Shown: piece by piece, positions 1-64,000 of the stretch
How positions within the stretch are numbered: position 1 is the stretch's first letter
Layout of the letters: the number at the start of each line of letters is the position of its first letter
Origin: Coprinellus micaceus
Taxonomy: Eukaryota; Basidiomycota; Agaricomycetes; Agaricales; Psathyrellaceae
NCBI GenBank assembly: GCA_951394405.1
Contig: OX596340.1
Location: 124,001 to 188,000 of the forward strand
Direction: 5' to 3'
DNA length: 64,000 nt
Position numbers and translations under genes: made by a program
Notes under the pieces: generated by a model
The model's database searches: none
What the model was told of the DNA's origin: nothing
The model's input: the letters and a program-made list of their open reading frames with translations, nothing else

Positions 1-1252
1 GAACAATGTATAGTACTGAGCGGGTAATGGGAAGTCTTACCATGGAGGCGCCAGAGAGGGAGGCAGTAGACTAGGCAGATTGCATCGTATCATGTTCAGC
101 TTTTTCGTGAGTGGGATATAGAGTAATGGAACTCACCGTCCTTCCAAGTGCTGATGACGTTCAAGCCTTGGCCGAAGATGTCAACGAGGGGTCCGTAGTT
201 CGAGAACGAAGCGCGCTCGTCAGTAATGGTAGACGCTCCCACAGTGATTGCCTCGGAGGCACGGGCGGGGGAGCTGGTGGATGCGTCCTGGTTGCTGTTA
301 CCCGCTGCGACAACGACGTGGACACCGGCCGCAACAAGCTAGAGGTATAGGTGGGTCAGGTCAGTGCCAGGCATACCTTGCTGGAGAGAAGCGCAGATAC
401 TTACGGCGCGAGTAGCGCCATCGAAAGCGGTGTTTGGGGCCGCTCCAAGGGAAATCGAGACCACGCTGGGCTTGTTACCAAAACCCTTGATTGTGTTCAA
501 AGTGAGGTTGATTCCACTGATACTGCGGTGGAAGTTAGAATGTCTTCTCAACGATGAGTTAGTGCAATAGACGTACACGTCCGAGATAGCACCAGATCCG
601 GAGTCGCTCAGGACCTTGATAGCGCGAACCCTCGCTGCACCATAGCGGCCACCAACGGCTGTCCCGCTGTTTGGTAGCCACAGTTAGTCGAGCTCAGTGA
701 TAGGAAGGCATAGAAACCTACGCGCAGTGAGTTCCGTGACCGTTCCCGTCTTGAAGGCTAAAACCTCTGTTAGGAAGGCGATTCAGATCGAGTGAGAGGC
801 GATGCGTACGGATAGCCGCCGAATTGTCCAAGCCAGCTAGCACGACCACCGGAGTCGGACCGGGGTTGTAAAAGAGGGGCACCAGGATCAGAATGGGGAG
901 TAGGGTGGAAAGAGAATGGGACGTACATGGGTAACGCGGATGCCAGTGTCAATGATGTAGATGTCGACCCCCTGGCCCGCGCGAGGGTCATGCATAGTTG
1001 TACGTGTAGGTCAGTTGGTTATCAGCGTGATGAGTAACTGTCATTTTCCCAAACCGTGTGGGAGTTCGGCTTACCCATCCAGACACCCAAGGCGCTTCTT
1101 GGAGTTGATGCGAGCAAGACCCCAAGGTTCGTTGTTCCTCGTTTTAGTTTCAGTCGGTCATCATTCCGTACCAGTGAGCGGAATTGTGGAGGATGATGCG
1201 TACGTGGTAGCAGTTGCATTGACGATACCATCCTCCACAGTAGAGGCAACAC
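1..1252 (-). pseudogene. S8 subtilisin-like serine protease, decayed, 3' end outside window
   Basis: Reading right to left, the exons spell a proteinase-K-type peptidase: an Asp motif DIYIIDTG near 930-965, the His motif NGHGTHC near 725-745, VVVAAGN near 290-310, and the Ser motif LSGASM near 40-60, so all three catalytic residues are present. Most introns have good GT..AG borders. Two acceptors look broken. Before the Asp exon the expected CAG|T reads ACACG|T (about 990) and no other AG can restore the frame. Before the GGRASW exon the intron starting GTACGTCC has no AG at all; the expected CAG reads CGG (about 868). The usual FGGR is also SGGR. Upstream (1140-1252) is a short acidic stretch that may end the propeptide. 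The remainder lies off the left edge. I call it a pseudogene; use of non-canonical acceptors is the alternative. Confidence 0.7.
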
Positions 1253-1260
1253 CGGGGGTG

Positions 1261-1341
1261 GGTGTCATCTGCCTGAGATGCGGTTGAAAGTAATGATTAT
1301 TTGCGAAGGCAGTACCCTATGAAGATCTATGTGCCTGGACT
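1261..1341. repeat. S8-flanking segment, copy 1 of a duplicated block
   Basis: This stretch lies between the S8 relic and the stop codon of six-TM gene A. It matches 5118-5198 at about three of four positions, starting GGTGTCAT and ending CCTGGACTA here and CCTGAACTA there. On the minus strand both copies share an intron-like end (CATCTCAG). It marks the start of a duplicated unit that also contains the six-TM gene pairs A/B and C/D. The match was judged by eye. Confidence 0.65.
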
Positions 1342-1347
1342 AGATGC

Positions 1348-2296
1348 TCATGGTCGGCTGAACGGTAGCAAAACACAACCCAGGCATGCAGCAGCAAGAA
1401 GCATGATCCCAGACGTGAGGAATAGAGCGAGTGGGACCACGAATATCAGCCACCACTCACTTTCGTTTGGGCCCGGTCTTAACCTCTCAAGGGGCCCCCC
1501 CTCACCGAGCAAGAGAGCCATTTCCTTCAGCGCCCACCAACACAGAATCGACGCTGGCCATCCCAGTAACTTCACCATGAATCGCGCTGACAACGATTTG
1601 TTGAGAGAGCGAGAGTGAAGGGAGAGAATATCTACGTACCTAGAGGTGCACAGTTTGATGTGAAGAACCAGGAGACCGTCTCTATGGGGGCGTCTTCGTA
1701 CCACCCCACCCAATACAAGCTAGGTAGCACAGAGAGTCAGCCTATGTGTGTCGAAAATCTTCGAGAGATAAACGTACCCCAATGATACCACCACACTATA
1801 AACCCACTCCATAGCTTTGGGTCCGGCTATCTCTCCATGGAAGGATAGATACGCCTTCGTAGTCCCAAAGCATATCGCCGATACAGTGACCAAAAGTCGG
1901 TAGGCGGTTATGGTTGGCGATCTCGGGCGGACGAAAAGCACACCGTTGCCCTTCGTGGGGTTGCATACGGGAATATAGTCGTTGTCATTGCTGAACGCAA
2001 CCATGATGCTGTCAATAAGGTCGGCCTGGAACAGCCATTCCGGCCTTGCGTTTGTCTCCCCGTCGTGGTACGAGAGGAAGAAGACTCTGGGGTTCAAACA
2101 TTTCAGCTTGTGACTCCACCACTTCGAGTACCGAACGTAGGTAGGAGACTCACATGAGGAAGAAAACGACACCAGCTAGCCACTCGAGAGTCACCGAAGC
2201 AGGTGGGCAAAGGGCTTTGGCTGTGCTCAGCGCAATCGTCGCCACAGACAAACCAACACGGTATACGGTCAGTTTCGGCCTCCATGCACGGTCCAT
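1348..2296 (-). CDS. Six-TM membrane protein of unknown function, copy A
   Basis: Four exons: 2296-2154, 2086-1778, 1719-1640 and 1586-1348. They sum to 771 nt and give 256 residues. All introns are GT..AG. I do not recognise a named domain. Hydrophobic segments suggest six TM helices. The protein has an internal duplication: a two-helix unit with YR, then T.KA, then EW, then VV occurs at about residues 11-45 and again at about 98-140. The exon pattern (143/309/80/variable) is shared by copies B to F. The start codon is placed by alignment with the other copies. It lies tail to tail with the S8 relic and head to tail with copy B, about 350 bp upstream. Function is unknown; a membrane location is inferred from hydrophobicity only. 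Confidence 0.8.
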
Positions 2297-2645
2297 TCGA
2301 GCTCGACACGTTCGCAGGTTCCCTGTCACCTTTCTCAAGACGGGGAGGGCGCTGGTTGTTGTGATCCCCGAAATACCCCCACGCACCGCCTCCCCAAGAC
2401 ACAAGGCTGGTGACTCGATCGGAAGGTGGGCAAGCCACGACACCTTCGCGTGCGGCACGCCACCGCTGGCGACCTTATCGAGGATGGCGCCCAGCAGGGC
2501 GACACATTCAACACGGGGCTTCACAGATTTCTGATGGCTAAGCATGGAAAAGATGGAACCCAGTGTGAGCCCAAGCTGGACACGCGTTTTGTGAGGGATC
2601 CTCCAGCGAGGCATCACATTGGAGAGGGTCTTATCCCAAATAAAA

Positions 2646-3604
2646 TCAGATAAACGGAAGTACAAGACACATGAACGCAAAGACCACAAGATGCACCAAC
2701 ACATACCCAAGAACGCAAAATCCAATACCCAACAGGAACTTGAGCACATACCGTCCTTCGCTTTGCGCCCCTACCATCACCTCAATGGTCCTTAGGAGGA
2801 CGACGAATAAAGTTTTGATGCCGTAGAAAATGAAGACTGAGCCGGCCGGTCCGAGGAGCTTTAGAATGAATTGGGCTGGTTATTGGTTAGCGTTGCTTAT
2901 GTACAGTACGGCGGAGGGTGAGGGGTAGAACGGGCAAGGATGTGACTTACCGACCGTCGCTCGGTCCTTGGTGAAGAACAACGGTATGGCCCCACGTGGG
3001 CCGTGTTCGTAGAGCCCGAGCCAATAGAACCTAACGCCATCGTAAGTCCCACTATATACCAGCATAACGAACTGTCTAGTGCACATACGCTAGAGAAACT
3101 CCCCCGCCGTAGGCCCACTCGATCGGCCCAGGCGCGGTCACTTCGCCAAGGTAACATAGACAGGCTTTGGTGGTACCAAAAACTATGGCCGCCGTCGTCA
3201 CCATGAGTCGGTATCCGGTTATTATAGGGTAGGGCCCGTAGAGATTGTGCGCTCCCGGACCTCCTACCATGTCGTGTGCTGGAGCGTCATACCTATCCCC
3301 ACAGAATGCTCCCCCGATGCTATCAATCATGTCGACCTGAAAAAGCCACACTGGCTTCACATGGCCATCTGCGTCCCGATATGAGAGGAAGGACACCCTG
3401 GTACCGGAATGTGAGCCTTTTTCCCCAATACGAAACCGACAACAAAGTGACTCACAGAAGGAAGAATACAATGCCAATTACCCACTCGAGCGTCACCGAA
3501 GCAGGCGAACAGAGCGCTTTCGCACTGCTCAGCGCGATTGTAACGATTATCAACCCCAATCGGTAGACAGTGAGCTTCGGATGCCAGCGCCGTCCACGAT
3601 CTAT
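2646..3604 (-). pseudogene. Six-TM membrane protein, copy B, start codon lost
   Basis: Exons 3604-3456, 3397-3089, 3030-2951 and 2875-2646 sum to 768 nt and stay open, so the body would give 255 residues close to copy D. At the position where D has ATG (MDRGWRW) this copy has ATA (3604-3602, giving IDRGRRW), and exon 1 contains no other Met. An in-frame ATG lies about 62 codons upstream (3790), so expression with a long unrelated N-terminus is possible. I treat it as probably inactive by start loss. The rest, including both YR..KA..EW units, looks undamaged, so the loss is probably recent. Confidence 0.7.
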
Positions 3605-4860
3605 TCTACTGGTCGCCGCAGATGCCTTTCCTGAGGAAGACAAGGTGGGGGAACAAAAAGAGAGAGATATGTGCCTACCTGTTAGGGATCCTCGGTTGAA
3701 GAACCGCTTTTCACAAGCGTACGCCGTGTGATTGGCCAGTCGTGAAATGTTCCGGCGACGTTTCCGGTCCCCCGCTGGCGAGTCCGTCACGACGAGGGCG
3801 TCGGGTATCCAGGACCCTTATGGGGGTGCCAGGACTGAATGCAGACAGAGGAATCCGGGGTGTTTTGGTGATTGTGGAACGAAGAATACAGTGCACTCTG
3901 CAACATGTCAATGTCGGACCGTGCACCTCGCGGTCGTCATTTTGCGTTGAGTTCGTTCAGAGAATAAAGTGGCCATTGAATCCCCCATCTTGCGTCCGTT
4001 CTCTCAAAGTCCGGCGACACGCCAAATTGCACAAACAGAATCGAGCGAGGGGTCGCATACGCCCGGAGCAGGTGAGGGCAGACGCAAGGAATAGTCGATC
4101 GCGGTCCCGCGCTGGCGTGAATGCACCACCTAGAGGCCACTAAGCTGGGCCGGGTCAGAGGAGCTTGGATCCCTACTGAATCGGGAGCCAATGGGCCGCG
4201 CATTTCGCTCAGAGGAGAATTGTTGCCCATCGCAAACGCGGCAAAGCTTCTCGCAAGGATAGCATCTCTTTCGCGGAACAAGAAAGAAGGATGGCTCGGC
4301 AGCACGAGGCGTGGGGGGCTCGTGACATGACGAGGTCGGTTTGACGAATGGGACGCCAAACAAGCAAGAGATCGGATAAAGAGAGAGATAAGGTGCACAT
4401 AGATCTCCCTCGGCGTCCTTTCCCTGGCCCCTGTTGGTCTTCGTCGCCCTGTCCCCCATCCCAGTCCAGGTTACGGTCCGTTGATGTGTAGAGACTGCGA
4501 CACGAGAATTCGTCGATAACTGTAGACCTGGTGAGAGAAGTCTTGCGGAGTATGATGGGATAGCCCCTGGTGTCTTTGAGCCAGATTCCTAGGAGGATGA
4601 AGCCAAAGGAGGTAAAAGGAGGCCAGAGATGTTGATTGAGAAAGTGAGATCGACGTCCGAGACGGATCAAGCCGATGCCGGTTTGCCGGGGCCCCTGTCG
4701 AACTTGAAAGGCGGGAGTCACTTTTTATCTTGGACGCCTCAGTCACACAAGACCCCTTCAAAGGAATACACAATGAGACTAAACAGGGACTGGTACTGCT
4801 ATGAATCAACCATCATCTAAGAAACATAACAGACCGAGAATGAATGGGACACAGAGCATA
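3605..4860. other. Duplicated upstream segment with degraded gene-like sequence
   Basis: This intergenic stretch upstream of copy B shares blocks with the DNA upstream of copy D (19181-19760). Examples are the CCGCTGGCGA-type motif at 3772 versus 19327 and a block at 4655-4700 versus 19642-19690. Several overlapping open frames exist on the minus strand (4209-4721 has one hydrophobic segment), but none keeps one frame in both copies. I therefore call no gene. It is best read as promoter plus relic sequence carried in the segmental duplication. Confidence 0.5.
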
Positions 4861-5117
4861 CCCGTCCCTCCTGCTACGAGGATCGCAACTGAGGATACTC
4901 GTGCCAGGACCCCCTCGGATGGGTAATATCAGAACCTTCAATAGATTATCCACGACAAGCTCTAGCTAGAGGATAATTCCCCATGAGTCATGAGAAACGC
5001 CGGCCATGCAAAGAGTTTCCCGACGATGCACGTAAAACTGATTGAAGGACGCAACCAGCTGGTCAGGGAGGAATCGCGTAAGACCCGTCAGGTGGAATGT
5101 ACCATGAGGTGGCGAGG

Positions 5118-5198
5118 GTGTCATAAGCCTGAGATGCCGTTGGAAATATTGATTTTCGCGAAGGCGGTATTCTATGAAGACCTATGTACCTGAACTAT
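5118..5198. repeat. S8-flanking segment, copy 2, at left edge of the insert
   Basis: Partner of 1261-1341. In copy 1 the matching sequence is followed within about 15 bp by the 3' end of six-TM gene A. Here the match stops after CCTGAACTA, and the equivalent next sequence (3' end of gene C) is only found at about 16883. This places an insertion breakpoint at about 5196-5205. Confidence 0.65.
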
Positions 5199-5217
5199 GT
5201 ATGCACACCCGATCGCG

Positions 5218-5251
5218 TACCCGGGTACCGTCACGTGACGCGGGTACCCCG
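5218..5251. repeat. Palindromic motif near left end of insert
   Basis: Two GGTACC sites flank the perfect 10-bp palindrome GTCACGTGAC. It lies within about 50 bp of the inferred left breakpoint. A similar GGTAC-rich palindrome lies near the other end (16295-16312). Possibly a recombinase or host-factor binding site; not tested. Confidence 0.5.
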
Positions 5252-6117
5252 CCTCCCCTGGCGCGCTGAGACAGCCCCACCGCCCGTTCGGGAAGGCTCG
5301 CCCCTGTCGCCCCCGTCCGAGGGCCCTCCGTCGCGGGGCGATCGAGCGTGCCAGGGTCGGCGGGACGCGTCCCGTATGGGGTGCCCTCCGAGCCGGCCCC
5401 CCAATTCCCCCGCTTGTGACCTCAACCTCCCGTTCTCCTAGTCCTCCATAGCTTAGAATTAGCGACTTATTTCCTGGGCCTAGTAGAAATCGATTTATAG
5501 GATGCTCCCTCTTTGAATGTGCCTGGGCTCGAAGGTGTTGGGAACTCGAAGGCGTTGGGAAGTGCCTTCCATTTTGGGACGGCTGCTGGATTGCAACCGC
5601 CTGGGCGCTTAACCGCCTTTACTTACTACATCCCACTCACTCGCTTGCCGTCTACGCTGTTGCCACGGAGAACAGCTCTGGTGGGCGCCTGGGCTTTCCC
5701 TGCAGCGCGCCCATGGCTTGTAGTTGTTCGCACGCCGGCGACTAGTCCACCAGCGGCATGGCAAACCTCACACCGCCCCTCCTGCGCTCCAACTTCCTGC
5801 TGACCCCAATCGTCACCGCCCAGAGCTCCTATGGACCAACAGGCCGTAGTTTAACCCAGCGAGTTGAGCTGATTCGAGTCGCGCACCGCTCGCGCCAAAA
5901 CGACTGCATTCAAACGCCAAGCACCGCTCACGCCAACACGACGGCACGCTTGTGGGAGGAGGGTGGAGTGCGAGAGGTGGCTGTTGGCTTCGCTTCCCCT
6001 TGCCCCCTCAATTCCATTGGGCATAGGTGCGTCTCGTCGGTCCTACCCTCGTCAATTAAATTAATCTACAGTAGACAACAGATATCGATATTTCGATTTA
6101 CTTTACTCGTCAACGAC
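5252..6117. other. No gene seen; GC-rich start
   Basis: The first 200 bp are strongly GC-rich and the rest is mixed. Open frames are short and show no conserved pattern. It contains the 3' flank of the XPG-type nuclease gene. Confidence 0.5.
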
Positions 6118-8002
6118 TCAAGCGTCATCGGTTAGGTCGATGACCTCGTCCTTCAGGACTCGCCTTTTTTTGGAAGGTCCTTCCCCTCGGTCGATATCGC
6201 CCGCTCGCTTGGCAGCTGGGGCTTCCAACTGTTCAAGGTCACGGAAAACGTCACCTGTGGGATCAAAGGATCCAAGGCCATCCTCCCCCATGCTCTGCAT
6301 TATCCCTGCCTCTGCTTTACCTTTACCCTTCTCTCCCCTTTTCGGCTTCTTTCCAATCTTCGCAGCCCACGCCGGCAGCATCATGGACGGTACCCAGACC
6401 TCGACGGTCTTCGCACCATTCAGAACCTCTGGGAATATACCCTCTCCAACCATCGCAGCAACGACGTCGAGCTCTCGCACATGGAGGCGCCCTTCGATTT
6501 GACCAGAAGAGGTCTTCAACTTCCGCACCTTCAGCCCGCACCACTCAATGGGAAGCTGGCGCGCAGGCGTTCCAAACTGGCTACTGGTAGCAGTCCAGCG
6601 ACATTGCTCCTAAGGACAGGTAAGTTCTGTTACAGCCAGATGAGAATTGGGTACCAAGCACTCACAGAAAATATCATCCTTAGCACTAGTCCTTCCCAGA
6701 GGTGGGCGCGAAGGACCTTGAGAAGGGCGGTCGCATCCGACCAGCCAAGTTGGTCACGACAGAACCGGATGATGGAGACGGGATTGGGCTCTTCAGGCCC
6801 CACCCGCCATTTGCGAGCATCAGGCTGGTAATCCGGGAATGTTGCAGAGGTGGCGGGGTTGACGTATTTATTGACGGCTTCGAGGGGCGGAAAGTTGGCA
6901 AGTCCTCTCAGTAGATTGTTCTGAACTTTGGTACTGAATAGAACCGTCTTGTTGGCGATCGCTTCGGAGACGCGACCTCTCCAGCCTTCAAGGAGAACCT
7001 CTCGCTCTTCATCATTCCGAGCTGTCTTCATGTCTCTATAGAGCGAGTCCCCGACCCCAGAAAGAGCAATCTCCGCTGCGCCGGCACGCCCGCAATGGGC
7101 GATGCCAGGGTCATAGTCGCCACCAGCAGCAAGCGCATAAACAAAAAGTCGGCCATGCGTAAACCCAAGACTCTGCGCAATATCAGCGGTGCTGAGTTGC
7201 TTAACATTGTCTGTGTTTTTCCGCTCGTCGTGAGTTAGGCTTTTAAGGAGGCCCAGACCATGTAAGCCTCAATGTGCCGCCTAGAAATGAGATACTTACC
7301 TCCTTAGAACTGTGGTCGCTCCAAAGACAAGAGCGTCTCCATCTTTGGTATATAGAGCATCAATTGAACCCCAGCGGTTCAACGTGGCCAGTTCAGCCTC
7401 GGCCTCACCAGGAGCCTGGAGTTTTGGTCTCAGGGCGCCGTTCAAAGCAGGGCGGGTAGCATACCAGGACATACCTGGTGGACAAAGAAGCCAAAGGATG
7501 CGACCAGTATCTTCGCGTCATTCACCCACCACAAGGGCGTGGTATTGACGAGAACGCCACGCTTGAGCGGGGGGCGATTGGGGCCGTCAAAGACGAAGAC
7601 GAAAGTAGCAGAGACCTTTAGAAGCTTGCACAGGCGGAAGAATAAAGGCCGGAACGGCCCACTTCCTGAGGCGACGTGCATTCCACTGGCCTGTGTCACC
7701 GCCACGCATTCGTCAAAATAGGTTCTTCATATCAGGTGGTCAAGGCGGTTGTCAGTCATATTTAGCAAGGTACACTTAGATGTGCAACATACCCCATGTC
7801 AATACCAATGATCGGTAATTCATCGACAATTGGGCTATCTGCAGTCCCTCGCATTCTCACACCTTGCAACGCCAGCTGAGAGAGAGACTTCGTCTGCTCG
7901 GCAGGGCTCACTAACTAATTAATTGACCATTGTGTTAGCCTGAGGGCGTACTGGATGTGGAACGCAGAGGCGACAAACCTTCCATAGCGCTGCGACTCCC
8001 AT
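6118..8002 (-). CDS. XPG/FEN-family structure-specific nuclease
   Basis: Six exons: 8002-7979, 7914-7793, 7724-7475, 7415-7300, 7239-6666 and 6609-6118. They sum to 1578 nt and give 525 residues. The start MGVAALWK matches the Met-Gly N-terminus typical of the FEN/XPG/GEN1 family. Acidic metal ligands are visible in order: GID47MG, FD95GP, PGE136AE138AE, KD157GD159AL, and the later GGDYDPG. The C-terminus (after about residue 380) is basic with KKRR and ends VIDLTDDA. Family members cut branched or flapped DNA; the exact substrate cannot be read here, and a GEN1-like resolvase is one possibility. The gene is intact and co-oriented with the dioxygenase and recombinase inside the putative element. 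Confidence 0.85.
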
Positions 8003-8321
8003 GTTTGAATGCTCCTTTTAGATTTAAACGAGTAATTGAGTAGAGATGGTGGTTTCCAGAAGAATAGAAAGTGTTCAACGCAAGTTAGACGTTATGTCTG
8101 AAGCCCGCTCCGCACCCCAAATAGGAGTGATCGGTGTCTTGTGACATTGTGGCGCTCATAAGCGCGCACAGCCTGACTTAGGCGCCGAAACCATGGAGGC
8201 GCCAGTGCCCCAACATTTCCCAAGATCAGTGCTAGATGACGATGTAGTGCACATTCTCAGATAAGCTGGACCTACAAAACATGTATATTACTCATCAAGC
8301 CCACTGGCGCGCTACTATACT

Positions 8322-10043
8322 TTACTCAGGCTCAGGCATGAGCGGAGCAGGTGCACCCTTGAGCAGTTCATCCATGGTAGACCACAGTCCAAGCCCCATC
8401 TCCCACCGAGTAGTTTTGTCCTCCATCATCTTGCGATATTTAGCCTTACTTTTTTTCTTGAGCTGCTTCTCGGTGCCAAATTCGTTATCGACATAACGGA
8501 ACATTGCACCAGCAGTGTATTGGGTAAATGAAGCACGTGTCTCACCGTCTTGAACCGGAATGTTTCCATGAGTGATGGTCGCAGACGGAAGGAGGACATG
8601 GGTGCCTGAGGGAAACTGAATGATAAGCTTGGGCTCCTTGAGGACGATATGTCCGCCCTTCGTGTAGTCGTACTTGCCGACAGCGTGAACAACACAGAAT
8701 CCGAAGGCGAGGTTTCGGCAGTCCCGATGGAAGCAAGTCGCGACTTGCTTCCCTGCGTTGCACGCTGCAGCACAGAAGATCGACCTTTCCCAGTTTGGGA
8801 ACAGGTCAGAGAGTCGATTGCGAACGGGGATGGTGTGTGCGTGGTAGTAGTTGTAGAGTTTTGGTAGGTAGAATTTGAACGAAGCTGTAAATGTGAGGTT
8901 CCGTAAATAGTGATGAACCAGGGGGCCAGGTCATAGAAGTTACTCACCACTTTGATGCAGCGCAAGCCTCTCCAGCTCAGCGCTTCTACGTAGCGCGTCG
9001 GCAGCCTCTGAGTGCGTGTCATTCCTCAAGTTGTATGGTCGTGGGGGGCCATGCCCCGCCCCGATTCCAATGCGAATGGCGGCAAAGCCTTCTCCGCGAG
9101 TGTGCGAGAACTCATCCTTCGAGATCCCGCCATTGGTGCCTAACTCAACCAGCAGTTCGGCAACTGCATTGCACGCTGCATCGTAGGTGGGGTCTTCAGG
9201 CTTGGGTACCCCAACGAAGAATATCTTCTTGGTCTCTTCGTCTACCAGCACAAGGGGCTCTCTACGCGATTAAACATCAGTGTCCATGCCAGGGTCAAAC
9301 CATGCAAAGACGCACCGCCCATCCCATCCAATCAACTCGTAGCCCTCATTGAGTAAGTCCTGCATGTTCAGCACGGACTGGTCCTTCCCGTCTGGGTTTT
9401 TTGCTTCATACCCGCTTGAGTTTGTCGGCAACTCATCCAGTGGAAGCGTGACCGGGACGGTTTTTGCTGTGTCGAGGAAGTGGGCCCCCGTAGGCGGGGC
9501 AGGTGCCTGGGTATTCTGGATAAAGGCCTTCGCCTGCTTGGACTTGCGTTGTGCGATCTTCTGCCTTTTTTTATAGGATTTGCGCCCCCCACCATGGGTG
9601 CTCGACTCGGCGTCCGCCGGGAAAGTGTGGGCTGTTGAAGGTAGGGGCGTCAAGCTCGGGCGCCTATCCTGACCCGAGGTCTCCGTCGCGATCGGAATGG
9701 TATCCTCCTCCACGTAACCATCGAAAGCGACGGCCTTGCGTTTGAGAGGCAGGGAATTGAATGCGCCCGCGAACTCTACGCAACCGTCTCCACCCTCCAG
9801 CTCATCCTCCTTGCGCATGTCCTCCTCCAGCGCCTCCTCCAGTTCTCTGGCCACGGCCCTTTGCAAAGCGGCATGAAGCGAGAATGAGGCCTTACACTGG
9901 AGGAACCGGAACGCGGTTGGAGAGGGAGCTACGTAAGCGAAAGAAGGCGCCTAGTGGCGAAGAAGAATAGGTGGTATGGGGTTTTGAGTAGAATGATAAA
10001 CAGGTTGAGTGCGGGGGCTTACCTCCTGGTTGGATGGCTGCAT
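8322..10043 (-). CDS. TET/JBP-like 2-oxoglutarate/Fe(II) dioxygenase
   Basis: Exons 10043-10023, 9950-9316, 9261-8948 and 8884-8322 sum to 1533 nt and give 510 residues. The C-terminal domain has an Fe(II)/2OG layout: H376-R-D378, a distal H429, and R440 before SFTQYTAG. The segment GGHIVL and the SFTQY.AG..RWV-like ending resemble the basidiomycete proteins described as TET/JBP-family DNA-base dioxygenases, which are often linked to transposons. Family assignment is from memory of the motif pattern. The N-terminal part has an acidic stretch and a Lys/Arg-rich segment (about residues 125-150), possibly nuclear or DNA-binding. An in-frame Met also exists at 10142. It could act on 5-methylcytosine; substrate and activity are untested. 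Confidence 0.75.
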
Positions 10044-10439
10044 TACGGCGAATAGTGTGCTTGAATGGGAGGAGAAGGTGAAGGAGACCGCTCGCTGAGT
10101 CCGCACCCCCGGGAATGAGGGCACTGGGCTATTGAGCTGCAAGTGGAGTATGCACTGGGTGCTGGAGCTGAGTGGGTTGGTATGAGGAGCTGGCCAACAG
10201 GCGACACGTAGAGGTACGACAGAAAATTTTAATGAAACTCAGAACAAGAGAATATTTGATATCAAATGGATATTTCCAGGAAATGAAATTCACCTACGGG
10301 TTTAAACGTCTACAAGAGGGCGCGCTTCCTCAATTTAGTGACCAGAGCGTCGCGACGCGCTAATTGCAGCCGTTTTGGGTGTTAAGCGCTGGGCGCGGAT
10401 ACTGATCAGGAGTTTGTTGGCGGGGTACAAACGGCCTTG
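10044..10439. other. No gene seen upstream of the dioxygenase
   Basis: Mostly AT-rich between 10190 and 10320, with a 14-bp perfect palindrome ATTTGATATCAAAT near 10256. It probably holds the promoter of the dioxygenase gene. No coding pattern was seen. Confidence 0.4.
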
Positions 10440-12560
10440 TCATGACACCGCCATCATCTACCCTCTTCCTCCGCTACTCTCCCTCTCCCTCCCTTCCACC
10501 TCTCTTCCCAGCACACAAAACACGTAGTAGGACTACAGGGGGGCCTTCACAGCGTCAACACTCCCCACTCGGCAACCCCACCCCGATGTCCTGTCCCGAT
10601 GACAACTCACATCCCCTCCCCGAAACGCAACCTCCACACATCCGCTTGCCCAGCCCTCACCCATCTCCCGTCCATCCTCTCTCTGAAGACCTCGCACTTG
10701 ACACACACACGCACACACCTGGACGTCTCCAACCCCCGGGCCCTACACCTTCAACGCCTCGAATTCAACACTTGGCATCCCGATAACGCGACCCCAGCCT
10801 CACCAAATGCAGGACGTTCGGCGCCTGGAGTAATGAGCTCCAGCAGGGGCTAGAACGGAACGGCTGGGAAACGGAGGACGGAGGCTCGAGGGTGGAGCGG
10901 ATGGGACGAGGCCAAGTTGAAATGAAGCGAGGGAGAATGGGTAGGATAACAATGGAACGGCGAAGGCCAAGGTAAGCCAAATGTAATCAAGCCTATTCAT
11001 ACTTACTTACCCTTCAACTTCTTTCTAGCCACAAACACCCACTTCGAACGCCGTGGACGTCGACCCTGGCAGCCGCGCACAACCTTGTCTTTGACGAGCT
11101 TAGACGTCGATGGCGGCCCCCATGCAAGTGCAGACGCCCGATGGGCTGGGCGGGTGCTCAACGCACCTCCGCAGCGCCTTTGAGGGCGCGCTGAACGCCG
11201 ATGCCCTCAGCCTGTCCCGCCCCTCGGTCTCGTCGGTGACACGCACGGCGTCAACACTCCCACCCAGTAACCCCACCCCGATGCCGGCTCACGTCCCCTC
11301 CCCGAAACGCAACCTCCTTCGACCTCGACTTTGACGAGGTTAGACGTTGGCGATGGCCTTCACGCAATCACGGACACCCAACGGGCTGGGTGGGTGCTCG
11401 ACGCTCCAGTCTCGACAACGCCTCTCTCACCCACCTGCCACTTGTCCCCACCCCCACTCCCGCGCCAACGCCCTTGCAGCACCCCTAGACAGCATCTACC
11501 TCGCCGTCCCACCTTCCCATCGCACCAGACGCCCACCTCAACGTCCTACCTCCCCCATCACACCATGTCCATCCACCCCCGGACCTTTCCACCTCGATAG
11601 CCTCCCTCCTCCCCTCCTTCCTCGGTGCACTATCCTAAAGCCAGACTGGCGCGTTCTGCCTCATGCGAACTCGCCAATCGCACTAGGCAACCACCGCACC
11701 GAGCGACACCTCACTGAAGTCGGCAAGGACGCCGAACGTGCTAGACGCCCTCACCGAACGACCACAACCAACACCTCCCCAGTCACCCACCTATCCCAGT
11801 CACCTTTCCCCGACGCCCGAACGGCAACGCGGAACGGGACCGACACACGGATTTGGGATGCCGACGCCGACGTCCGATACCCCACTTCCACACCTCCCTC
11901 TGCACTCTCCCCTCTACGCCTCAAAGGCGCGCCTCCGACTACCGCCCACACCTTCTCCCCCTCCTACTCATCCTCCACAAGAGTCGAAGCCCACAAACGC
12001 CCGCCCACCCCACACGCACACCTCCGACCTCGTCTTTGACGAGCAATCGTGCGACGCACCAGTCCCGACAGGACGGAGCCATGCACGATCAAATCGGGGT
12101 ATGGTGTGATGATGGCTCGACAAAGCCTCTCTGCCTCGGGCCTCAGGACCACCTTCCTCAGTGCTCGACTTCGCCTTCCCCCACCTCTGACTTCCACACC
12201 ACCTTCCCCAGCCCAGGTCCGTCTCAGCGCTGAATTCGAACGACATCCCGATCAAGCAACCCGAAACCAAATCGACGCAAGGCTTGGGCAAGACAAACGA
12301 CTTGACGAGAGGAAGGAGGGGAGAGGGATGGGGGAGACGCGAGTAAAGAGGACGAGGGAGGAGCCAGGCCGAGGAACGACCACGACCTCCCTCTCTCCGC
12401 CAACACCAGGAGACCATGGTATCACTGGCACGAATACCGTGACGGGGAGGAGGGCGGTGGTATGGGGAGTCGAAGACCCAGAAACTGGGCGACAAGTTAA
12501 GCGGAATGTCGCCGCACTTGTCGAATCACTACTAACTCACCTCATGCAGAGTTTGGCACG
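10440..12560. repeat. C-rich low-complexity tract with degenerate direct repeats
   Basis: About 2.1 kb with very strong strand bias: long runs of CCAC, CTCC and CACC on the plus strand. Long open frames occur in several phases, as expected when stop codons are rare, so I call no gene. Clear direct repeats occur: 10549-10635 matches 11244-11315, and 11081-11163 matches 11322-11404. Both of the latter contain TTTGACGAG followed by TTAGACG. TTTGACGAGC recurs near 12034. The tract lies between the recombinase and the dioxygenase and may be a decayed tandem array or recombination-prone spacer. Confidence 0.65.
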
Positions 12561-12796
12561 GTGACGGCGACTCTCTCGCCATGGGCGATTCGGAAGTGGG
12601 TAGATGAGGGGGAGGTTAGTAGGAAATGAAACGAAGGAAGGACAAACCGAGGGAGGGGGTGGATGTTGGTAGAGGGCTGGATGCCGCTGGATGCCATGGG
12701 GACGATGGTAAACAGCTCAGCGAGGAAGGGGGAGAATTTAATACCAGTGGCATTGTAGGTACATACCAGGTACATAGATGATCGAACACATCTATT

Positions 12797-15700
12797 CTAC
12801 ATCCCGCATTGTGATGACTCGGCGAGGATTGTGGCCTTCTGTGGGTCCTTCAGCCAGTCTTGAAAAAGCCGAGAGCTTCGGAGGTGTTTCTGTGGGGAAG
12901 AGGGCGAGATTGGGTACTTGCTGTTGAGAAACTTCAGGGCAATGTCAGCGTCCCAGCTGTTCTGTTGCACCAGACCTTCAATGAGCCGGACGACCTTCAT
13001 GCGCCGTGTCCATTCGTTCTTGATCGGGCGTTGGTCCCGCTTCCACTTGGCATCCCAGACCGCAACAAGTTCAAGAATTGAAAAATGGTGGCCAATACCC
13101 ACCGTGTACTCCCTCCAGATGTCGTCAAGAGAAGGCGACGAACCATCACGGGGTTTCCAGTACTTGAATTCAGGGACCCAATTGTGCGCTCTGCCGTAGC
13201 TCAACCATTCAAAGGACTGGAATCGAAGCTTCTCTGCAGAGAACCGCTCCTCGAGATTTGTGATGGCCTGCATCTGAAGACCCCGCTCCTCCGGGCAGTC
13301 GCTGAGAGGGAATGTCTGTGTTGAGTACACATTTCCCTGGCCACTGACAACCTTCGTCATCATCAATGATGGCATGGTGGGTATCGCCATGGTTGGCGGC
13401 TGGTGACATGAAGAAAAAGGCGAAGTGATAGGCACGGCGGCAATGGGAGTGTCAGTGACAGTGGATGGCTTCGGCATAGGACATGCAGAGTGCACTGGAG
13501 CCGGCCTCTCAACCACTTGTTGGGTCACTGACAGGTAGTTGAGTCCATGTAACTGCAGTCTCCATATGGGGGATAATACGCACCAATTTGAGAAATAGCT
13601 TTGCGCTTGGTAGCCCTGCTACCAGATGAAGCGAGAACTTGAAACGCGCAGTTGACGGTGTCTTGATATCGCTGAAGCATAGTCTGGTGCTCCAGCTGTG
13701 CAGCGTGCATTGCAGAAAGCTGGGCAGCATACGCCTGCACCAGAAGCTCGGGGATGTTCTGGATGTTGTCCCGGATATTAGCCTCTGCTTGCGTAATGAT
13801 TGCACCAGCTTCAGCAGCAAAGGATGCGAAGGCAGGAGTGTTGAATGGCTCGTACTTGAGGATGGGGAGGTCTGTTCCATGCTTTGAGCTCAGCGCCACA
13901 ACATCCTGGAGGAGGACGCGACGAAACCAGCGCAAGACGCTCAAGAAAGAGGCCAGGCTTTCGTCTCTTGCGGGTCGGCCAAGCTGATCGCATCTGGCCT
14001 TGTAGGTGAGCTCCTCCGTTTCGATCCACGGGAATATTTGACACTCCAGGTGCTCAGGTGGATCTGTTAAAATTGGTTTAGCTTGCGGCACCCAGCTTGA
14101 GACAGTACGGCTCACTCAAAAAGTTGCGTGCAAGGTAGTAGTCGTTCTTCTGCTCACCGTTGAAGTGGGCTGTCGCGAGCATGGAACCCACAGGTAGTGT
14201 CCTGTCGTAAACGGCACGGAAGGAGCCCGCTTGCGACCAAAGACCAAGACTTTTCACATCCTCCACAGAGGCCCCGAATTCGATGCCATCTCTAGCTCCA
14301 ACCATTCGCCCAGTATGGGTGACCTTCTCACAGAAGACGTCAAAGTCAACCTTCACTGCGTTGAAGCGATCACGATGGGCTTTATTAATTTATTCATGTT
14401 AGCGAAGAAGACCCAAAACCTCGAAGGCGACAGGTTGCTCACCTTGGGGTGTCAATGGCTCGGTCGGCGATTTTTTGCTGGGGAAGAGTAGCAGCTCATA
14501 CCAGCTACGGAACCCAACATCAGTTGCGCGAGGGCTATCGAAATCGGGTGGGAAATCGGGCTTTGGATGCTTCGCAACGTGAAAGGTGAAGTACAGGTGG
14601 AGGGCTACTGCCCCCACTGCACACAGCTCAGGATGGCGGTGCCGGAAGGTACCATGGAAATCAATCCGACCATTCCTGTTGGTCTTTCCCTGGTTGCTCA
14701 TGATCACCAAAGCCTACAAGCACAGTGTCAACTGCTGACGTCTATTAAAAAGCGAGATAGTGAATAAACTCGCCTTCTCTTTGTGATCAAGACCCATATT
14801 AATCAAGGGAATCTCATGGAGGAGAAGGTCGGACAGGAGGAGTGGTCGCACATTGTCACCTCGCATAGCGGTGCTGGTCGAAGTCAGCAGCATGCCGCGA
14901 TCACGGCTGCGCAACCAAAGCTGCTGCTCGGTGCCGGGTTGCTGGAAAAGACCGAGTGCAACGTCCTGAAGCTGCTCGCGAGTGAAGGTTTCTGTTTGTA
15001 TGTGTGTTAGTGAAAGGAACAGCCCGAAAAAAGGGAGACTTACGAGATTTTGCTCCAGTAGCCTTCAGACGCTGGGTATCCCGCTGCCGTTTGGCCTCGT
15101 TTTCTCGAGTCGCCTTCATGATGTCTTGTATCAGAATGTGATCTCGAAGCTTATTTGCTTTCGTCCCAGCTTCAGTGAAACGATAGTGCTCCAGAGAGTT
15201 GATGATCTGGTCCACTGAGATGGCAGAGAGCGTCGTGTTGGGTATTGGTTGCTTATTGGGTCCAATCTGCCCGATGCAGCAGTGAGAATTTGAATGGTGG
15301 TCTACGAACGGGAGCTACATACAATGGGGCGCGTCGTAACATGGTCCAGGAAAAGTGCCACCTTCACTGCGGTAATGGGGAGTGCAGGCGTCGGGATGAA
15401 CTGGCTCCCTCCCTTCGCTGCTTCTAACTGGCGGCGGGTCTGGTCTCCTTCCCACCATGTCTTGTACTCATTGAAGTGCCGGGTGTATGCGAGTTGGGTG
15501 TTGTTCTTTCTGGTGCGTCGATCATTGCGGTCCTTTCCTTGCTGCTTCACATCCGCAAGAAGGGCCGGATCGATTAATTCGTCTTGGACAGATGACATTG
15601 GGACCAGGGGGTGAGATGCCGGGGGCATCCCGTATGGGACAGAAACGGAGGGCACGTCAGGGGGCTTCCCAGTCAATGGGTCTTCGTTCATGGTGTAGAG

Positions 15701-16022
15701 GAGATGGGGAGATGTCGTTTCACTTGATTCTGTCTTGAGAGAGCGGCGTGCTCTCTTCTTCTGAGGGCCAGGAGTGTGGGTGACGGCTCCTGAGGCTATG
15801 TTTGAGATAACAGAGTGAGCGTGCCTGGACGGTCGGATAACACCAACACCCTTACCCTCAGCCCCAGGCTCAGCCAATGGGACATCGTCGGCATTCCGCT
15901 TCTTGCTCCCCGACATGCGGACATCTGAAAGTTTTGGTCAGCTAGCCTGCTCGCTTAGCAAGGTCGACCCGGCATTGGCAACAACTTCGTGTAGGCGTTT
16001 GGGACTCACCAGACTCGTCCAT
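12797..16022 (-). CDS. Crypton-type tyrosine recombinase
   Basis: Eight exons: 16022-16010, 15924-15323, 15266-15044, 14991-14774, 14713-14443, 14355-14116, 14063-13584 and 13527-12797. They sum to 2778 nt and give 925 residues with no lesion. The catalytic set is visible: R323 (STAMRGD), H456-T-G-R459, W482 and Y492 (FRAVYD). Residues about 787-847 (EWLSYGRAHNW...WREYTVG) look like the GCR1_C-type DNA-binding domain usually found at the C-terminus of fungal Crypton recombinases. The N-terminus is basic and low in complexity. Intron 4 is a GC-AG intron (AAG|GCGAGT at 14773); only this choice keeps the frame. The gene lies at the right edge of the 11.7-kb block, reads inward, and probably mobilised it. 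Confidence 0.88.
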
Positions 16023-16059
16023 GATTAAAGAGACATAGAATACATAGAGTGGGTTAGAA

Positions 16060-16883
16060 TAATATTAAGGCGAGTTCTCGCTCGCGATGAAATACAGCGG
16101 AAAGGGAGGTGGAAATGAGGAATCAAGGTGAGACGCGCTCGTTAGGCGCCCTGGCGAGGCCATTATGTAATCGAGTTTGATTACCATTTTGGGGGTTCGG
16201 CCGGTGCGCCCGCGTGGTAGCTGGTGGCGCGTCAAATGGCCCACCTGGTTGCCCAGGGGGAAAGAAATACATGCCAAGGAATCGTATATTCGTACCTGGG
16301 TACGTACCCAGGCGGGAAAAGGGAGGTACCCGAAGGTACCCAGCGCCAGTGAGTACCCCTGCATATGCTCTATATGCTCACGATCAGGTGAATGTCGCAA
16401 AACCCCCGAATGCCTTATCGGGGAACCCGCCCGATAAGATCACCCGGGTCACCGATAAGGTGCCCGATAAGGTAGCTCTCGGACCGATAAAGCAAGGCGC
16501 CCTCATCAGGCACGGCCAACCCTTATTCGCCGGGGCGGGCACCGGCTAGGGTTAAATTTCCCATCAATATACCCTCCGCGAGCTGCTAAAAAGCCATTTA
16601 CCAAATCCAGGGGTTGCGTCGACTGCATCAAGCGGCCTCAAATCGAATTTCTACACAGGAATCGGCCTCACCAAGCACCTATCCACACCTCGTGCGCCTA
16701 CGCAGTTGCAGCGAGTGGGGCCGGGCGCCCCACGGCGCTGGCAGCTTGGCGCGCCGAGCCGGGGCTATTTGGCCCCTAGCCTATAAGGGAATGGGTCCCT
16801 TAACGGGCTTACGCATCTCCTATCGGGTGCCCGATAAGGCTAGGCCAGCCTGGCGTGCCTTAGCGGCCCGATAAGGCTCTCGG
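16060..16883. repeat. Terminal region with CCGATAAGG-type motifs and a perfect palindrome
   Basis: Upstream of the recombinase start. It holds the 18-bp perfect palindrome CCTGGGTACGTACCCAGG (16295-16312) and several (C)CCGATAAGG motifs: an inverted one near 16413, and 16430, 16452, 16463, 16484, 16829 and 16867. GTGCCCGATAAGG followed by TAG occurs at both 16460 and 16826. These look like subterminal binding sites of a mobile element. Related GGGCGATAA sequences occur at 61319 and 61381. The last few bases also supply the C-terminal codons of gene C. Confidence 0.6.
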
Positions 16884-17838
16884 GGGATTTCCGACAAACG
16901 GTAACAGAACACAACCCACGCATCCAATAGCAAGAGCCACACAAACGACCAGCATTGCAAACGAGGGATACAGAACAAGTAGGAACACAACCATCACAGA
17001 CCACAGGCTTTCCTCTGGACCCACTTTCAACGTCTCAACGAACATCTCAACAACCAAGAGGATCACCTCCTGAAGCGCCCACCCTAACAAAACCGATGCT
17101 GGCCATCCCAGTAGCTTCACCAAGAATCGCGCTGACAATGAGTTCGATCTGTTGAGTGAGCTAAAGTGATGGGAGAAGATATTCACCCACCTAGAGGTGC
17201 ATAGTTTGCTGTGAAGAACCAGGAGACCGTCTCTATGGGGGCGTCTTCGTACAACCCCACCCAATACAAACTACATTTTCCAGATGGTCAGCGAATCTGG
17301 CCCACCAGCGTTTGGGATATGCGCCCACCTCAACGAGACTACTGCACTGAAGACCCATTCCAGAGCTCTAGGTCCGGCTATCCCTCCACGGAACGAAAGA
17401 TAGGCCTTCGTGGTCCCGAAGCATATCGCCGAGAGGGTGACCAAAAGTCGATAGGGGGTCATGGTCGGGGATCTCGGGCGAATGAAGGTGGCATCATCGT
17501 CCTCCGCGGGGTTGTATACGGGAATGTAGTCGTTGTCATTGCTGAACGCGACCACCACCTTATCAACAAGGTCGGTTTGGAAAAGCCATTTTGGCCTTGC
17601 GTTTGGATCTCCGTCGCGGTAGGAGAGGAAGAAGACTCTGGAGATTGAAAACTTCAGGTTCCAAATGATTCGAGTAGCATGAATCGGAGACTCACACGAG
17701 GAAGAGAACCACACCAGTTAGCCATTCGAGAGTCACCGAAGCAGGTGGACAAAGGGCCTTGCCTGTGCTCAGCGCAATGGTTACCGCAGACAGACCTACA
17801 CGGTATACGCTCAGTTTCGGTCTCCATGTACGGTCCAT
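16860..17838 (-). CDS. Six-TM membrane protein of unknown function, copy C
   Basis: Exons 17838-17696, 17637-17329, 17270-17191 and 17131-16860 sum to 804 nt and give 267 residues. It is the closest relative of copy A and has the same first three exon lengths (143/309/80). Both internal two-helix units (YR..KA..EW) are present. Gene A ends PFSRP, but C continues PFVGNPPRALSGR, and the added codons come from the CCGATAAGG-type repeat at the edge of the 11.7-kb block. The insertion appears to have removed the original stop and supplied a new one. Function unknown; membrane protein by hydrophobicity. Confidence 0.8.
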
Positions 17839-18205
17839 TCGAGAACGTTCGCAGTCCCGTTTCTCGAGATGGCGAGCTGGCACTGCCAGCAGGATGTAGG
17901 CTCGCGATCCCCAACATATCCCGCATCAACACACCGCCTTCGTGAAAACCGAGGCCGGTGATTGGACGAGCGACACCTTCGCATGCGGCACACCCCCGCT
18001 GGCGACCTTGTCATGCAGGGCGCTCAGCGGGGTGTAAAGCATTCAATTTCGAACTGCGTGAATTCTGGTGCCTATATACAAAGCGGGTTACCCCCACCGT
18101 CTGAGCTCAGGCTTCAGGGCTACTGATATGAGATGGAGGACGTGTGTTTCACGAAGGGTCCTCCAAAGCGGCATCACACCCCGAAGCATCCAATCCCAAC
18201 GAAAA

Positions 18206-19180
18206 TCAGAAGATAAACGGAAGTATAACACATATATACGCAAAGAGGACACCATGAAAACACCCACACCCAAGCACGCAAAACACAGCAACCAACAGGA
18301 GTTCGTACACATAGCGTCCTTCGATGTGTGGTTCTCCCATCATCTCGAAGATCTTTGGGAAGACGACAACGAATACAGTCTTGATGCCGTAGAGAATGAG
18401 GAGTGAGCCGGGTGGGCCTAGGAGCTTTAGCATGAATCGTGCTGAGGAGGGTGATATTGGTTAACGTCGCGCATGCAGGGCGGAAACTGAAGGGCAGGTG
18501 GGGGATGGGTGCGACATACCCAACGGCTCTCGGTCCTTGGTGAAGAACAAAGGTATGGCCCCATCTGGACCATGTTCGTAGAGCCCCAACCAATAGAGCC
18601 TAATGCCATCGTCAGTTCCCCTGTATCCCAACATAACAAACTGCACAGGGTACATACGCTAGGGAAACTGCCCCACCGTAGACCTACTCGACCGCCCTAG
18701 GCACGGTTACCTCGCCCAGGTATGACAAGGACACTTTGGTGGTACCAAAGACTATGGCTGCCGTCGTCACCACGAGTCGGTATCCAGTTATTGTGGGGTA
18801 GCGCCCGTAGAGATAGTGCACTGCTGGATCTTCGATCATGTCGTGTGCCGGAGAGTAGCCCCTATCCCCACCGAATGCTGCCCTAACGGTATCGCCCACG
18901 TCGGTCTGGAAGAGCCACGCTGGCCTGGCGTGGCCATCTGCGTCCCGATAAGAGAGGAAAAATACCCTAGGACCGGAATATGTCAGACTTCTTCTCCAAT
19001 ACGAGCGATAAGTTATAACAGGGAGACTCACAGAAGGAAGAATATAATTCCAATTACCCACTCGAGCGTCACGGAAGCAGGGGAACACAGCGCTTTCGCA
19101 GTGCTCAGCGCGATGGTGGTGACGACCAGGCCAAAGCGATAGACAGTCAGCTTCGGATGCCAACGCCATCCGCGATCCAT
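18206..19180 (-). pseudogene. Six-TM membrane protein, copy D, nonsense at codon 144
   Basis: Exons 19180-19032, 18966-18658, 18599-18520 and 18441-18206 sum to 774 nt in one frame. Codon 144 (18686-18684) is TAG where copies A, B, C, E and F have the conserved Trp of the EW motif, a single G-to-A change from TGG. Translation would stop after the third helix. Everything downstream is still in frame with intact splice sites, so the nonsense change looks recent. It pairs with copy B as A pairs with C. An active allele elsewhere or a sequencing error is possible. Confidence 0.75.
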
Positions 19181-20117
19181 TCTATGGGCCGGTCCTCAGA
19201 CGGGCAAACAACGAAGAGACGCAAAGGGGTGCGTCGCGAACGCGCCAGGTAACGCTGTTGATTTCAGGAACACATCCCACAATCATACCCCGTGGGGCCG
19301 AAATGTCCAAGCGGTGTTCTAGTCCGCCGCTGACGAGTCTGTCGCTTGGACGTTGGGGGCGTGCGATGACCTGCCTGAACGTTTCTGCCCTGCCCCTCTC
19401 CGGCCTTCATTGTCTCCACCCCCCATCCGACTCCAGGTTAGGATTCGTCGATTCGTCGAGCACAGCGGCCCAAGGCCTGGTGTTTAAAGCGTAAAGGTCG
19501 TCGAGGCGTTGCTGTAGAGCTTGGCCGTGATGTATACTGTTGATATATGAGGTCCTGAGCTGTCTATGGAGGAGCAGAGCCGAGCGATGATGATGGTCGA
19601 GACAGAGAGGCTTGTTGAAGCCTCGCAAGAACAGGGGCTCTCGCTCGGAGATATCCGAGGCGGATCAAAGCGATGCCGGGTGGCCGAGGCCCCTATCAAC
19701 TGCCCCGTCCCGAATGTGAGTACCATGAACCTTTCAGTCAAGTTACCTTGAACGTACCGTGAGGCCCTTGGAGTCCTTTGAGCAGGGGAGGACTATAAGG
19801 TGCTGGGCTGTCAATGGGGGTCTAGTGTGCAGGAGCCGTCGGCGTAGCAGAGGGAACGGATTCTTTCAAACCTTTCTTAATAGCAGCAATCATCCTGAAA
19901 AGAACCTTTCCGCGGTCTCTGTGATAGTAGACAACAGCTAGTCACCACATGTATCCCATTCCACAACCAGGAACATATCAAATGTTCGATTGAGTTCCCT
20001 ACACCTCGCTGCCGACGGTGTCGCTTGTGCGCTGCGCCGACAAGCGAACGCAACCATATGGTTGACAACTTATCTCGACAGTAAACATAGGCCGTACCTA
20101 CTCTCTCACCCTCCTTC
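19181..20117. other. Upstream region of copy D; no gene called
   Basis: The first 570 bp correspond in patches to the DNA upstream of copy B (3605-4860). Short minus-strand frames at 19407-19741 resemble pieces near 4471-4721 but shift frame between copies. I see no supportable gene. Confidence 0.45.
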
Positions 20118-21115
20118 TCACCTCATATCAACCCCCAAGAACCCAAACGTCGCTATAATAACCGGTCCAACCAACAACGACACACCAAACCACGCCGAAG
20201 CCCCGCAAAGGACGGCGACCAGTGTTAGAGAAAGCAATACGTAGGGCACCACAAGCCAACGGAGCCACGGTTCCGTTTCGTAGGAATCAACCATCATCCT
20301 CAGAAGCTCCTTGAAGACTGTGGTGAATATCCCAGTTTTCATACCCCTCCAGACCATGAATGATGCGGGCCACGAAACGGCAGTTTGTGCAAGGAACCGA
20401 GCTGAGTGGGGGCGTATCAGCCGAGAAGCAGAATCGCTATGGGAGTGTAAATTTACCGACTGGTGCACAGTTTGCGTTGAAGAGCCAGGGCATTGTGTCC
20501 CTCGAGCTATATTCGTACAGACCAAGCCAATAGAAACTAACTCCTTGGTGAGATTCCACCTCCCACTCTTTTCAGAATCGAAGAGCACATACCTCAAAGA
20601 GACAAATGCGCCATACACCCACTCAACGGCTTTAGGCGCAGTAATCTCTCCACGATACGATACGTAGGCCTTCACGGTTCCGAAAACTATCGCAGTGACG
20701 GAGACCAGAAGTCGATAGCCGGTGATCAGGGGGCGATCCTTCCAGGCAAGCAGGACACCAGACCGTTCGGTATGATTGCCCAAGGGGACCCGTATCCCAG
20801 ACATCTCAAAACCCTTCCTCACGACGTTGCATACGTCCATCTGGAATAACCACGCCGGGTTCGCTTCGTCCTCTGCATCCCGATACGAGAGAAAGAAAGC
20901 CCTGCCCGCATGTCACTTTAATTAGTCCACACTCAGCCGACATAGGATGCCGTGACTCACAAAAGAAACAAGACAGTCCCCAATACCCATTCGAGCGTCA
21001 CGGAAGTCGCGGGCGGAGATAGAGCTTTCGCGGAACTCAAGGAAATAGTGACGAGGATCAATGCCAAGCGGTAGACAGTTAGCCTTGGATGCCATATGGA
21101 GCGCGCTGTAGGCAT
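20118..21115 (-). CDS. Six-TM membrane protein of unknown function, copy E
   Basis: Exons 21115-20961, 20901-20593, 20536-20457 and 20401-20118 sum to 828 nt and give 275 residues. Exon 2 is again 309 nt and exon 3 is 80 nt. The internal repeat is very clear: TVYRLAL..SSAKAL..LEW in the first half and TGYRLLV..GTVKAY..VEW in the second, each followed by a WLF motif. The loop between the units is the most divergent part. It is intact and lies about 220 bp from an inverted-repeat transposon at 21338. Function unknown. Confidence 0.8.
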
Positions 21116-21329
21116 CCTTTTGGCTTTAGGGCCTATCGGCTATGGAAACAGCGGCGAAAGTGGACATAGGAAAGGTGGGGTGATGAACGTCCGCTCTTCA
21201 AGATAAGTGTTCTGCGGCGGCGTACAGCCCCTTCGTAAAAGCTACCCTCGCTGGCATATGCCGATGGCAAAAAGGTACACAGCACTCCATGTCCACCTGT
21301 CGACGGAACACTGACAGCCTATAAGTAGA

Positions 21330-22005
21330 GTCATCTCAGGACCCCCGACATCCCACCCAAATGCCTCTGTAAAGTCCGGATAAAAACGGCCCCAAATTGG
21401 CGAACTGCCTTTAGCCTGTCCGGATAAAAACGCCTCGGATTTGGCCTGACGCCTGGCACCAGCGTCCGGATAAAAATGGGGGTCATGGCGATGGGTCTCT
21501 TCCCGTCCGGATAGAAACCCACGCCTGCCAGCCGCCCGAGCCCATATATAGCTGAGTGCCGGTAGAGTTCACAGGTTTTCACCCACTTCCAGACCATTTG
21601 AGGCAAGGTTGCGTGCCGCGCCTGAGGCGATTTGGAGCTGAATTTGGTTGGAATCTGGATGGTTTCCGAGCCACCACGCGCCCAAATTTGGTAAGCGCCC
21701 CCTTGACACGTCGTCTTGGGAGGATAATCGTTGCTTCCGCTAAGTTCTTCAACGAAGTACGCCCTCAGACTGGGCAGCGATGTATTAAACACGTTCAAAC
21801 GCGGCCTAAAGCGCGCAGCGCAGCGAAAAACGAATATTCTGGCGATTTTCAGGCCTTTTCCAGTGTCCGGATAAAAATGGCACGCTCGGGGGGCCTCTGC
21901 AAATGTCCGGATAGAAATTGGGCGAAATCGTCCGGATAAAAATGGCCCAAAACCGGCGATTTTTACAGAGGCATTTGGGTGGGATGTCGGGGGTCCTGTC
22001 ATCTC
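21330..22005. mobile_element. Non-autonomous DNA transposon (8-bp TSD, hAT or KDZ type)
   Basis: The element spans 21338-21997 (660 bp). Its 36-bp terminal inverted repeats are perfect (left starts AGGACCCCCGACATCCC; right is 21962-21997). The 8-bp target duplication GTCATCTC is intact at 21330-21337 and 21998-22005. Seven direct copies of GTCCGGATA(A/G)AAA start at 21374, 21418, 21464, 21505, 21865, 21905 and 21930, clustered at the two ends. No transposase is encoded. An 8-bp duplication fits hAT and also the KDZ/Zisupton group; I cannot choose between them. Perfect repeats and duplication indicate recent insertion. Confidence 0.9.
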
Positions 22006-23574
22006 CGCAGCACTCCGTTAGACTGTCTGTCACTCTGGGCATTTAATTGCGATATGCGGCCTTCTCGGGCTGAAAATAGGTGGCCCGAGATTGGAGACCA
22101 TACTTCCCAACCGAGAAGTAAACGGAGGTTGGGTTGATATATAAAGAGCCGGTTTCACTCGTGGATATGCGATACGCCCTGTCCCGTTTCAAGCCCAGCA
22201 GCAAAGGTCTCCGTCTGGATTCGTGCCACAGACATCCATTTGATCTCCCAGAATGGATTCAAGGTGGCGTAGAGATCAAAGCAAAGCGCTCTAGTGCCAG
22301 TGGCCTTTGCTTCACACCAAGAGCTCCGTCTCTATTGAAATATTGACTTCATCAACAATGATTGGCGTGACACCAAGCGGAAGCTGTACCTCCTCGGCAT
22401 TCACCTGCACCAGGTCTGCCCCAATAAATGGTAAGAAGGGGTCGCCTGTCTCGCGATTGGTTAGGCGTCCCATCTTACCGGTCGTATAAGCCGTACCTTC
22501 GACCATCCTCATTGTGACGGTGTAACTATAGACCTCATCCCCCTCCCTGGACAGTGGAATCTCGTTGCGCCTCCCATTCTAACCGAGTTCACCCTACTAT
22601 GTTTCGCCCCTTTCTCTCATTATGTACAGACTGGCCCTATGAGGGCCCCAGATTGAGTCATGCAGTGAACCCCAATGCTTTCTATTGCCCCCATGGCCGT
22701 TTTCGTCGCGTACCCCACCATGGAAACAGGCGGCATATGTACACAGTTTAGCAAGGCTTTGACCTGACCCATTGTGAATGATCAGTCGACGCACTGCTTC
22801 CTTGTTGCGCTTGTTAGGTAGGTGGGCGGGCTTTGACGTTCTACCGCGCAGCCCACTCATTCTCGCACAACCAATCTCAACATCCTCGCTCTCCACAGAA
22901 TACATAACGATGTCACTCAACCCTACAAATCTCTCCCAAGACCACATCTACACCCGACGCATCCTTCTCATTGGGCAAGGCATGATGTGGGCATACCTCG
23001 GGCTCAGCGCAGGCTTTGATCGGGACCAGGAGCCGCACACCAGTGCTCTAGCAACACGCGCGGTCCGGGGAGCGGAAACCCGAACGTCGATCGAGGAACG
23101 AACCGCGAAGTGATTTCAAGAGGGAGCCTTCTCTCCCGTGTTCACCCAGCTTCGTCCCCTTGTACAGCTCAGGCTCGACTTACCACAACAGATTTCGAGA
23201 TCGGGCAGAAAGGAGGAGCGAATCCTGGAATAGTGGGGGATTTAGGGAGCGGGACTAATTTGACCCAGGGAACCCGCAGACGACAAGCGGGATGAAAAAG
23301 ATCATGAACCAGGAGAGGGAGTCGCTGTTGGTTGTCGGTGGGGAGGGGTCTCCGAGATTCTAGACAACTTCGAGTTATCAGGTGTATGGTGTATGTATAC
23401 CGCAGTGTACATGTACTTGCGAGTGTCCACTGCCTCCCAAAGACACGATTAGGAGTAACAAGCAGCTTGGGGTCTAGATCGCGAGCTTGCTGGGAGCCTT
23501 CCCCCCAGATTCCGCGTTTGGGGTAAACTGACATTGCTTGCAGATCCGTGCGTCTGAGCCCAACGTACAGTAAA
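22006..23574. other. No supportable gene
   Basis: Open frames on both strands are short. A minus-strand frame at 22312-22550 and a plus-strand frame at 22910-23110 read without stops for 60-110 codons, but neither has recognisable motifs or clear splice partners. The part after about 23300 is the 3' flank shared with the second small-TM gene copy. Confidence 0.35.
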
Positions 23575-24054
23575 CTACCTATTTCTAAACCTCAACGAGT
23601 TCTGTTCCTGTTTCCTGATTGCGTCCATTCCGTTTCCGAACCCTCTGAATCCGTAGCAAACACCCTCCGGACACCCCCTCTTTTCTCTCATCTTATTCTT
23701 TCTCACATCCCTCTCCTCCCGAGCCTCGTCGTTGGGACTCGTCATTCTATTATCCGGCTTTGCCGATGTGTCGATATTGCCTTTGGACGTACCCGCTCTC
23801 GTTCGCCTATGCTCGTGAGAGCGGTCCAGATCTATAGGGGTTGAAGCGGGAAACTCGTGGTGGTCGCCCACAGCGTACATGAACCCGAGCGCAACGAATT
23901 CCAGCGACAGGATAAATATGGTGGCGGCTACGTTCTTCGTTGAGATCGGCCACAGGCCTACGGAGACGGGAGTAAGAAATACTCAATCCATAATTGTCCG
24001 CCACACTAACGGCTGCCTTCCGTACTTACCTCGATCACTCAGAGGCCTCGTCAT
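23575..24054 (-). CDS. Small single-TM protein, copy 1 of a tandem pair
   Basis: Two exons, 24054-24030 and 23957-23575 (25 + 383 nt), give 135 residues. One hydrophobic helix lies near the N-terminus (about residues 18-38, around ILSLEFVALGF). It is followed by a charged tail with (S)PND.AREERD and a C-terminal GVCYG..GFGNGMD.IR motif ending LRFRNR. I recognise no family. Exon lengths and stop position are identical to the paralog at 25063-25558, which supports both models. Confidence 0.65.
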
Positions 24055-25062
24055 TCAGATGGAACGGGTGGTTGTTATACCTTGGCTCGGGTTTAGTTGC
24101 GCTTGCAGTGGGCCAACACTCATGGATATTGAAATGCGTGGCCGAAGGTCGAGGCTAGGTGCAGGGGCGATCACACGTAACCTCGTGGTTGGCGTCTGGT
24201 GAGTGCGCTTTAATAGGCAAGCAAGTACAGATTGAGATATATTGGTTGTGATTAGTGGATCCGGCTGCCGAATAGGAAGCGAACCAGCGCTTAATTTATC
24301 CCCCAAAGTCCATTCATTAAAAACATGAGGTAGTCACCCAGAACAACGAGGTGGAATCGTTTGCCCTTGCGATAAGTGGACGCTGGTGGGTGTTGCAGCG
24401 CGCCTTCTACATATTGATTACACGTAGGTTGCGCGACAAGGGCTGAACCAGCTGAGCCAGAACCAGCGTGTATCCGCTGGACATGCTGTAGGGGAGAGCA
24501 CGGATGTAAATCCTTCTCCCGGAATGAATCATTCGGGGACGTATAGTTCAAACCTAGGTCAGAGTACCCCTTGAAGAACAATGACCAAACTCCATCAGGT
24601 AAGTTGTCTTCATGACAGACTTGTTGGATGGGGAATAGGTGGGGGTCCTATGTCAGCGGGGCGCCACATTAGCCATACACAGCAGACACACCCGGAGTCC
24701 CATCGTTAAATTTTTTTCCAGGGTTCATCCCTGCAGTACCTCCGCATGAAGAGCTACACCCTTACACTCTTAATTCGCGCCACGATGCCGCAGCCCTACT
24801 CATATTCCGAAAGGCCACTTCTGAAGTCGGTGCACTCGTTGGGGAGAAGGCGAGACCTCCGAGGTTCTAGGCAACTTTGAGTCGTCGCTGATATGAAGGC
24901 CGGATACGCCGCTGAGCATGCGCACTTTTGTGAGATCGTTTCCGAACGTGCGGGAACCAACAACCAGTTTGACGTCTCGCGAGTTGGGACATTCACCTTC
25001 CACGTTTGGAAGCCAAAGATGGTGTTTGCGCATGCGTTCGTCTAAGAATGAACTACGTTCCA
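24055..25062. other. Spacer between duplicated small-TM genes
   Basis: No gene seen. The segment around 24840-24880 matches 23340-23370 (CCGAG(A/G)TTCTAG(A/G)CAACTT), showing that the duplication includes 3' flanking DNA as well as coding sequence. Confidence 0.45.
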
Positions 25063-25558
25063 CTACCTCTCTCTGAACTTCATCGACTCCCTCTCCTGCC
25101 CCCTAATCGTATCCATTCCGTTTCCAAACCCTCCATAGCAAACCCCTTCTCTACATCCCCCATTTTCTCGCCTCCTCCTACTCCGCAAATCCCTCTCTTC
25201 TCGAGCCTTGTCGTTAGGACTTAGGCTTGCCATTCTATTCTCCGGGAGCTTTGCTGACGAATCTGGGTTGAGCTTATGGGCTCTCGCTGCTCTGGGCTTG
25301 TGAGGGTGCCCAAGCCCCGTGGTATGGGGGCGACTACTCGTAGACGCCTTGCGGTCATCTGTGTGCGCGTAGAGGATCCCGACGAATTCAAGGGAGAGCA
25401 CGCCAATAGAGGCTGCTACACGCGTGGCCCCAAATAGCCACATACCTAAAGAGATGACAGCGAGTTAGGGAGAGCACTGGCGGTAAGTATTTCGGCTTGC
25501 ACGTGTATTTGCCACGCTGGCAAGCCTACTTACGCGTACGGTGCATAGTAGGGCCCAT
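25063..25558 (-). CDS. Small single-TM protein, copy 2 of a tandem pair
   Basis: Exons 25558-25534 and 25445-25063 (25 + 383 nt) give 135 residues, the same architecture as copy 1. The shared parts are the hydrophobic helix around VLSLEFVGILYA, the middle ENRMASLSPNDKAREERD and the end GVCYGGFGNGMDTIR...MKFRER. The linker after the helix is more divergent. Function unknown; topology suggests a short N-terminus, one TM helix and a charged tail. Confidence 0.65.
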
Positions 25559-25995
25559 CTCTCGAATGCCAGAAGCGATGTGTGAGAGCTTCTGTGATAC
25601 CTTAGCGCGGCCTCGCGCGAGCGTTCCCAATATTCATGGACGCAGGTGTTTGCCCTGGAGCGAGAGTAGAAGCCAGGTTCAAGGAGGATGACGGACCGGC
25701 GTGATGGCGGCTTGGCTCAGGGCACCTCGGCTGAGTCTAGCTTGGCAAACAAGTAAACACTGCAGCGAGTATAGGGGTTGGGGTTTACGAGGCTGTAGAT
25801 AGTGAAAGTCTCCCGCCTTTAGCCTAGAGCTTTGTGATTACGACGTAGGTTGTCAGTTGCATCGATTACCGAGTTCAACGCCGAGAAGACATTGAATCCG
25901 TGGGACCATAGATTCCAGCATTACGTGCTTTGCCTTCGACCATCATCCCTGTCCAGAATCAGTCGAACTAGGTTCTGCATCTGTCCATATCCCGA
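25559..25995. other. Intergenic, no gene seen
   Basis: Divergent spacer between the small-TM gene (minus) and the F-box gene (plus), so it presumably contains both promoters. No clear motif was found. Confidence 0.35.
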
Positions 25996-27371
25996 ATGCC
26001 CCTCTGCTCAGACATCCCTGTCGAACTTCTCTCAGAGATATTCACGATATCTACAGAACTGGACGACCCGAGGGCAGTCGAGGATCCTCACATCGATTGG
26101 TTAGCTAGGGCGACAATTCTTTCTCAGAGGACACTCCTCCTGAGGAGGAAGACATTGGTGCGTTCTCCTGACTTTAAAGCATAGGATAACGATGTCATTT
26201 TCAATCGCTTGATCAGGCGACCAAAGCGACCCTCGTTCGCGTCTGCCGCCGATGGAACGAAATACTCACGCCTTCGCTGTATAAGCACGTTGCTGTCGAC
26301 TCCGAGCTGCGGCTCTCGAGTATTGTCTATGCCCTCGGCCAGTCTACCCCTCGAAGCGCAGAACTCGCAGCGTACATCAAACGCCTAGACATTGGGCTCC
26401 TCGATTTCGCCTCTCACGAGACACACGCCTCTCACGAGACACACGCCTCTCACGAGACACACGCCTCTCTTGACCTACTGCTCCGTACTTGCCCCCGCCT
26501 CGCCACCCTAACCATGGTTCTGGGCGAGTCCCCCTTCGCTCCTGTCCCCCTCCAATCCATCCCTTCAAGTCTCAAATGGCTTTACTGGAAACCCATCGTC
26601 CCTAGGTGGTCGTTCCGGCTACCCGAAGTCCCCCAAGCGGAGCTGTTCGCCTTCCTCAACTCACATCCAAATCTAATCACCATCTCATTTCCGTTCACGT
26701 TTATGGCGGGAAAATGCCTCCCCAATCAGGAAGAGCCCCACCCCTCCGTTCGCGAGGTCGTCTTCGTGGAACAGGAGGCGTCCAACCTCAACTTTCTCGT
26801 GGATCCCATGAGGATCTTTCCAAGCCTCGATGCACGAACTGTCGCATGGGATACTATCTTCCACTACAACAACCTGCCGAGATTCCTCTCACTGGGCGGC
26901 CGTACCCCATCCCCAAATACCGCCATTACACGCCTGAAACTCATCCTCGATCAGCGCCACCGGACCTGGCCATCTTATGCGTTGGGTCGAAGTATCAAGG
27001 TCATCAGCGAGCAATGTACGAACCTTCGTGAACTCCACATCACATTCACCAGCGGCACGGATGGTACCTTCGCAAAGCCTTTTGAGGTCGAAGAGGTTGC
27101 ATTGGCCGAGGCCGCGAGGGCGCCCACGGTCACCCTGATTGGGTTGCAAAGGATGTACACATTCATAGGTAACCGTGACTGGAATCGGGTCGGGACGCTA
27201 ACCCATATGATTGGCCTGCCGTGGAATGCACTATTCCCGTCTCTGAAAGCGATTCGGATTAACGAGGACTTGGACTTTCGAGAGCTGAAAGGCGATCGTA
27301 CATTGGGTTTGGCGAGGCAGGATAGCATGGTGCGGCTTGAGGATCGGTTTGGAGAGATGCTAGTCGAATGA
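25996..27371 (+). CDS. F-box protein, 'EDRFG' family, copy 1
   Basis: Exons 25996-26157 and 26217-27371 give 438 residues. Residues 5-45 (DIPVELLSEIF..) look like an F-box, expected to bind Skp1 in an SCF ubiquitin ligase. The rest has leucine-rich spacing as in substrate-binding regions. After the intron it reads ATKATLVRVCRRWNE, a motif shared with all paralogs here, and the end is RLEDRFGEMLVE. Exon 1 is 162 nt with a phase-0 intron, as in four of the other five copies. It contains an in-frame 18-bp minisatellite (three copies, SHETHA). Target unknown. Confidence 0.8.
26411..26464 (+). repeat. 18-bp minisatellite, three copies, inside F-box gene 1
   Basis: Three identical tandem copies of CTCTCACGAGACACACGC, each in frame and adding six residues (repeating SHETHA). 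The unit length keeps the frame, so copy number can vary without breaking the gene. Confidence 0.9.
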
Positions 27372-28523
27372 ATGGCGGTTGTCGGGTATGTTGTATGCCC
27401 AGAATTGTAACAAACTTATTTCGCGGTACATCACCCTGTTTTGACTTAGATCTTCGGTACGTGGCACTGTCATAAATTGTCCCAGGTTTGTTGCTGAGCG
27501 AAGCGACTCACTCCTAGTGTCGTCTGCGATGGGGAGCCGGAGCAGGCCACCTAAACATGAACAAACGTATCTACGTATTTTCGATGGCAGAAGCTGGCTG
27601 GAGGATTGAATATCCCCAATTTCCCTCTCAGTTCTGGTGGTATGGCCTTAAAACTGTGTAGACGTGTTGGAATGGGTTGTTGAAACAAGAATGCATTGAG
27701 GAGAATCGACTATGTACTGCTGCTTTTACGCGCGAAGATATCTCCCGCGCGCCAACTGGGACGCGACCAACTCTGAGCCCTCGCAATCCCGTCGCCAGCA
27801 TATTGAGACTGGGAGTCTGGAGTGTATAGCTTGGGGCGGGGCGAGCATCTCCTCGAAGCTGAATACCTCTATGTGAAGCGCAAATCGTAAGGCACCAATA
27901 TCTCCAAGGTACGCTCGACTTTCCTAGGTTACATTTATAGCTCGATTCATGTCCGATTGCGTCTTAAGCAGACATAAATTATGCCTCGCAGATGACAGCC
28001 CCATCGCGGATAGGCGCCTCCGAGGTCTCCTACCAGTTGTCGACCTTGGCAGTCGACTCGTATTCCTTTTGTTTCTCATCATCCTGGGTCTCCGAGGGCA
28101 TCTACGAGGCAAGCTTAGTCTGACCTACTTCCCGGAGCGTGGCTCGCACCGAATCAGAATCTCAGCGTCGCTGGAAGTAACGCGCACCATCCAAGGAAGA
28201 CTATAGAGAGCGGAGGATTAGATAGGGGAAATGGGACCGACCTGCGACAGCTAGCATACAAGCGGCTCACCTGAACTCACGAACCTTGTTCAATTGAACA
28301 ATATTCGCAGGCATAGATCGAGGGATGTGCATACTGTCCGTCACCCCTAGCCATGATATCTCGCACACATAGAGAAGACGAACGCAAGAAGGACCGGGAT
28401 TCGGTAAGGTCGTGCCCCGAAGGAACGATAAAACGAACCGAAACGCGCACGCAGGGATCGGAACGCGGGGGACAGTCGCGCCCGGCCAGACCAACGACGC
28501 ATTGAGAAGCGAGTAAGGTCATC
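27372..28523. other. Intergenic, no gene seen
   Basis: Convergent 3' flanks of the F-box gene and the 2H phosphoesterase gene. Open frames at 27924-28206 have no partner exons or motifs. Confidence 0.4.
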
Positions 28524-30403
28524 TCATTCAAGCGGAACACCCCCAACCGACACATACTCATTATCCGGCCCATGGCTCCCCATAACCCACAGCTCGACCG
28601 TCGCAACATCGTACGTCCCCACCTTCACCGGGACCGCTCGACTCTTCGGCCACTTGCTTCCTTTCTGGGGTCTAGGAGGATTCGAGTGCACGGTTGGGGC
28701 GGTGGAGGTGGGAGGGGCGGCTAGAGAATGGCTGAGAGAAGGGAGATCGGGAGGAGGGGAGGAACGTACCCGTCGTCCCTGGGACTGCCATCGATAAACT
28801 CTGCATCGGCGACTCGACGCCTGTCGCCTCTGCGCGAGCCACAGCCGCTAGGTGTCGATGGTCAACAGACGATCCCGACGTGAATCCAACGATATACATA
28901 CCGAAACCCCGGGGTCCAGCCGCTTGTTCAGGTTCAGGAAGTGTCAGATAAGAGCTAGAATTCGTCGCTAGCAACAGCGAATATAACGTCAGCTAAACCT
29001 CTCACACCTATGCGGACCTCGAGACGTTGAATACTCACCTCCAACCAAGCCCGTAACCTCTTCCGCCTTGAGTATGTTGGCGAAGCTGAATCCGTACCTC
29101 GGGGTTCGAGGTTTTCGGTGCGAGGCGTTGAGGATCGTGCAGTGTAGTTTCAAGGGACGGGCTTCGGTGATGTAGCCTGCGGACTTGAAGGCTTGGTGGA
29201 CGAAATCTAGGGTGGGTGTGAGCAGGGCATCGAAAGCGCGTAGGGACCGGAATGCCGGAGGGGAGGGGAACATAGGGGGGTGAAAACGAAGGCATGAGCT
29301 GGAAGGCGGGTGGAGAACGGGTTGGACGCAGAAGGGAGGGCGATGCCGAACCAACGAGGGTATAAAGAAGAACGTACCAGAAACACCCCAAAGCACATCC
29401 CACTCACTCCTCTCGCCATTGTTCCTCCCATTGCCGTTCTTCCTCCGCGCCGTCTTCGTCTCGTCAGGTCCAAGGAATAACACATTCGCATTGCTCGTCG
29501 CCGCAGGAGGAAAGACGTCCAGCTTCTCTAACGGAAATTTGACGCGTGCACCTGCCAGGATAGTAGCGATCTGGGGTTGGAGCGACCGGAGGAGGGCGAG
29601 GGCGGATGAGACTGTGCGTTTCGGTTCTGTAGATTCGGGTGTGCTAGGGCCGGTTGGGGGTGTTCGTGTAGATGAGGGGTTGGGTGAGGACGTTGTCGCG
29701 GGTGGTCCACGCGGTCCAGAGGTTCTTGCAGGGTGCGGGGCTGACGTCGACGTCGAGCCCTCCTCCTCGAGTGCCATAACCCCCAACGTCAAGTGCAGCC
29801 TCCTTGGGTCGATGACGATACTTGTATCCAGGCCTTCTATCGGGGGGTCGTGAGCCAGTAAGGCGGACTGGAATGTGGAGACGAGGGAGCCGAGGTGTCG
29901 GTGGGTATGCTGGGGATTCGCAGATTAGCGTTCTGTCATCGTTTGTTCGCGTTTGGGGAGCGGGGCAATCTTCGAAGGGAGAGGGAGATGGTGGGTGACA
30001 TAGGGTGGGACGTACGAGGGGCAAAGCTAAGACTGCTCTGCATCAGATAAAAGCAGGAGAGGATATAGGGGAGAAGCGTACAGTGTGTGGGTCGCGGCGC
30101 GGGCTGCGCGTTATTTCCTCCTTCCTTCCCTCTTCCTCTACCGCGACTTTGTGGGCCGCCTCTCCCCCTGCCCCGGCGAGGATCCCCACCTCTCCATTCG
30201 CCAGGTTCCTGCTGGTGTTGACTGGACGGACCATCCGCCGCGCTTGTTGATTGTTCAAAGACCGCGTTCGCGATTGCGCGCCCTCTTCCTCTACTCTTCC
30301 AGCCGCCTCTCTCGCCGTGTTCGCTCCGTACGTTGGTGTTGGTACCCGAGGGTGACTGCCCCTGCGAACGGCTTGAAGATGGCACTCGCGTTGATGTCGA
30401 CAT
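28524..30403 (-). CDS. AKAP7/ASCC1-like 2H phosphoesterase with RG-rich N-terminus
   Basis: Seven exons: 30403-30082, 30032-30016, 29909-29378, 29206-29039, 28967-28902, 28847-28770 and 28720-28524. They sum to 1380 nt and give 459 residues. Two HxT motifs, H152-L-T154 and H312-C-T314, are the hallmark of 2H phosphoesterases. The C-terminus MGSHGPDNEYVSVGG fits the AKAP7/ASCC1 subgroup, which acts on 2'-5' linked or cyclic-phosphate RNA ends. The first 110 residues are rich in RG/RGG-like repeats, suggesting RNA binding. Exon 2 is only 17 nt. An in-frame ATG at 30547 would add 48 Arg-rich residues resembling a mitochondrial presequence; I chose 30403 for its better start context. Confidence 0.82.
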
Positions 30404-30959
30404 CGCCGTCCAACCTGGCCGGTTTGCGTCGGAGGTGCTGGTGATGGAGGTGTGAAACCAAAGGTACTGCGCCCGGCGCTTGCGTAGCAGGGCGGTCAAA
30501 GTCGATGGTCTTGTCGTACAGCGCAGAAAGGCGGGAACCGCGCTCATCCAGCGTTGAGAGGGAAGGTGGGCGAAAACAAATGAGACCAGGGGTGTGATTG
30601 TGATTGTGATGGCGTCGAGGGAGCATTACTGATGCCGGTCACACCGGCCGGCGGGCCCCGGCACGGGCGCCTATTTTCACGAGGCGCTCCCCTCGTTCCT
30701 TCCGCGTCACAGGGCCCTTCAATTTGGTTCTGAACTTCTTACATGGTCACGATGAACAGTATTACATATGGAAAGAGCCTATCAAGTAACATTCCCCGCT
30801 GGGACCCAGAATACCTGCCTGATCGATCAGCGATCTCTTTCGACCGTTCCAAATCCTTTCTCCCTTCCCTCTCCAATTCTTCGCCTCCTCGCTCGCCTCC
30901 AAAAGAAAGGCTTCGATGGCCCTGAGCAACATATATCGGCCCCGGAAGACAGAAAGCAG
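30404..30959. other. Intergenic, no gene seen
   Basis: Contains the possible extended start of the phosphoesterase (to 30547), then a short GC-rich stretch with CACCGGCCGG (about 30643) and sequence leading to tRNA-Ser. No coding pattern seen. Confidence 0.35.
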
Positions 30960-31041
30960 GGCGCTATAGCCAAGCGGTTACGGCGACAGATTAGAAATCT
31001 GTTCCTCTTTGAGGGCGCAGGTTCGAGTCCTGCTGGCGTCG
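30960..31041 (+). tRNA. tRNA-Ser(AGA)
   Basis: The 82-nt cloverleaf can be drawn fully. The acceptor stem pairs GGCGCTA with TGGCGTC. The D stem is GCC/GGC. The anticodon stem is ACAGA/TCTGT around the loop TTAGAAA (anticodon AGA). A long variable arm has CCTC/GAGG, and the T arm is GCAGG-TTCGAGT-CCTGC, with discriminator G. No intron. The long variable arm confirms serine type. Confidence 0.93.
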
Positions 31042-31235
31042 AAGATTCTTTTGCTTCCCTCCCTTAAGTGAGGGTAGACGTCACTACTTTTTTCCTCCTA
31101 GAAATTGGATTTTGGTAGTTCGAGTCTTCGACGGTCGACCTCGGTCCTCCGTATACTCACCTGTGCTGATTGAGGCCACCCCCATAGATGCCACTCCCCT
31201 CGGCCCTCATCTTCGCCAACAGCCACTGACTGTAA

Positions 31236-31385
31236 GCAGGTTTGAGTTGTACTGGCGTCGAGGATCCTTTTGCTCCCCACTTGTAGAGCGAAATTTGAGG
31301 TTCGTTGACGTTTTCCAACTTTGGAAAGTCAGGAACATCAGGAGCAGGCCTTTGAAGGATGCGCAGGTTGGGTCCTGCTCCCATC
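31236..31385 (+). repeat. Degenerate 3' tRNA-Ser fragments
   Basis: Two partial copies of the tRNA-Ser 3' end lie downstream of the intact gene. At 31236-31274, T-arm-like sequence plus acceptor is followed by the same downstream word (GGATCCTTTTGCT versus AGATTCTTTTGCT at 31043). A shorter one at 31361-31385 reads GCGCAGGTTGGGTCCTGCT. Neither has a 5' half. They look like decayed partial tandem duplications. Confidence 0.6.
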
Positions 31386-31832
31386 GGCGCACGTTTAACA
31401 TGGATGCTTTTTGCTTCTTTGCCCCTTGAGAATATGAGTGACCCAATCTTATACTATCCCGATACGGCCCTGAGTCTTCGGGCAAAGACATACGCTGACT
31501 CTCCTTTCATCACGAAATCTAGACAGACAACGGGCAGGTTTTTGAAGTATTACTTTGCAAGGCATATCCTCTCCCCAACCCTGAAAAATATACGAGAGGA
31601 CGCAAGCCTCCACAATGCGTTAGCTAGAGGCAATACGAGGGAGGTTGTACCTACTCTTACGAAGAGCAACACGTCGTGAAGCCCACGGACGATAGTGCGA
31701 CGTTACACTAACACCCTTCTCAGTACCAACGGAGGCGCTAAAATATACACTATCCTTCCCTATACCCTATCCAACCATATACGTACCAAGTGGTGGTCTC
31801 GACGAATATTAGAGACGGGCAAAAAGATCAGT

Positions 31833-31919
31833 AGCCCACCGCGAGGGTCGAACTCGCAGCCTTCAGATGCCGCCTAGATGATAAGAGTCTGACGCTCTAT
31901 CCGATTGAGCTAGGCGGGC
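31833..31919 (-). tRNA. tRNA-Lys(CTT) with short intron
   Basis: Acceptor GCCCGCC pairs with GGTGGGC, the D stem is GCTC/GAGC, the anticodon stem is TCAGA/TCTGA, and the T stem GCGAG/CTCGC holds TTCGACC. The loop reads CT-CTT-A followed by a 13-nt insertion directly 3' of the base after the anticodon, the standard place for a nuclear tRNA intron. Discriminator T. 87 nt including the intron. Confidence 0.9.
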
Positions 31920-32334
31920 CGATGTCCTCGATTTCCCTGTGGCCGACTCGGGCGACAGCGAGAAAGAACGGGGATGTTGGAGAGGTAGAGGAGGTCGAGA
32001 GAGGTGTCAGTGGGTGGAGTCGAGCCAGGGATACAGGTACAGGCGGATTCACGGCGTTGATCCGGAACTGGCAGTCGGGCGCTTAAATCCTGTGTATTCC
32101 CGTGACCTCGTCACCCCAAGCAAGGGGCGCTGAATGAGCCTTCCGGAGGTATCCAAATGTTTCCACTGCGCTTTCCAGTACCGTTCTTCGCAATCCCCAC
32201 AGAACCCACCCCTCCCCTTCTGTCCCCTTCAGCTTACTTGTGCCTCTTGCACATCCCGCCATGCGCTTCCGAGAAGACTTTATTCAATATCATATCCGCT
32301 CGACTCTACGTAAGTGTGACATCGACGCATAAAC
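31920..32334. other. Intergenic, no gene seen
   Basis: Between tRNA-Lys and six-TM copy F. Purine-rich at its left end. No coding pattern, repeat or RNA gene recognised. Confidence 0.35.
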
Positions 32335-33381
32335 TTAAAAGGTTCTAAAACCAGCTGGGTCAATCAAGGCGAACACTATCCCCAGAATCAAGTCAAGCCA
32401 TTGAAAAAGTGCAGGCGAAACGATTCCAATAACTGTCATGGCCAGCAGCAGCACGACTAGCAACACTTGATACCAGTTGATGGCCATCACCGCCTCGAAG
32501 AGAAGGTACATCCCGCTTCTAATGCCCCACAACACGAGAATCATCACTCCCGCGCCGAAGAGGACCTTAGCCAGGGATCGGACTGCGGGTGAAGGTCAGA
32601 TTATTTGTGAGAGATATAAGGGTGGGGCGATATGGGTGGAAGCCAGGAGAGACATGTGGGTGAGCGTACGTTGCGACGCACCTAGAGGAGCACAGTTTTC
32701 CGTGAAGAACCAAGGGATAGGTTTCCCTGGGCTTTGCTCGTACAATCCAATCCAATATAGACTGGTTTGAATTGATCAATGAGACACTGTCAGAATGCGC
32801 ATCCTTCTGAAAGTGTTAATTCCCGTACCTCAAAGAGACTACCACGCTGTATACCCATTCAATGGCTTTGGGCGCAGTCTCCTCGCCGCTGAGAGATAGG
32901 TAGAGTTTGCTTGTCCCAAAGGCTATCGCAGCTGATGTGACTAGCAACCGGTAACCCGTGATGGTCGGGACGCGAGGCCGGATTCGCTGAGGTGGAGCTG
33001 GCCCGTCTAGAACCCTTGGCTGAACGGTCAGAGGCGAGTACGCGCTGCGGATACGTGTGGCCACAGCTCGGAACCCGTCTAGCGCCTTCATCTGAAACAG
33101 CCATGCCGTTCCAGCGTTGTTATCGGTGTCGTAATAGGATAGAAAGAACACACTGCCAATGGAAAGGAAGGTCAGTCATGCATTGGCTTCGTTGGTTTAC
33201 ACGTGGAATTGTGTGATTCCACTCACAGCAGGAAGAACACGACTCCAATGACCCAATCGATCGTCACCGAAGCAGTCGGGCTTGCAAATGCCTTCGCTGT
33301 GCTCAACCCGATCGTAAATGAGATCAGCCCTAGGCGATAGACGGTCAGCGTGGGGTGCCACGTCGCACGAACGGAAACCAT
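32335..33381 (-). CDS. Six-TM membrane protein of unknown function, copy F
   Basis: Exons 33381-33227, 33152-32829, 32761-32682 and 32582-32335 sum to 807 nt and give 268 residues. Exon 3 is again 80 nt; exon 2 is 324 nt because of a five-residue longer loop. Both internal units are present (TVYRLGL..STAKAF..IDW and TGYRLLV..GTSKLY..IEW). It is the most diverged copy and lies 11 kb from the others. It is divergent from the TPR-CHAT gene, with a mariner-type MITE between them. Intact; function unknown. Confidence 0.78.
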
Positions 33382-33642
33382 TCTGGGCGCCCAAATTGAC
33401 GAGGTGTATGGCTTTGACTATACTCTTTCCGAAGAAGGCGAGAAGCGCTGGGTGGGACCCGGTAGGTTGGTTTCTCGGCAGAACGAAGAGACACGTAGGC
33501 TCCCGAAACAGAGCGTTGGACGTATTGCTGGTCGAGGCACTGCCCTCCCCCGAAGCGAGGCCTATGATTGGGTGTTGAACCGCCGCTAACCGCACACCAG
33601 AATGTCATCCGGTCTCTACACACTTCAGATTCCAATATATTT

Positions 33643-34155
33643 TACAGTGTCTTGCATATTGGTTTGCATCGCGATTTTTTTTCAAACGAGTGTGACAGGG
33701 TCACACGGCGCTAGTATACCGTGTGGGGTAACCCCATGGGACCGGCCAACGGCCTCAAGTGTCGACTCTGCAATAAAATGCGCATGAACGAGCTTGACGG
33801 ATAGTACCTTTTTCGCCAAATATTGAAGCCCCCAGTGGTCGTGAGTTGAATTAGACGATGTGGCGACACCTTTCTCCCTGCCCAGCACCACCATTCCCCG
33901 CCGAATTGGCTCCTCCACCTGACATGGGCTCAGCAAAACGGCCAGGTGGGACCTCGGGCTTCAGAGGCGACTTGCTGGGGCTTTTTACACTGGCATATCA
34001 TCGTGCTTGGACTCATTCCAGTCGACACTAGAACGCTGAGCGCTGACCAAACGCTACCAAACGCTGGAAAGTATTGCGCCCGGCGTGACCCTGTCAGGCC
34101 CCGTCACGCCCGTTTGAAAAAAGTCGCGATGCAAACCAATATGCAAGACACTGTA
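33643..34155. mobile_element. Tc1/mariner-type MITE
   Basis: A 509-bp element at 33645-34153 is flanked by TA on both sides. Both ends start CAGTGTCTTGCATATTGGTT in inverted orientation. The first 31 bp are identical and the similarity runs to about 60 bp. A CAGT terminus with TA target duplication is the Tc1/mariner signature. No transposase is encoded. Confidence 0.85.
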
Positions 34156-34269
34156 TATTTCAGCATTCTCACGCACTGGAAAGCACTGAATAACTAGTGA
34201 TACCTCCCCGCCAATTGGAGAAGGGTTGGAATCTAGAACGTCGTGGCGATGTAACGCCAATTTCGTCGA

Positions 34270-34868
34270 CTGAACAGGTTGCGGTATACCCCAACCAACG
34301 ACGGACGCGGGTCCTCCTTGCCATATCCGGTGCGGTGGAAATAGGCGCCCAAGGTGGCGTGTACGACACTGTGTCAATGGGGCAGCCGATGCGGCATTCA
34401 AGACGCCCACGTCGAAAGGGTGCTGGTCTTCCCACTAGGAGTAGATTTCCGTTCTGAAGGTATCACTGGTCAGGGCATCGCTGAAGCAAAGTTGTTATGT
34501 CGGCTCGCGTCGCGAGAGGTCACCCCTTTCGTCGAGCTTTCGGGAGACAGAATGAAACCCGTCCAACAACCCCTAAATCCAATGAGTAGCGTGCGTCGTG
34601 CGCCTGGGAGAAACCCTTGACCCAAGTGGACCCGATCGTTGTGCTGTGCAGATAGCGGGAAAACGCCGTTCTCCACGCAGCTTGGTAAGGCTGTGGATGT
34701 CGCCGTTAAGCGCCCGTGCCCGTGCCTCGTGGCATTTGTCTATATACCACGACATGGCTTCGTTGACTGCTCCAACCCCTCCCGAGGTAACCCACCGCCG
34801 CGTACTTCATCAATACCTCCCCCAACCGAAATCGAACAGAGCTTCCATTGAAAGATGGAGAATCACAG
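34270..34868 (+). repeat. Duplicated upstream region of the TPR-CHAT gene, copy 1
   Basis: About 600 bp including the first exon of the TPR-CHAT gene. It is similar along its length to 39095-39659 upstream of the CHAT-only paralog. Shared words include GAAATAGGCGCCCAAGGTG-like and AAAGGGTGCTGG(T/C)CTTCC sequences and the 14-nt first exon. Frames are not conserved between copies, so it looks like regulatory or 5' untranslated DNA, not a separate gene. Confidence 0.6.
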
Positions 34869-37800
34869 GTATGTTGCCACGTCTCCTTGTGATGGGTCAA
34901 GCTGAGCACAGGGTGAAGGGATCTCGACATCGCAGAAGAATCGTACGGTTGTGGGGTCTCCTTGAGAGTCCGGTTCGAGGATACAGGGAGCATCGACGAC
35001 ATTTGCCAGTCGATCGAGGCGCTGAAGAGAGCAGTGGACTTATCACCAGAGGACAGCCCAAACCTCCCCACGTGGCTCAGTGACCTCGGATCATCCATGT
35101 GGTGTCTGTTCGAGGAGTCTGGAGAACTTCCGGATCTCGCAGAAGTAATATCGGCACATCAGAGGGCTATCAGTATCAGCTCTCCGGGTCGGTCTGACCT
35201 CCCTGACATGCTCAGAAACCTCGGGGTGGCTCTGGAGGCCCGTTTCGAGGCTACCGGCGACTTGCCCGACCTGGCTGAGTCCATCGTTGCTAATGAGACG
35301 GCGGTAACCCTGTCTCCCGAAGACCATCCAAATGCCCCCACAGTGCTTCAAAGTCTTGGAGCGCAGCTTCAGTCCCTGTTTATGGAGACAGAGGACCGTG
35401 TGGACATTAACAAGGCCATCGCTGTCCAAAGGAAGGCGTCTCAGCTCACAGTCGAGGATCACAGCTACCCCATGACCATCCTGAACGACCTCGCGTTCTC
35501 GTTCTTCCTCCGCTTCGAGCGCACTGGTGATATGGCCGACCTTAGCGAGGCGATCACCACCCAGGAAAACGCTGTGAGGATCGCTCCCAAGGACCACGAA
35601 CACATTCCCAGCTTGCTGAACAACCTCGAAATGTTTCTGAGCTCCCGTTTCGAGCGCACGGAAAACCTGTCTGACCTTTCCGAAAGTATTTCTCTGAAAC
35701 GAAGGGCAGTCAGCCTCACCCGCGAGGATTACGAGCACCGCCATGTCATACTCCGTAGCCTTGCTACCTCGTTACAAAGTCGATACGATCTCACTGGCGA
35801 CTTACCCGATATTACCGAGGCGATATCCTTACAGCAAGACGCAATCAAGCTCAATCCTGAGGATCACCCAGACATCCTCAGTGACCTGGGAACGTCACTG
35901 AAGTATCGGTTTGAGCGGACGAGCAATTTTGCGGATCTTACCGAAGCAATATCGGTGAAGCAAAAGTCTGTGGCCCTTATCCCCGAGGGTCACAGCGTCC
36001 TCCCCAATATTCTCAGTAGCCTCGGAGAATGCTACGTCGCCCAGTTCAGATGCACCGGTGACCTTTCGGACCTCTCCGAGGCAATCTCGGTACACAGAGA
36101 GGCAGTAGGGCTCGTCTCGCACGGCGACGCCATCCTCCCTATCATAACCAATAACCTCGCGCTCTCACTTCAGTATCGCTTCCAACACACTGGCGATCTG
36201 TGCGATATCTCTGAAGCAATCTCAACTCTCCAGAGGGTCGTTGATATTACCACGAACGGTGACCCAAAACTTGCGACGTACCTCAGTAACCTGGGGGCGG
36301 CGTACCAACATCGCTTCGACTACAGTAACGATCTGGATGATATAGCCGAAGCTGTGGGACTCCACCAGAAAGCGGTTACCATTACCCCCACAGACTACGC
36401 CGACCTCCTCGCATGGCTCGGCAACCTCAGTGCATCGTACGGGCAACGCTTTAACTTCACCCGCGACCTTCCCGATGTCACCGCAGCTATCTCGGCCCAG
36501 CGGAGAGCGGTGGAGCTTACTCCCGAGGGGTACGAAGCTCTGCCTACCCTCCTCAGCAACCTGGGAACACTGTTAGCCTCTGGATTTGATTCCACTAGAG
36601 ACCTATCACACATCGCCGAAGCGATATCTCTTCACCAAAAAGCTGTGAGCCTCACTCCCGTGGGTCACGGAAGTCTCCATACAAGGTTTAACAACCTTGG
36701 GCTCGCCCTCCAGTCACGCTTCGAGTACACTGGTGACATGACAGATCTCACAGAAGCGATATCTGCCAAAGAAAAGGCGGTGGACGTCACCCCTGACGGG
36801 AATGCACACCTCCCAATCAGGCTCCAGAACCTGGCTTGGTCGTTGTATGCCCGTTTCGAGGCAACAGGAAGTCACGATGATTTGGACAAGAGTATTGCCA
36901 TTGCCAGGCGTTCGGCAACCTGCGCGTCTGGTTCTCCCCGCTCGAGGGTGAGCTCTAGCACATTCTGGGCGCTGACCTTGTATCATCACTACCCCGACGC
37001 ACCCGACGTTATGTCGGCGTTCGACGCCGCATTGAATTCGGTTACTTTACTGGCGGGCCTTGACCAGACACTCCGACGACGTTACGCACGGCTTCAAGAC
37101 GGCTCGACGGTAACTCTGTCCCCTGTTAAGGCTGCGGCAGCTGCCTTGGATCTTGGAAGAACAGAGAAAGCTGTGGAGTGGTTGGAACAAGGACGCTGCC
37201 TCGTTTGGAACCAGGTCAGCGTACTGCGGACGCAAGCCGACGACCTACGTGAGCATGATGCCGAGCTTGCGCGTCAGTTCACAAATCTCGCAGAACGCCT
37301 CGAGAAAGCTGGGGCATCTCAAAACCGATCGCGTGGCGACATGTCACTTTCAGAGAAGATCTCATCGGAGGGCGAGGCTGACGCTCACTTGAAACTTTCG
37401 AGAGATTGGGATATCTTACTCGCTCGGGTTAGAGCTCTCCCTGGCTTCGAATCTTTCCTCCAGCGATCATCTTGCTCGGCACTCCTGCGACACCTCCCAA
37501 CGGCAGGGCCGATCGTTCTCATCAACGTCGACGAATCCCGATGCGATGCACTTGTGCTGCTAATTGGGCAAGAACGGCCTCTCCACATACCCCTCCCCGA
37601 TTTCTCCTTAAAGATGGCCAAGGAATATCATTCACGATTGGTACGGCAATTGGGGACTCACAACCTTCGTGGGCGAGAAGGAAATGGCGATTCTGATGAA
37701 AGCGCCCCAGACAGGGGACTGGGACTCTACCGAAGGAAACGCGGGGTCGACGGATCTATCACGCACGATATCCTTCGAGGGTTATGGACTGGCCTCGTAA

Positions 37801-38718
37801 AGCCTATTCTAGATTCTTTGAAGTTCCAGGTTAGCCGCATCATCTCACCTTTTATCCACGTCGCTGTGCTAAGCCATGCCGTAGAAATCGGACCAAGCGT
37901 CTGAAACGCTGCGCCCACGAGTCTGGTGGTGCCCCACGGGACCGTTGACGTTCCTCCCGATCCACGCCGCAGGAATATACGAAGGGATGGAAACGGAGTG
38001 TACCCTCGACTACGTGGTCTCGTCGTACACTCCGTCCGTTGGTGCTCTTACCTCCCGACTGACGAACGATCACCCAATCGACCAGGGTCTCTCGGGGCTG
38101 TTCCTAAAGAGCCAGCCCAAAGTACCCGGAGCCTTCACGATTCCTGGGACAACAGAGGAGGTCAACTCCATCTACGGTACAGGCCAGGCGATTGGAGTTA
38201 GAGTTTCAAAAGTCGAGGGGGACTCCTTGACTGTCGATGGATGTCTGCAAAGCATGGAAGAATTCAGCAGCATCCACCTTGCATGCCATGCATCCCAGAG
38301 CAGCGACGACCCCCTTCAGAGTCGGTTTCATTTTCAGAAGGGCTCCCTCGAACTCGAGACAATCATCCAGAGAAACCTCAGAAACGCCGACGTCGCCTTC
38401 CTCTCTGCATGCCAGACAAGCTCAGGCCACGAGTCGCTTTCAGATGAAGCCGTCCATTTGGCAGCGGGGATGCTCGCAGCAGGATATCGTCGAGTCATCG
38501 CTACCATGTGGATGATTAGCGATCGCCATGCGCCAGGCGTCGCGAAGAATTTCTACGAATACCTGTGGAGCCGTAGGAAGGAGGGGTCGGGTAGCGGTTT
38601 CGACGGGTCGCTTTCGGCGCATGCCCTCCATCACTCCATCCAGCAATTGAGAGAGCAACTCGACAACTCCGAGAAGTCGCTCCTTACGTGGGCTGCGTAC
38701 GTTCACTACGGTTACTGA
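34855..38718 (+). CDS. TPR-CHAT protein (caspase-like peptidase domain)
   Basis: Exons 34855-34868, 34919-37829 and 37885-38718 sum to 3759 nt and give 1252 residues. The small first exon (ATGGAGAATCACAG) is supported by an equivalent in the paralog. Residues about 18-690 form some 15 repeats of about 50 residues with the pattern RFE.TGDL.DL.EAI..Q..AV.L.P, a TPR-type array. The C-terminal CHAT domain has the expected catalytic His1110 (HLACHAS) and Cys1151 (FLSACQTS). CHAT peptidases belong to the caspase/separase clan. In bacteria TPR-CHAT proteins act as activated proteases; the fungal role is not established, and a regulated proteolysis or cell-death role is inference. Confidence 0.87.
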
Positions 38719-39645
38719 TTCTCCGCTTTCCACACCCTTTCTCTCGCTGATAAGAACTTCATATTCTCTCCTCCTCTATCGACCCATACTACTTCGGCTC
38801 TGCTTCTCTATGCACGATAGGCCATTCCATCGGACTCCAGAATGTGTTCTTTCAGATGCTCTCTCACTTGTACTTATGTTAGCCTTCGTTCGCCTTTGGT
38901 TATTGCTTTACTCAACCGTTGCAGAGATAATCATATAATGGGTTTGGAGGATCGGGTCTCTAAATGTGTCCGCGAGACACACGCCCGCGAGATTCTCAAC
39001 TTTGATGCAAATAGCAATAATGACTTCCCAATAATTAGAGAAGGTTCAGAATCAAGAAGGCCGCAGCTATTTAATGCTAGTTTCGTCTATTGCACCGGCT
39101 TCGGTATACTCCGAGCCCACGACCGACCTGGAAGCCCCTTCCCATATCCAGCGCAGTGGAAATAGTAGGCGCCCAAGGTGCTGTGCAGGACCCTGTTCCA
39201 ATACGGCACATGGTGCGGGATTCAATGCTCCTGTGCCGAAAGGGTGCTGGCCTTCCCACTACGAACAGATCTCTGTTGAATGAATCTACGCCTGATCACC
39301 AAGCGAAGTTATTCTCGCGTCGTGAGAGAGCACGCCTCCCATAGAGTTTTCGGGAGCCAAATGAAATCTATAAATTCAACGAGGAACGTGCGTCGTGCAA
39401 TGGGGATAAACACTTCACCCAAGTGGCCCCGATCGTGCCGCTGTAGAGATAGCAGGAGAACACCTGTTCTCCTCCTGGTAAGGCTGTGTACGTCGCCGTT
39501 AAGCGCCCGTAGCGGTGCCTCGTGGCTTTTCTGTATATACCAAGGCACGGCTTTGTTGATCGCCTTAACCTCCCGCAGTGACCTACCGCCGCGTACTTCG
39601 TCAATAGCTCCCCCAACGGAAATAGAACAGGACTTTCCTTGAAAG
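38719..39645. other. Intergenic; second half is duplicated promoter DNA
   Basis: 38719-39090 shows no gene. 39095-39645 corresponds to 34270-34854. This shows that the CHAT-only gene arose from a duplicate that kept its upstream region. Confidence 0.55.
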
Positions 39646-41011
39646 ATGGAGAAACCCAGGTACGTTGCCAGGTTTTCATATGAAGAGACTCTCGAGAGAC
39701 TGGGATAGCTCACCCGCTTGCATTAGAGGTACCTCTGGATCCGAATATTTCCTCCAGCCATCATCTCGCTCAGCACTCCTCCGACGCCTCCCAACGTCCG
39801 GGCCGATTGTTCTCATAAATATCAGCGAATCCCGATGCGATGCCCTGGCACTACGAATTGGGCACGAACGGCCTCTCCACGTTCCCCTCCCCGGTTTCTC
39901 TTTAAAGATGGCCGAAGAATATCGTTCACGCTGGAGACAGCAATTGGAGGCTCACGGTCTCCGTGGGAGAGAACGAAGTGGTGATCCTGATGAAACCGCC
40001 TGCCCAGAGAGGGGACTGGGACTCTACCAAAGGAAATGCAGTGTCAACGGATCTATCACGCACGATATCCTTCGAGGATTGTGGACCGGCCTCGCAAAGC
40101 CCATCCTGGACGGTTTAGGGTTCCAGGTTCGCCTTTCTCACCCTTTATCTACGTCGCTGTGCTAACCTAGACCGCAGAAAGTAGACCCCGAATCCGAAAC
40201 GCCACAACCACGAGTATGGTGGTGTCCAACGGGCTCTTTGGCGTTCCTACCAATTCACGCCGCGGGAATATACGAAGGGATGGAAGCAGAGTGTACCCTC
40301 GATTATGCGGTCTCTTCGTACACTCCGTCCATTGGTGCTATTACCTCCCGACTGACGAACGATCACCCAATTGACCAAGGCCTATCAGGACTATTCCTAA
40401 CGAGCCAGCCCAAGGTACACGGAGCCTCCACGATTCCTGGGACAACCGAGGAGGTCAACTCCATCTACGCCACAGGCAAGGCTAATGGAGCTAGAGTCGC
40501 AAAAGTCGAAGGAGACTCCTTGACTGTCGATGGGTGTCTGCAACGCATGGAAGAATTCAGTAGCATACACCTCGCATGTCATGCATCCCAGAACATCAAC
40601 TTTCCGCTGCAGAGCCGGTTCTACTTCCAGAACGGCTTCCTCGAACTCGAGACAATCATCCAGCGAAACCTCAGAAACGCAGACTTAGCCTTCCTCTCTG
40701 CATGCCAGACGAGCACGGGCCACGAGTCGCTTCCCAATGAATCCATCCACTTGGCAGCGGGGATGCTCGAAGCAGGATATCGTCGAGTCGTCGCTACCAT
40801 GTGGATGATTAGCGATCTTCATGCGCCAGATCTCGCAAAGGAATTCTATCAATATCTGTGGAGTCATAGGAAGGAGGGATCAGGTAGCGGTTTCGACGGG
40901 TCGCCTTCTGCATATGCCCTCCACCACTCTATTCAGCAATTGAGAGAACGACTTGACAATTCCGAGGAGTCGCTCCTTACGTGGGCTGCGTATGTTCACT
41001 ATGGTTACTAA
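39646..41011 (+). CDS. CHAT-only paralog lacking the TPR array
   Basis: Exons 39646-39659, 39727-40126 and 40178-41011 sum to 1248 nt and give 415 residues. Exon 1 (ATGGAGAAACCCAG) and the last exon (834 nt) match the TPR-CHAT gene exactly in length. The second exon resumes where the TPR-CHAT protein has RALPGFESFLQ, so about 840 residues, including all repeats, are absent. Catalytic His273 and Cys314 are kept and the frame is intact, so it may be functional and free of repeat-based regulation. The acceptor at 39726 (TGCATTAG) is the best of three in-frame choices. Confidence 0.8.
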
Positions 41012-41363
41012 TTCTTCGCATCTTCCAAAACTTTTTTTCGCTGATAAGAACTTCGTATTGCTCTCTTCTACGCATACTCCCCTCCCCCCATGCTCCGCTG
41101 CGCCGCGCAACATCCACCGGACTCCAGACCGCTCCTTTCAGATATCATCTCGCTTATACCTATGGTACCCTCTGTTCTTTTTCGGTTATCGCTTGACCCA
41201 GCCCATCGAGGGTTGAAACTAGGTCGCAGGAGCGCGTATTGCCTTCAATATTGCCTCCCTTCAGTCCTCGTATATTTTTCCTAGGTGTTTATACCTACGC
41301 GTGCCTCCGAATTTCGTGTATTTTCTCGCTAGTCAGCCTGTCGTGCACTCCCGACGAAAGATG

Positions 41364-42705
41364 CTACATGATTGCATCGCCGAACCTATCCTCTAGGCGA
41401 ACCTTCCATTCCTCCCCCTTCGCAAACTCCATGGTCGGGTGATCGATCAACTCCTCGAAGTCGATGTCCTCGTGGATGCGAACGGCATCCAGAGACGGGA
41501 ACATATCCTTCCATGGAAGATTGATTACATGGTGGACTGTTCCCACTGAGTCCTCAATCGCCCACTCCGGGACGCGTTGGATCCCCATCCTTTTGACTTG
41601 AGGCACAGGCCTTATCTCAAAAGCCGCTAGTTGCAGAGGCCCCTTGAAGGCGCCCGTAAGGTTGAATAACGAAATGTTAAACTCTTGAAGAGCGGGGCAG
41701 GCGGGGACAATACGCATGAAGTCATTAATGAGAAAGAAGGGCGGCCACGACGAATAGATGGGTATGACTAGGCTGAGGGTCGTGATTGTCGGGTTTGGTT
41801 GGGTTAGGTTGCGGTGCAGGCTACGGCGTACGAGCATTTCGAGGGGGGTTTCACGGGAGACCCATTTACATGTCACGGTGCGCGAATGGATGTTAGGGAG
41901 CATGCCACCATCCAGTCCAACCTCGTAAAGACTGGCGAGGTGGGGGGAGTTCCTGACGACCCACTCACGGATACGTGGGTGAGGCGCACGGAGTTCCGTC
42001 TGACTGGAGAAGGAAAAGGAGAATGGGAAGGATATCGTAACTAGTGCGGGGTGGGCTTCAAGAAACTGGAACAGGCGCTCGACGGGGATCCTGGATAGAG
42101 CGGATACGACAACGTCATCATTGTCATGGGACGCCCTCCAGTAAAGACGCTCCAAAGATGGCGGAAATGACTCCAGAAGCAGGTGAACCTCCATTGTTCG
42201 GGGTACAATAATGAGTAGGGTGGTGAGATTGCGGAGGCCGCCGAGCAGGCGAGCGATATGTGTAGACGGCGTGGTTTGCCATCCATCCCCGCCAAGCTCG
42301 ATGTCCAGGCGTTTGACATTGTAAGCAAGTGTCGAGGGGCCAGATCCCAGAGGGTGGAGCGTCTCTATGAGGCAAGTCAACGCATCCCTGCTTCGGACAA
42401 AGACATGCTCATATAATGATCGTTGGGTGAGCAAGTGCCAGACGCGACAGACGCGGCTGAGAACCCCCTTTGTGGTCTGGGGGTGTGTGAAAATTGGCGT
42501 CTCAGTGATATATTGCATGGATATTATGTGAGAATACATATACCTGAGATTGCCTCTGAAGAGTGGAGCTCCTTTTCGACACGATCGTCCAAGGAGACTG
42601 CCAATCGATGGAGGGTTGCTCACGCGCTTTGGGATGGTTGAGATCCGTGGCAAACGCAAAGATCTTGAGCAGTAGCTCTTGTGGGATTTCTTCAAGGAGT
42701 GTCAT
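41364..42705 (-). CDS. F-box protein, 'EDRFG' family, copy 2
   Basis: Exons 42705-42544 (162 nt) and 42476-41364 give 424 residues. The F-box-like start is EEIPQELLLKIFAFATDLNHP. After the intron comes TTKGVLSRVCRVWH, and the end is RLEDRFGDAIM. It is the only family member on the minus strand and is divergent from copy 3. Expected Skp1-binding adaptor of an SCF ligase; target unknown. Confidence 0.8.
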
Positions 42706-42938
42706 GAGTTCGGAGAGGAAGTTGTTGAGTACTCTTCTGTAACAAGTGTACTCAGGAGAAGAGGATGGTGGCCCGAAGAAAGCGCCCACACCAGCGGTGG
42801 CGGGCGTGTGTCGTGGCAGTGCGCGGCCAATGTTCAAACTCCGAGCACCGGCGGTCTGCCGAACTGGGTGGGCGCGGGGTACACCGCTTTCGGGTTGTCT
42901 CTTGCCACCGAGCGCGGACCCTTCATCTCATCACCACT

Positions 42939-44344
42939 ATGGATATCGAACAAGCTTCATACTCGGTTCATAGGCAGAACCATGTAGCTCAAAATGCCAG
43001 CTCCTGTGAGGACCTCCCGGTTGAGATTCTCCTTCAAATCTTCTGTCTCGCAACTGGAACGGACGATCTGAAGTCACTCGAAATCCCTCTCATAAATTGG
43101 CATTCCGAGGGCATCTTGTTCGCGAGATCTAGGAAGTTGCGACGGGAATCATTGGTGCGTCGCTAACCATCGTTCCGAGCACCTGACGGCTCACGAATCT
43201 CCCAATTCAAACTCGCGAATAGGCAACGAAAGCCTCAATTGCGCGGGTGTCTCGCTTTTGGAACGAACTCGCCATACCCGCCCTCTACGAACATCTCGTG
43301 GTCAAGGACGACGGTGCCCTGGGAGCTCTATCTCATATGATGGATCCCTCGTCTCAGAAAGGCCGTGACCTTGCACGAAACGCCAAAAGACTAGACCTCG
43401 AATTCGCGCAGCTCAGTAACGCATCCCCCGCTCCTCTACTTGCTAGTCTTCCCAACCTGAGAACCCTTGTCATGCTCATTCCGGGGTTTGACTCGGATCT
43501 CCTAAACTCTATCCCTTCCGGCCTGGAGCGTCTCTATTGGAAATCACCCTCGCTTAGTGTGAGCGGCACCCCAAACCCCAAACGACCGATGTCGCAGCTC
43601 TTCGCCTTCCTGGATTCTCACCCCCGCCTACAAACGATCTCCTTTCCCGAACCGTTCGCGTGGATTCCAATCGGCCAACTGCCACGAACTCCCTTCCTCG
43701 CTGTGCGCGAGTGGATACTCCGAAGCGAGTGGGAGCTCATGCACTTGCTCATCCTAGGGGCGGGACATCAGCTCCTCCCGAACGTGAGGAGTCGACACTT
43801 CACGGCCTTGCCCAATAATGATTATCATATGAAGCTACTGTTATCAGGAAAGCTTCGCTGGAGTATCTCGCAACCCGCGCCCTTCACATTTGATGACATA
43901 TCTCCCAATCCGTCGACGATGACCCTCAGTCTCACCATATGGCAAGATCCGTCTTTCCCGCTCCGGTTCTTGCATGAAAACCTTCCCTTGATAGCGCAGT
44001 TGGCTCCCCACCTCCAAGAGCTGAACCTGACGATCCTGAGCGGGTTAGAAGACTCTTTCAGCATCTCATCGGATGCCCCCTCTACCAACACCGCGCGGCT
44101 GCCTTCAGTCACCACAATCTCGGTGCAGAGGTTACTGGACAGTTCGGAGCTCCAGGATCCTGTTGGGACGCTACACCACACAATCAAGAGACCCTGGAGG
44201 GATGCGTTTCCTTCCTTGGAGGCCATTCGCATTCGGGATGATATCGACTTGGAACAGGTGATCCAGCATCCAACGATGGCGTTTGTACGAGACGAGGGGT
44301 GGAATATTCGTGTTGAGGATAGATTCGGTAGGGCCCTGACGTAG
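42939..44344 (+). CDS. F-box protein, 'EDRFG' family, copy 3
   Basis: Exons 42939-43154 and 43223-44344 give 445 residues. Exon 1 is 216 nt, longer than the 162 nt of the other copies, because the nearest in-frame ATG gives 18 extra N-terminal residues. F-box-like EDLPVEILLQIFCLATG, post-intron ATKASIARVSRFWNE, end RVEDRFGRALT. It starts 234 bp from divergent copy 2. Confidence 0.8.
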
Positions 44345-44878
44345 CCTTCCAGCGACGCTGAGGGATATGTGGTCGCTGGATCTATCGAAGCGTAGGGTAT
44401 CAGCTAGTCGCAGTAGCTTGGCCTTCTTCGACGTTTCCGAACGAAACTCGCAGTCTATCCAGTGTCGGGGTTTCATGTACCACTTGGCACGAGTGACTCC
44501 CGAGGCAACGAGGACAAACCTTCAAATGAAAAGACGGTAGGGCTTGTACGGCTATAGGACGCGATTGTCCGCTCTATCTGAGGCTTCTGATTGGGCCCAA
44601 TCACTGCCGAGTGTATTATGCCGTCGCTGGGATGGGACTCGACGAGGTTAGGGTTAGCTCGAAAAGGCGAACTCGTGTCCAAACGTCACTTCCATCAGGG
44701 ATGAGCATAGTTGCAAGCGCTATTGCGACTTTCTTACGACAATTTACAAAGACTGCAGCGCGGTGTATACTTGGGAGGAGGAAATGCCTCATGGTAAGCT
44801 GTATATAACGAAGCTTCTGAGATCTTCCTAGCACAGCAGCCGTGCAATCCCCATCCGAGTCGTAGGACGCCACCCGCC
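44345..44878. other. Intergenic, no gene seen
   Basis: Between F-box copy 3 and the thioredoxin gene. A single TTAGGGTTAG at about 44645 is not a telomeric array. No coding pattern seen. Confidence 0.4.
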
Positions 44879-45318
44879 ATGCCTATCAACACCATCAATT
44901 CCATCGACGAGTTCAAGGCTATCGTATGTGGCAATACTTCCGAGAGCATTTTGCCTCGTAGGGTTACAGAGTTGGGTCTGACACCTAACCATTCCAGATT
45001 AACAGCGGCAAACCCGTCGTGATCGACTTCTTCGCGACGTGGTGTAACAATTGTAGGATCACCTATCCATTCTTCGAGGAATTTTCGAAGGATGCGCCAG
45101 GGGTCGATTTCTGGAAAGTGGACATCGACACCCACCCGGATGTCAGCAAGGAGATAAGCCTCAAATCAGTGAGTTGGATGGTCCGGCTATGCAGTATTTG
45201 AGGATGCGTCCTGACTTCACTTCGCATTTTGTAGTTGCCCACGTTTACCTTCTTCAGAAGCGGTGCCAAGGTTGGGGAGGTCCTGGGCGCCGATCCTGCC
45301 GGTCTTCATGTGCGATAG
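44879..45318 (+). CDS. Thioredoxin-like protein with WCNNC active site
   Basis: Exons 44879-44923, 44998-45168 and 45235-45318, all with phase-0 introns, give 99 residues. The fold markers are in order: the helix SIDEFKAI, VVIDFFATWC, the acid DFWKVDIDTHPD, the cis-Pro loop LPTFTFF and GAKVGEVLGA. The redox motif is WC-NN-C where thioredoxins normally have WC-GP-C. Both cysteines are kept, so redox activity is possible with altered potential or partner choice. Length is near normal. It sits alone within the F-box cluster. Confidence 0.85.
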
Positions 45319-45731
45319 GCCCTTACCGACATACTAAGCGCACTCAGCTTACCAGTTCTCTATAGGGTCTAATTCAAAGTGCCAAGAAGAGCGTTGCCTG
45401 AATGCCCCCCGTCCCAAGAATCAGTGCGACGTCGATGTCTGTGACATAACTTATTTAGCATTCCACATAGCTCTACACATTCGGAATAGACACCATACTG
45501 ACTACGAGATCGTGCTTTCGCTTCCTTCACTATGACCGCCTAAGGTCCTCAAGCCTTCCACACCCATGCTATGAGTGCATCTAAATTCAAGTTTCCTTGC
45601 CCTTTCGCCTTGTCGCGAAGTGGCAGGCATATTGGCCCCGAGAGTGGCTGTACCTCACATGACCCTGTTGAACGGCATGAAACGCAGCTTGCTTCCTGCC
45701 ACCATCTACGCACCCCATCCTTCTGGCCCCG
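45319..45731. other. Intergenic, no gene seen
   Basis: Spacer between the thioredoxin gene and F-box copy 4. Nothing recognisable. Confidence 0.4.
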
Positions 45732-47113
45732 ATGAGCTCTGTACACGACATACCACCAGAAATACTGCATGGAATCCTGCGGCTTGCAGCGCAGTTTGAC
45801 CATCCAGACGCGCTGGAATCTCCTCTCATCGATTGGACCTCCAAGACTGCGATTCTCTTCGAACGCGGTTCTACCCTGCGAGCACAGTCTCTTGTACGTG
45901 TGTCTGAGGTTTTAAGGACAAATCCCCGAACTTTCAGAATAGCTGACTTGCGTCGCACGATATATAGGCGACCAAGGCGGCGCTCATACGTGTATGCAGA
46001 AAATGGAACGCGATCGCTTCCCCCTTCCTGTACGAGCACATCTGGATCAGCCATAGGCGCCACCTCGACAATCTCTTGGTAGCCCTCGACAGCTCTAGGG
46101 AATTACGCGCGGAGGCGGGATCCCTCGTTAAACGTCTCGATGTGGAGCTGTTCGAAGCACCGGCAATTCTGAATCCCTCTGAGGAACCCGTGTCGCGATT
46201 GCTCTCACACCTGACCAATCTCGGCACCCTTGTGATGGGCATTGACCATATGTACCACGCCGACCGTATTCTCGACTCCATACCCCAGGGGCTAAGCCAT
46301 CTCTACTGGAAGCATGTGACGCTTTCTGTCCCATCGCTATTCCCGACTATCGATCTTATAAATTTCTCCTTGTTCCTGGAGAAACAAGCCAGCCTCGAGA
46401 CGATGTCGTTCCCGTTTGCCATCAGAACTTGGCCTGTCCCATCCTTCAACGGGCCCTACCCTTCACCCTGTGATTGGATTATTCAAGACCAGAGCCACAT
46501 CGTCGCATTCAACCTTTTTCAGGACGAAGACCTTCTCCCCAACGTCTGCTCCCGCTCTCTTTCATACCAGCTCGAGTCCGGGGGAATGGAGATCGTTATT
46601 TTGGCATCCGGCGCGTTTCGTCAGACAGATCCGGGGACCTCACTCTCCATCATTGACAGCCTTGAGAAGAACCCCACCATTACAAGGTTCAGCCTCGTTG
46701 AGACCTTCGAAAATCCATGGCCGTCGCACTCTCTCGCTCGTAAACTCCGTATCATCGAGCGCCAATCGCCCAATATACGCCAGCTGGATCTTACACTTCT
46801 CAGCGATTCAGCCGAACTCTTCGTGACTTCCTTCTACCGATCGACGTACCCAATCCCCCGACTGCCTGGGGTCACGACTCTATCTCTCCAACGCGTTTTC
46901 GCCGGCTCGCACCTTCTGGATCCCGTTGGTACACTCCACCATCTTCTCAAGATCCCTCTCTGGACCGACGCATTCCCATCATTAAAAACCATTCGGTTAT
47001 TGGAAGATGTCGACTTTGGAGCGGCGAAGACTTGCCCAACGCTAGCTTTCACCAAGGAGAAGGGTTGGGGGATCCGTGTTGAAGATCGATTTGGGGAACT
47101 ACTACTGTCCTAG
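45732..47113 (+). CDS. F-box protein, 'EDRFG' family, copy 4
   Basis: Exons 45732-45893 (162 nt) and 45968-47113 give 435 residues. F-box-like MSSVHDIPPEILHGILRLAAQF, post-intron ATKAALIRVCRKWNAIASPFLYEH, end RVEDRFGELLLS. It converges on the minus-strand F-box gene, with only 27 bp between the stop codons. Confidence 0.82.
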
Positions 47114-47140
47114 ATAGGCAGCTACTTAATGAATCTTGCT

Positions 47141-48636
47141 TCAGATACGACGAAGCCGCATTTCTGAATTCACAACAAACTCCATCTCTCCCTTCCCTTC
47201 CAACTCCTTCAACCTTGGAAACCACCTTCTCAACCCCACTCGGACTGCTTCGTTGAATGTGTGTGGTGGGGGGATATCAGGATCATCGTCGACCCTCCCA
47301 AATAGGACGCGAACCGACTTCAATTTCGACAACCGTCCCTTCCCTTCTGATGAACCAGGTGTGAGGGCCCTATCCAGGACGCCCCATTGCGGTCCACAGC
47401 TCTGGTGTATATCGATGGAACGGACCTCTACCCCGCCAATCCATACAAGCACGTCCAGAGTCTCAAGTGCGGCGAGCCGAAGGATAGACCCGTTGGCGAA
47501 GTGGCCGCGGTATGGGTCTCGTATTACGGCGTCGACGTCTGTGAGGTCGAACTCAATTGAGAGGGCGAGGTGGATAAGCGTTGAGAAGCAGGCAGGGTGG
47601 AGATGAGCCAAGGCGTTCGGACTGGGCCCATTGTCTTCTGGGCTAACCGCATATGGATCGCCCGCATGAAGGAAGAGCAAACGTAGTTGAGGGGTGTGAG
47701 GAAGGATATGCTCAGAGAGTTCTTTGTCAGGACCTTCCCCCGACCGCAGGGGGATAGTGAGGTCCTCCAATCGGGAGAAGTCGAAGAGAGGACGGTGTTT
47801 CATCAGCTGGGTATCGATGATATTCGCCAAGGACGACTTTCCCGTGATCTCGAGTGACCTGAGCTGGATCTTCTCTCCCCTGAGCTGCCCTGCGGCTTCG
47901 ACCTCGCTAATCGTGAACGGTGATGAGCAATGCGGGCTCGAAGATGTCGAAAAAGCCAGCCAAAGACCTACCCTACGTTCGGATTCTCAGCTAAGTTCGC
48001 GTTCAACAGACGAAGCCCCTCGAGCGACGTGCACCTCCTCAAGTCGACCACCGAAACCGTTACATTTACCAGAAGTAGGTGTTGGAGATTGGAGCCTAGA
48101 AGTCCAGCAAGTGCCACACCCAGGCGTCCGAGCTGTGGATTGGCCCGCATCTCCGGGATGCTAATCGCCCATCCTTTGCAGTACGTCTCGTCCTCGTGTT
48201 GAATCGACAGCCCGGTGAGGTTGGTGACATGCTTTAGGGCGTCCGCCATCTCATCTGCCCGTTCCCCAGAGATCTTGGATTTGGGATCAAGAGGGAATGT
48301 GATTGTGAGATGGCGAATGTATGACCCCAGGTGCGGGCTGGTCTTGATCAGCTGGGGGAAGGCGGTAAGCGTGTCTGATCCTCTATAGATATCCTTGCCG
48401 AAGCGAAACTTTGGGGGTTCCATGTCGGCTACTTCAAAAAGAGCGGCTTGGCATGGTGCTGTGAGGCTCTTCGAAACGAGAGAGAGAGCTCGAAGCTCGA
48501 GTTCCCAGTCTGACTCTCCATTGTCGTCTTCGGCGCCGTCCTTCACATCCTGAATGATCGTCTTGAGGAGCTCGATGGGTAAGTCGGGGAGGCTTGGTCT
48601 GGCTCGACCTGGTTGGAGAGGGCTCAGAGGGGTCAT
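47141..48636 (-). CDS. F-box protein of a second family
   Basis: Exons 48636-47972 and 47906-47141 sum to 1431 nt and give 476 residues. After a short Pro-rich start comes PSLPDLPIELLKTIIQDVKD, an F-box-like helix pair, then SLVSKSLTAPCQAALFEVADM. The remainder has leucine-rich spacing. It lacks the ATKA and EDRFG signatures, so it is a different family from its neighbours. Its start and that of F-box copy 5 are divergent, 256 bp apart. Confidence 0.75.
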
Positions 48637-48892
48637 GGGGGCCGGGATTGGATGGAAAAGAAGGCCGTTTCGGGAAAACAGAGATGAATTCTTTAATCTG
48701 GAGGAGATTGTGAAGGGAAATTCATCTCGGCGTCTATGTATCTCCTCCTTCCCTTCACATTGACAGTGATCACCGGTCACCGGCCCAGGGACCCGATATC
48801 ACTCTGGCTTCATTATGTCACTTTGCTCACCACGTTTTCTTGCACACCACACCACCGGCCTCCTCCAGACTCACATACTTTGGTCTGCACCT

Positions 48893-50346
48893 ATGTCATC
48901 TGTTCCAGAACTCCCCGCCGAACTGTGGGTCGAGATCTTGCACCTTGCGACGGAGCGCCGTCATGCAGGGCAATTGGCCGACCCCATACTCGATTGGCAT
49001 ACACGGCATAGGCTCTTGCACAGGAGCTCGACCGTGTTGTGCAAAGAGGATCTAGTACGTGCCTCGTTCACATTTCCGCCATTTATTCTATGCTAATAGC
49101 CCCACCTAAAATCTATCCTTACTCACGTCGGTGCGACACCCAGGCAAGCAAAGCTGCGCTTGCCCTGGTTTGCTCACAGTGGAATGCCATCGCGACCCCC
49201 TTGCTGTACGAGCACCTTCGCGTTGGTCCCAGCCAGATATCGAGACTGGCGTCCCTGCCTCGAACTCTGGATCTTCCTTCATCCCAATCTCCCTCGGTTC
49301 CCCTTGGCGTCTTTGTGAAACGACTAGACCTCGAGCTTATCGACGATGAATTCGGTCCATACCATCCACGAAACCAAGAGCCTCTCAGTGCATCTCACCT
49401 CGACTCGATCGTGCGCATCCTCACCCGGCTCCCAAATCTTACTACCGTGCTACTCCTACTACCGACTTGCACCGAGCCGAAGGTCCTCATGGACGCTGTC
49501 CCGTCCACCATTGAGCGGTTCTACTGGAAGGCGGGAGGGAAGACGCCCATGTCGGTCCACCGCGCCCTCGCCTTCCTCGATACTCACCCCGCCATAACCT
49601 CCGTGGCCTTCCCAGAGTTCAACTCCTCCACCGACGGCGTCGCCTCGAGGGAATGGAATGAGGATTGGATGACGAAACCTCGACCTCTAATCCAGCACTG
49701 GGTTCTCCGTGAAGACAACCACTCCTTCTCCGTATCCTACCTTTCTTGTCGAGGCATGCTCCCCGGCCTCGTCTTCCGTAATGTGGCGTTCCTTGCCGAC
49801 ATCCCTCAGCCTGGACTCCCTGCTTGGGATGACAGCGAATTCAGTCTAGCTGTCTCCCCGCATGTCCAACCGAATGGGAATGGAGGAATCATGGCCGACA
49901 CCATCCATCCTAACACTTCGATCACAAGAATTAGCGTCCTCGAACTGTACAACGGATCCTGGCCCACGCCGTCGTTCTGCAAGAAGCTCGAGGTCTTGAA
50001 GCGTCAGTGCCCTAGCGTGCAGGAATTGCACGTAACTTTGATTGGGAACGAGACGTCGAACGACCAGAGGGCGGAAGAGTCGTATCTCGAAGTAACAGAG
50101 CTTCCAGCAGTCACCCAACTTTCAATTCTGAGGATTTCAAACGAGTGGCCAGTACCTGACCCATTAGAATCGTTGCATCGTATTCTGAAGATCCCCTGGA
50201 CGAATACTTTCCCCCGGCTTCAGGTCATTCGCATTATGGAAGAAATCGATGCCGACAAATCCGTAGCCCATCCTAGCTTGGATTTCACAAGGGACCAGGG
50301 CTGGGGGATCCGGATCGAGGATAGGTTCGGAGAGCCTTTGGTGTAG
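48893..50346 (+). CDS. F-box protein, 'EDRFG' family, copy 5
   Basis: Exons 48893-49054 (162 nt) and 49144-50346 give 454 residues. F-box-like MSSVPELPAELWVEILHLATE, post-intron ASKAALALVCSQWNAIATPLLYEHL, end RIEDRFGEPLV. An upstream in-frame ATG (48815) exists, but 48893 matches the start of copy 4. Confidence 0.82.
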
Positions 50347-50548
50347 TCTAACCTGGAAGGATACTTATAAGCATGTACACGTATGCATTCTAACATATTG
50401 GTGCACCCAAAATCTGGCTTCATATTGAGATATTGCGATAGGCGCTGGGCCCAACCGTGAGAATTCTAACCCACCACAAGTTGACCCCAACCATCACCAT
50501 CTCCTAGTACCTGGAACCCCGCATCTCGTGTTACCCCCAACTGGCGCG

Positions 50549-51968
50549 ATGGAGTACCCACCGAACGAACTCTTACTCAAGATCCTACCACTAGCTGCCC
50601 AATTCGACAACCCAAACGCGTTGGAACATCCTCTTCTTGACTGGCAACCCAGAGGAGAATTCTGCTGACGCGCTCGTCGAAGCTGCACAGACAATCCCTA
50701 GTGCGTTTCCACTGAAGTAATCTTGGTTTTATGGTACTTACGGCTGCAATCCTCCGTTACCGTCCTGCTAGTCGACGAAGGCCGCTCTCGTCCTGGTGAA
50801 TCGACGGTGGAATGGCCTGGCCACGCCGTTGCTATACGAACACGTCAGAATCGACAGTTTCTCAAGTCTCCGAAATACCTATCGAGTGCTTGGCCCATCT
50901 AGTGGAAACCTATACCAATGTGATACGTCGCACCCCTCCAGTCTCGGAAAGTACATCCGACGTCTTGATGTCGAGATCATCCAGCCCGATTTCGTTGCCC
51001 ACGACTTCAAATTGCTCAGGAAAGTGCTCTCTCTGGCTCCAAATGTCTCTACGGTTCTTCTCCTACTCCCCCGAACCAACGATCCTGGAGCCCTTCTTCG
51101 AGCCGTACCCGCTTCAATCACCCGATGCTACTGGAAGGCGACGCGACCAACGCCCATGTCTATGTCGAATCTACTCATGTTCCTCGACGAACACCCCAAC
51201 ACCACATCAATCGCCGTTCCCGAATTCTGGTCTCAAACCGCGAGGGGCCCTTCCTCTCAAGACTGGCCCCGGCAAAGTTGGCTCGAGAAACCCAGACCGC
51301 ACCTTCGGGAATGGATCCTCCGAGACGACTACCACGCATTCTGCCTCGCCTACCTCCATAGCGGAGGCGCACTTCCCAATATGTCGTCCTGGAATGCGGC
51401 TTGGGAATGTAGCGGGCTCCATCAACTCGACCCTATCCTGTGCGCTCGGGTCGAAGTCCCAGACAGCGATCAGGTTCTACTCACCGCCGATCCCAACCTA
51501 TCCGCCACCAGCCTGAATCTGTCTCAACCTTGTGGTGGCCCTTTCCCCGCCAAAACCTTCGTTCAAGTACTCGGTCGGGTGAAGAAGCGATGTCCCAATC
51601 TCCGTGCACTGCACCTTGGGATTGTCGCCCAAGCGTCTATCTTCCGAGAGATGCTCCCGCTGTCCGGCATTCCGAGCCCTCAACTGCCGGGGGTGGCCTT
51701 ACTCTCCGTACAAAGGGTACCAAGCGACTGGGGGCTATCTAATCCAGAAGCATCTCTACATTACATTCTGGCGCTCCCTTGGACAAAGATGTTCCCAGAC
51801 CTCAAGACGATCCGTATTATGGAGGACATCGATTTCGACGAGGCGCGACGTGACTTGAATCTCCAGTTGCTTGGCAAGCTCAATTCGGCTGTTTGTATTG
51901 AGGATAGGTTTGGGGAGCCATTGTTTGAGAAGTGGAATCGGAGAGCCGCCGATTTGAGCGTGAGGTAA
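50549..51968 (+). pseudogene. F-box protein, 'EDRFG' family, copy 6, frameshift in exon 1
   Basis: The large second exon (50772-51968) is open with STKAALVLVNRRWNGLATPLLYEH and ends EDRFGEPLF followed by a 13-residue extension. Exon 1 (50549-50700) is 152 nt. Allowing for a three-codon shorter start, it is one base short of the family length. The frame breaks after LLDWQP (about 50650): the original frame hits TGA, while the next frame continues RRILLTRSSKLHRQSL to the intron. A one-base deletion in the F-box exon is the simplest reading. The intron borders are intact. A sequencing error is the alternative. Confidence 0.72.
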
Positions 51969-52726
51969 TGGACCTAGGTATGGTGCCTGGCGCTCTCCTT
52001 CTGCTATCGTCTCCGTTTTAACTGTCTAATTCAAGTTTAGTCTCGTTCCTAGGTTTATGCTCGTAGAGTGCCTCGTGCTGCCCTGGCCAGCAACAAAACT
52101 CCCGATTGTCAACCCGTTTGGTTCAGAACACGGAAAGACTACTCTGTGGGCTCTACATCTTCACCCCACCTTCTCGATGATTCTTACGTTCGATCTCCCC
52201 GGCTCCGGCTAAGGCCCAGAGCCCTCACAAGCTTTTCTTCCTCATATCCCCTGATGCCGTTTTTGGAGCGGCCCCCGGCTCCCTCGGTCTTCCACTCAAG
52301 AAATGGGAGGGGATGCCCGTCTGGCCGGCTCGTGGCTGAAGGCGATCAGCCTCTATTGTGTTAGGCGCCCACATTCCGTGACTTCGCCTTTCATTTCGCG
52401 GGCGCGATAACCTCCGTCTTACTCACTGGAGTGATTTGACACGTCCCATCCGATTCCAGCATCCTGATTCTCCATGAAGGCGAGGTGAGGTAAACACAGA
52501 AGAACTCATGACTACGCCCACCTTCCCACCGCACGCCTCAGGAGCGCATGGCACAACTATGTTGGAAGAGGGTGTACACACTTTACGGCAGGTATTCTAT
52601 CGATCTCCTTGATCGGAATTCACCTCTGGGAAACGTATATGTATGAGGTGGAGAGGGTGTGGGCATCTCAGGAACGCCTTCGTTGCTCTCTCTCCACGCC
52701 CCTTAATTCCTTCGGCCAAAGTCAAG
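51969..52726. other. Intergenic, no gene called
   Basis: About 750 bp. A hydrophobic frame at about 52580-52650 could be an upstream exon of the next gene, but I could not connect it in frame. Confidence 0.35.
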
Positions 52727-54756
52727 ATGGGATTGAAGAGGTTTCCGCTCACCTACCCCAATACGCAAGGGTCGCAGCTCATCGCTGCCCTTATCAACTG
52801 CATGTACGTTCTCGATTCGGAGTAGGATTGCCCATTGTACTTACTATCCTTCTGCTCCCAGATTCTATGGCGTCGCTCTCGTCAGTGACGACTATACCAT
52901 CCCCTGTGCCAAGGACGGTGGACTCACCCTCAGAATAATTAGGTCGTGACCGGGCAGTACGCCAGGCGCCATGCTCGAAAGGACCCGCTTTATGTTAAGG
53001 CCTTGGTTGGGATGCTGATGTGCGTTCAAGTCCCTGGACCCCTTCTCCCTCCAGCCCATTCCTTAGCTTCGAACGTCTAGCTGACTGATACCTGTTGGTA
53101 ACTAGTGTTCTCGCAACGCTGCAGACTATCTTCATCAACCATCAGCTATACGTCGACGTCATCACCAACCATACCGAAACTCGTGGTCTTCAGGCACCGA
53201 TTCAGTTGTGAGTACACTCCTAGAACTTTTTGCTTTCTGGATTTTAATCCCTCTTGTTTCTGCAGTTCCCTCGGAGTGCGTATCGACCATGCGTACGACT
53301 TTGGAGAACACTAACACCCTAGAAAACCGACATAGGCCAAGTTCATCTGTGTTGTGAGTATCATCGGGCCCCCTACTATCTAGGTCAGGACTCACGATAC
53401 TTGCAGTACCTCATCACCTTCGTCGCCCAAATGTATGTCAGGGGAACTCCTCCCCACCGCGCTCCCCACTAACTGGTAGGCTCCTCATAGCTTCTTCATC
53501 ACGCGAATCTGGACCCGTGAGTGCAGCTATTAAGAAGAAACATATTTTGCTGACCACGTCCTCCTACAGTCACGACCAACCTTGCACGAACCGCCCGGTT
53601 CGCTCTTATCCCGATCGTACGTCGCTTTTCCCGGTCCCTGAGTTGGCGGATGATCGACCCTCCCTCTCGTAGATCGGGTGTGCGCTCCTGCAAATCTGTT
53701 CTGGAAGTGGTACGTCCCGTCCTCTGAGTTCGCGCACATGGCTTGGAACTAACTGCGTCTACTAGCCATCGTAAACCTCGAGTGAGTCTTCTCAGATAAA
53801 AACTGAAGATTCCGAATTGAGAAAATAATTTAATAGGGTGACGAGTGCGACCATCGCCGAGCTAGCAACCCACGCGAAGTGGAATAGGGTGCGTGCTGTC
53901 CCGTCTCCTCTCTGTAACCTACTCAACCCCCACTGGTGCATCCCCTTCTCTCTCGATAGACCCTCACAGCTATCCAAGGCGCTTCAACTGCCGCCTGCGA
54001 TGTTGCTATCACCGCAACTCTGTGCCACCTCTACCAGGCTCACCGATCGGTATCCTCCAAGTTCGTTGCCCCCAACACACACCCCACAAACCTGGTCTCA
54101 TCTTTTGTCTCTCAGGGTCAACTCTGCAATTGACCGACTGATCATCTATGCTGTGAACCGCGCAGCGGCGACGAGGTGCGTTCAATATGCGAACCGACCA
54201 AGATGATGACCTGACTTGCGCCCTTCCGTAGTCTGTGTGCTACTCTCGCTATTTTCTTCGTACGTTGTCACCTTGAACACCAGAACCCTGACTCACTCCC
54301 GCTACGCAGTACTTCTTCATCAACGGAACATATTACTTGTACGCAGACTGTCTTGGAATGCGTTTTCAGCCTTAAACACTGACCCCCTCGGTACCCAGCG
54401 TCATCCCGACATACATGACTGGCCAACGTTCGTGCTTCCCTTACTCTACTACCGTCTCCACTCTGACTTACGCTGCCTTTTTATCCGCTGTTTAGTCTAT
54501 GTTATCTCGGCAGTCAGCGTGTAAGTGTGACCCCTTCCCTCCGCTATTGACCTCTGTGAATTGGGACCTGATACTATCACGCAGTTTGACTTCTCGCGAG
54601 TCCCTCAGGGGTGTGGGTGACCCCACAGCCAAGGACGATTCCGAGCGGGGAAGCGTCACGAAATTCGATTCGGTGCGTACCGCTCAGGGTGACTGCTCCC
54701 GACGGAACGGCACTGACCTATATATCTAGGTGTCCGGATCGGAGAAGCACGTTTAA
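52727..54756 (+). CDS. DUF6534-like polytopic membrane protein
   Basis: A many-exon gene; exact borders are partly uncertain. Supported pieces in order: 52727-52803 (GSQLIAALINC, helix 1), 52958-53019 (RRHARKDPLYVKALVGML), 53106-53207 (ATLQTIFINHQLYVDVITNHT), about 53337-53520 (YLITFVAQ and FFITRIW), about 53575-53620 (TNLARTARFALIPI), about 53838-53888 (TSATIAELATHAKWN), about 53960-54040 (TLTAIQGASTAACDVAITATL), about 54118-54177 (NSAIDRLIIYAVNRAA), then a charged tail ending FDSVSGSEKHV. The helix order, the D in the sixth segment and the 'R.I.YA.N' motif fit the fungal DUF6534 family of seven-helix proteins. Function unknown. Start chosen as first Met before helix 1. Confidence 0.6.
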
Positions 54757-55451
54757 AGATATCAGGACTCATCCTCCACGATCGCAATGCCCCTGCTCGT
54801 AATGAGGTCTTAATACGACTCTTATGCATTCACTTACCCCCAGCCCACCGTCACGACTTCCTCTGTCCTATTTGACGACATTATCAGTGTATTACTACTA
54901 TCTCTCTCCTATTGCTGTTATGAAACCGATTACTTCTCTCACCAGACGCCTGCAGGAAGGTCCTTCTAGTCTATCTCATCGGCCACTTCTTCATAGGCTC
55001 GTCAAGGTGGCAATCAGTGCCTGGATTCTGTTCTACGAGTATCTCTCCCAGCAGGGAAACGTTTCACCGTCTGAAACGCCAACGAATGCTCTTCTTTCCC
55101 ATTCTGACCTCGAGGAACCCAGGTTCAATGATGGGCGCAGGGCAGGTTCGCGACTTCGCGATTAAATCTGCCATCCGGAGCCGCACATTCTGCGTATCGT
55201 GGTGCTCTGTATTCAAAGCACCCAGGTATGCTTGGTTCTATGGGGCAGTGTCCCCTGGGATTTCGAGGTATCGAGATATAAATCAGGTATGCGATGGACG
55301 GACATACCGTCTTTTTCTCGCCTTGCTGTCTTGTCTTTTGGGTTGGCGAGAACGATAAATAGGATGAAAGGGCCTCCGCAAACGATCGGCGCCCTGGGCA
55401 TTCCGTGCGAAGTTCACATTTCCCCTTCATTGCAGCCCCCACAACACTACA
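54757..55451. other. Intergenic, no gene called
   Basis: An open plus-strand frame at 54824-55165 has no recognisable motif or splice partners. Otherwise featureless. Confidence 0.35.
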
Positions 55452-57256
55452 ATGAGTAGCGCTCTCGAAGCCGCTGTGGCGAAGCTACGTCTGTCGGAGG
55501 TACGTGATGTGCCAAACAGATCTCTAGCTCAAACGGCTGACAGTAGGTACAGACCATCCAAAGTGAGTGTGGCATCTGCGTCCTCTCGTGCGCATGCGAG
55601 CTGGCTAACAGCGGCGTTCGTCCTAGTGCCGTTCTATACACTTTATGTGAGTGTCGAGAATCCCGTTAGCTACGTCGCGCTGATAGATCCATGATATGTT
55701 TTAGGCTTACTACTACGCGACGTCGATCGACGAGGAGGTATACCGTGGCGGCTGATCTACAGCGGGAGCGCTCTTTGCGTAAAGCTCAACCTAACCGCCA
55801 TACAGGTCTCCGTAATCTTTCCTCAAACCTGGGGACTCGGGAAGATACTCTTCTTCATCGTGCGATACCCAACACTTTTCCGGATTCCCTTGATGATCAT
55901 CCGTCAGTCGCTTGTGCAACAGGCTTGTGATACCTGGCGCTAATTCTTGTGATTAGCGAGTTACCCACTTTATATGAACGTCTCGACGCAGGTATGGGTT
56001 AAACCTACGGAGTAGCCTTTTCGAGATATGTGATTGTCCCAACCACAGGGATGCAACGGAGTATTCTTGGCCGATGCAGGCAAGTTAAGAACCCACTTAC
56101 CCACTTGTAACCCACAGAAGAACTGCGTCTGACATTCCTTCTAGCCCTCACGGCCATCCAATATTTCGCAATGGATGGTCAGTGTATCGCATTGCTGGAC
56201 ATTCGACGTACTAAACCTCCGGTAGGGTGCCTCTTTATTTGCCTATGCGCCCTCTTGAACGCAAAGCGACTCTTCGTCGGGATTGGAGGGGCGATGCTCC
56301 TTGTAGGCGCCCATTTGAATGTTCCTCATTTCCCCCGCTGACACCCCAGGAGGCGTTCCTCGTCGCCCAGAGCGTTATGACGCTCATGTACAACTCCAGC
56401 TTCCGAGGTACGCGACTCCCAATGACGCACTCCTCCAAAAATGCTGAGTCCCATTTCATGATAGCTATCCCACTCGAAGAAGGAGGACTCGACATGGCTC
56501 TGGGGTATGCGTGTAATTGGTCGTACAATTCGAGGACGCCCTCTGTCACGGATATGGAACGTTTCCAAAGCGCGGCGTACACCAAAACTGGAGGTATGGA
56601 CATTTACTACACCCAGTCAATTGCCCACACATCCTAACCCACCGAAGTGCTTTCCCTGGGAGTGCTGGTTGCTGTTTGGGTCCGTTACAGAGAGAACAAG
56701 GGATCTCTCATCCAGGTCCTCCGACGAGATGGTGGACTATACTGCCTCGGTATCGTGGGTCTGTACCCTATCGCTCGTGCTATGGTAAATATACGGCTGA
56801 TGTGCCTCAACTTGAAATTTCACCTACCCAGCGGGACGCATTATGGCCGCCATTTCTGGACTGAAGGGAGGGCCCTGGTACTGGTGAGTCCCATAACGCG
56901 GATCCGCGTCTATTCCTGACATAACATATCTACGATGAAACATCACCAGGGCTGCTGGAGGGTAGGTTATCCTTATGGGGAGGTCGCGGTTATCTCTAAT
57001 TCGTCTGCATAGGATTAACTCCAACTTCGTCCCCATTCTCACCCAACGGCTCTTACTCAACATGCGGACGGTCGATTACATGGGGTCGCGCCCAATTGCG
57101 TCGACCCTCATGTTCGCAGACGCCCAGCTGGATAGTAGGGACTCATTAGGTGACGAGTTCAACATGGAGGAAGTCGAGGACACCAAGCAATCAAATGGGC
57201 AGACTGGAAGCACGGGCGGCAGCTGTACGGCAGGCGGAAGTGGCTCCAAGGTGTAA
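55452..57256 (+). CDS. DUF6533-like polytopic membrane protein
   Basis: Many short exons; only part of the structure is certain. Exon 1 is 55452-55499 (MSSALEAAVAK). Then AYYYATSIDEE and VSVIFPQTWGLGKILFFIVRY (about 55806-55890), which has the W.LGK.LF...RY core of DUF6533. Later segments include LTAIQYFAMDG, FICLCALLNAKRLFVGIGGAMLL, VLSLGVLVAVWVRYRENKGSLIQVLRRDGGLY and ILTQRLLLNMR before a Gly/Ser-rich tail ending GSGSKV. This order matches fungal DUF6533 membrane proteins. It directly follows the DUF6534-like gene on the same strand. Function unknown. Confidence 0.6.
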
Positions 57257-57345
57257 TCTATCCCGAAATGTGGGGGAATAGGAACCGAAAATAGTAACAG
57301 GAAGCTCATCTCTACTATCGAGCAAGTGTACATTAGCGGTCTAAG

Positions 57346-59105
57346 TTAGCGAAAGGAATAGTAGGCCAGCCAGAATGAATACCTCTCCTCGCCCTCCATA
57401 TGCGACCACATTGCCAGCGCCGTCCCAGATACAGGACACACACAAAATCCAACGGGACCATGCCCCGGGCGAACATTGTCCCAAGGGATGAACGGTACCA
57501 TATCACAAGAGAACTCTGGAAAACCGACCAGATTCGACGCTGGCAGATGTTGGGATTCTTCCGGAACGCCCCTCCATTTGAGCAGCGAGATCCACCCACA
57601 GAACCGCGAGCCGTCCTTCCCCTCATAGATGTCGGCGACGACTGTTCCTGCAACATTTCCAGATGCTGTCCAAATCGTCCCGCCCCTATCGGGAGAGTTG
57701 CAGATAGCCGTGTGGGTGCGGACTGTGTAGGACAGAGACGGATTCGCGGAGATCCAGTGTAAGTCGTAGTGGTTCAAGATATTGTTGGCAGCGTACTCGG
57801 GGACGAAATACGTGAGGATCTCAGAGACGGGGGAACCGTAAGTGGCGGTTACGAGCGCTGCGGCGGCCGTGGACTGCTTAAGACTGTACATATGGGCGAT
57901 GGGAACTGGCGGACCTCTGTCGTCGGGATCAGTGGCCGACAAGTCAATCCAGTCTTCCATTGGCATTCCAGGGGGTATCTCGAATGCGTAGATTTGATTT
58001 GCCGTCATGAAAAGGACATGGCCTCCAGCAAGACGAGTCTATGGGATTTTGGGTAAGGGAAAGTCAGATTTATCAGGTCAGATTTGTCCACAAGGGAACG
58101 AACCTCTAGGATACTGTCGGGCAGATTCCCAGTCCTCCAGCCAGAGACAGTTCCGTCTTGGTAGTCCCAAACCACGATTATGAAGTACTCGTTTCCTTCC
58201 TCCGTCGAGTACAGTAGCACTCGGCCAGAAGCGTCGACGTAGGTGTGCGGCGACTCTATTTCCTTTGTTTTGGTGAGTTGGATGATTCCCAGATCGGTGA
58301 CGACGACTCTGCCCTCGACAGCAGGACAATACGTGAGTTTGAGTAATCGTCGTTTCAGCCTGGTAACTCCGTGGTTGGGAGGAGGGAGGGTCCGGAGGTA
58401 ATAGAAATTGCATACCTGAGATCCTCCTGTGAAGTGTCCAAAGAGTCTGTAATGAGAACCACAAATATGCTCTCTGTCTCCGGGCTTGTACCTTCAACCA
58501 GAAACATCTCAAATACCTCGTACTCTTGAGGTACAGAGTAGTTTAGGGCTAGCAACGGGGAGCTAGGTGACTTTACGTCCCACATCGTCAGCCATCCGGG
58601 GTAGAGGGTGATGATGTATCGTCCACCAGGAACTAGGCGCGCACTCTGGATTCCACCGCGCGTAGTGGGAGTGTTGAACTCGCCGGACTCGCTCTCTGAG
58701 GTCTTGAATCTGAGGTCTAACCTTGTCATTTCTTGCGGGATGATCGTATCGGGGCCCGCAAGAGAATATGCGCGGGCCATTCGAAGCCCAGCAAAGCACG
58801 CGTCCTTAAGCTCCGCTGTGCTCGAGAGGTCGGCATAGGAGGGCCACCAGAGGTTACCGCGGCGACATTCCAGCTTCAAGCGGTGCATCCAGATATCTAG
58901 GGAGCCCTTGACAAGGCTCCGATACATCTTGTTTGTCTTGACAAATGGGGTCAGGACGCGTACGGCGATACATTTACCACTGATGATGAACTTCACATAC
59001 CTGTTCAAAGTGAACGACATCGAAGACAGATTCCAGATTCTTCACGATAATGGAAATTACTTCGAGAGGCAGGGTAGTGAGGGAGGGTTGGGCTGAAAAC
59101 AACAT
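57346..59105 (-). CDS. F-box protein with long beta-strand-rich C-terminus
   Basis: Exons 59105-59001, 58936-58416, 58359-58104 and 58038-57346 sum to 1575 nt and give 524 residues. The N-terminus TTLPLEVISIIVKNLESVFDVVHFEQ resembles an F-box. The rest has repeated hydrophobic strands with W at strand ends (LTMWDVKSP, IIVVWDYQDGTVSGWR), suggesting a propeller-like domain, although clear WD repeats are not seen. It has no sequence signature of the EDRFG family. Probable SCF adaptor; target unknown. Confidence 0.78.
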
Positions 59106-59659
59106 GGGCGTTCAAAGCGAGAGCTTGAAAGTCGTGTCTCGGACGTTGTTGCGTGGCTCAGGGCCCCCTTTCCCAGGATCCGGATCATCCGCCAAGAGCC
59201 ACCCCGCTAGAAACGGGCGCATCGGTTCCACTTCGGTTGAGCCTCCTCTCGACTAAGACGTACGATCGGCGGAGGGAGGAGAATACAAATAACTGGATAA
59301 TAACGTCATGCAACGTTGAAGGGGCCAACGACTAGGAGTCTGTAGGTTTTGCGAGTACTACTTCATTGATATCTGTTCCCACTTGGGGCGTTGTGGGCGC
59401 TTGTGGAACTAACGTCGGAGGAAGAGGACCATGGGGGAGGATTCGGGTGGAGGTACCCTGTGAGGTTCTCGTGTACAATGATCTTCCCCTGTATAAGTTC
59501 GGACGTTGATGGCATGCAGTATAGGATACACGCCGAACAAATAATCGACTTGCCCACTCTATCTGCAAGTTCCAACTTTCGGTCATAGGTTTCTGTTCCA
59601 ATCAAGTGAACATAGACCCAGAACCAAGCTGACTGACTACTGAACACTAAGGTAAATAT
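59106..59659. other. Intergenic, no gene seen
   Basis: Between the start of the F-box gene and the 3' end of the hypothetical gene on the same strand. Short frames only, no repeats noted. Confidence 0.4.
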
Positions 59660-60508
59660 TTAAGCGCGGTACTTTCGTATCAACTCGTCCCTAAACCTCT
59701 TGAGCGACCTCTCCGTCACTTCTTCTTCTAGACCTTCTCGAACGACCGCACCAAATTCATCTCTCATCCTATCGAGCACCTCTCCCCTGTGGTAAGCATA
59801 TAGGTTGAGCATACCAGGTGACCACGGCTCGTTATACGCCAAGGCTGGAACTGTATGATGACCTCCGATCCCCGCGAGTCGGCGCGAGACAATCGTAGCG
59901 ACGTCTGCGTATTCAAGGGGCTCTTGAGGGGCGACTAAGCGGTTTTGGACCTCATACTCCGGCGGTGGGTCCTGCTTTGTGTGCGGGGCCGAGAGGCTAT
60001 GATGCACGCAGGAGCCAGCCAAAATCATAGGTGGGGATTTCTTGCGCGAGGGAGGGGTGAGGATTCCTTTGAGTTTAGCGCCGAGGGTGGGTTTGCAATC
60101 GGGGTGTTCGAAGGCGTCGATAGCCTCGATGAGCTCTGAGTGGGAATCAATGAACCTAAATATGCCAATCCTCAAGGCTTGGATATCTGGCGAGATGAGA
60201 TAGATCTCTCCCTGCTTGAAAGCCTTCAAGAGTGCGAGGACGAAAAGCAAGGATCCTGGGACTTTACCCAGAGAAGTCTGTGAAGCTATCTGGTTTTGCG
60301 CAAACAAGTACAGATAGAACAACGCCGAGAAGATGAGTTCGTCACCTAGCGGGTGGTTGATGAATGGGAATAGGAGTGGGATAAAGAAACTGTGAACTGC
60401 GATGTCACCCTTGAGCTTGAGGTCGGTCGTGACGAAGGTGTGTATGAGGTGCGCGAGACGATTCCCGTCTAATGGGAGGGGTATGGCTGGGATTGCTTGC
60501 GAAGTCAT
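59660..60508 (-). CDS. Intronless hypothetical protein
   Basis: One open frame; starting at MTSQAIPAIPLPLDG (60508) it gives 282 residues. The same frame is open to 60697, but the upstream part is unlike protein of known type. The N-terminal half has several hydrophobic helices (HSFFIPLLFPFI, LIFSALFYLYLFAQ, SLLFVLALLKAF) that may be amphipathic packing helices, not TM segments. The C-terminal part is charged and ends RFRDELIRKYRA. I recognise no family. Confidence 0.5.
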   Translation of the reverse strand: MTSQAIPAIPLPLDGNRLAHLIHTFVTTDLKLKGDIAVHSFFIPLLFPFINHPLGDELIFSALFYLYLFAQNQIASQTSLGKVPGSLLFVLALLKAFKQGEIYLISPDIQALRIGIFRFIDSHSELIEAIDAFEHPDCKPTLGAKLKGILTPPSRKKSPPMILAGSCVHHSLSAPHTKQDPPPEYEVQNRLVAPQEPLEYADVATIVSRRLAGIGGHHTVPALAYNEPWSPGMLNLYAYHRGEVLDRMRDEFGAVVREGLEEEVTERSLKRFRDELIRKYRA

Positions 60509-61350
60509 TTGGGGTGCGGGGCGAAATGGGATGATTGTGAATACACTGTGGGGGACCTGGGCCTTTAAATATATATGTAAACTCAAAGCACCGAGTTTGA
60601 AAGTGATCAAAGCCATTTGTGCCTCGTCGACCTCGAGACGCTTTGATCTCCCAAGGTAGTCAGGCCAATTGCCGATGGTCAAAGCAATGGACCACAAGTT
60701 CGTTTTATTGGGCCTCTGAGGGCGTTGGCAGGCTCCTGCCAGTGTGAATAGAGCTCCCTAGCGAACGTAATAATGAGACCGCGTTTCCTGGGTACCAGTT
60801 CCGGAGCAAAGATACAACGGAGCCACGAGCGAGTTGCGTCCTGACGACGCTACGACCAAACTGTTGTGTGCCGAAAATACAGGTTACCCAACCTCGAACT
60901 CCCATTAGGGATGCGGTGCCTCGTTTAGCTTGTACCTTCTTGATGCTTCCTCCAGCGGATAAAATATGTCTACTGCGCAATATCATCCTCTAAACCATGC
61001 ATAAGTAGGGTGGGCACCACCCAGCGCCTAATAGGCGACCTCGGGCGCAGAGGATTCCCCGTTGGCGATGGTCCTGTATCGGGCCCATACGCGGATATTC
61101 GGGGGTGGCCCTGCCTTGCTCTCCTGCTCCGTCTGTCACATCTGGGTGCTTGGTCTCAAAGAAGCACCTTGAAGAGTTCTTTGTGGATCGAATATGTCCT
61201 GCCACTCCCTTCGTTGCACACCGCTTGACTGTATCACGAATCTCGGTTTCATCATCACGACAATTCAAGGGCAACCTCCCTGTTCCTGTCCAGAGGCGTC
61301 AGTATGATCCGCGTTCTGTGGGCGATAAGATAGTTGGATACACCAAGCGA
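60509..61350. other. Intergenic, no gene seen
   Basis: No coding pattern. GGGCGATAAGATAG at 61319 is a near copy of the inner arm of the foldback element that follows. Confidence 0.4.
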
Positions 61351-61463
61351 TTCCCTATTTGTCCTCCGAACTGGTTTAACGGGCGATAAAATAGCTGTGG
61401 CGCACAGCTATTTTCACAGCCATTTTATCGCCCCTTAAACCAGTGCGGAGGACAAATAGGGAA
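61351..61463. mobile_element. Short foldback (MITE-like) element
   Basis: A 113-bp near-perfect hairpin. The arms start TTCCCTATTTGTCCTCCG in inverted orientation and continue through GGTTTAA and GGGCGATAAAAT with two or three mismatches. The right arm has an extra AAAATAGCTGTG near the centre. No target duplication was found. The inner motif GGGCGATAA resembles the CCGATAAGG motifs at the right end of the 11.7-kb block. Confidence 0.7.
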
Positions 61464-61825
61464 GCTCGTTGAACTTCGTCACGCCAAGCCCGATGTTGCA
61501 AGTGCATGCGAAGACTCTCAATCACTGTTTGGTAACCTGCATAATCCTCCTCCGCCGTCCTTTATGATGGTTACTGCAAACGAGAGTGGAGCGCGGGGGA
61601 TGGACAGTCCGGGGACCGGTTGTGACTACAAGTACGCTCTGATGTGCACGTCTGCACGACTCCGAGTGATTATCTCTAGGTCGTTAATGTTGGAATTAGA
61701 ACGGGACTTCTGGTGCTATTTGGGTTACGCTGTGAAAGAATCATGCCTCATGGTTCTGCACAGCCCCGCACAAAGCACTCAAGTACTGGTGATCGCACAG
61801 GTCACAAGACGCCAGATGGCTTCTC
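61464..61825. other. Intergenic, no gene seen
   Basis: Leader region of the polytopic membrane gene. An upstream open frame at 61564-62073 overlaps it in another phase and is rejected. Confidence 0.4.
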
Positions 61826-63704
61826 ATGGTTCTCCTCCTGTCCCTCGTCTTTTACACCTGGGGTCCCTCTGTTGCTGCCCACCCGCCCGGTGTGACTCTT
61901 TTGAAGTCAAGAGACGCACCCACGAGCGAGCAATTCGACACGAACTACCGCTCGACGACGGACATACTCTGGACGTGCTTGCTCACCATCTTTGCATGCA
62001 CCTGGGTTTCCGTCCACCCAAACGTTGCTGGATATCAGTCGACTTGGCGTCAGACGTTCACAGCGCGCCTTGAGCTGATGCTGTGGGCAGTCTTTGCCCC
62101 TGAGCTGATAGTCGTGTTCGCGTTTCGACAGTGGGGCGGGGCAAGGGCTATCGAGCGCAGAATGAATGAACTTGCTCGAAGCCAAGGCGCTGGTAAGGGT
62201 AAGTCCCAGCGACCGCTACATTGGCATATTGAGTTTAACAGCGGCTCTTTTCTCGCAGACATAATGCCATGGACTGAGACGCGTGCGCACCTCCTTCAGA
62301 TGGGCGGGTTCATAATCAGGGAGAAGGATGGCCGCTGCCGCTACCTCGATATAACCTGGCTACTGGAAGGTCGAGAGGTCACAAGCACGGTATGATCTAT
62401 CTCGATAATGCCTTGTCGTCCCTTTGACCCCTTTCTTAGCTCATGTTCTCCTCTTCGACCATCTCTTTCCACAGCTTGAGCCAGCAATTGGACAGAGAGG
62501 GGAGACCCGTTGTGCCAAACCCCGTACCAGATGACCTTGGAGCAGAGAGAGAGGGCAGACCCTTTGTGCCAAACTCCGTACCAGATGGCCTTGGAGCAGA
62601 CAGCGAACTTCCCCGAGATCTCATGACGCTGCTCAGCATCAATGTCCCAGAAAGTGACATCTGGGACAAGAGCAAAGGGGACGCCTTCGGGAAAGGTCTT
62701 GCTCTCACTCAAACGACATGGTTCCTTGTACAGATACTGGCCAGGTTCGCTCTGAGAATGGACGTGACACACCTCGAGGTGACAACTCTGGCGTATGCTG
62801 CACTAAATGGGGTAATTTATTGGTTTTGGTGGAAGAAGCCGCTGGACGTACAGTGTCCTTTTATCATCGATGATCATCTTGGTGCTCGCCAAGAATCTGG
62901 CAGCCCTTTCAAGAGCACTCGAGTCAATTTGCCTGCCCCACCCGAAGCGGTGCATCTGAGTTCACCAAAAAATAATGCTTCAACGACATCCGTGCTTTCT
63001 GTGCTTTCTGGACCTGCGCGAAGCCGCACCTTCTGGGCCAGAGAAGGTACGTTTCCCAGCTTATTCTGGATGCCATTCATCTGACAATGCCACCTGTATT
63101 CTCAGCTCCCATGATCCTGGTGCGCACTCTTAAGAGAGGCATTAACCGACTCAGAACAGTCGTCGAGTACCGGAGAGGCAACCCAGAGAACCAAGTGGAG
63201 ACTAGGTCTACAAGGTTTCCAATGTTCTACGCCCTAGAGCTATCAACCAACTACCCATTTAATCGACCAGCGCCTCGGGCCATTCTCGCCTCCAACCATT
63301 CAGCCACGCAACTGATGGGTCTCGCCCTTGCGTCCGCTTTCGGCGCCATCCACTGCATCGCCTGGAACTTACAGTTTGACCGCGCATCTCCAACGCCTCT
63401 TCCACTCGGAAAACTTTGGCGAGTGTCGTCACTGTGTATCGCCGCATCCCCTGCACCTCTAGCACTCGTTTTCGTCACAGCCTTTCTACACCAGTGGCCG
63501 AAAGGCCAGCCACTTTTCAGACTTGAGCGAAGCATATGGTGGAAGTGCATCGGCTGGTTAAAGGTGGTTGGGCAGGCGGTTGTGTTCCTGTACATCCCTG
63601 CGAGGCTTATCTTGATTGTGCTGGCATTCTACGACTTGGGCTCGTTGACGCCGAGTGCACATCGGACGGTGGAGTGGGCGTCTTTCGTACCGCACTTTGG
63701 ATAG
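61826..63704 (+). CDS. Polytopic membrane protein with signal peptide, unknown function
   Basis: Exons 61826-62198, 62259-62389, 62485-63046 and 63106-63704 sum to 1665 nt and give 554 residues. The N-terminus MVLLLSLVFYTW looks like a signal peptide. Then come the conserved-looking stretch DILWTCLLTIFACTWVSVHPN, LMLWAVFAPELIVVFAFRQW, QTTWFLVQILARFALR...LEVTTLAYAALNGVIYWFWWKKPLDVQCP and several C-terminal helices ending VEWASFVPHFG. I have seen this arrangement in many unannotated agaricomycete proteins but know no function. Exon 3 holds an 18-residue tandem duplication. The 62484 acceptor is chosen because it keeps the frame. Confidence 0.72.
62491..62598 (+). repeat. 54-bp in-frame tandem duplication
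   Basis: Two adjacent 54-bp units encode DREGRPVVPNPVPDDLGA and EREGRPFVPNSVPDGLGA. They lie in the hydrophilic loop before the QTTWF helix of the membrane protein. The frame is kept, so the duplication is tolerated. Confidence 0.85.
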
Positions 63705-64000
63705 CTGAACTCTCTTCATTTAATGGACATTTTCCGAGTAGCTTGAATCTGATATGTACCCGACAGAACATAACATACCCAATAAAAGTACGCTTACGAC
63801 TCTCAAGAATGAACGTAGACCCTTCCATATTTCCAATACGAAAACATTCAGTGACACAACCGCAAAGCGGCGGCATCCAACACAATTTCGATCCAGCCCG
63901 CGCTCGAACCTGGTTAGCGTAAAGTGCTCCCCACTGATCCCTCAAACTCCCCTCTCAATCCTCCTCATCACGTTTCCCTAATTATAGCCACAGACGAATA
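63705..64000. other. 3' flank, no gene seen
   Basis: Contains a possible polyadenylation signal AATAAA at 63780. Nothing else is recognisable before the window ends. Confidence 0.4.

Follow-up and report, generated by a model that had tools for sequence, protein, structure and literature searches.

A mobile Crypton-type element with candidate TET/JBP-like dioxygenase and GEN1-like nuclease genes in a basidiomycete genome

The portions of Kojima & Jurka (2011, PMC3212892) used here describe Crypton-Cn1 and its CryptonF relatives as holding a recombinase alone, accompanied in certain oomycete Cryptons by a C48 peptidase, or fused to Mariner, with a 6-bp core repeat in most of the fungal Cryptons. 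An earlier note on this DNA held that a Crypton as a rule has no gene besides its recombinase; this is largely correct, the oomycete elements with C48 peptidase being the exception (PMC3212892). TET genes, on the other hand, have been described from eleven lineages of fungal DNA transposons, among them Kyakuja, Zisupton, Plavaka and Helitron, which use DDD/E transposases or the Helitron HUH enzyme (Kojima 2025, PMC12730594); the words Crypton and tyrosine recombinase are absent from the main text of that survey.

We analysed a window of 64,000 nucleotides in which the earlier note had seen a segmental duplication interrupted by a single 11.7-kb block. The duplication is borne out, as direct repeats spaced 15.5 kb apart, and removal of 5199-16896 yielded a single alignment across the junction (2,440 columns, 73% identity). 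The block itself consists of two insertions (Table 1), of 11,175 bp and 504 bp, which together leave just 6 bp of the 11,685 bp originally proposed unexplained. The left breakpoint had been placed exactly, at 5199, and the right end, given as 16883, is moved to 16373, where a second copy of the element (C11) stops. The 504-bp repeat at 16393-16896 thus lies outside the main element. It has copies on C1, C12 and C9 at 96-98% identity that end at its own termini, further copies on C8 and C12 at 69%, and three partial matches. All six copies inspected, the window's included, start with TGTC and end with GACA, and five (window, C1, both C12 and C8, not C9) have matching 2-bp flanks; judged by these termini and the 2-bp target duplication, it is a putative PlavakaA-like non-autonomous repeat.

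Table 1. Features of the element and its surroundings, in window coordinates.
Feature	Position	Strand	Details
Paralogous unoccupied site	1260..1365	.	ACTAGATGCTC at 1339-1349, other copy of the duplication
Left junction core CTAT	5195..5198	.	GAAT in C11; CAAT in C5
Whole Crypton-type element	5199..16373	.	11,175 bp; C11 copy sharp-ended; paralogous unoccupied site
Left subterminal motif GGGTACCGTCACGTGACGCGGGTACCCC	5223..5250	.	identical in C11; 2 substitutions in C5
XPG/GEN1-like nuclease gene	6118..8002	-	6 exons, 525 aa; spliced model
Nuclease exons	8002-7979, 7914-7793, 7724-7475, 7415-7300, 7239-6666, 6609-6118	-	
Candidate TET/JBP-like 2-oxoglutarate/Fe(II) dioxygenase gene	8322..10043	-	4 exons, 510 aa; spliced model
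Dioxygenase exons	10043-10023, 9950-9316, 9261-8948, 8884-8322	-	
Spacer, 2.75 kb	10044..12796	.	no recognisable gene; short islands common to C5 element
Tyrosine recombinase gene	12797..15916	-	7 exons, 926 aa; spliced model
Recombinase exons	15916-15323, 15266-15044, 14991-14774, 14713-14443, 14379-14116, 14063-13584, 13527-12797	-	one GC-AG intron
Right subterminal motif ATACATGCCAAGGAAT ... CTGGGTACGTACCCAG	16267..16311	.	conserved among copies
Right terminal core CTAT	16370..16373	.	within conserved terminus CTCTAT
Second, independent insertion	16393..16896	.	504-bp repeat, TGT..ACA termini, AA each side

The C11 copy of the 11.2-kb element lies on a different contig from the window's copy (C7) and is 99.6% identical to it over 11,183 columns. 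Alignment of the two showed that both ends are sharp and the flanks unrelated, so the element is mobile, and the recombinase, dioxygenase and nuclease genes are open in both copies. Since these near-identical copies occupy unrelated sites and have identical ends, we conclude that the 11,175-bp unit moved recently in one piece. Independent insertion of each gene is ruled out, because the C11 copy contains the complete unit. When joined, the flanks of the window element match the paralogous unoccupied site with one difference, which lies in the core. The corresponding joined-flank query for an empty C11 site elsewhere in the genome returned only the two flanks themselves.

The terminus CTCTAT is common to C7, C11, C5, C9 and C1. 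Further into the element, the first half of the right subterminal motif is kept in C11, C5, C9 and C1 (0-2 substitutions) and the second half in C11, C5 and C9 (0-1 substitutions). For the left subterminal motif, a search allowing up to five substitutions gave no match at C9 or C1, and the left ends of these two elements were not found either. Direct repeats of 4-6 bp mark the termini of CryptonF elements. Both ends are known for three insertions here (C7, C11 and C5), and the direct repeat is CTAT at C7 and just AT at the other two. The end regions contain nine CpGs in 5199-5260 and six in 16260-16373.

As the earlier note had proposed, an intact recombinase sits at the right edge reading inward (its gene starts 457 bp inside the right end) with two accessory genes on the same strand; all three gene structures are spliced models from sequence. 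The predicted protein matches NDC10_II (E=3.9e-22) and, at its C-terminus, GCR1_C (E=2.6e-9; 37.7 bits, the cut-off being 23). R316, K355, H457, R460, W483 and Y493, which we take to be its catalytic positions, are invariant in the four sequences aligned, and the C11 copy has no internal stop. No match to DUF3435 (PF11917) was found in the window recombinase at E<=0.1, and a genome-wide DUF3435 search, run without a positive control, gave none. By its predicted NDC10_II and GCR1_C domains the recombinase is assigned to Cryptons (CryptonF) and not to the DUF3435 captains of Starships. A profile search with the recombinase returned only DotD (E=0.72), which was taken as chance, and a single-sequence search returned nothing; none of 44 pattern matches to recombinase relatives in viral contigs was confirmed.

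The earlier suggestion that a mobile tyrosine-recombinase element here carries a dioxygenase and an XPG-type nuclease is upheld by the C11 copy together with domains and motifs. The nuclease matches XPG_I (E=1.9e-18), and its best PDB match is 5cnq/6grb, a 'Nuclease-like protein' (E=6e-30), followed by GEN homolog 1 (5t9j, E=3e-10). Its C-terminal part contains the motifs KKRRVLK and VIDLTDD and has no match to PF18380, which we take to be the GEN1 C-terminal domain. Islands in the spacer are 78-93% identical to C5 and 74-94% identical to one short C4 stretch, and its four ORFs have no Pfam match.

We found this recombinase at five loci in the genome, and at all five one or both cargo genes lie nearby. 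The TET-like gene is 739-4,066 bp from the recombinase at four of the five, and the XPG gene is 653-4,887 bp away at three; in C5 a 7.7-kb retrotransposon sits between the XPG gene and the recombinase, which are 13.7 kb apart. Both cargo genes are present in C7, C11 and C5, in the same order each time; C9 and C1 retain subsets, C9 having a dioxygenase cut short and no XPG gene, C1 having no TET-like gene. Four lineages, C7/C11, C5, C9 and C1 (43-48% identical to the window's protein), have kept the terminus on the recombinase side. Between C7 and C5, dN and dS are 0.22 and 2.4 for the TET-like gene and 0.24 and 1.2 for the XPG gene, which shows purifying selection on both. The linkage is known from this genome alone; matches also occur in Ephemerocybe and Coprinellus, with locus tags that neither show nor exclude it.

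The dioxygenase has the motif HxD..H..R (H376-x-D378, H429, R440), whose columns are invariant or almost so among 28 aligned homologues. Pfam Tet_JBP matches ten of these homologues, at best with E=1.8e-4; the other 18 and the window protein itself have no match at E<=0.1 (to any Pfam family, for the window protein). The family profile found no match among solved structures, and single-sequence matches (E=0.004 and above) to a ribosomal protein and a phosphoribosyltransferase were taken as chance. These motifs and weak family matches hint at a TET/JBP-like enzyme. TET genes of transposons are typed as PU, AG or PE; the gene here has HxD, without the HxE that is the hallmark of PE (Kojima 2025, PMC12730594).

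Between C7 and C11, 27 of 33 transitions fall at CpG (expectation 24%, p=4e-12), and, read on the window copy, 28 of the 33 are changes of the C-to-T type. That the differences are mostly CpG transitions is as expected for a methylated element, and this decay points to the element as a substrate of cytosine methylation. It speaks, as does purifying selection inside the element, against the reading that the dioxygenase of a truly mobile unit works for the host or on a different substrate (modifying 6mA or thymine), or is not catalytic, instead of acting against silencing. We regard that reading as possible though doubtful: CMD1 and JBP, which belong to this superfamily, differ in activity, CcTET is described as acting on both 5mC and 6mA (PMC12730594), and, counted by offset from HxD and not by a true alignment, N and C stand in this family where CcTET has Gly331 and Asp337.

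A plain Crypton could instead lie beside host or KDZ-derived genes and have been copied with them by segmental duplication. TET-like genes are indeed common (18 loci), with a KDZ transposase match within 10 kb of at least five, but the sharp-ended C7 and C11 copies have no common flank, the same neighbours recur at four diverged lineages with conserved recombinase-side termini, and none of the four recombinase-linked TET loci has a scored KDZ match within 200 kb, among the matches listed. We therefore consider this explanation very improbable. Still less credence goes to a composite that a DDE transposase mobilises and in which the Crypton recombinase rides along, for although such a MarCry-like fusion is known in Fusarium oxysporum (PMC3212892), the element has no terminal inverted repeats (inverted matches between the end regions reach at most 16 nt, none at the tips), its target duplication does not exceed 2-4 bp, and a scan of five further ORFs gave no Pfam domain. 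The earlier note's Starship-like identity, a DUF3435 captain with interchangeable cargo, had in its favour the edge-located inward recombinase with cargo, and eight Starships reported from Tremella fuciformis (PMC13066641), a basidiomycete, correct the accompanying statement that they are described from ascomycetes. The recombinase family nonetheless leads us to reject membership, and the chance of a true Starship is just as slight: the cargo is the same two genes over again, where that of Starships is variable and often large, and 11.2 kb is below the 15-kb lower limit given in PMC12134995.

Taken together, we give a probability of roughly 80% to a CryptonF-type transposon, not a Starship, whose recombinase gained two lasting partner genes as a fixed helper set. 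In such a transposon, the recombinase would cut at the CTCTAT and GTAT ends and circularise the unit, and the circle would insert at short AT-containing sites by recombination within the 2-4 bp core. By analogy with other TET-bearing fungal transposons, the dioxygenase may oxidise 5-methylcytosine on the element's CpG-containing ends and promoters, countering methylation silencing, and the GEN1-like nuclease may resolve recombinase-made Holliday-junction intermediates where core and target differ. A cargo of demethylation-type and junction-cutting genes suggests a self-mobile element equipped against host silencing.

A further proposal, which we advance as a long shot, would unite the three enzymes in one transposition module. 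The Crypton recombinase would perform the first strand exchange at the ends with a core that need not match the target, the nuclease would resolve the Holliday junction, and the dioxygenase would clear methyl groups from the CpG-containing ends for recombinase binding. Such a module fits the mismatched cores (left GAAT or CAAT against right CTAT), the CpG content of both ends and the fact that both partner genes have long been kept. If it is real, a tyrosine recombinase would no longer depend on target homology, and transposition would be coupled to demethylation. 

That a resolvase-like nuclease and a possible demethylase are retained with the recombinase under selection makes Crypton integration and escape from silencing directly testable. 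The two near-identical copies, in which every gene is open, offer a practical place to start, and the CpG bias of their differences is an independent sign of methylation.

The element resembles Starships in its edge recombinase reading inward with further genes behind, and differs from them in recombinase family, size and cargo constancy. Its nuclease shares with the GEN1/Yen1 Holliday-junction resolvases the XPG_I domain, conserved acidic motifs and best structural-database matches; unlike them, it sits in a mobile element and has a diverged C-terminal part. The CryptonF elements are alike in tyrosine recombinase, C-terminal GCR1_C, lack of terminal inverted repeats and short direct end repeats, but the portions of PMC3212892 that describe them mention no TET/JBP or XPG gene, and the core repeat here is 2-4 bp against mostly 6 bp in the fungal ones. 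The element would be a Crypton that carries several genes as a constant set. With the TET-bearing transposons it has in common that it is a mobile element of Basidiomycota whose TET/JBP-like gene, with the HxD..H..R motif, lies within a unit of defined ends and probably acts against methylation silencing. To the transposons with such genes it would add a recombinase-driven class, and since the 2025 survey lists eleven lineages and no Crypton in the portions used here (PMC12730594), a Crypton with a TET-like gene appears to be new.

Searching the window's own assembly (50.3 Mb, 17 contigs) with the left end of the element on contig C7, where the window covers positions 124001–188000, revealed a second copy on contig C11. 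Alignment showed that the two copies are common over window positions 5197–16375, with 99.6% identity across 11,183 columns, and that their flanks diverge immediately on both sides. Within the segmental duplication, the half lying upstream holds a paralogous empty site, ACTAGATGCTC, from which the joined C7 flanks (ACTAT joined to ATGCTC) differ by one base, within the core; together, these sequences set the limits of the element given in the table. With 5199–16896 removed, the halves of the duplication gave a single alignment across the junction (2,440 columns, 73% identity). An earlier note had read this interruption as one Starship-like insertion of 11,685 bp (5199–16883). DNA was indeed inserted here, but since the 504-bp repeat at the right is separate, with its own termini and copies, the 11,685 bp represent two insertions.

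Copies of the repeat were found on C1, C12 and C9 at 96–98% identity and on C8 and C12 at 69%, along with three partial matches. The same kind of termini (TGT..ACA) and a 2-bp duplication are described for PlavakaA by Kojima 2025 (PMC12730594), and because both agree with that description the repeat looks like a non-autonomous PlavakaA-type element. The 2-bp flanks are unmatched in one of six copies (C9).

Features and their coordinates; plain positions refer to the window, others to contigs of the same assembly (G000)
Feature	Position	Description
Crypton-type element	5199–16373	11,175 bp
Paralogous empty site	1339–1349	
504-bp repeat	16393–16896	starts TGT, ends ACA; AA on each side; 20 bp beyond the Crypton
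Non-coding spacer with islands	10400–12700	
Similar islands	C4:2577460–2577927	
Insert splitting the C5 dioxygenase gene	G000:C5:3872345–3880092	7.7 kb; 599-bp direct terminal repeats, 99% identical; long reading frames
TET-like loci with a KDZ match at 10 kb or less	C5:4274601, C13:1886474, C1:3064003, C2:1635139, C2:1713013	
Inverted repeats	21337–21998	perfect, 37 bp, enclosing 588 bp; direct repeats close by have TCCGGATAAAAA in common
TPR-repeat reading frame, then two CHAT-domain reading frames	34962–41011	CHAT: 37945–38718, 40238–41011
ARAGORN tRNA call	31831–31920, minus strand	TTA anticodon (stop-reading)

Minus-strand splicing of the element, with introns of 52–72 bp that are GT–AG save one GC–AG, yields three complete genes, whose models were drawn up manually, following reading frames and splice signals, and are predicted, not transcript-based. 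In the C11 copy all three lack internal stops and differ from C7 by 5, 3 and 1 amino acids. In the recombinase (926 aa), the families matched are NDC10_II (3.9e-22) and GCR1_C (2.6e-9); no further family exceeds its own cut-off. R316, K355, H457-x-x-R460, W483 and Y493 are invariant in its alignment with three outside relatives, and these six correspond to the catalytic residues of tyrosine recombinases. A Pfam scan of the dioxygenase itself (510 aa) gave no match. Its homologues numbered 42; across the 28 that were aligned, the HxD motif, the distal H and the R after it show little or no variation, and Tet_JBP matches 10 of the 28 (best E=1.8e-4). One homologue carries the source annotation JBP1/TET oxygenase. 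The nuclease (525 aa) matches XPG_I (1.9e-18) and, among solved structures, best resembles 5cnq/6grb, followed by GEN homolog 1; 5cnq is a fungal GEN1. With about 8,000 candidates scored per search, the best outside matches came from Coprinellus for the dioxygenase and nuclease and from Ephemerocybe for the recombinase, which makes the host probably an agaric close to these genera.

Among the best candidates scored, the recombinase occurs at no fewer than five loci in the genome (C7, C11, C5, C9 and C1), the recombinases of the other lineages being 43–48% identical to the window's over matched codons. The gene order recombinase, dioxygenase, nuclease is found at C7, C11 and C5. Judging from the near-identical direct repeats and long reading frames of the insert at C5, the dioxygenase gene there was probably hit recently by an LTR retrotransposon. 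At C9 the recombinase is accompanied by an initial stretch of the dioxygenase (residues 2–218), with reverse-transcriptase-like reading frames, identified by eye, about 1 kb beyond; at C1 the nuclease lies 653 bp past the recombinase and the dioxygenase is absent. On the side of the recombinase, the terminus, containing ATGCCAAG and CTCTAT, is shared by C7/C11, C5, C9 and C1; the palindrome GGGTACGTACCC is present in each of these except C1. The left end is kept in C7, C11 and C5, and was searched for at C9 and C1 and not found.

The non-coding spacer contains islands of about 45–130 bp whose identity to the C5 element reaches 93%; for most aligned coding DNA the figure is about 71%. The islands, similar ones being present on C4, are possibly regulatory or recently exchanged. 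Elsewhere in the window, the 37-bp inverted repeats look like the ends of a small inverted-repeat transposon, and the tRNA call is probably false.

Grouping the 49 genome matches to the dioxygenase by place gave 18 loci, four of which lie 739–4,066 bp from a recombinase. Since about 1% of the genome is 20 kb or less from a dioxygenase locus unlinked to a recombinase, the presence of a dioxygenase at four of five recombinase loci is not chance. Another five dioxygenase loci are at most 10 kb from a KDZ transposase match, of which there are 107; about 2.5% of the genome falls within that distance. This association has been published before. A tree was built from 27 catalytic segments, 10 of them from this genome and 17 drawn from the 42 outside homologues; in it the dioxygenases of C7 and C5 cluster (support 0.79). 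Nearest to them are C10:982k and Coprinellus P0002; the four-member group has support 0.97, the join with C10 only 0.05. Neither a recombinase nor a nuclease match lies inside 1.5 kb of C10:982k. The four copies in the tree that have a KDZ match at 10 kb or less fall outside this group. Between C7 and C5, with gene pieces read with stops skipped, dN was 0.22 and dS 2.4 for the dioxygenase (476 codons), and 0.24 and 1.2 for the nuclease (510 codons); for the recombinase dN was 0.48 and synonymous sites were saturated. By these values, purifying selection has acted on the dioxygenase and the nuclease since the two lineages split.

Between the C7 and C11 copies there are 40 base differences, of which 33 are transitions and 7 transversions, and a single 4-bp gap. 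CpG sites account for 27 of the 33 transitions, compared with the 24% of all C and G that lie in CpG (p=4e-12). Taking C and G as the older state, 28 of the 33 are C-to-T-type changes in the C7 copy. CpG observed/expected is 0.84 in the element; three other parts of the window give 0.92–0.94. Such a trace is what a methylated element would carry, and it does not show demethylation.

We conclude that two copies of one unit lie at unrelated sites, with precise ends, open genes, a recurrent gene set and selection. The recombinase would produce a circular intermediate and insert it at AT-containing sites, as proposed for Cryptons (PMC3212892). Joining the right and left ends, read by eye, gives TGCATAT-GCTCTAT-GTATGCA, whose arms flank a spacer of 7 bp and agree at 6 of their 7 positions, a layout that resembles a recombinase site; at C5 the arms agree only at the four positions beside the spacer. 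The left core is CTAT in C7, GAAT in C11 and CAAT in C5, and the right-end core is CTAT, so a match between the cores of target and element is not required. Where they disagree, a junction-resolving nuclease would help. The dioxygenase, for its part, would counter silencing.

TET/JBP genes are reported in eleven transposon lineages by Kojima 2025 (PMC12730594), in whose main text a term search found neither Crypton nor tyrosine recombinase. Among the papers listed on Cryptons, Starships and tyrosine recombinases with cargo or TET in basidiomycetes, none appears to describe such an element. On this evidence, a Crypton-type element with TET/JBP-like and nuclease genes appears to be a new form of an already known kind of element.
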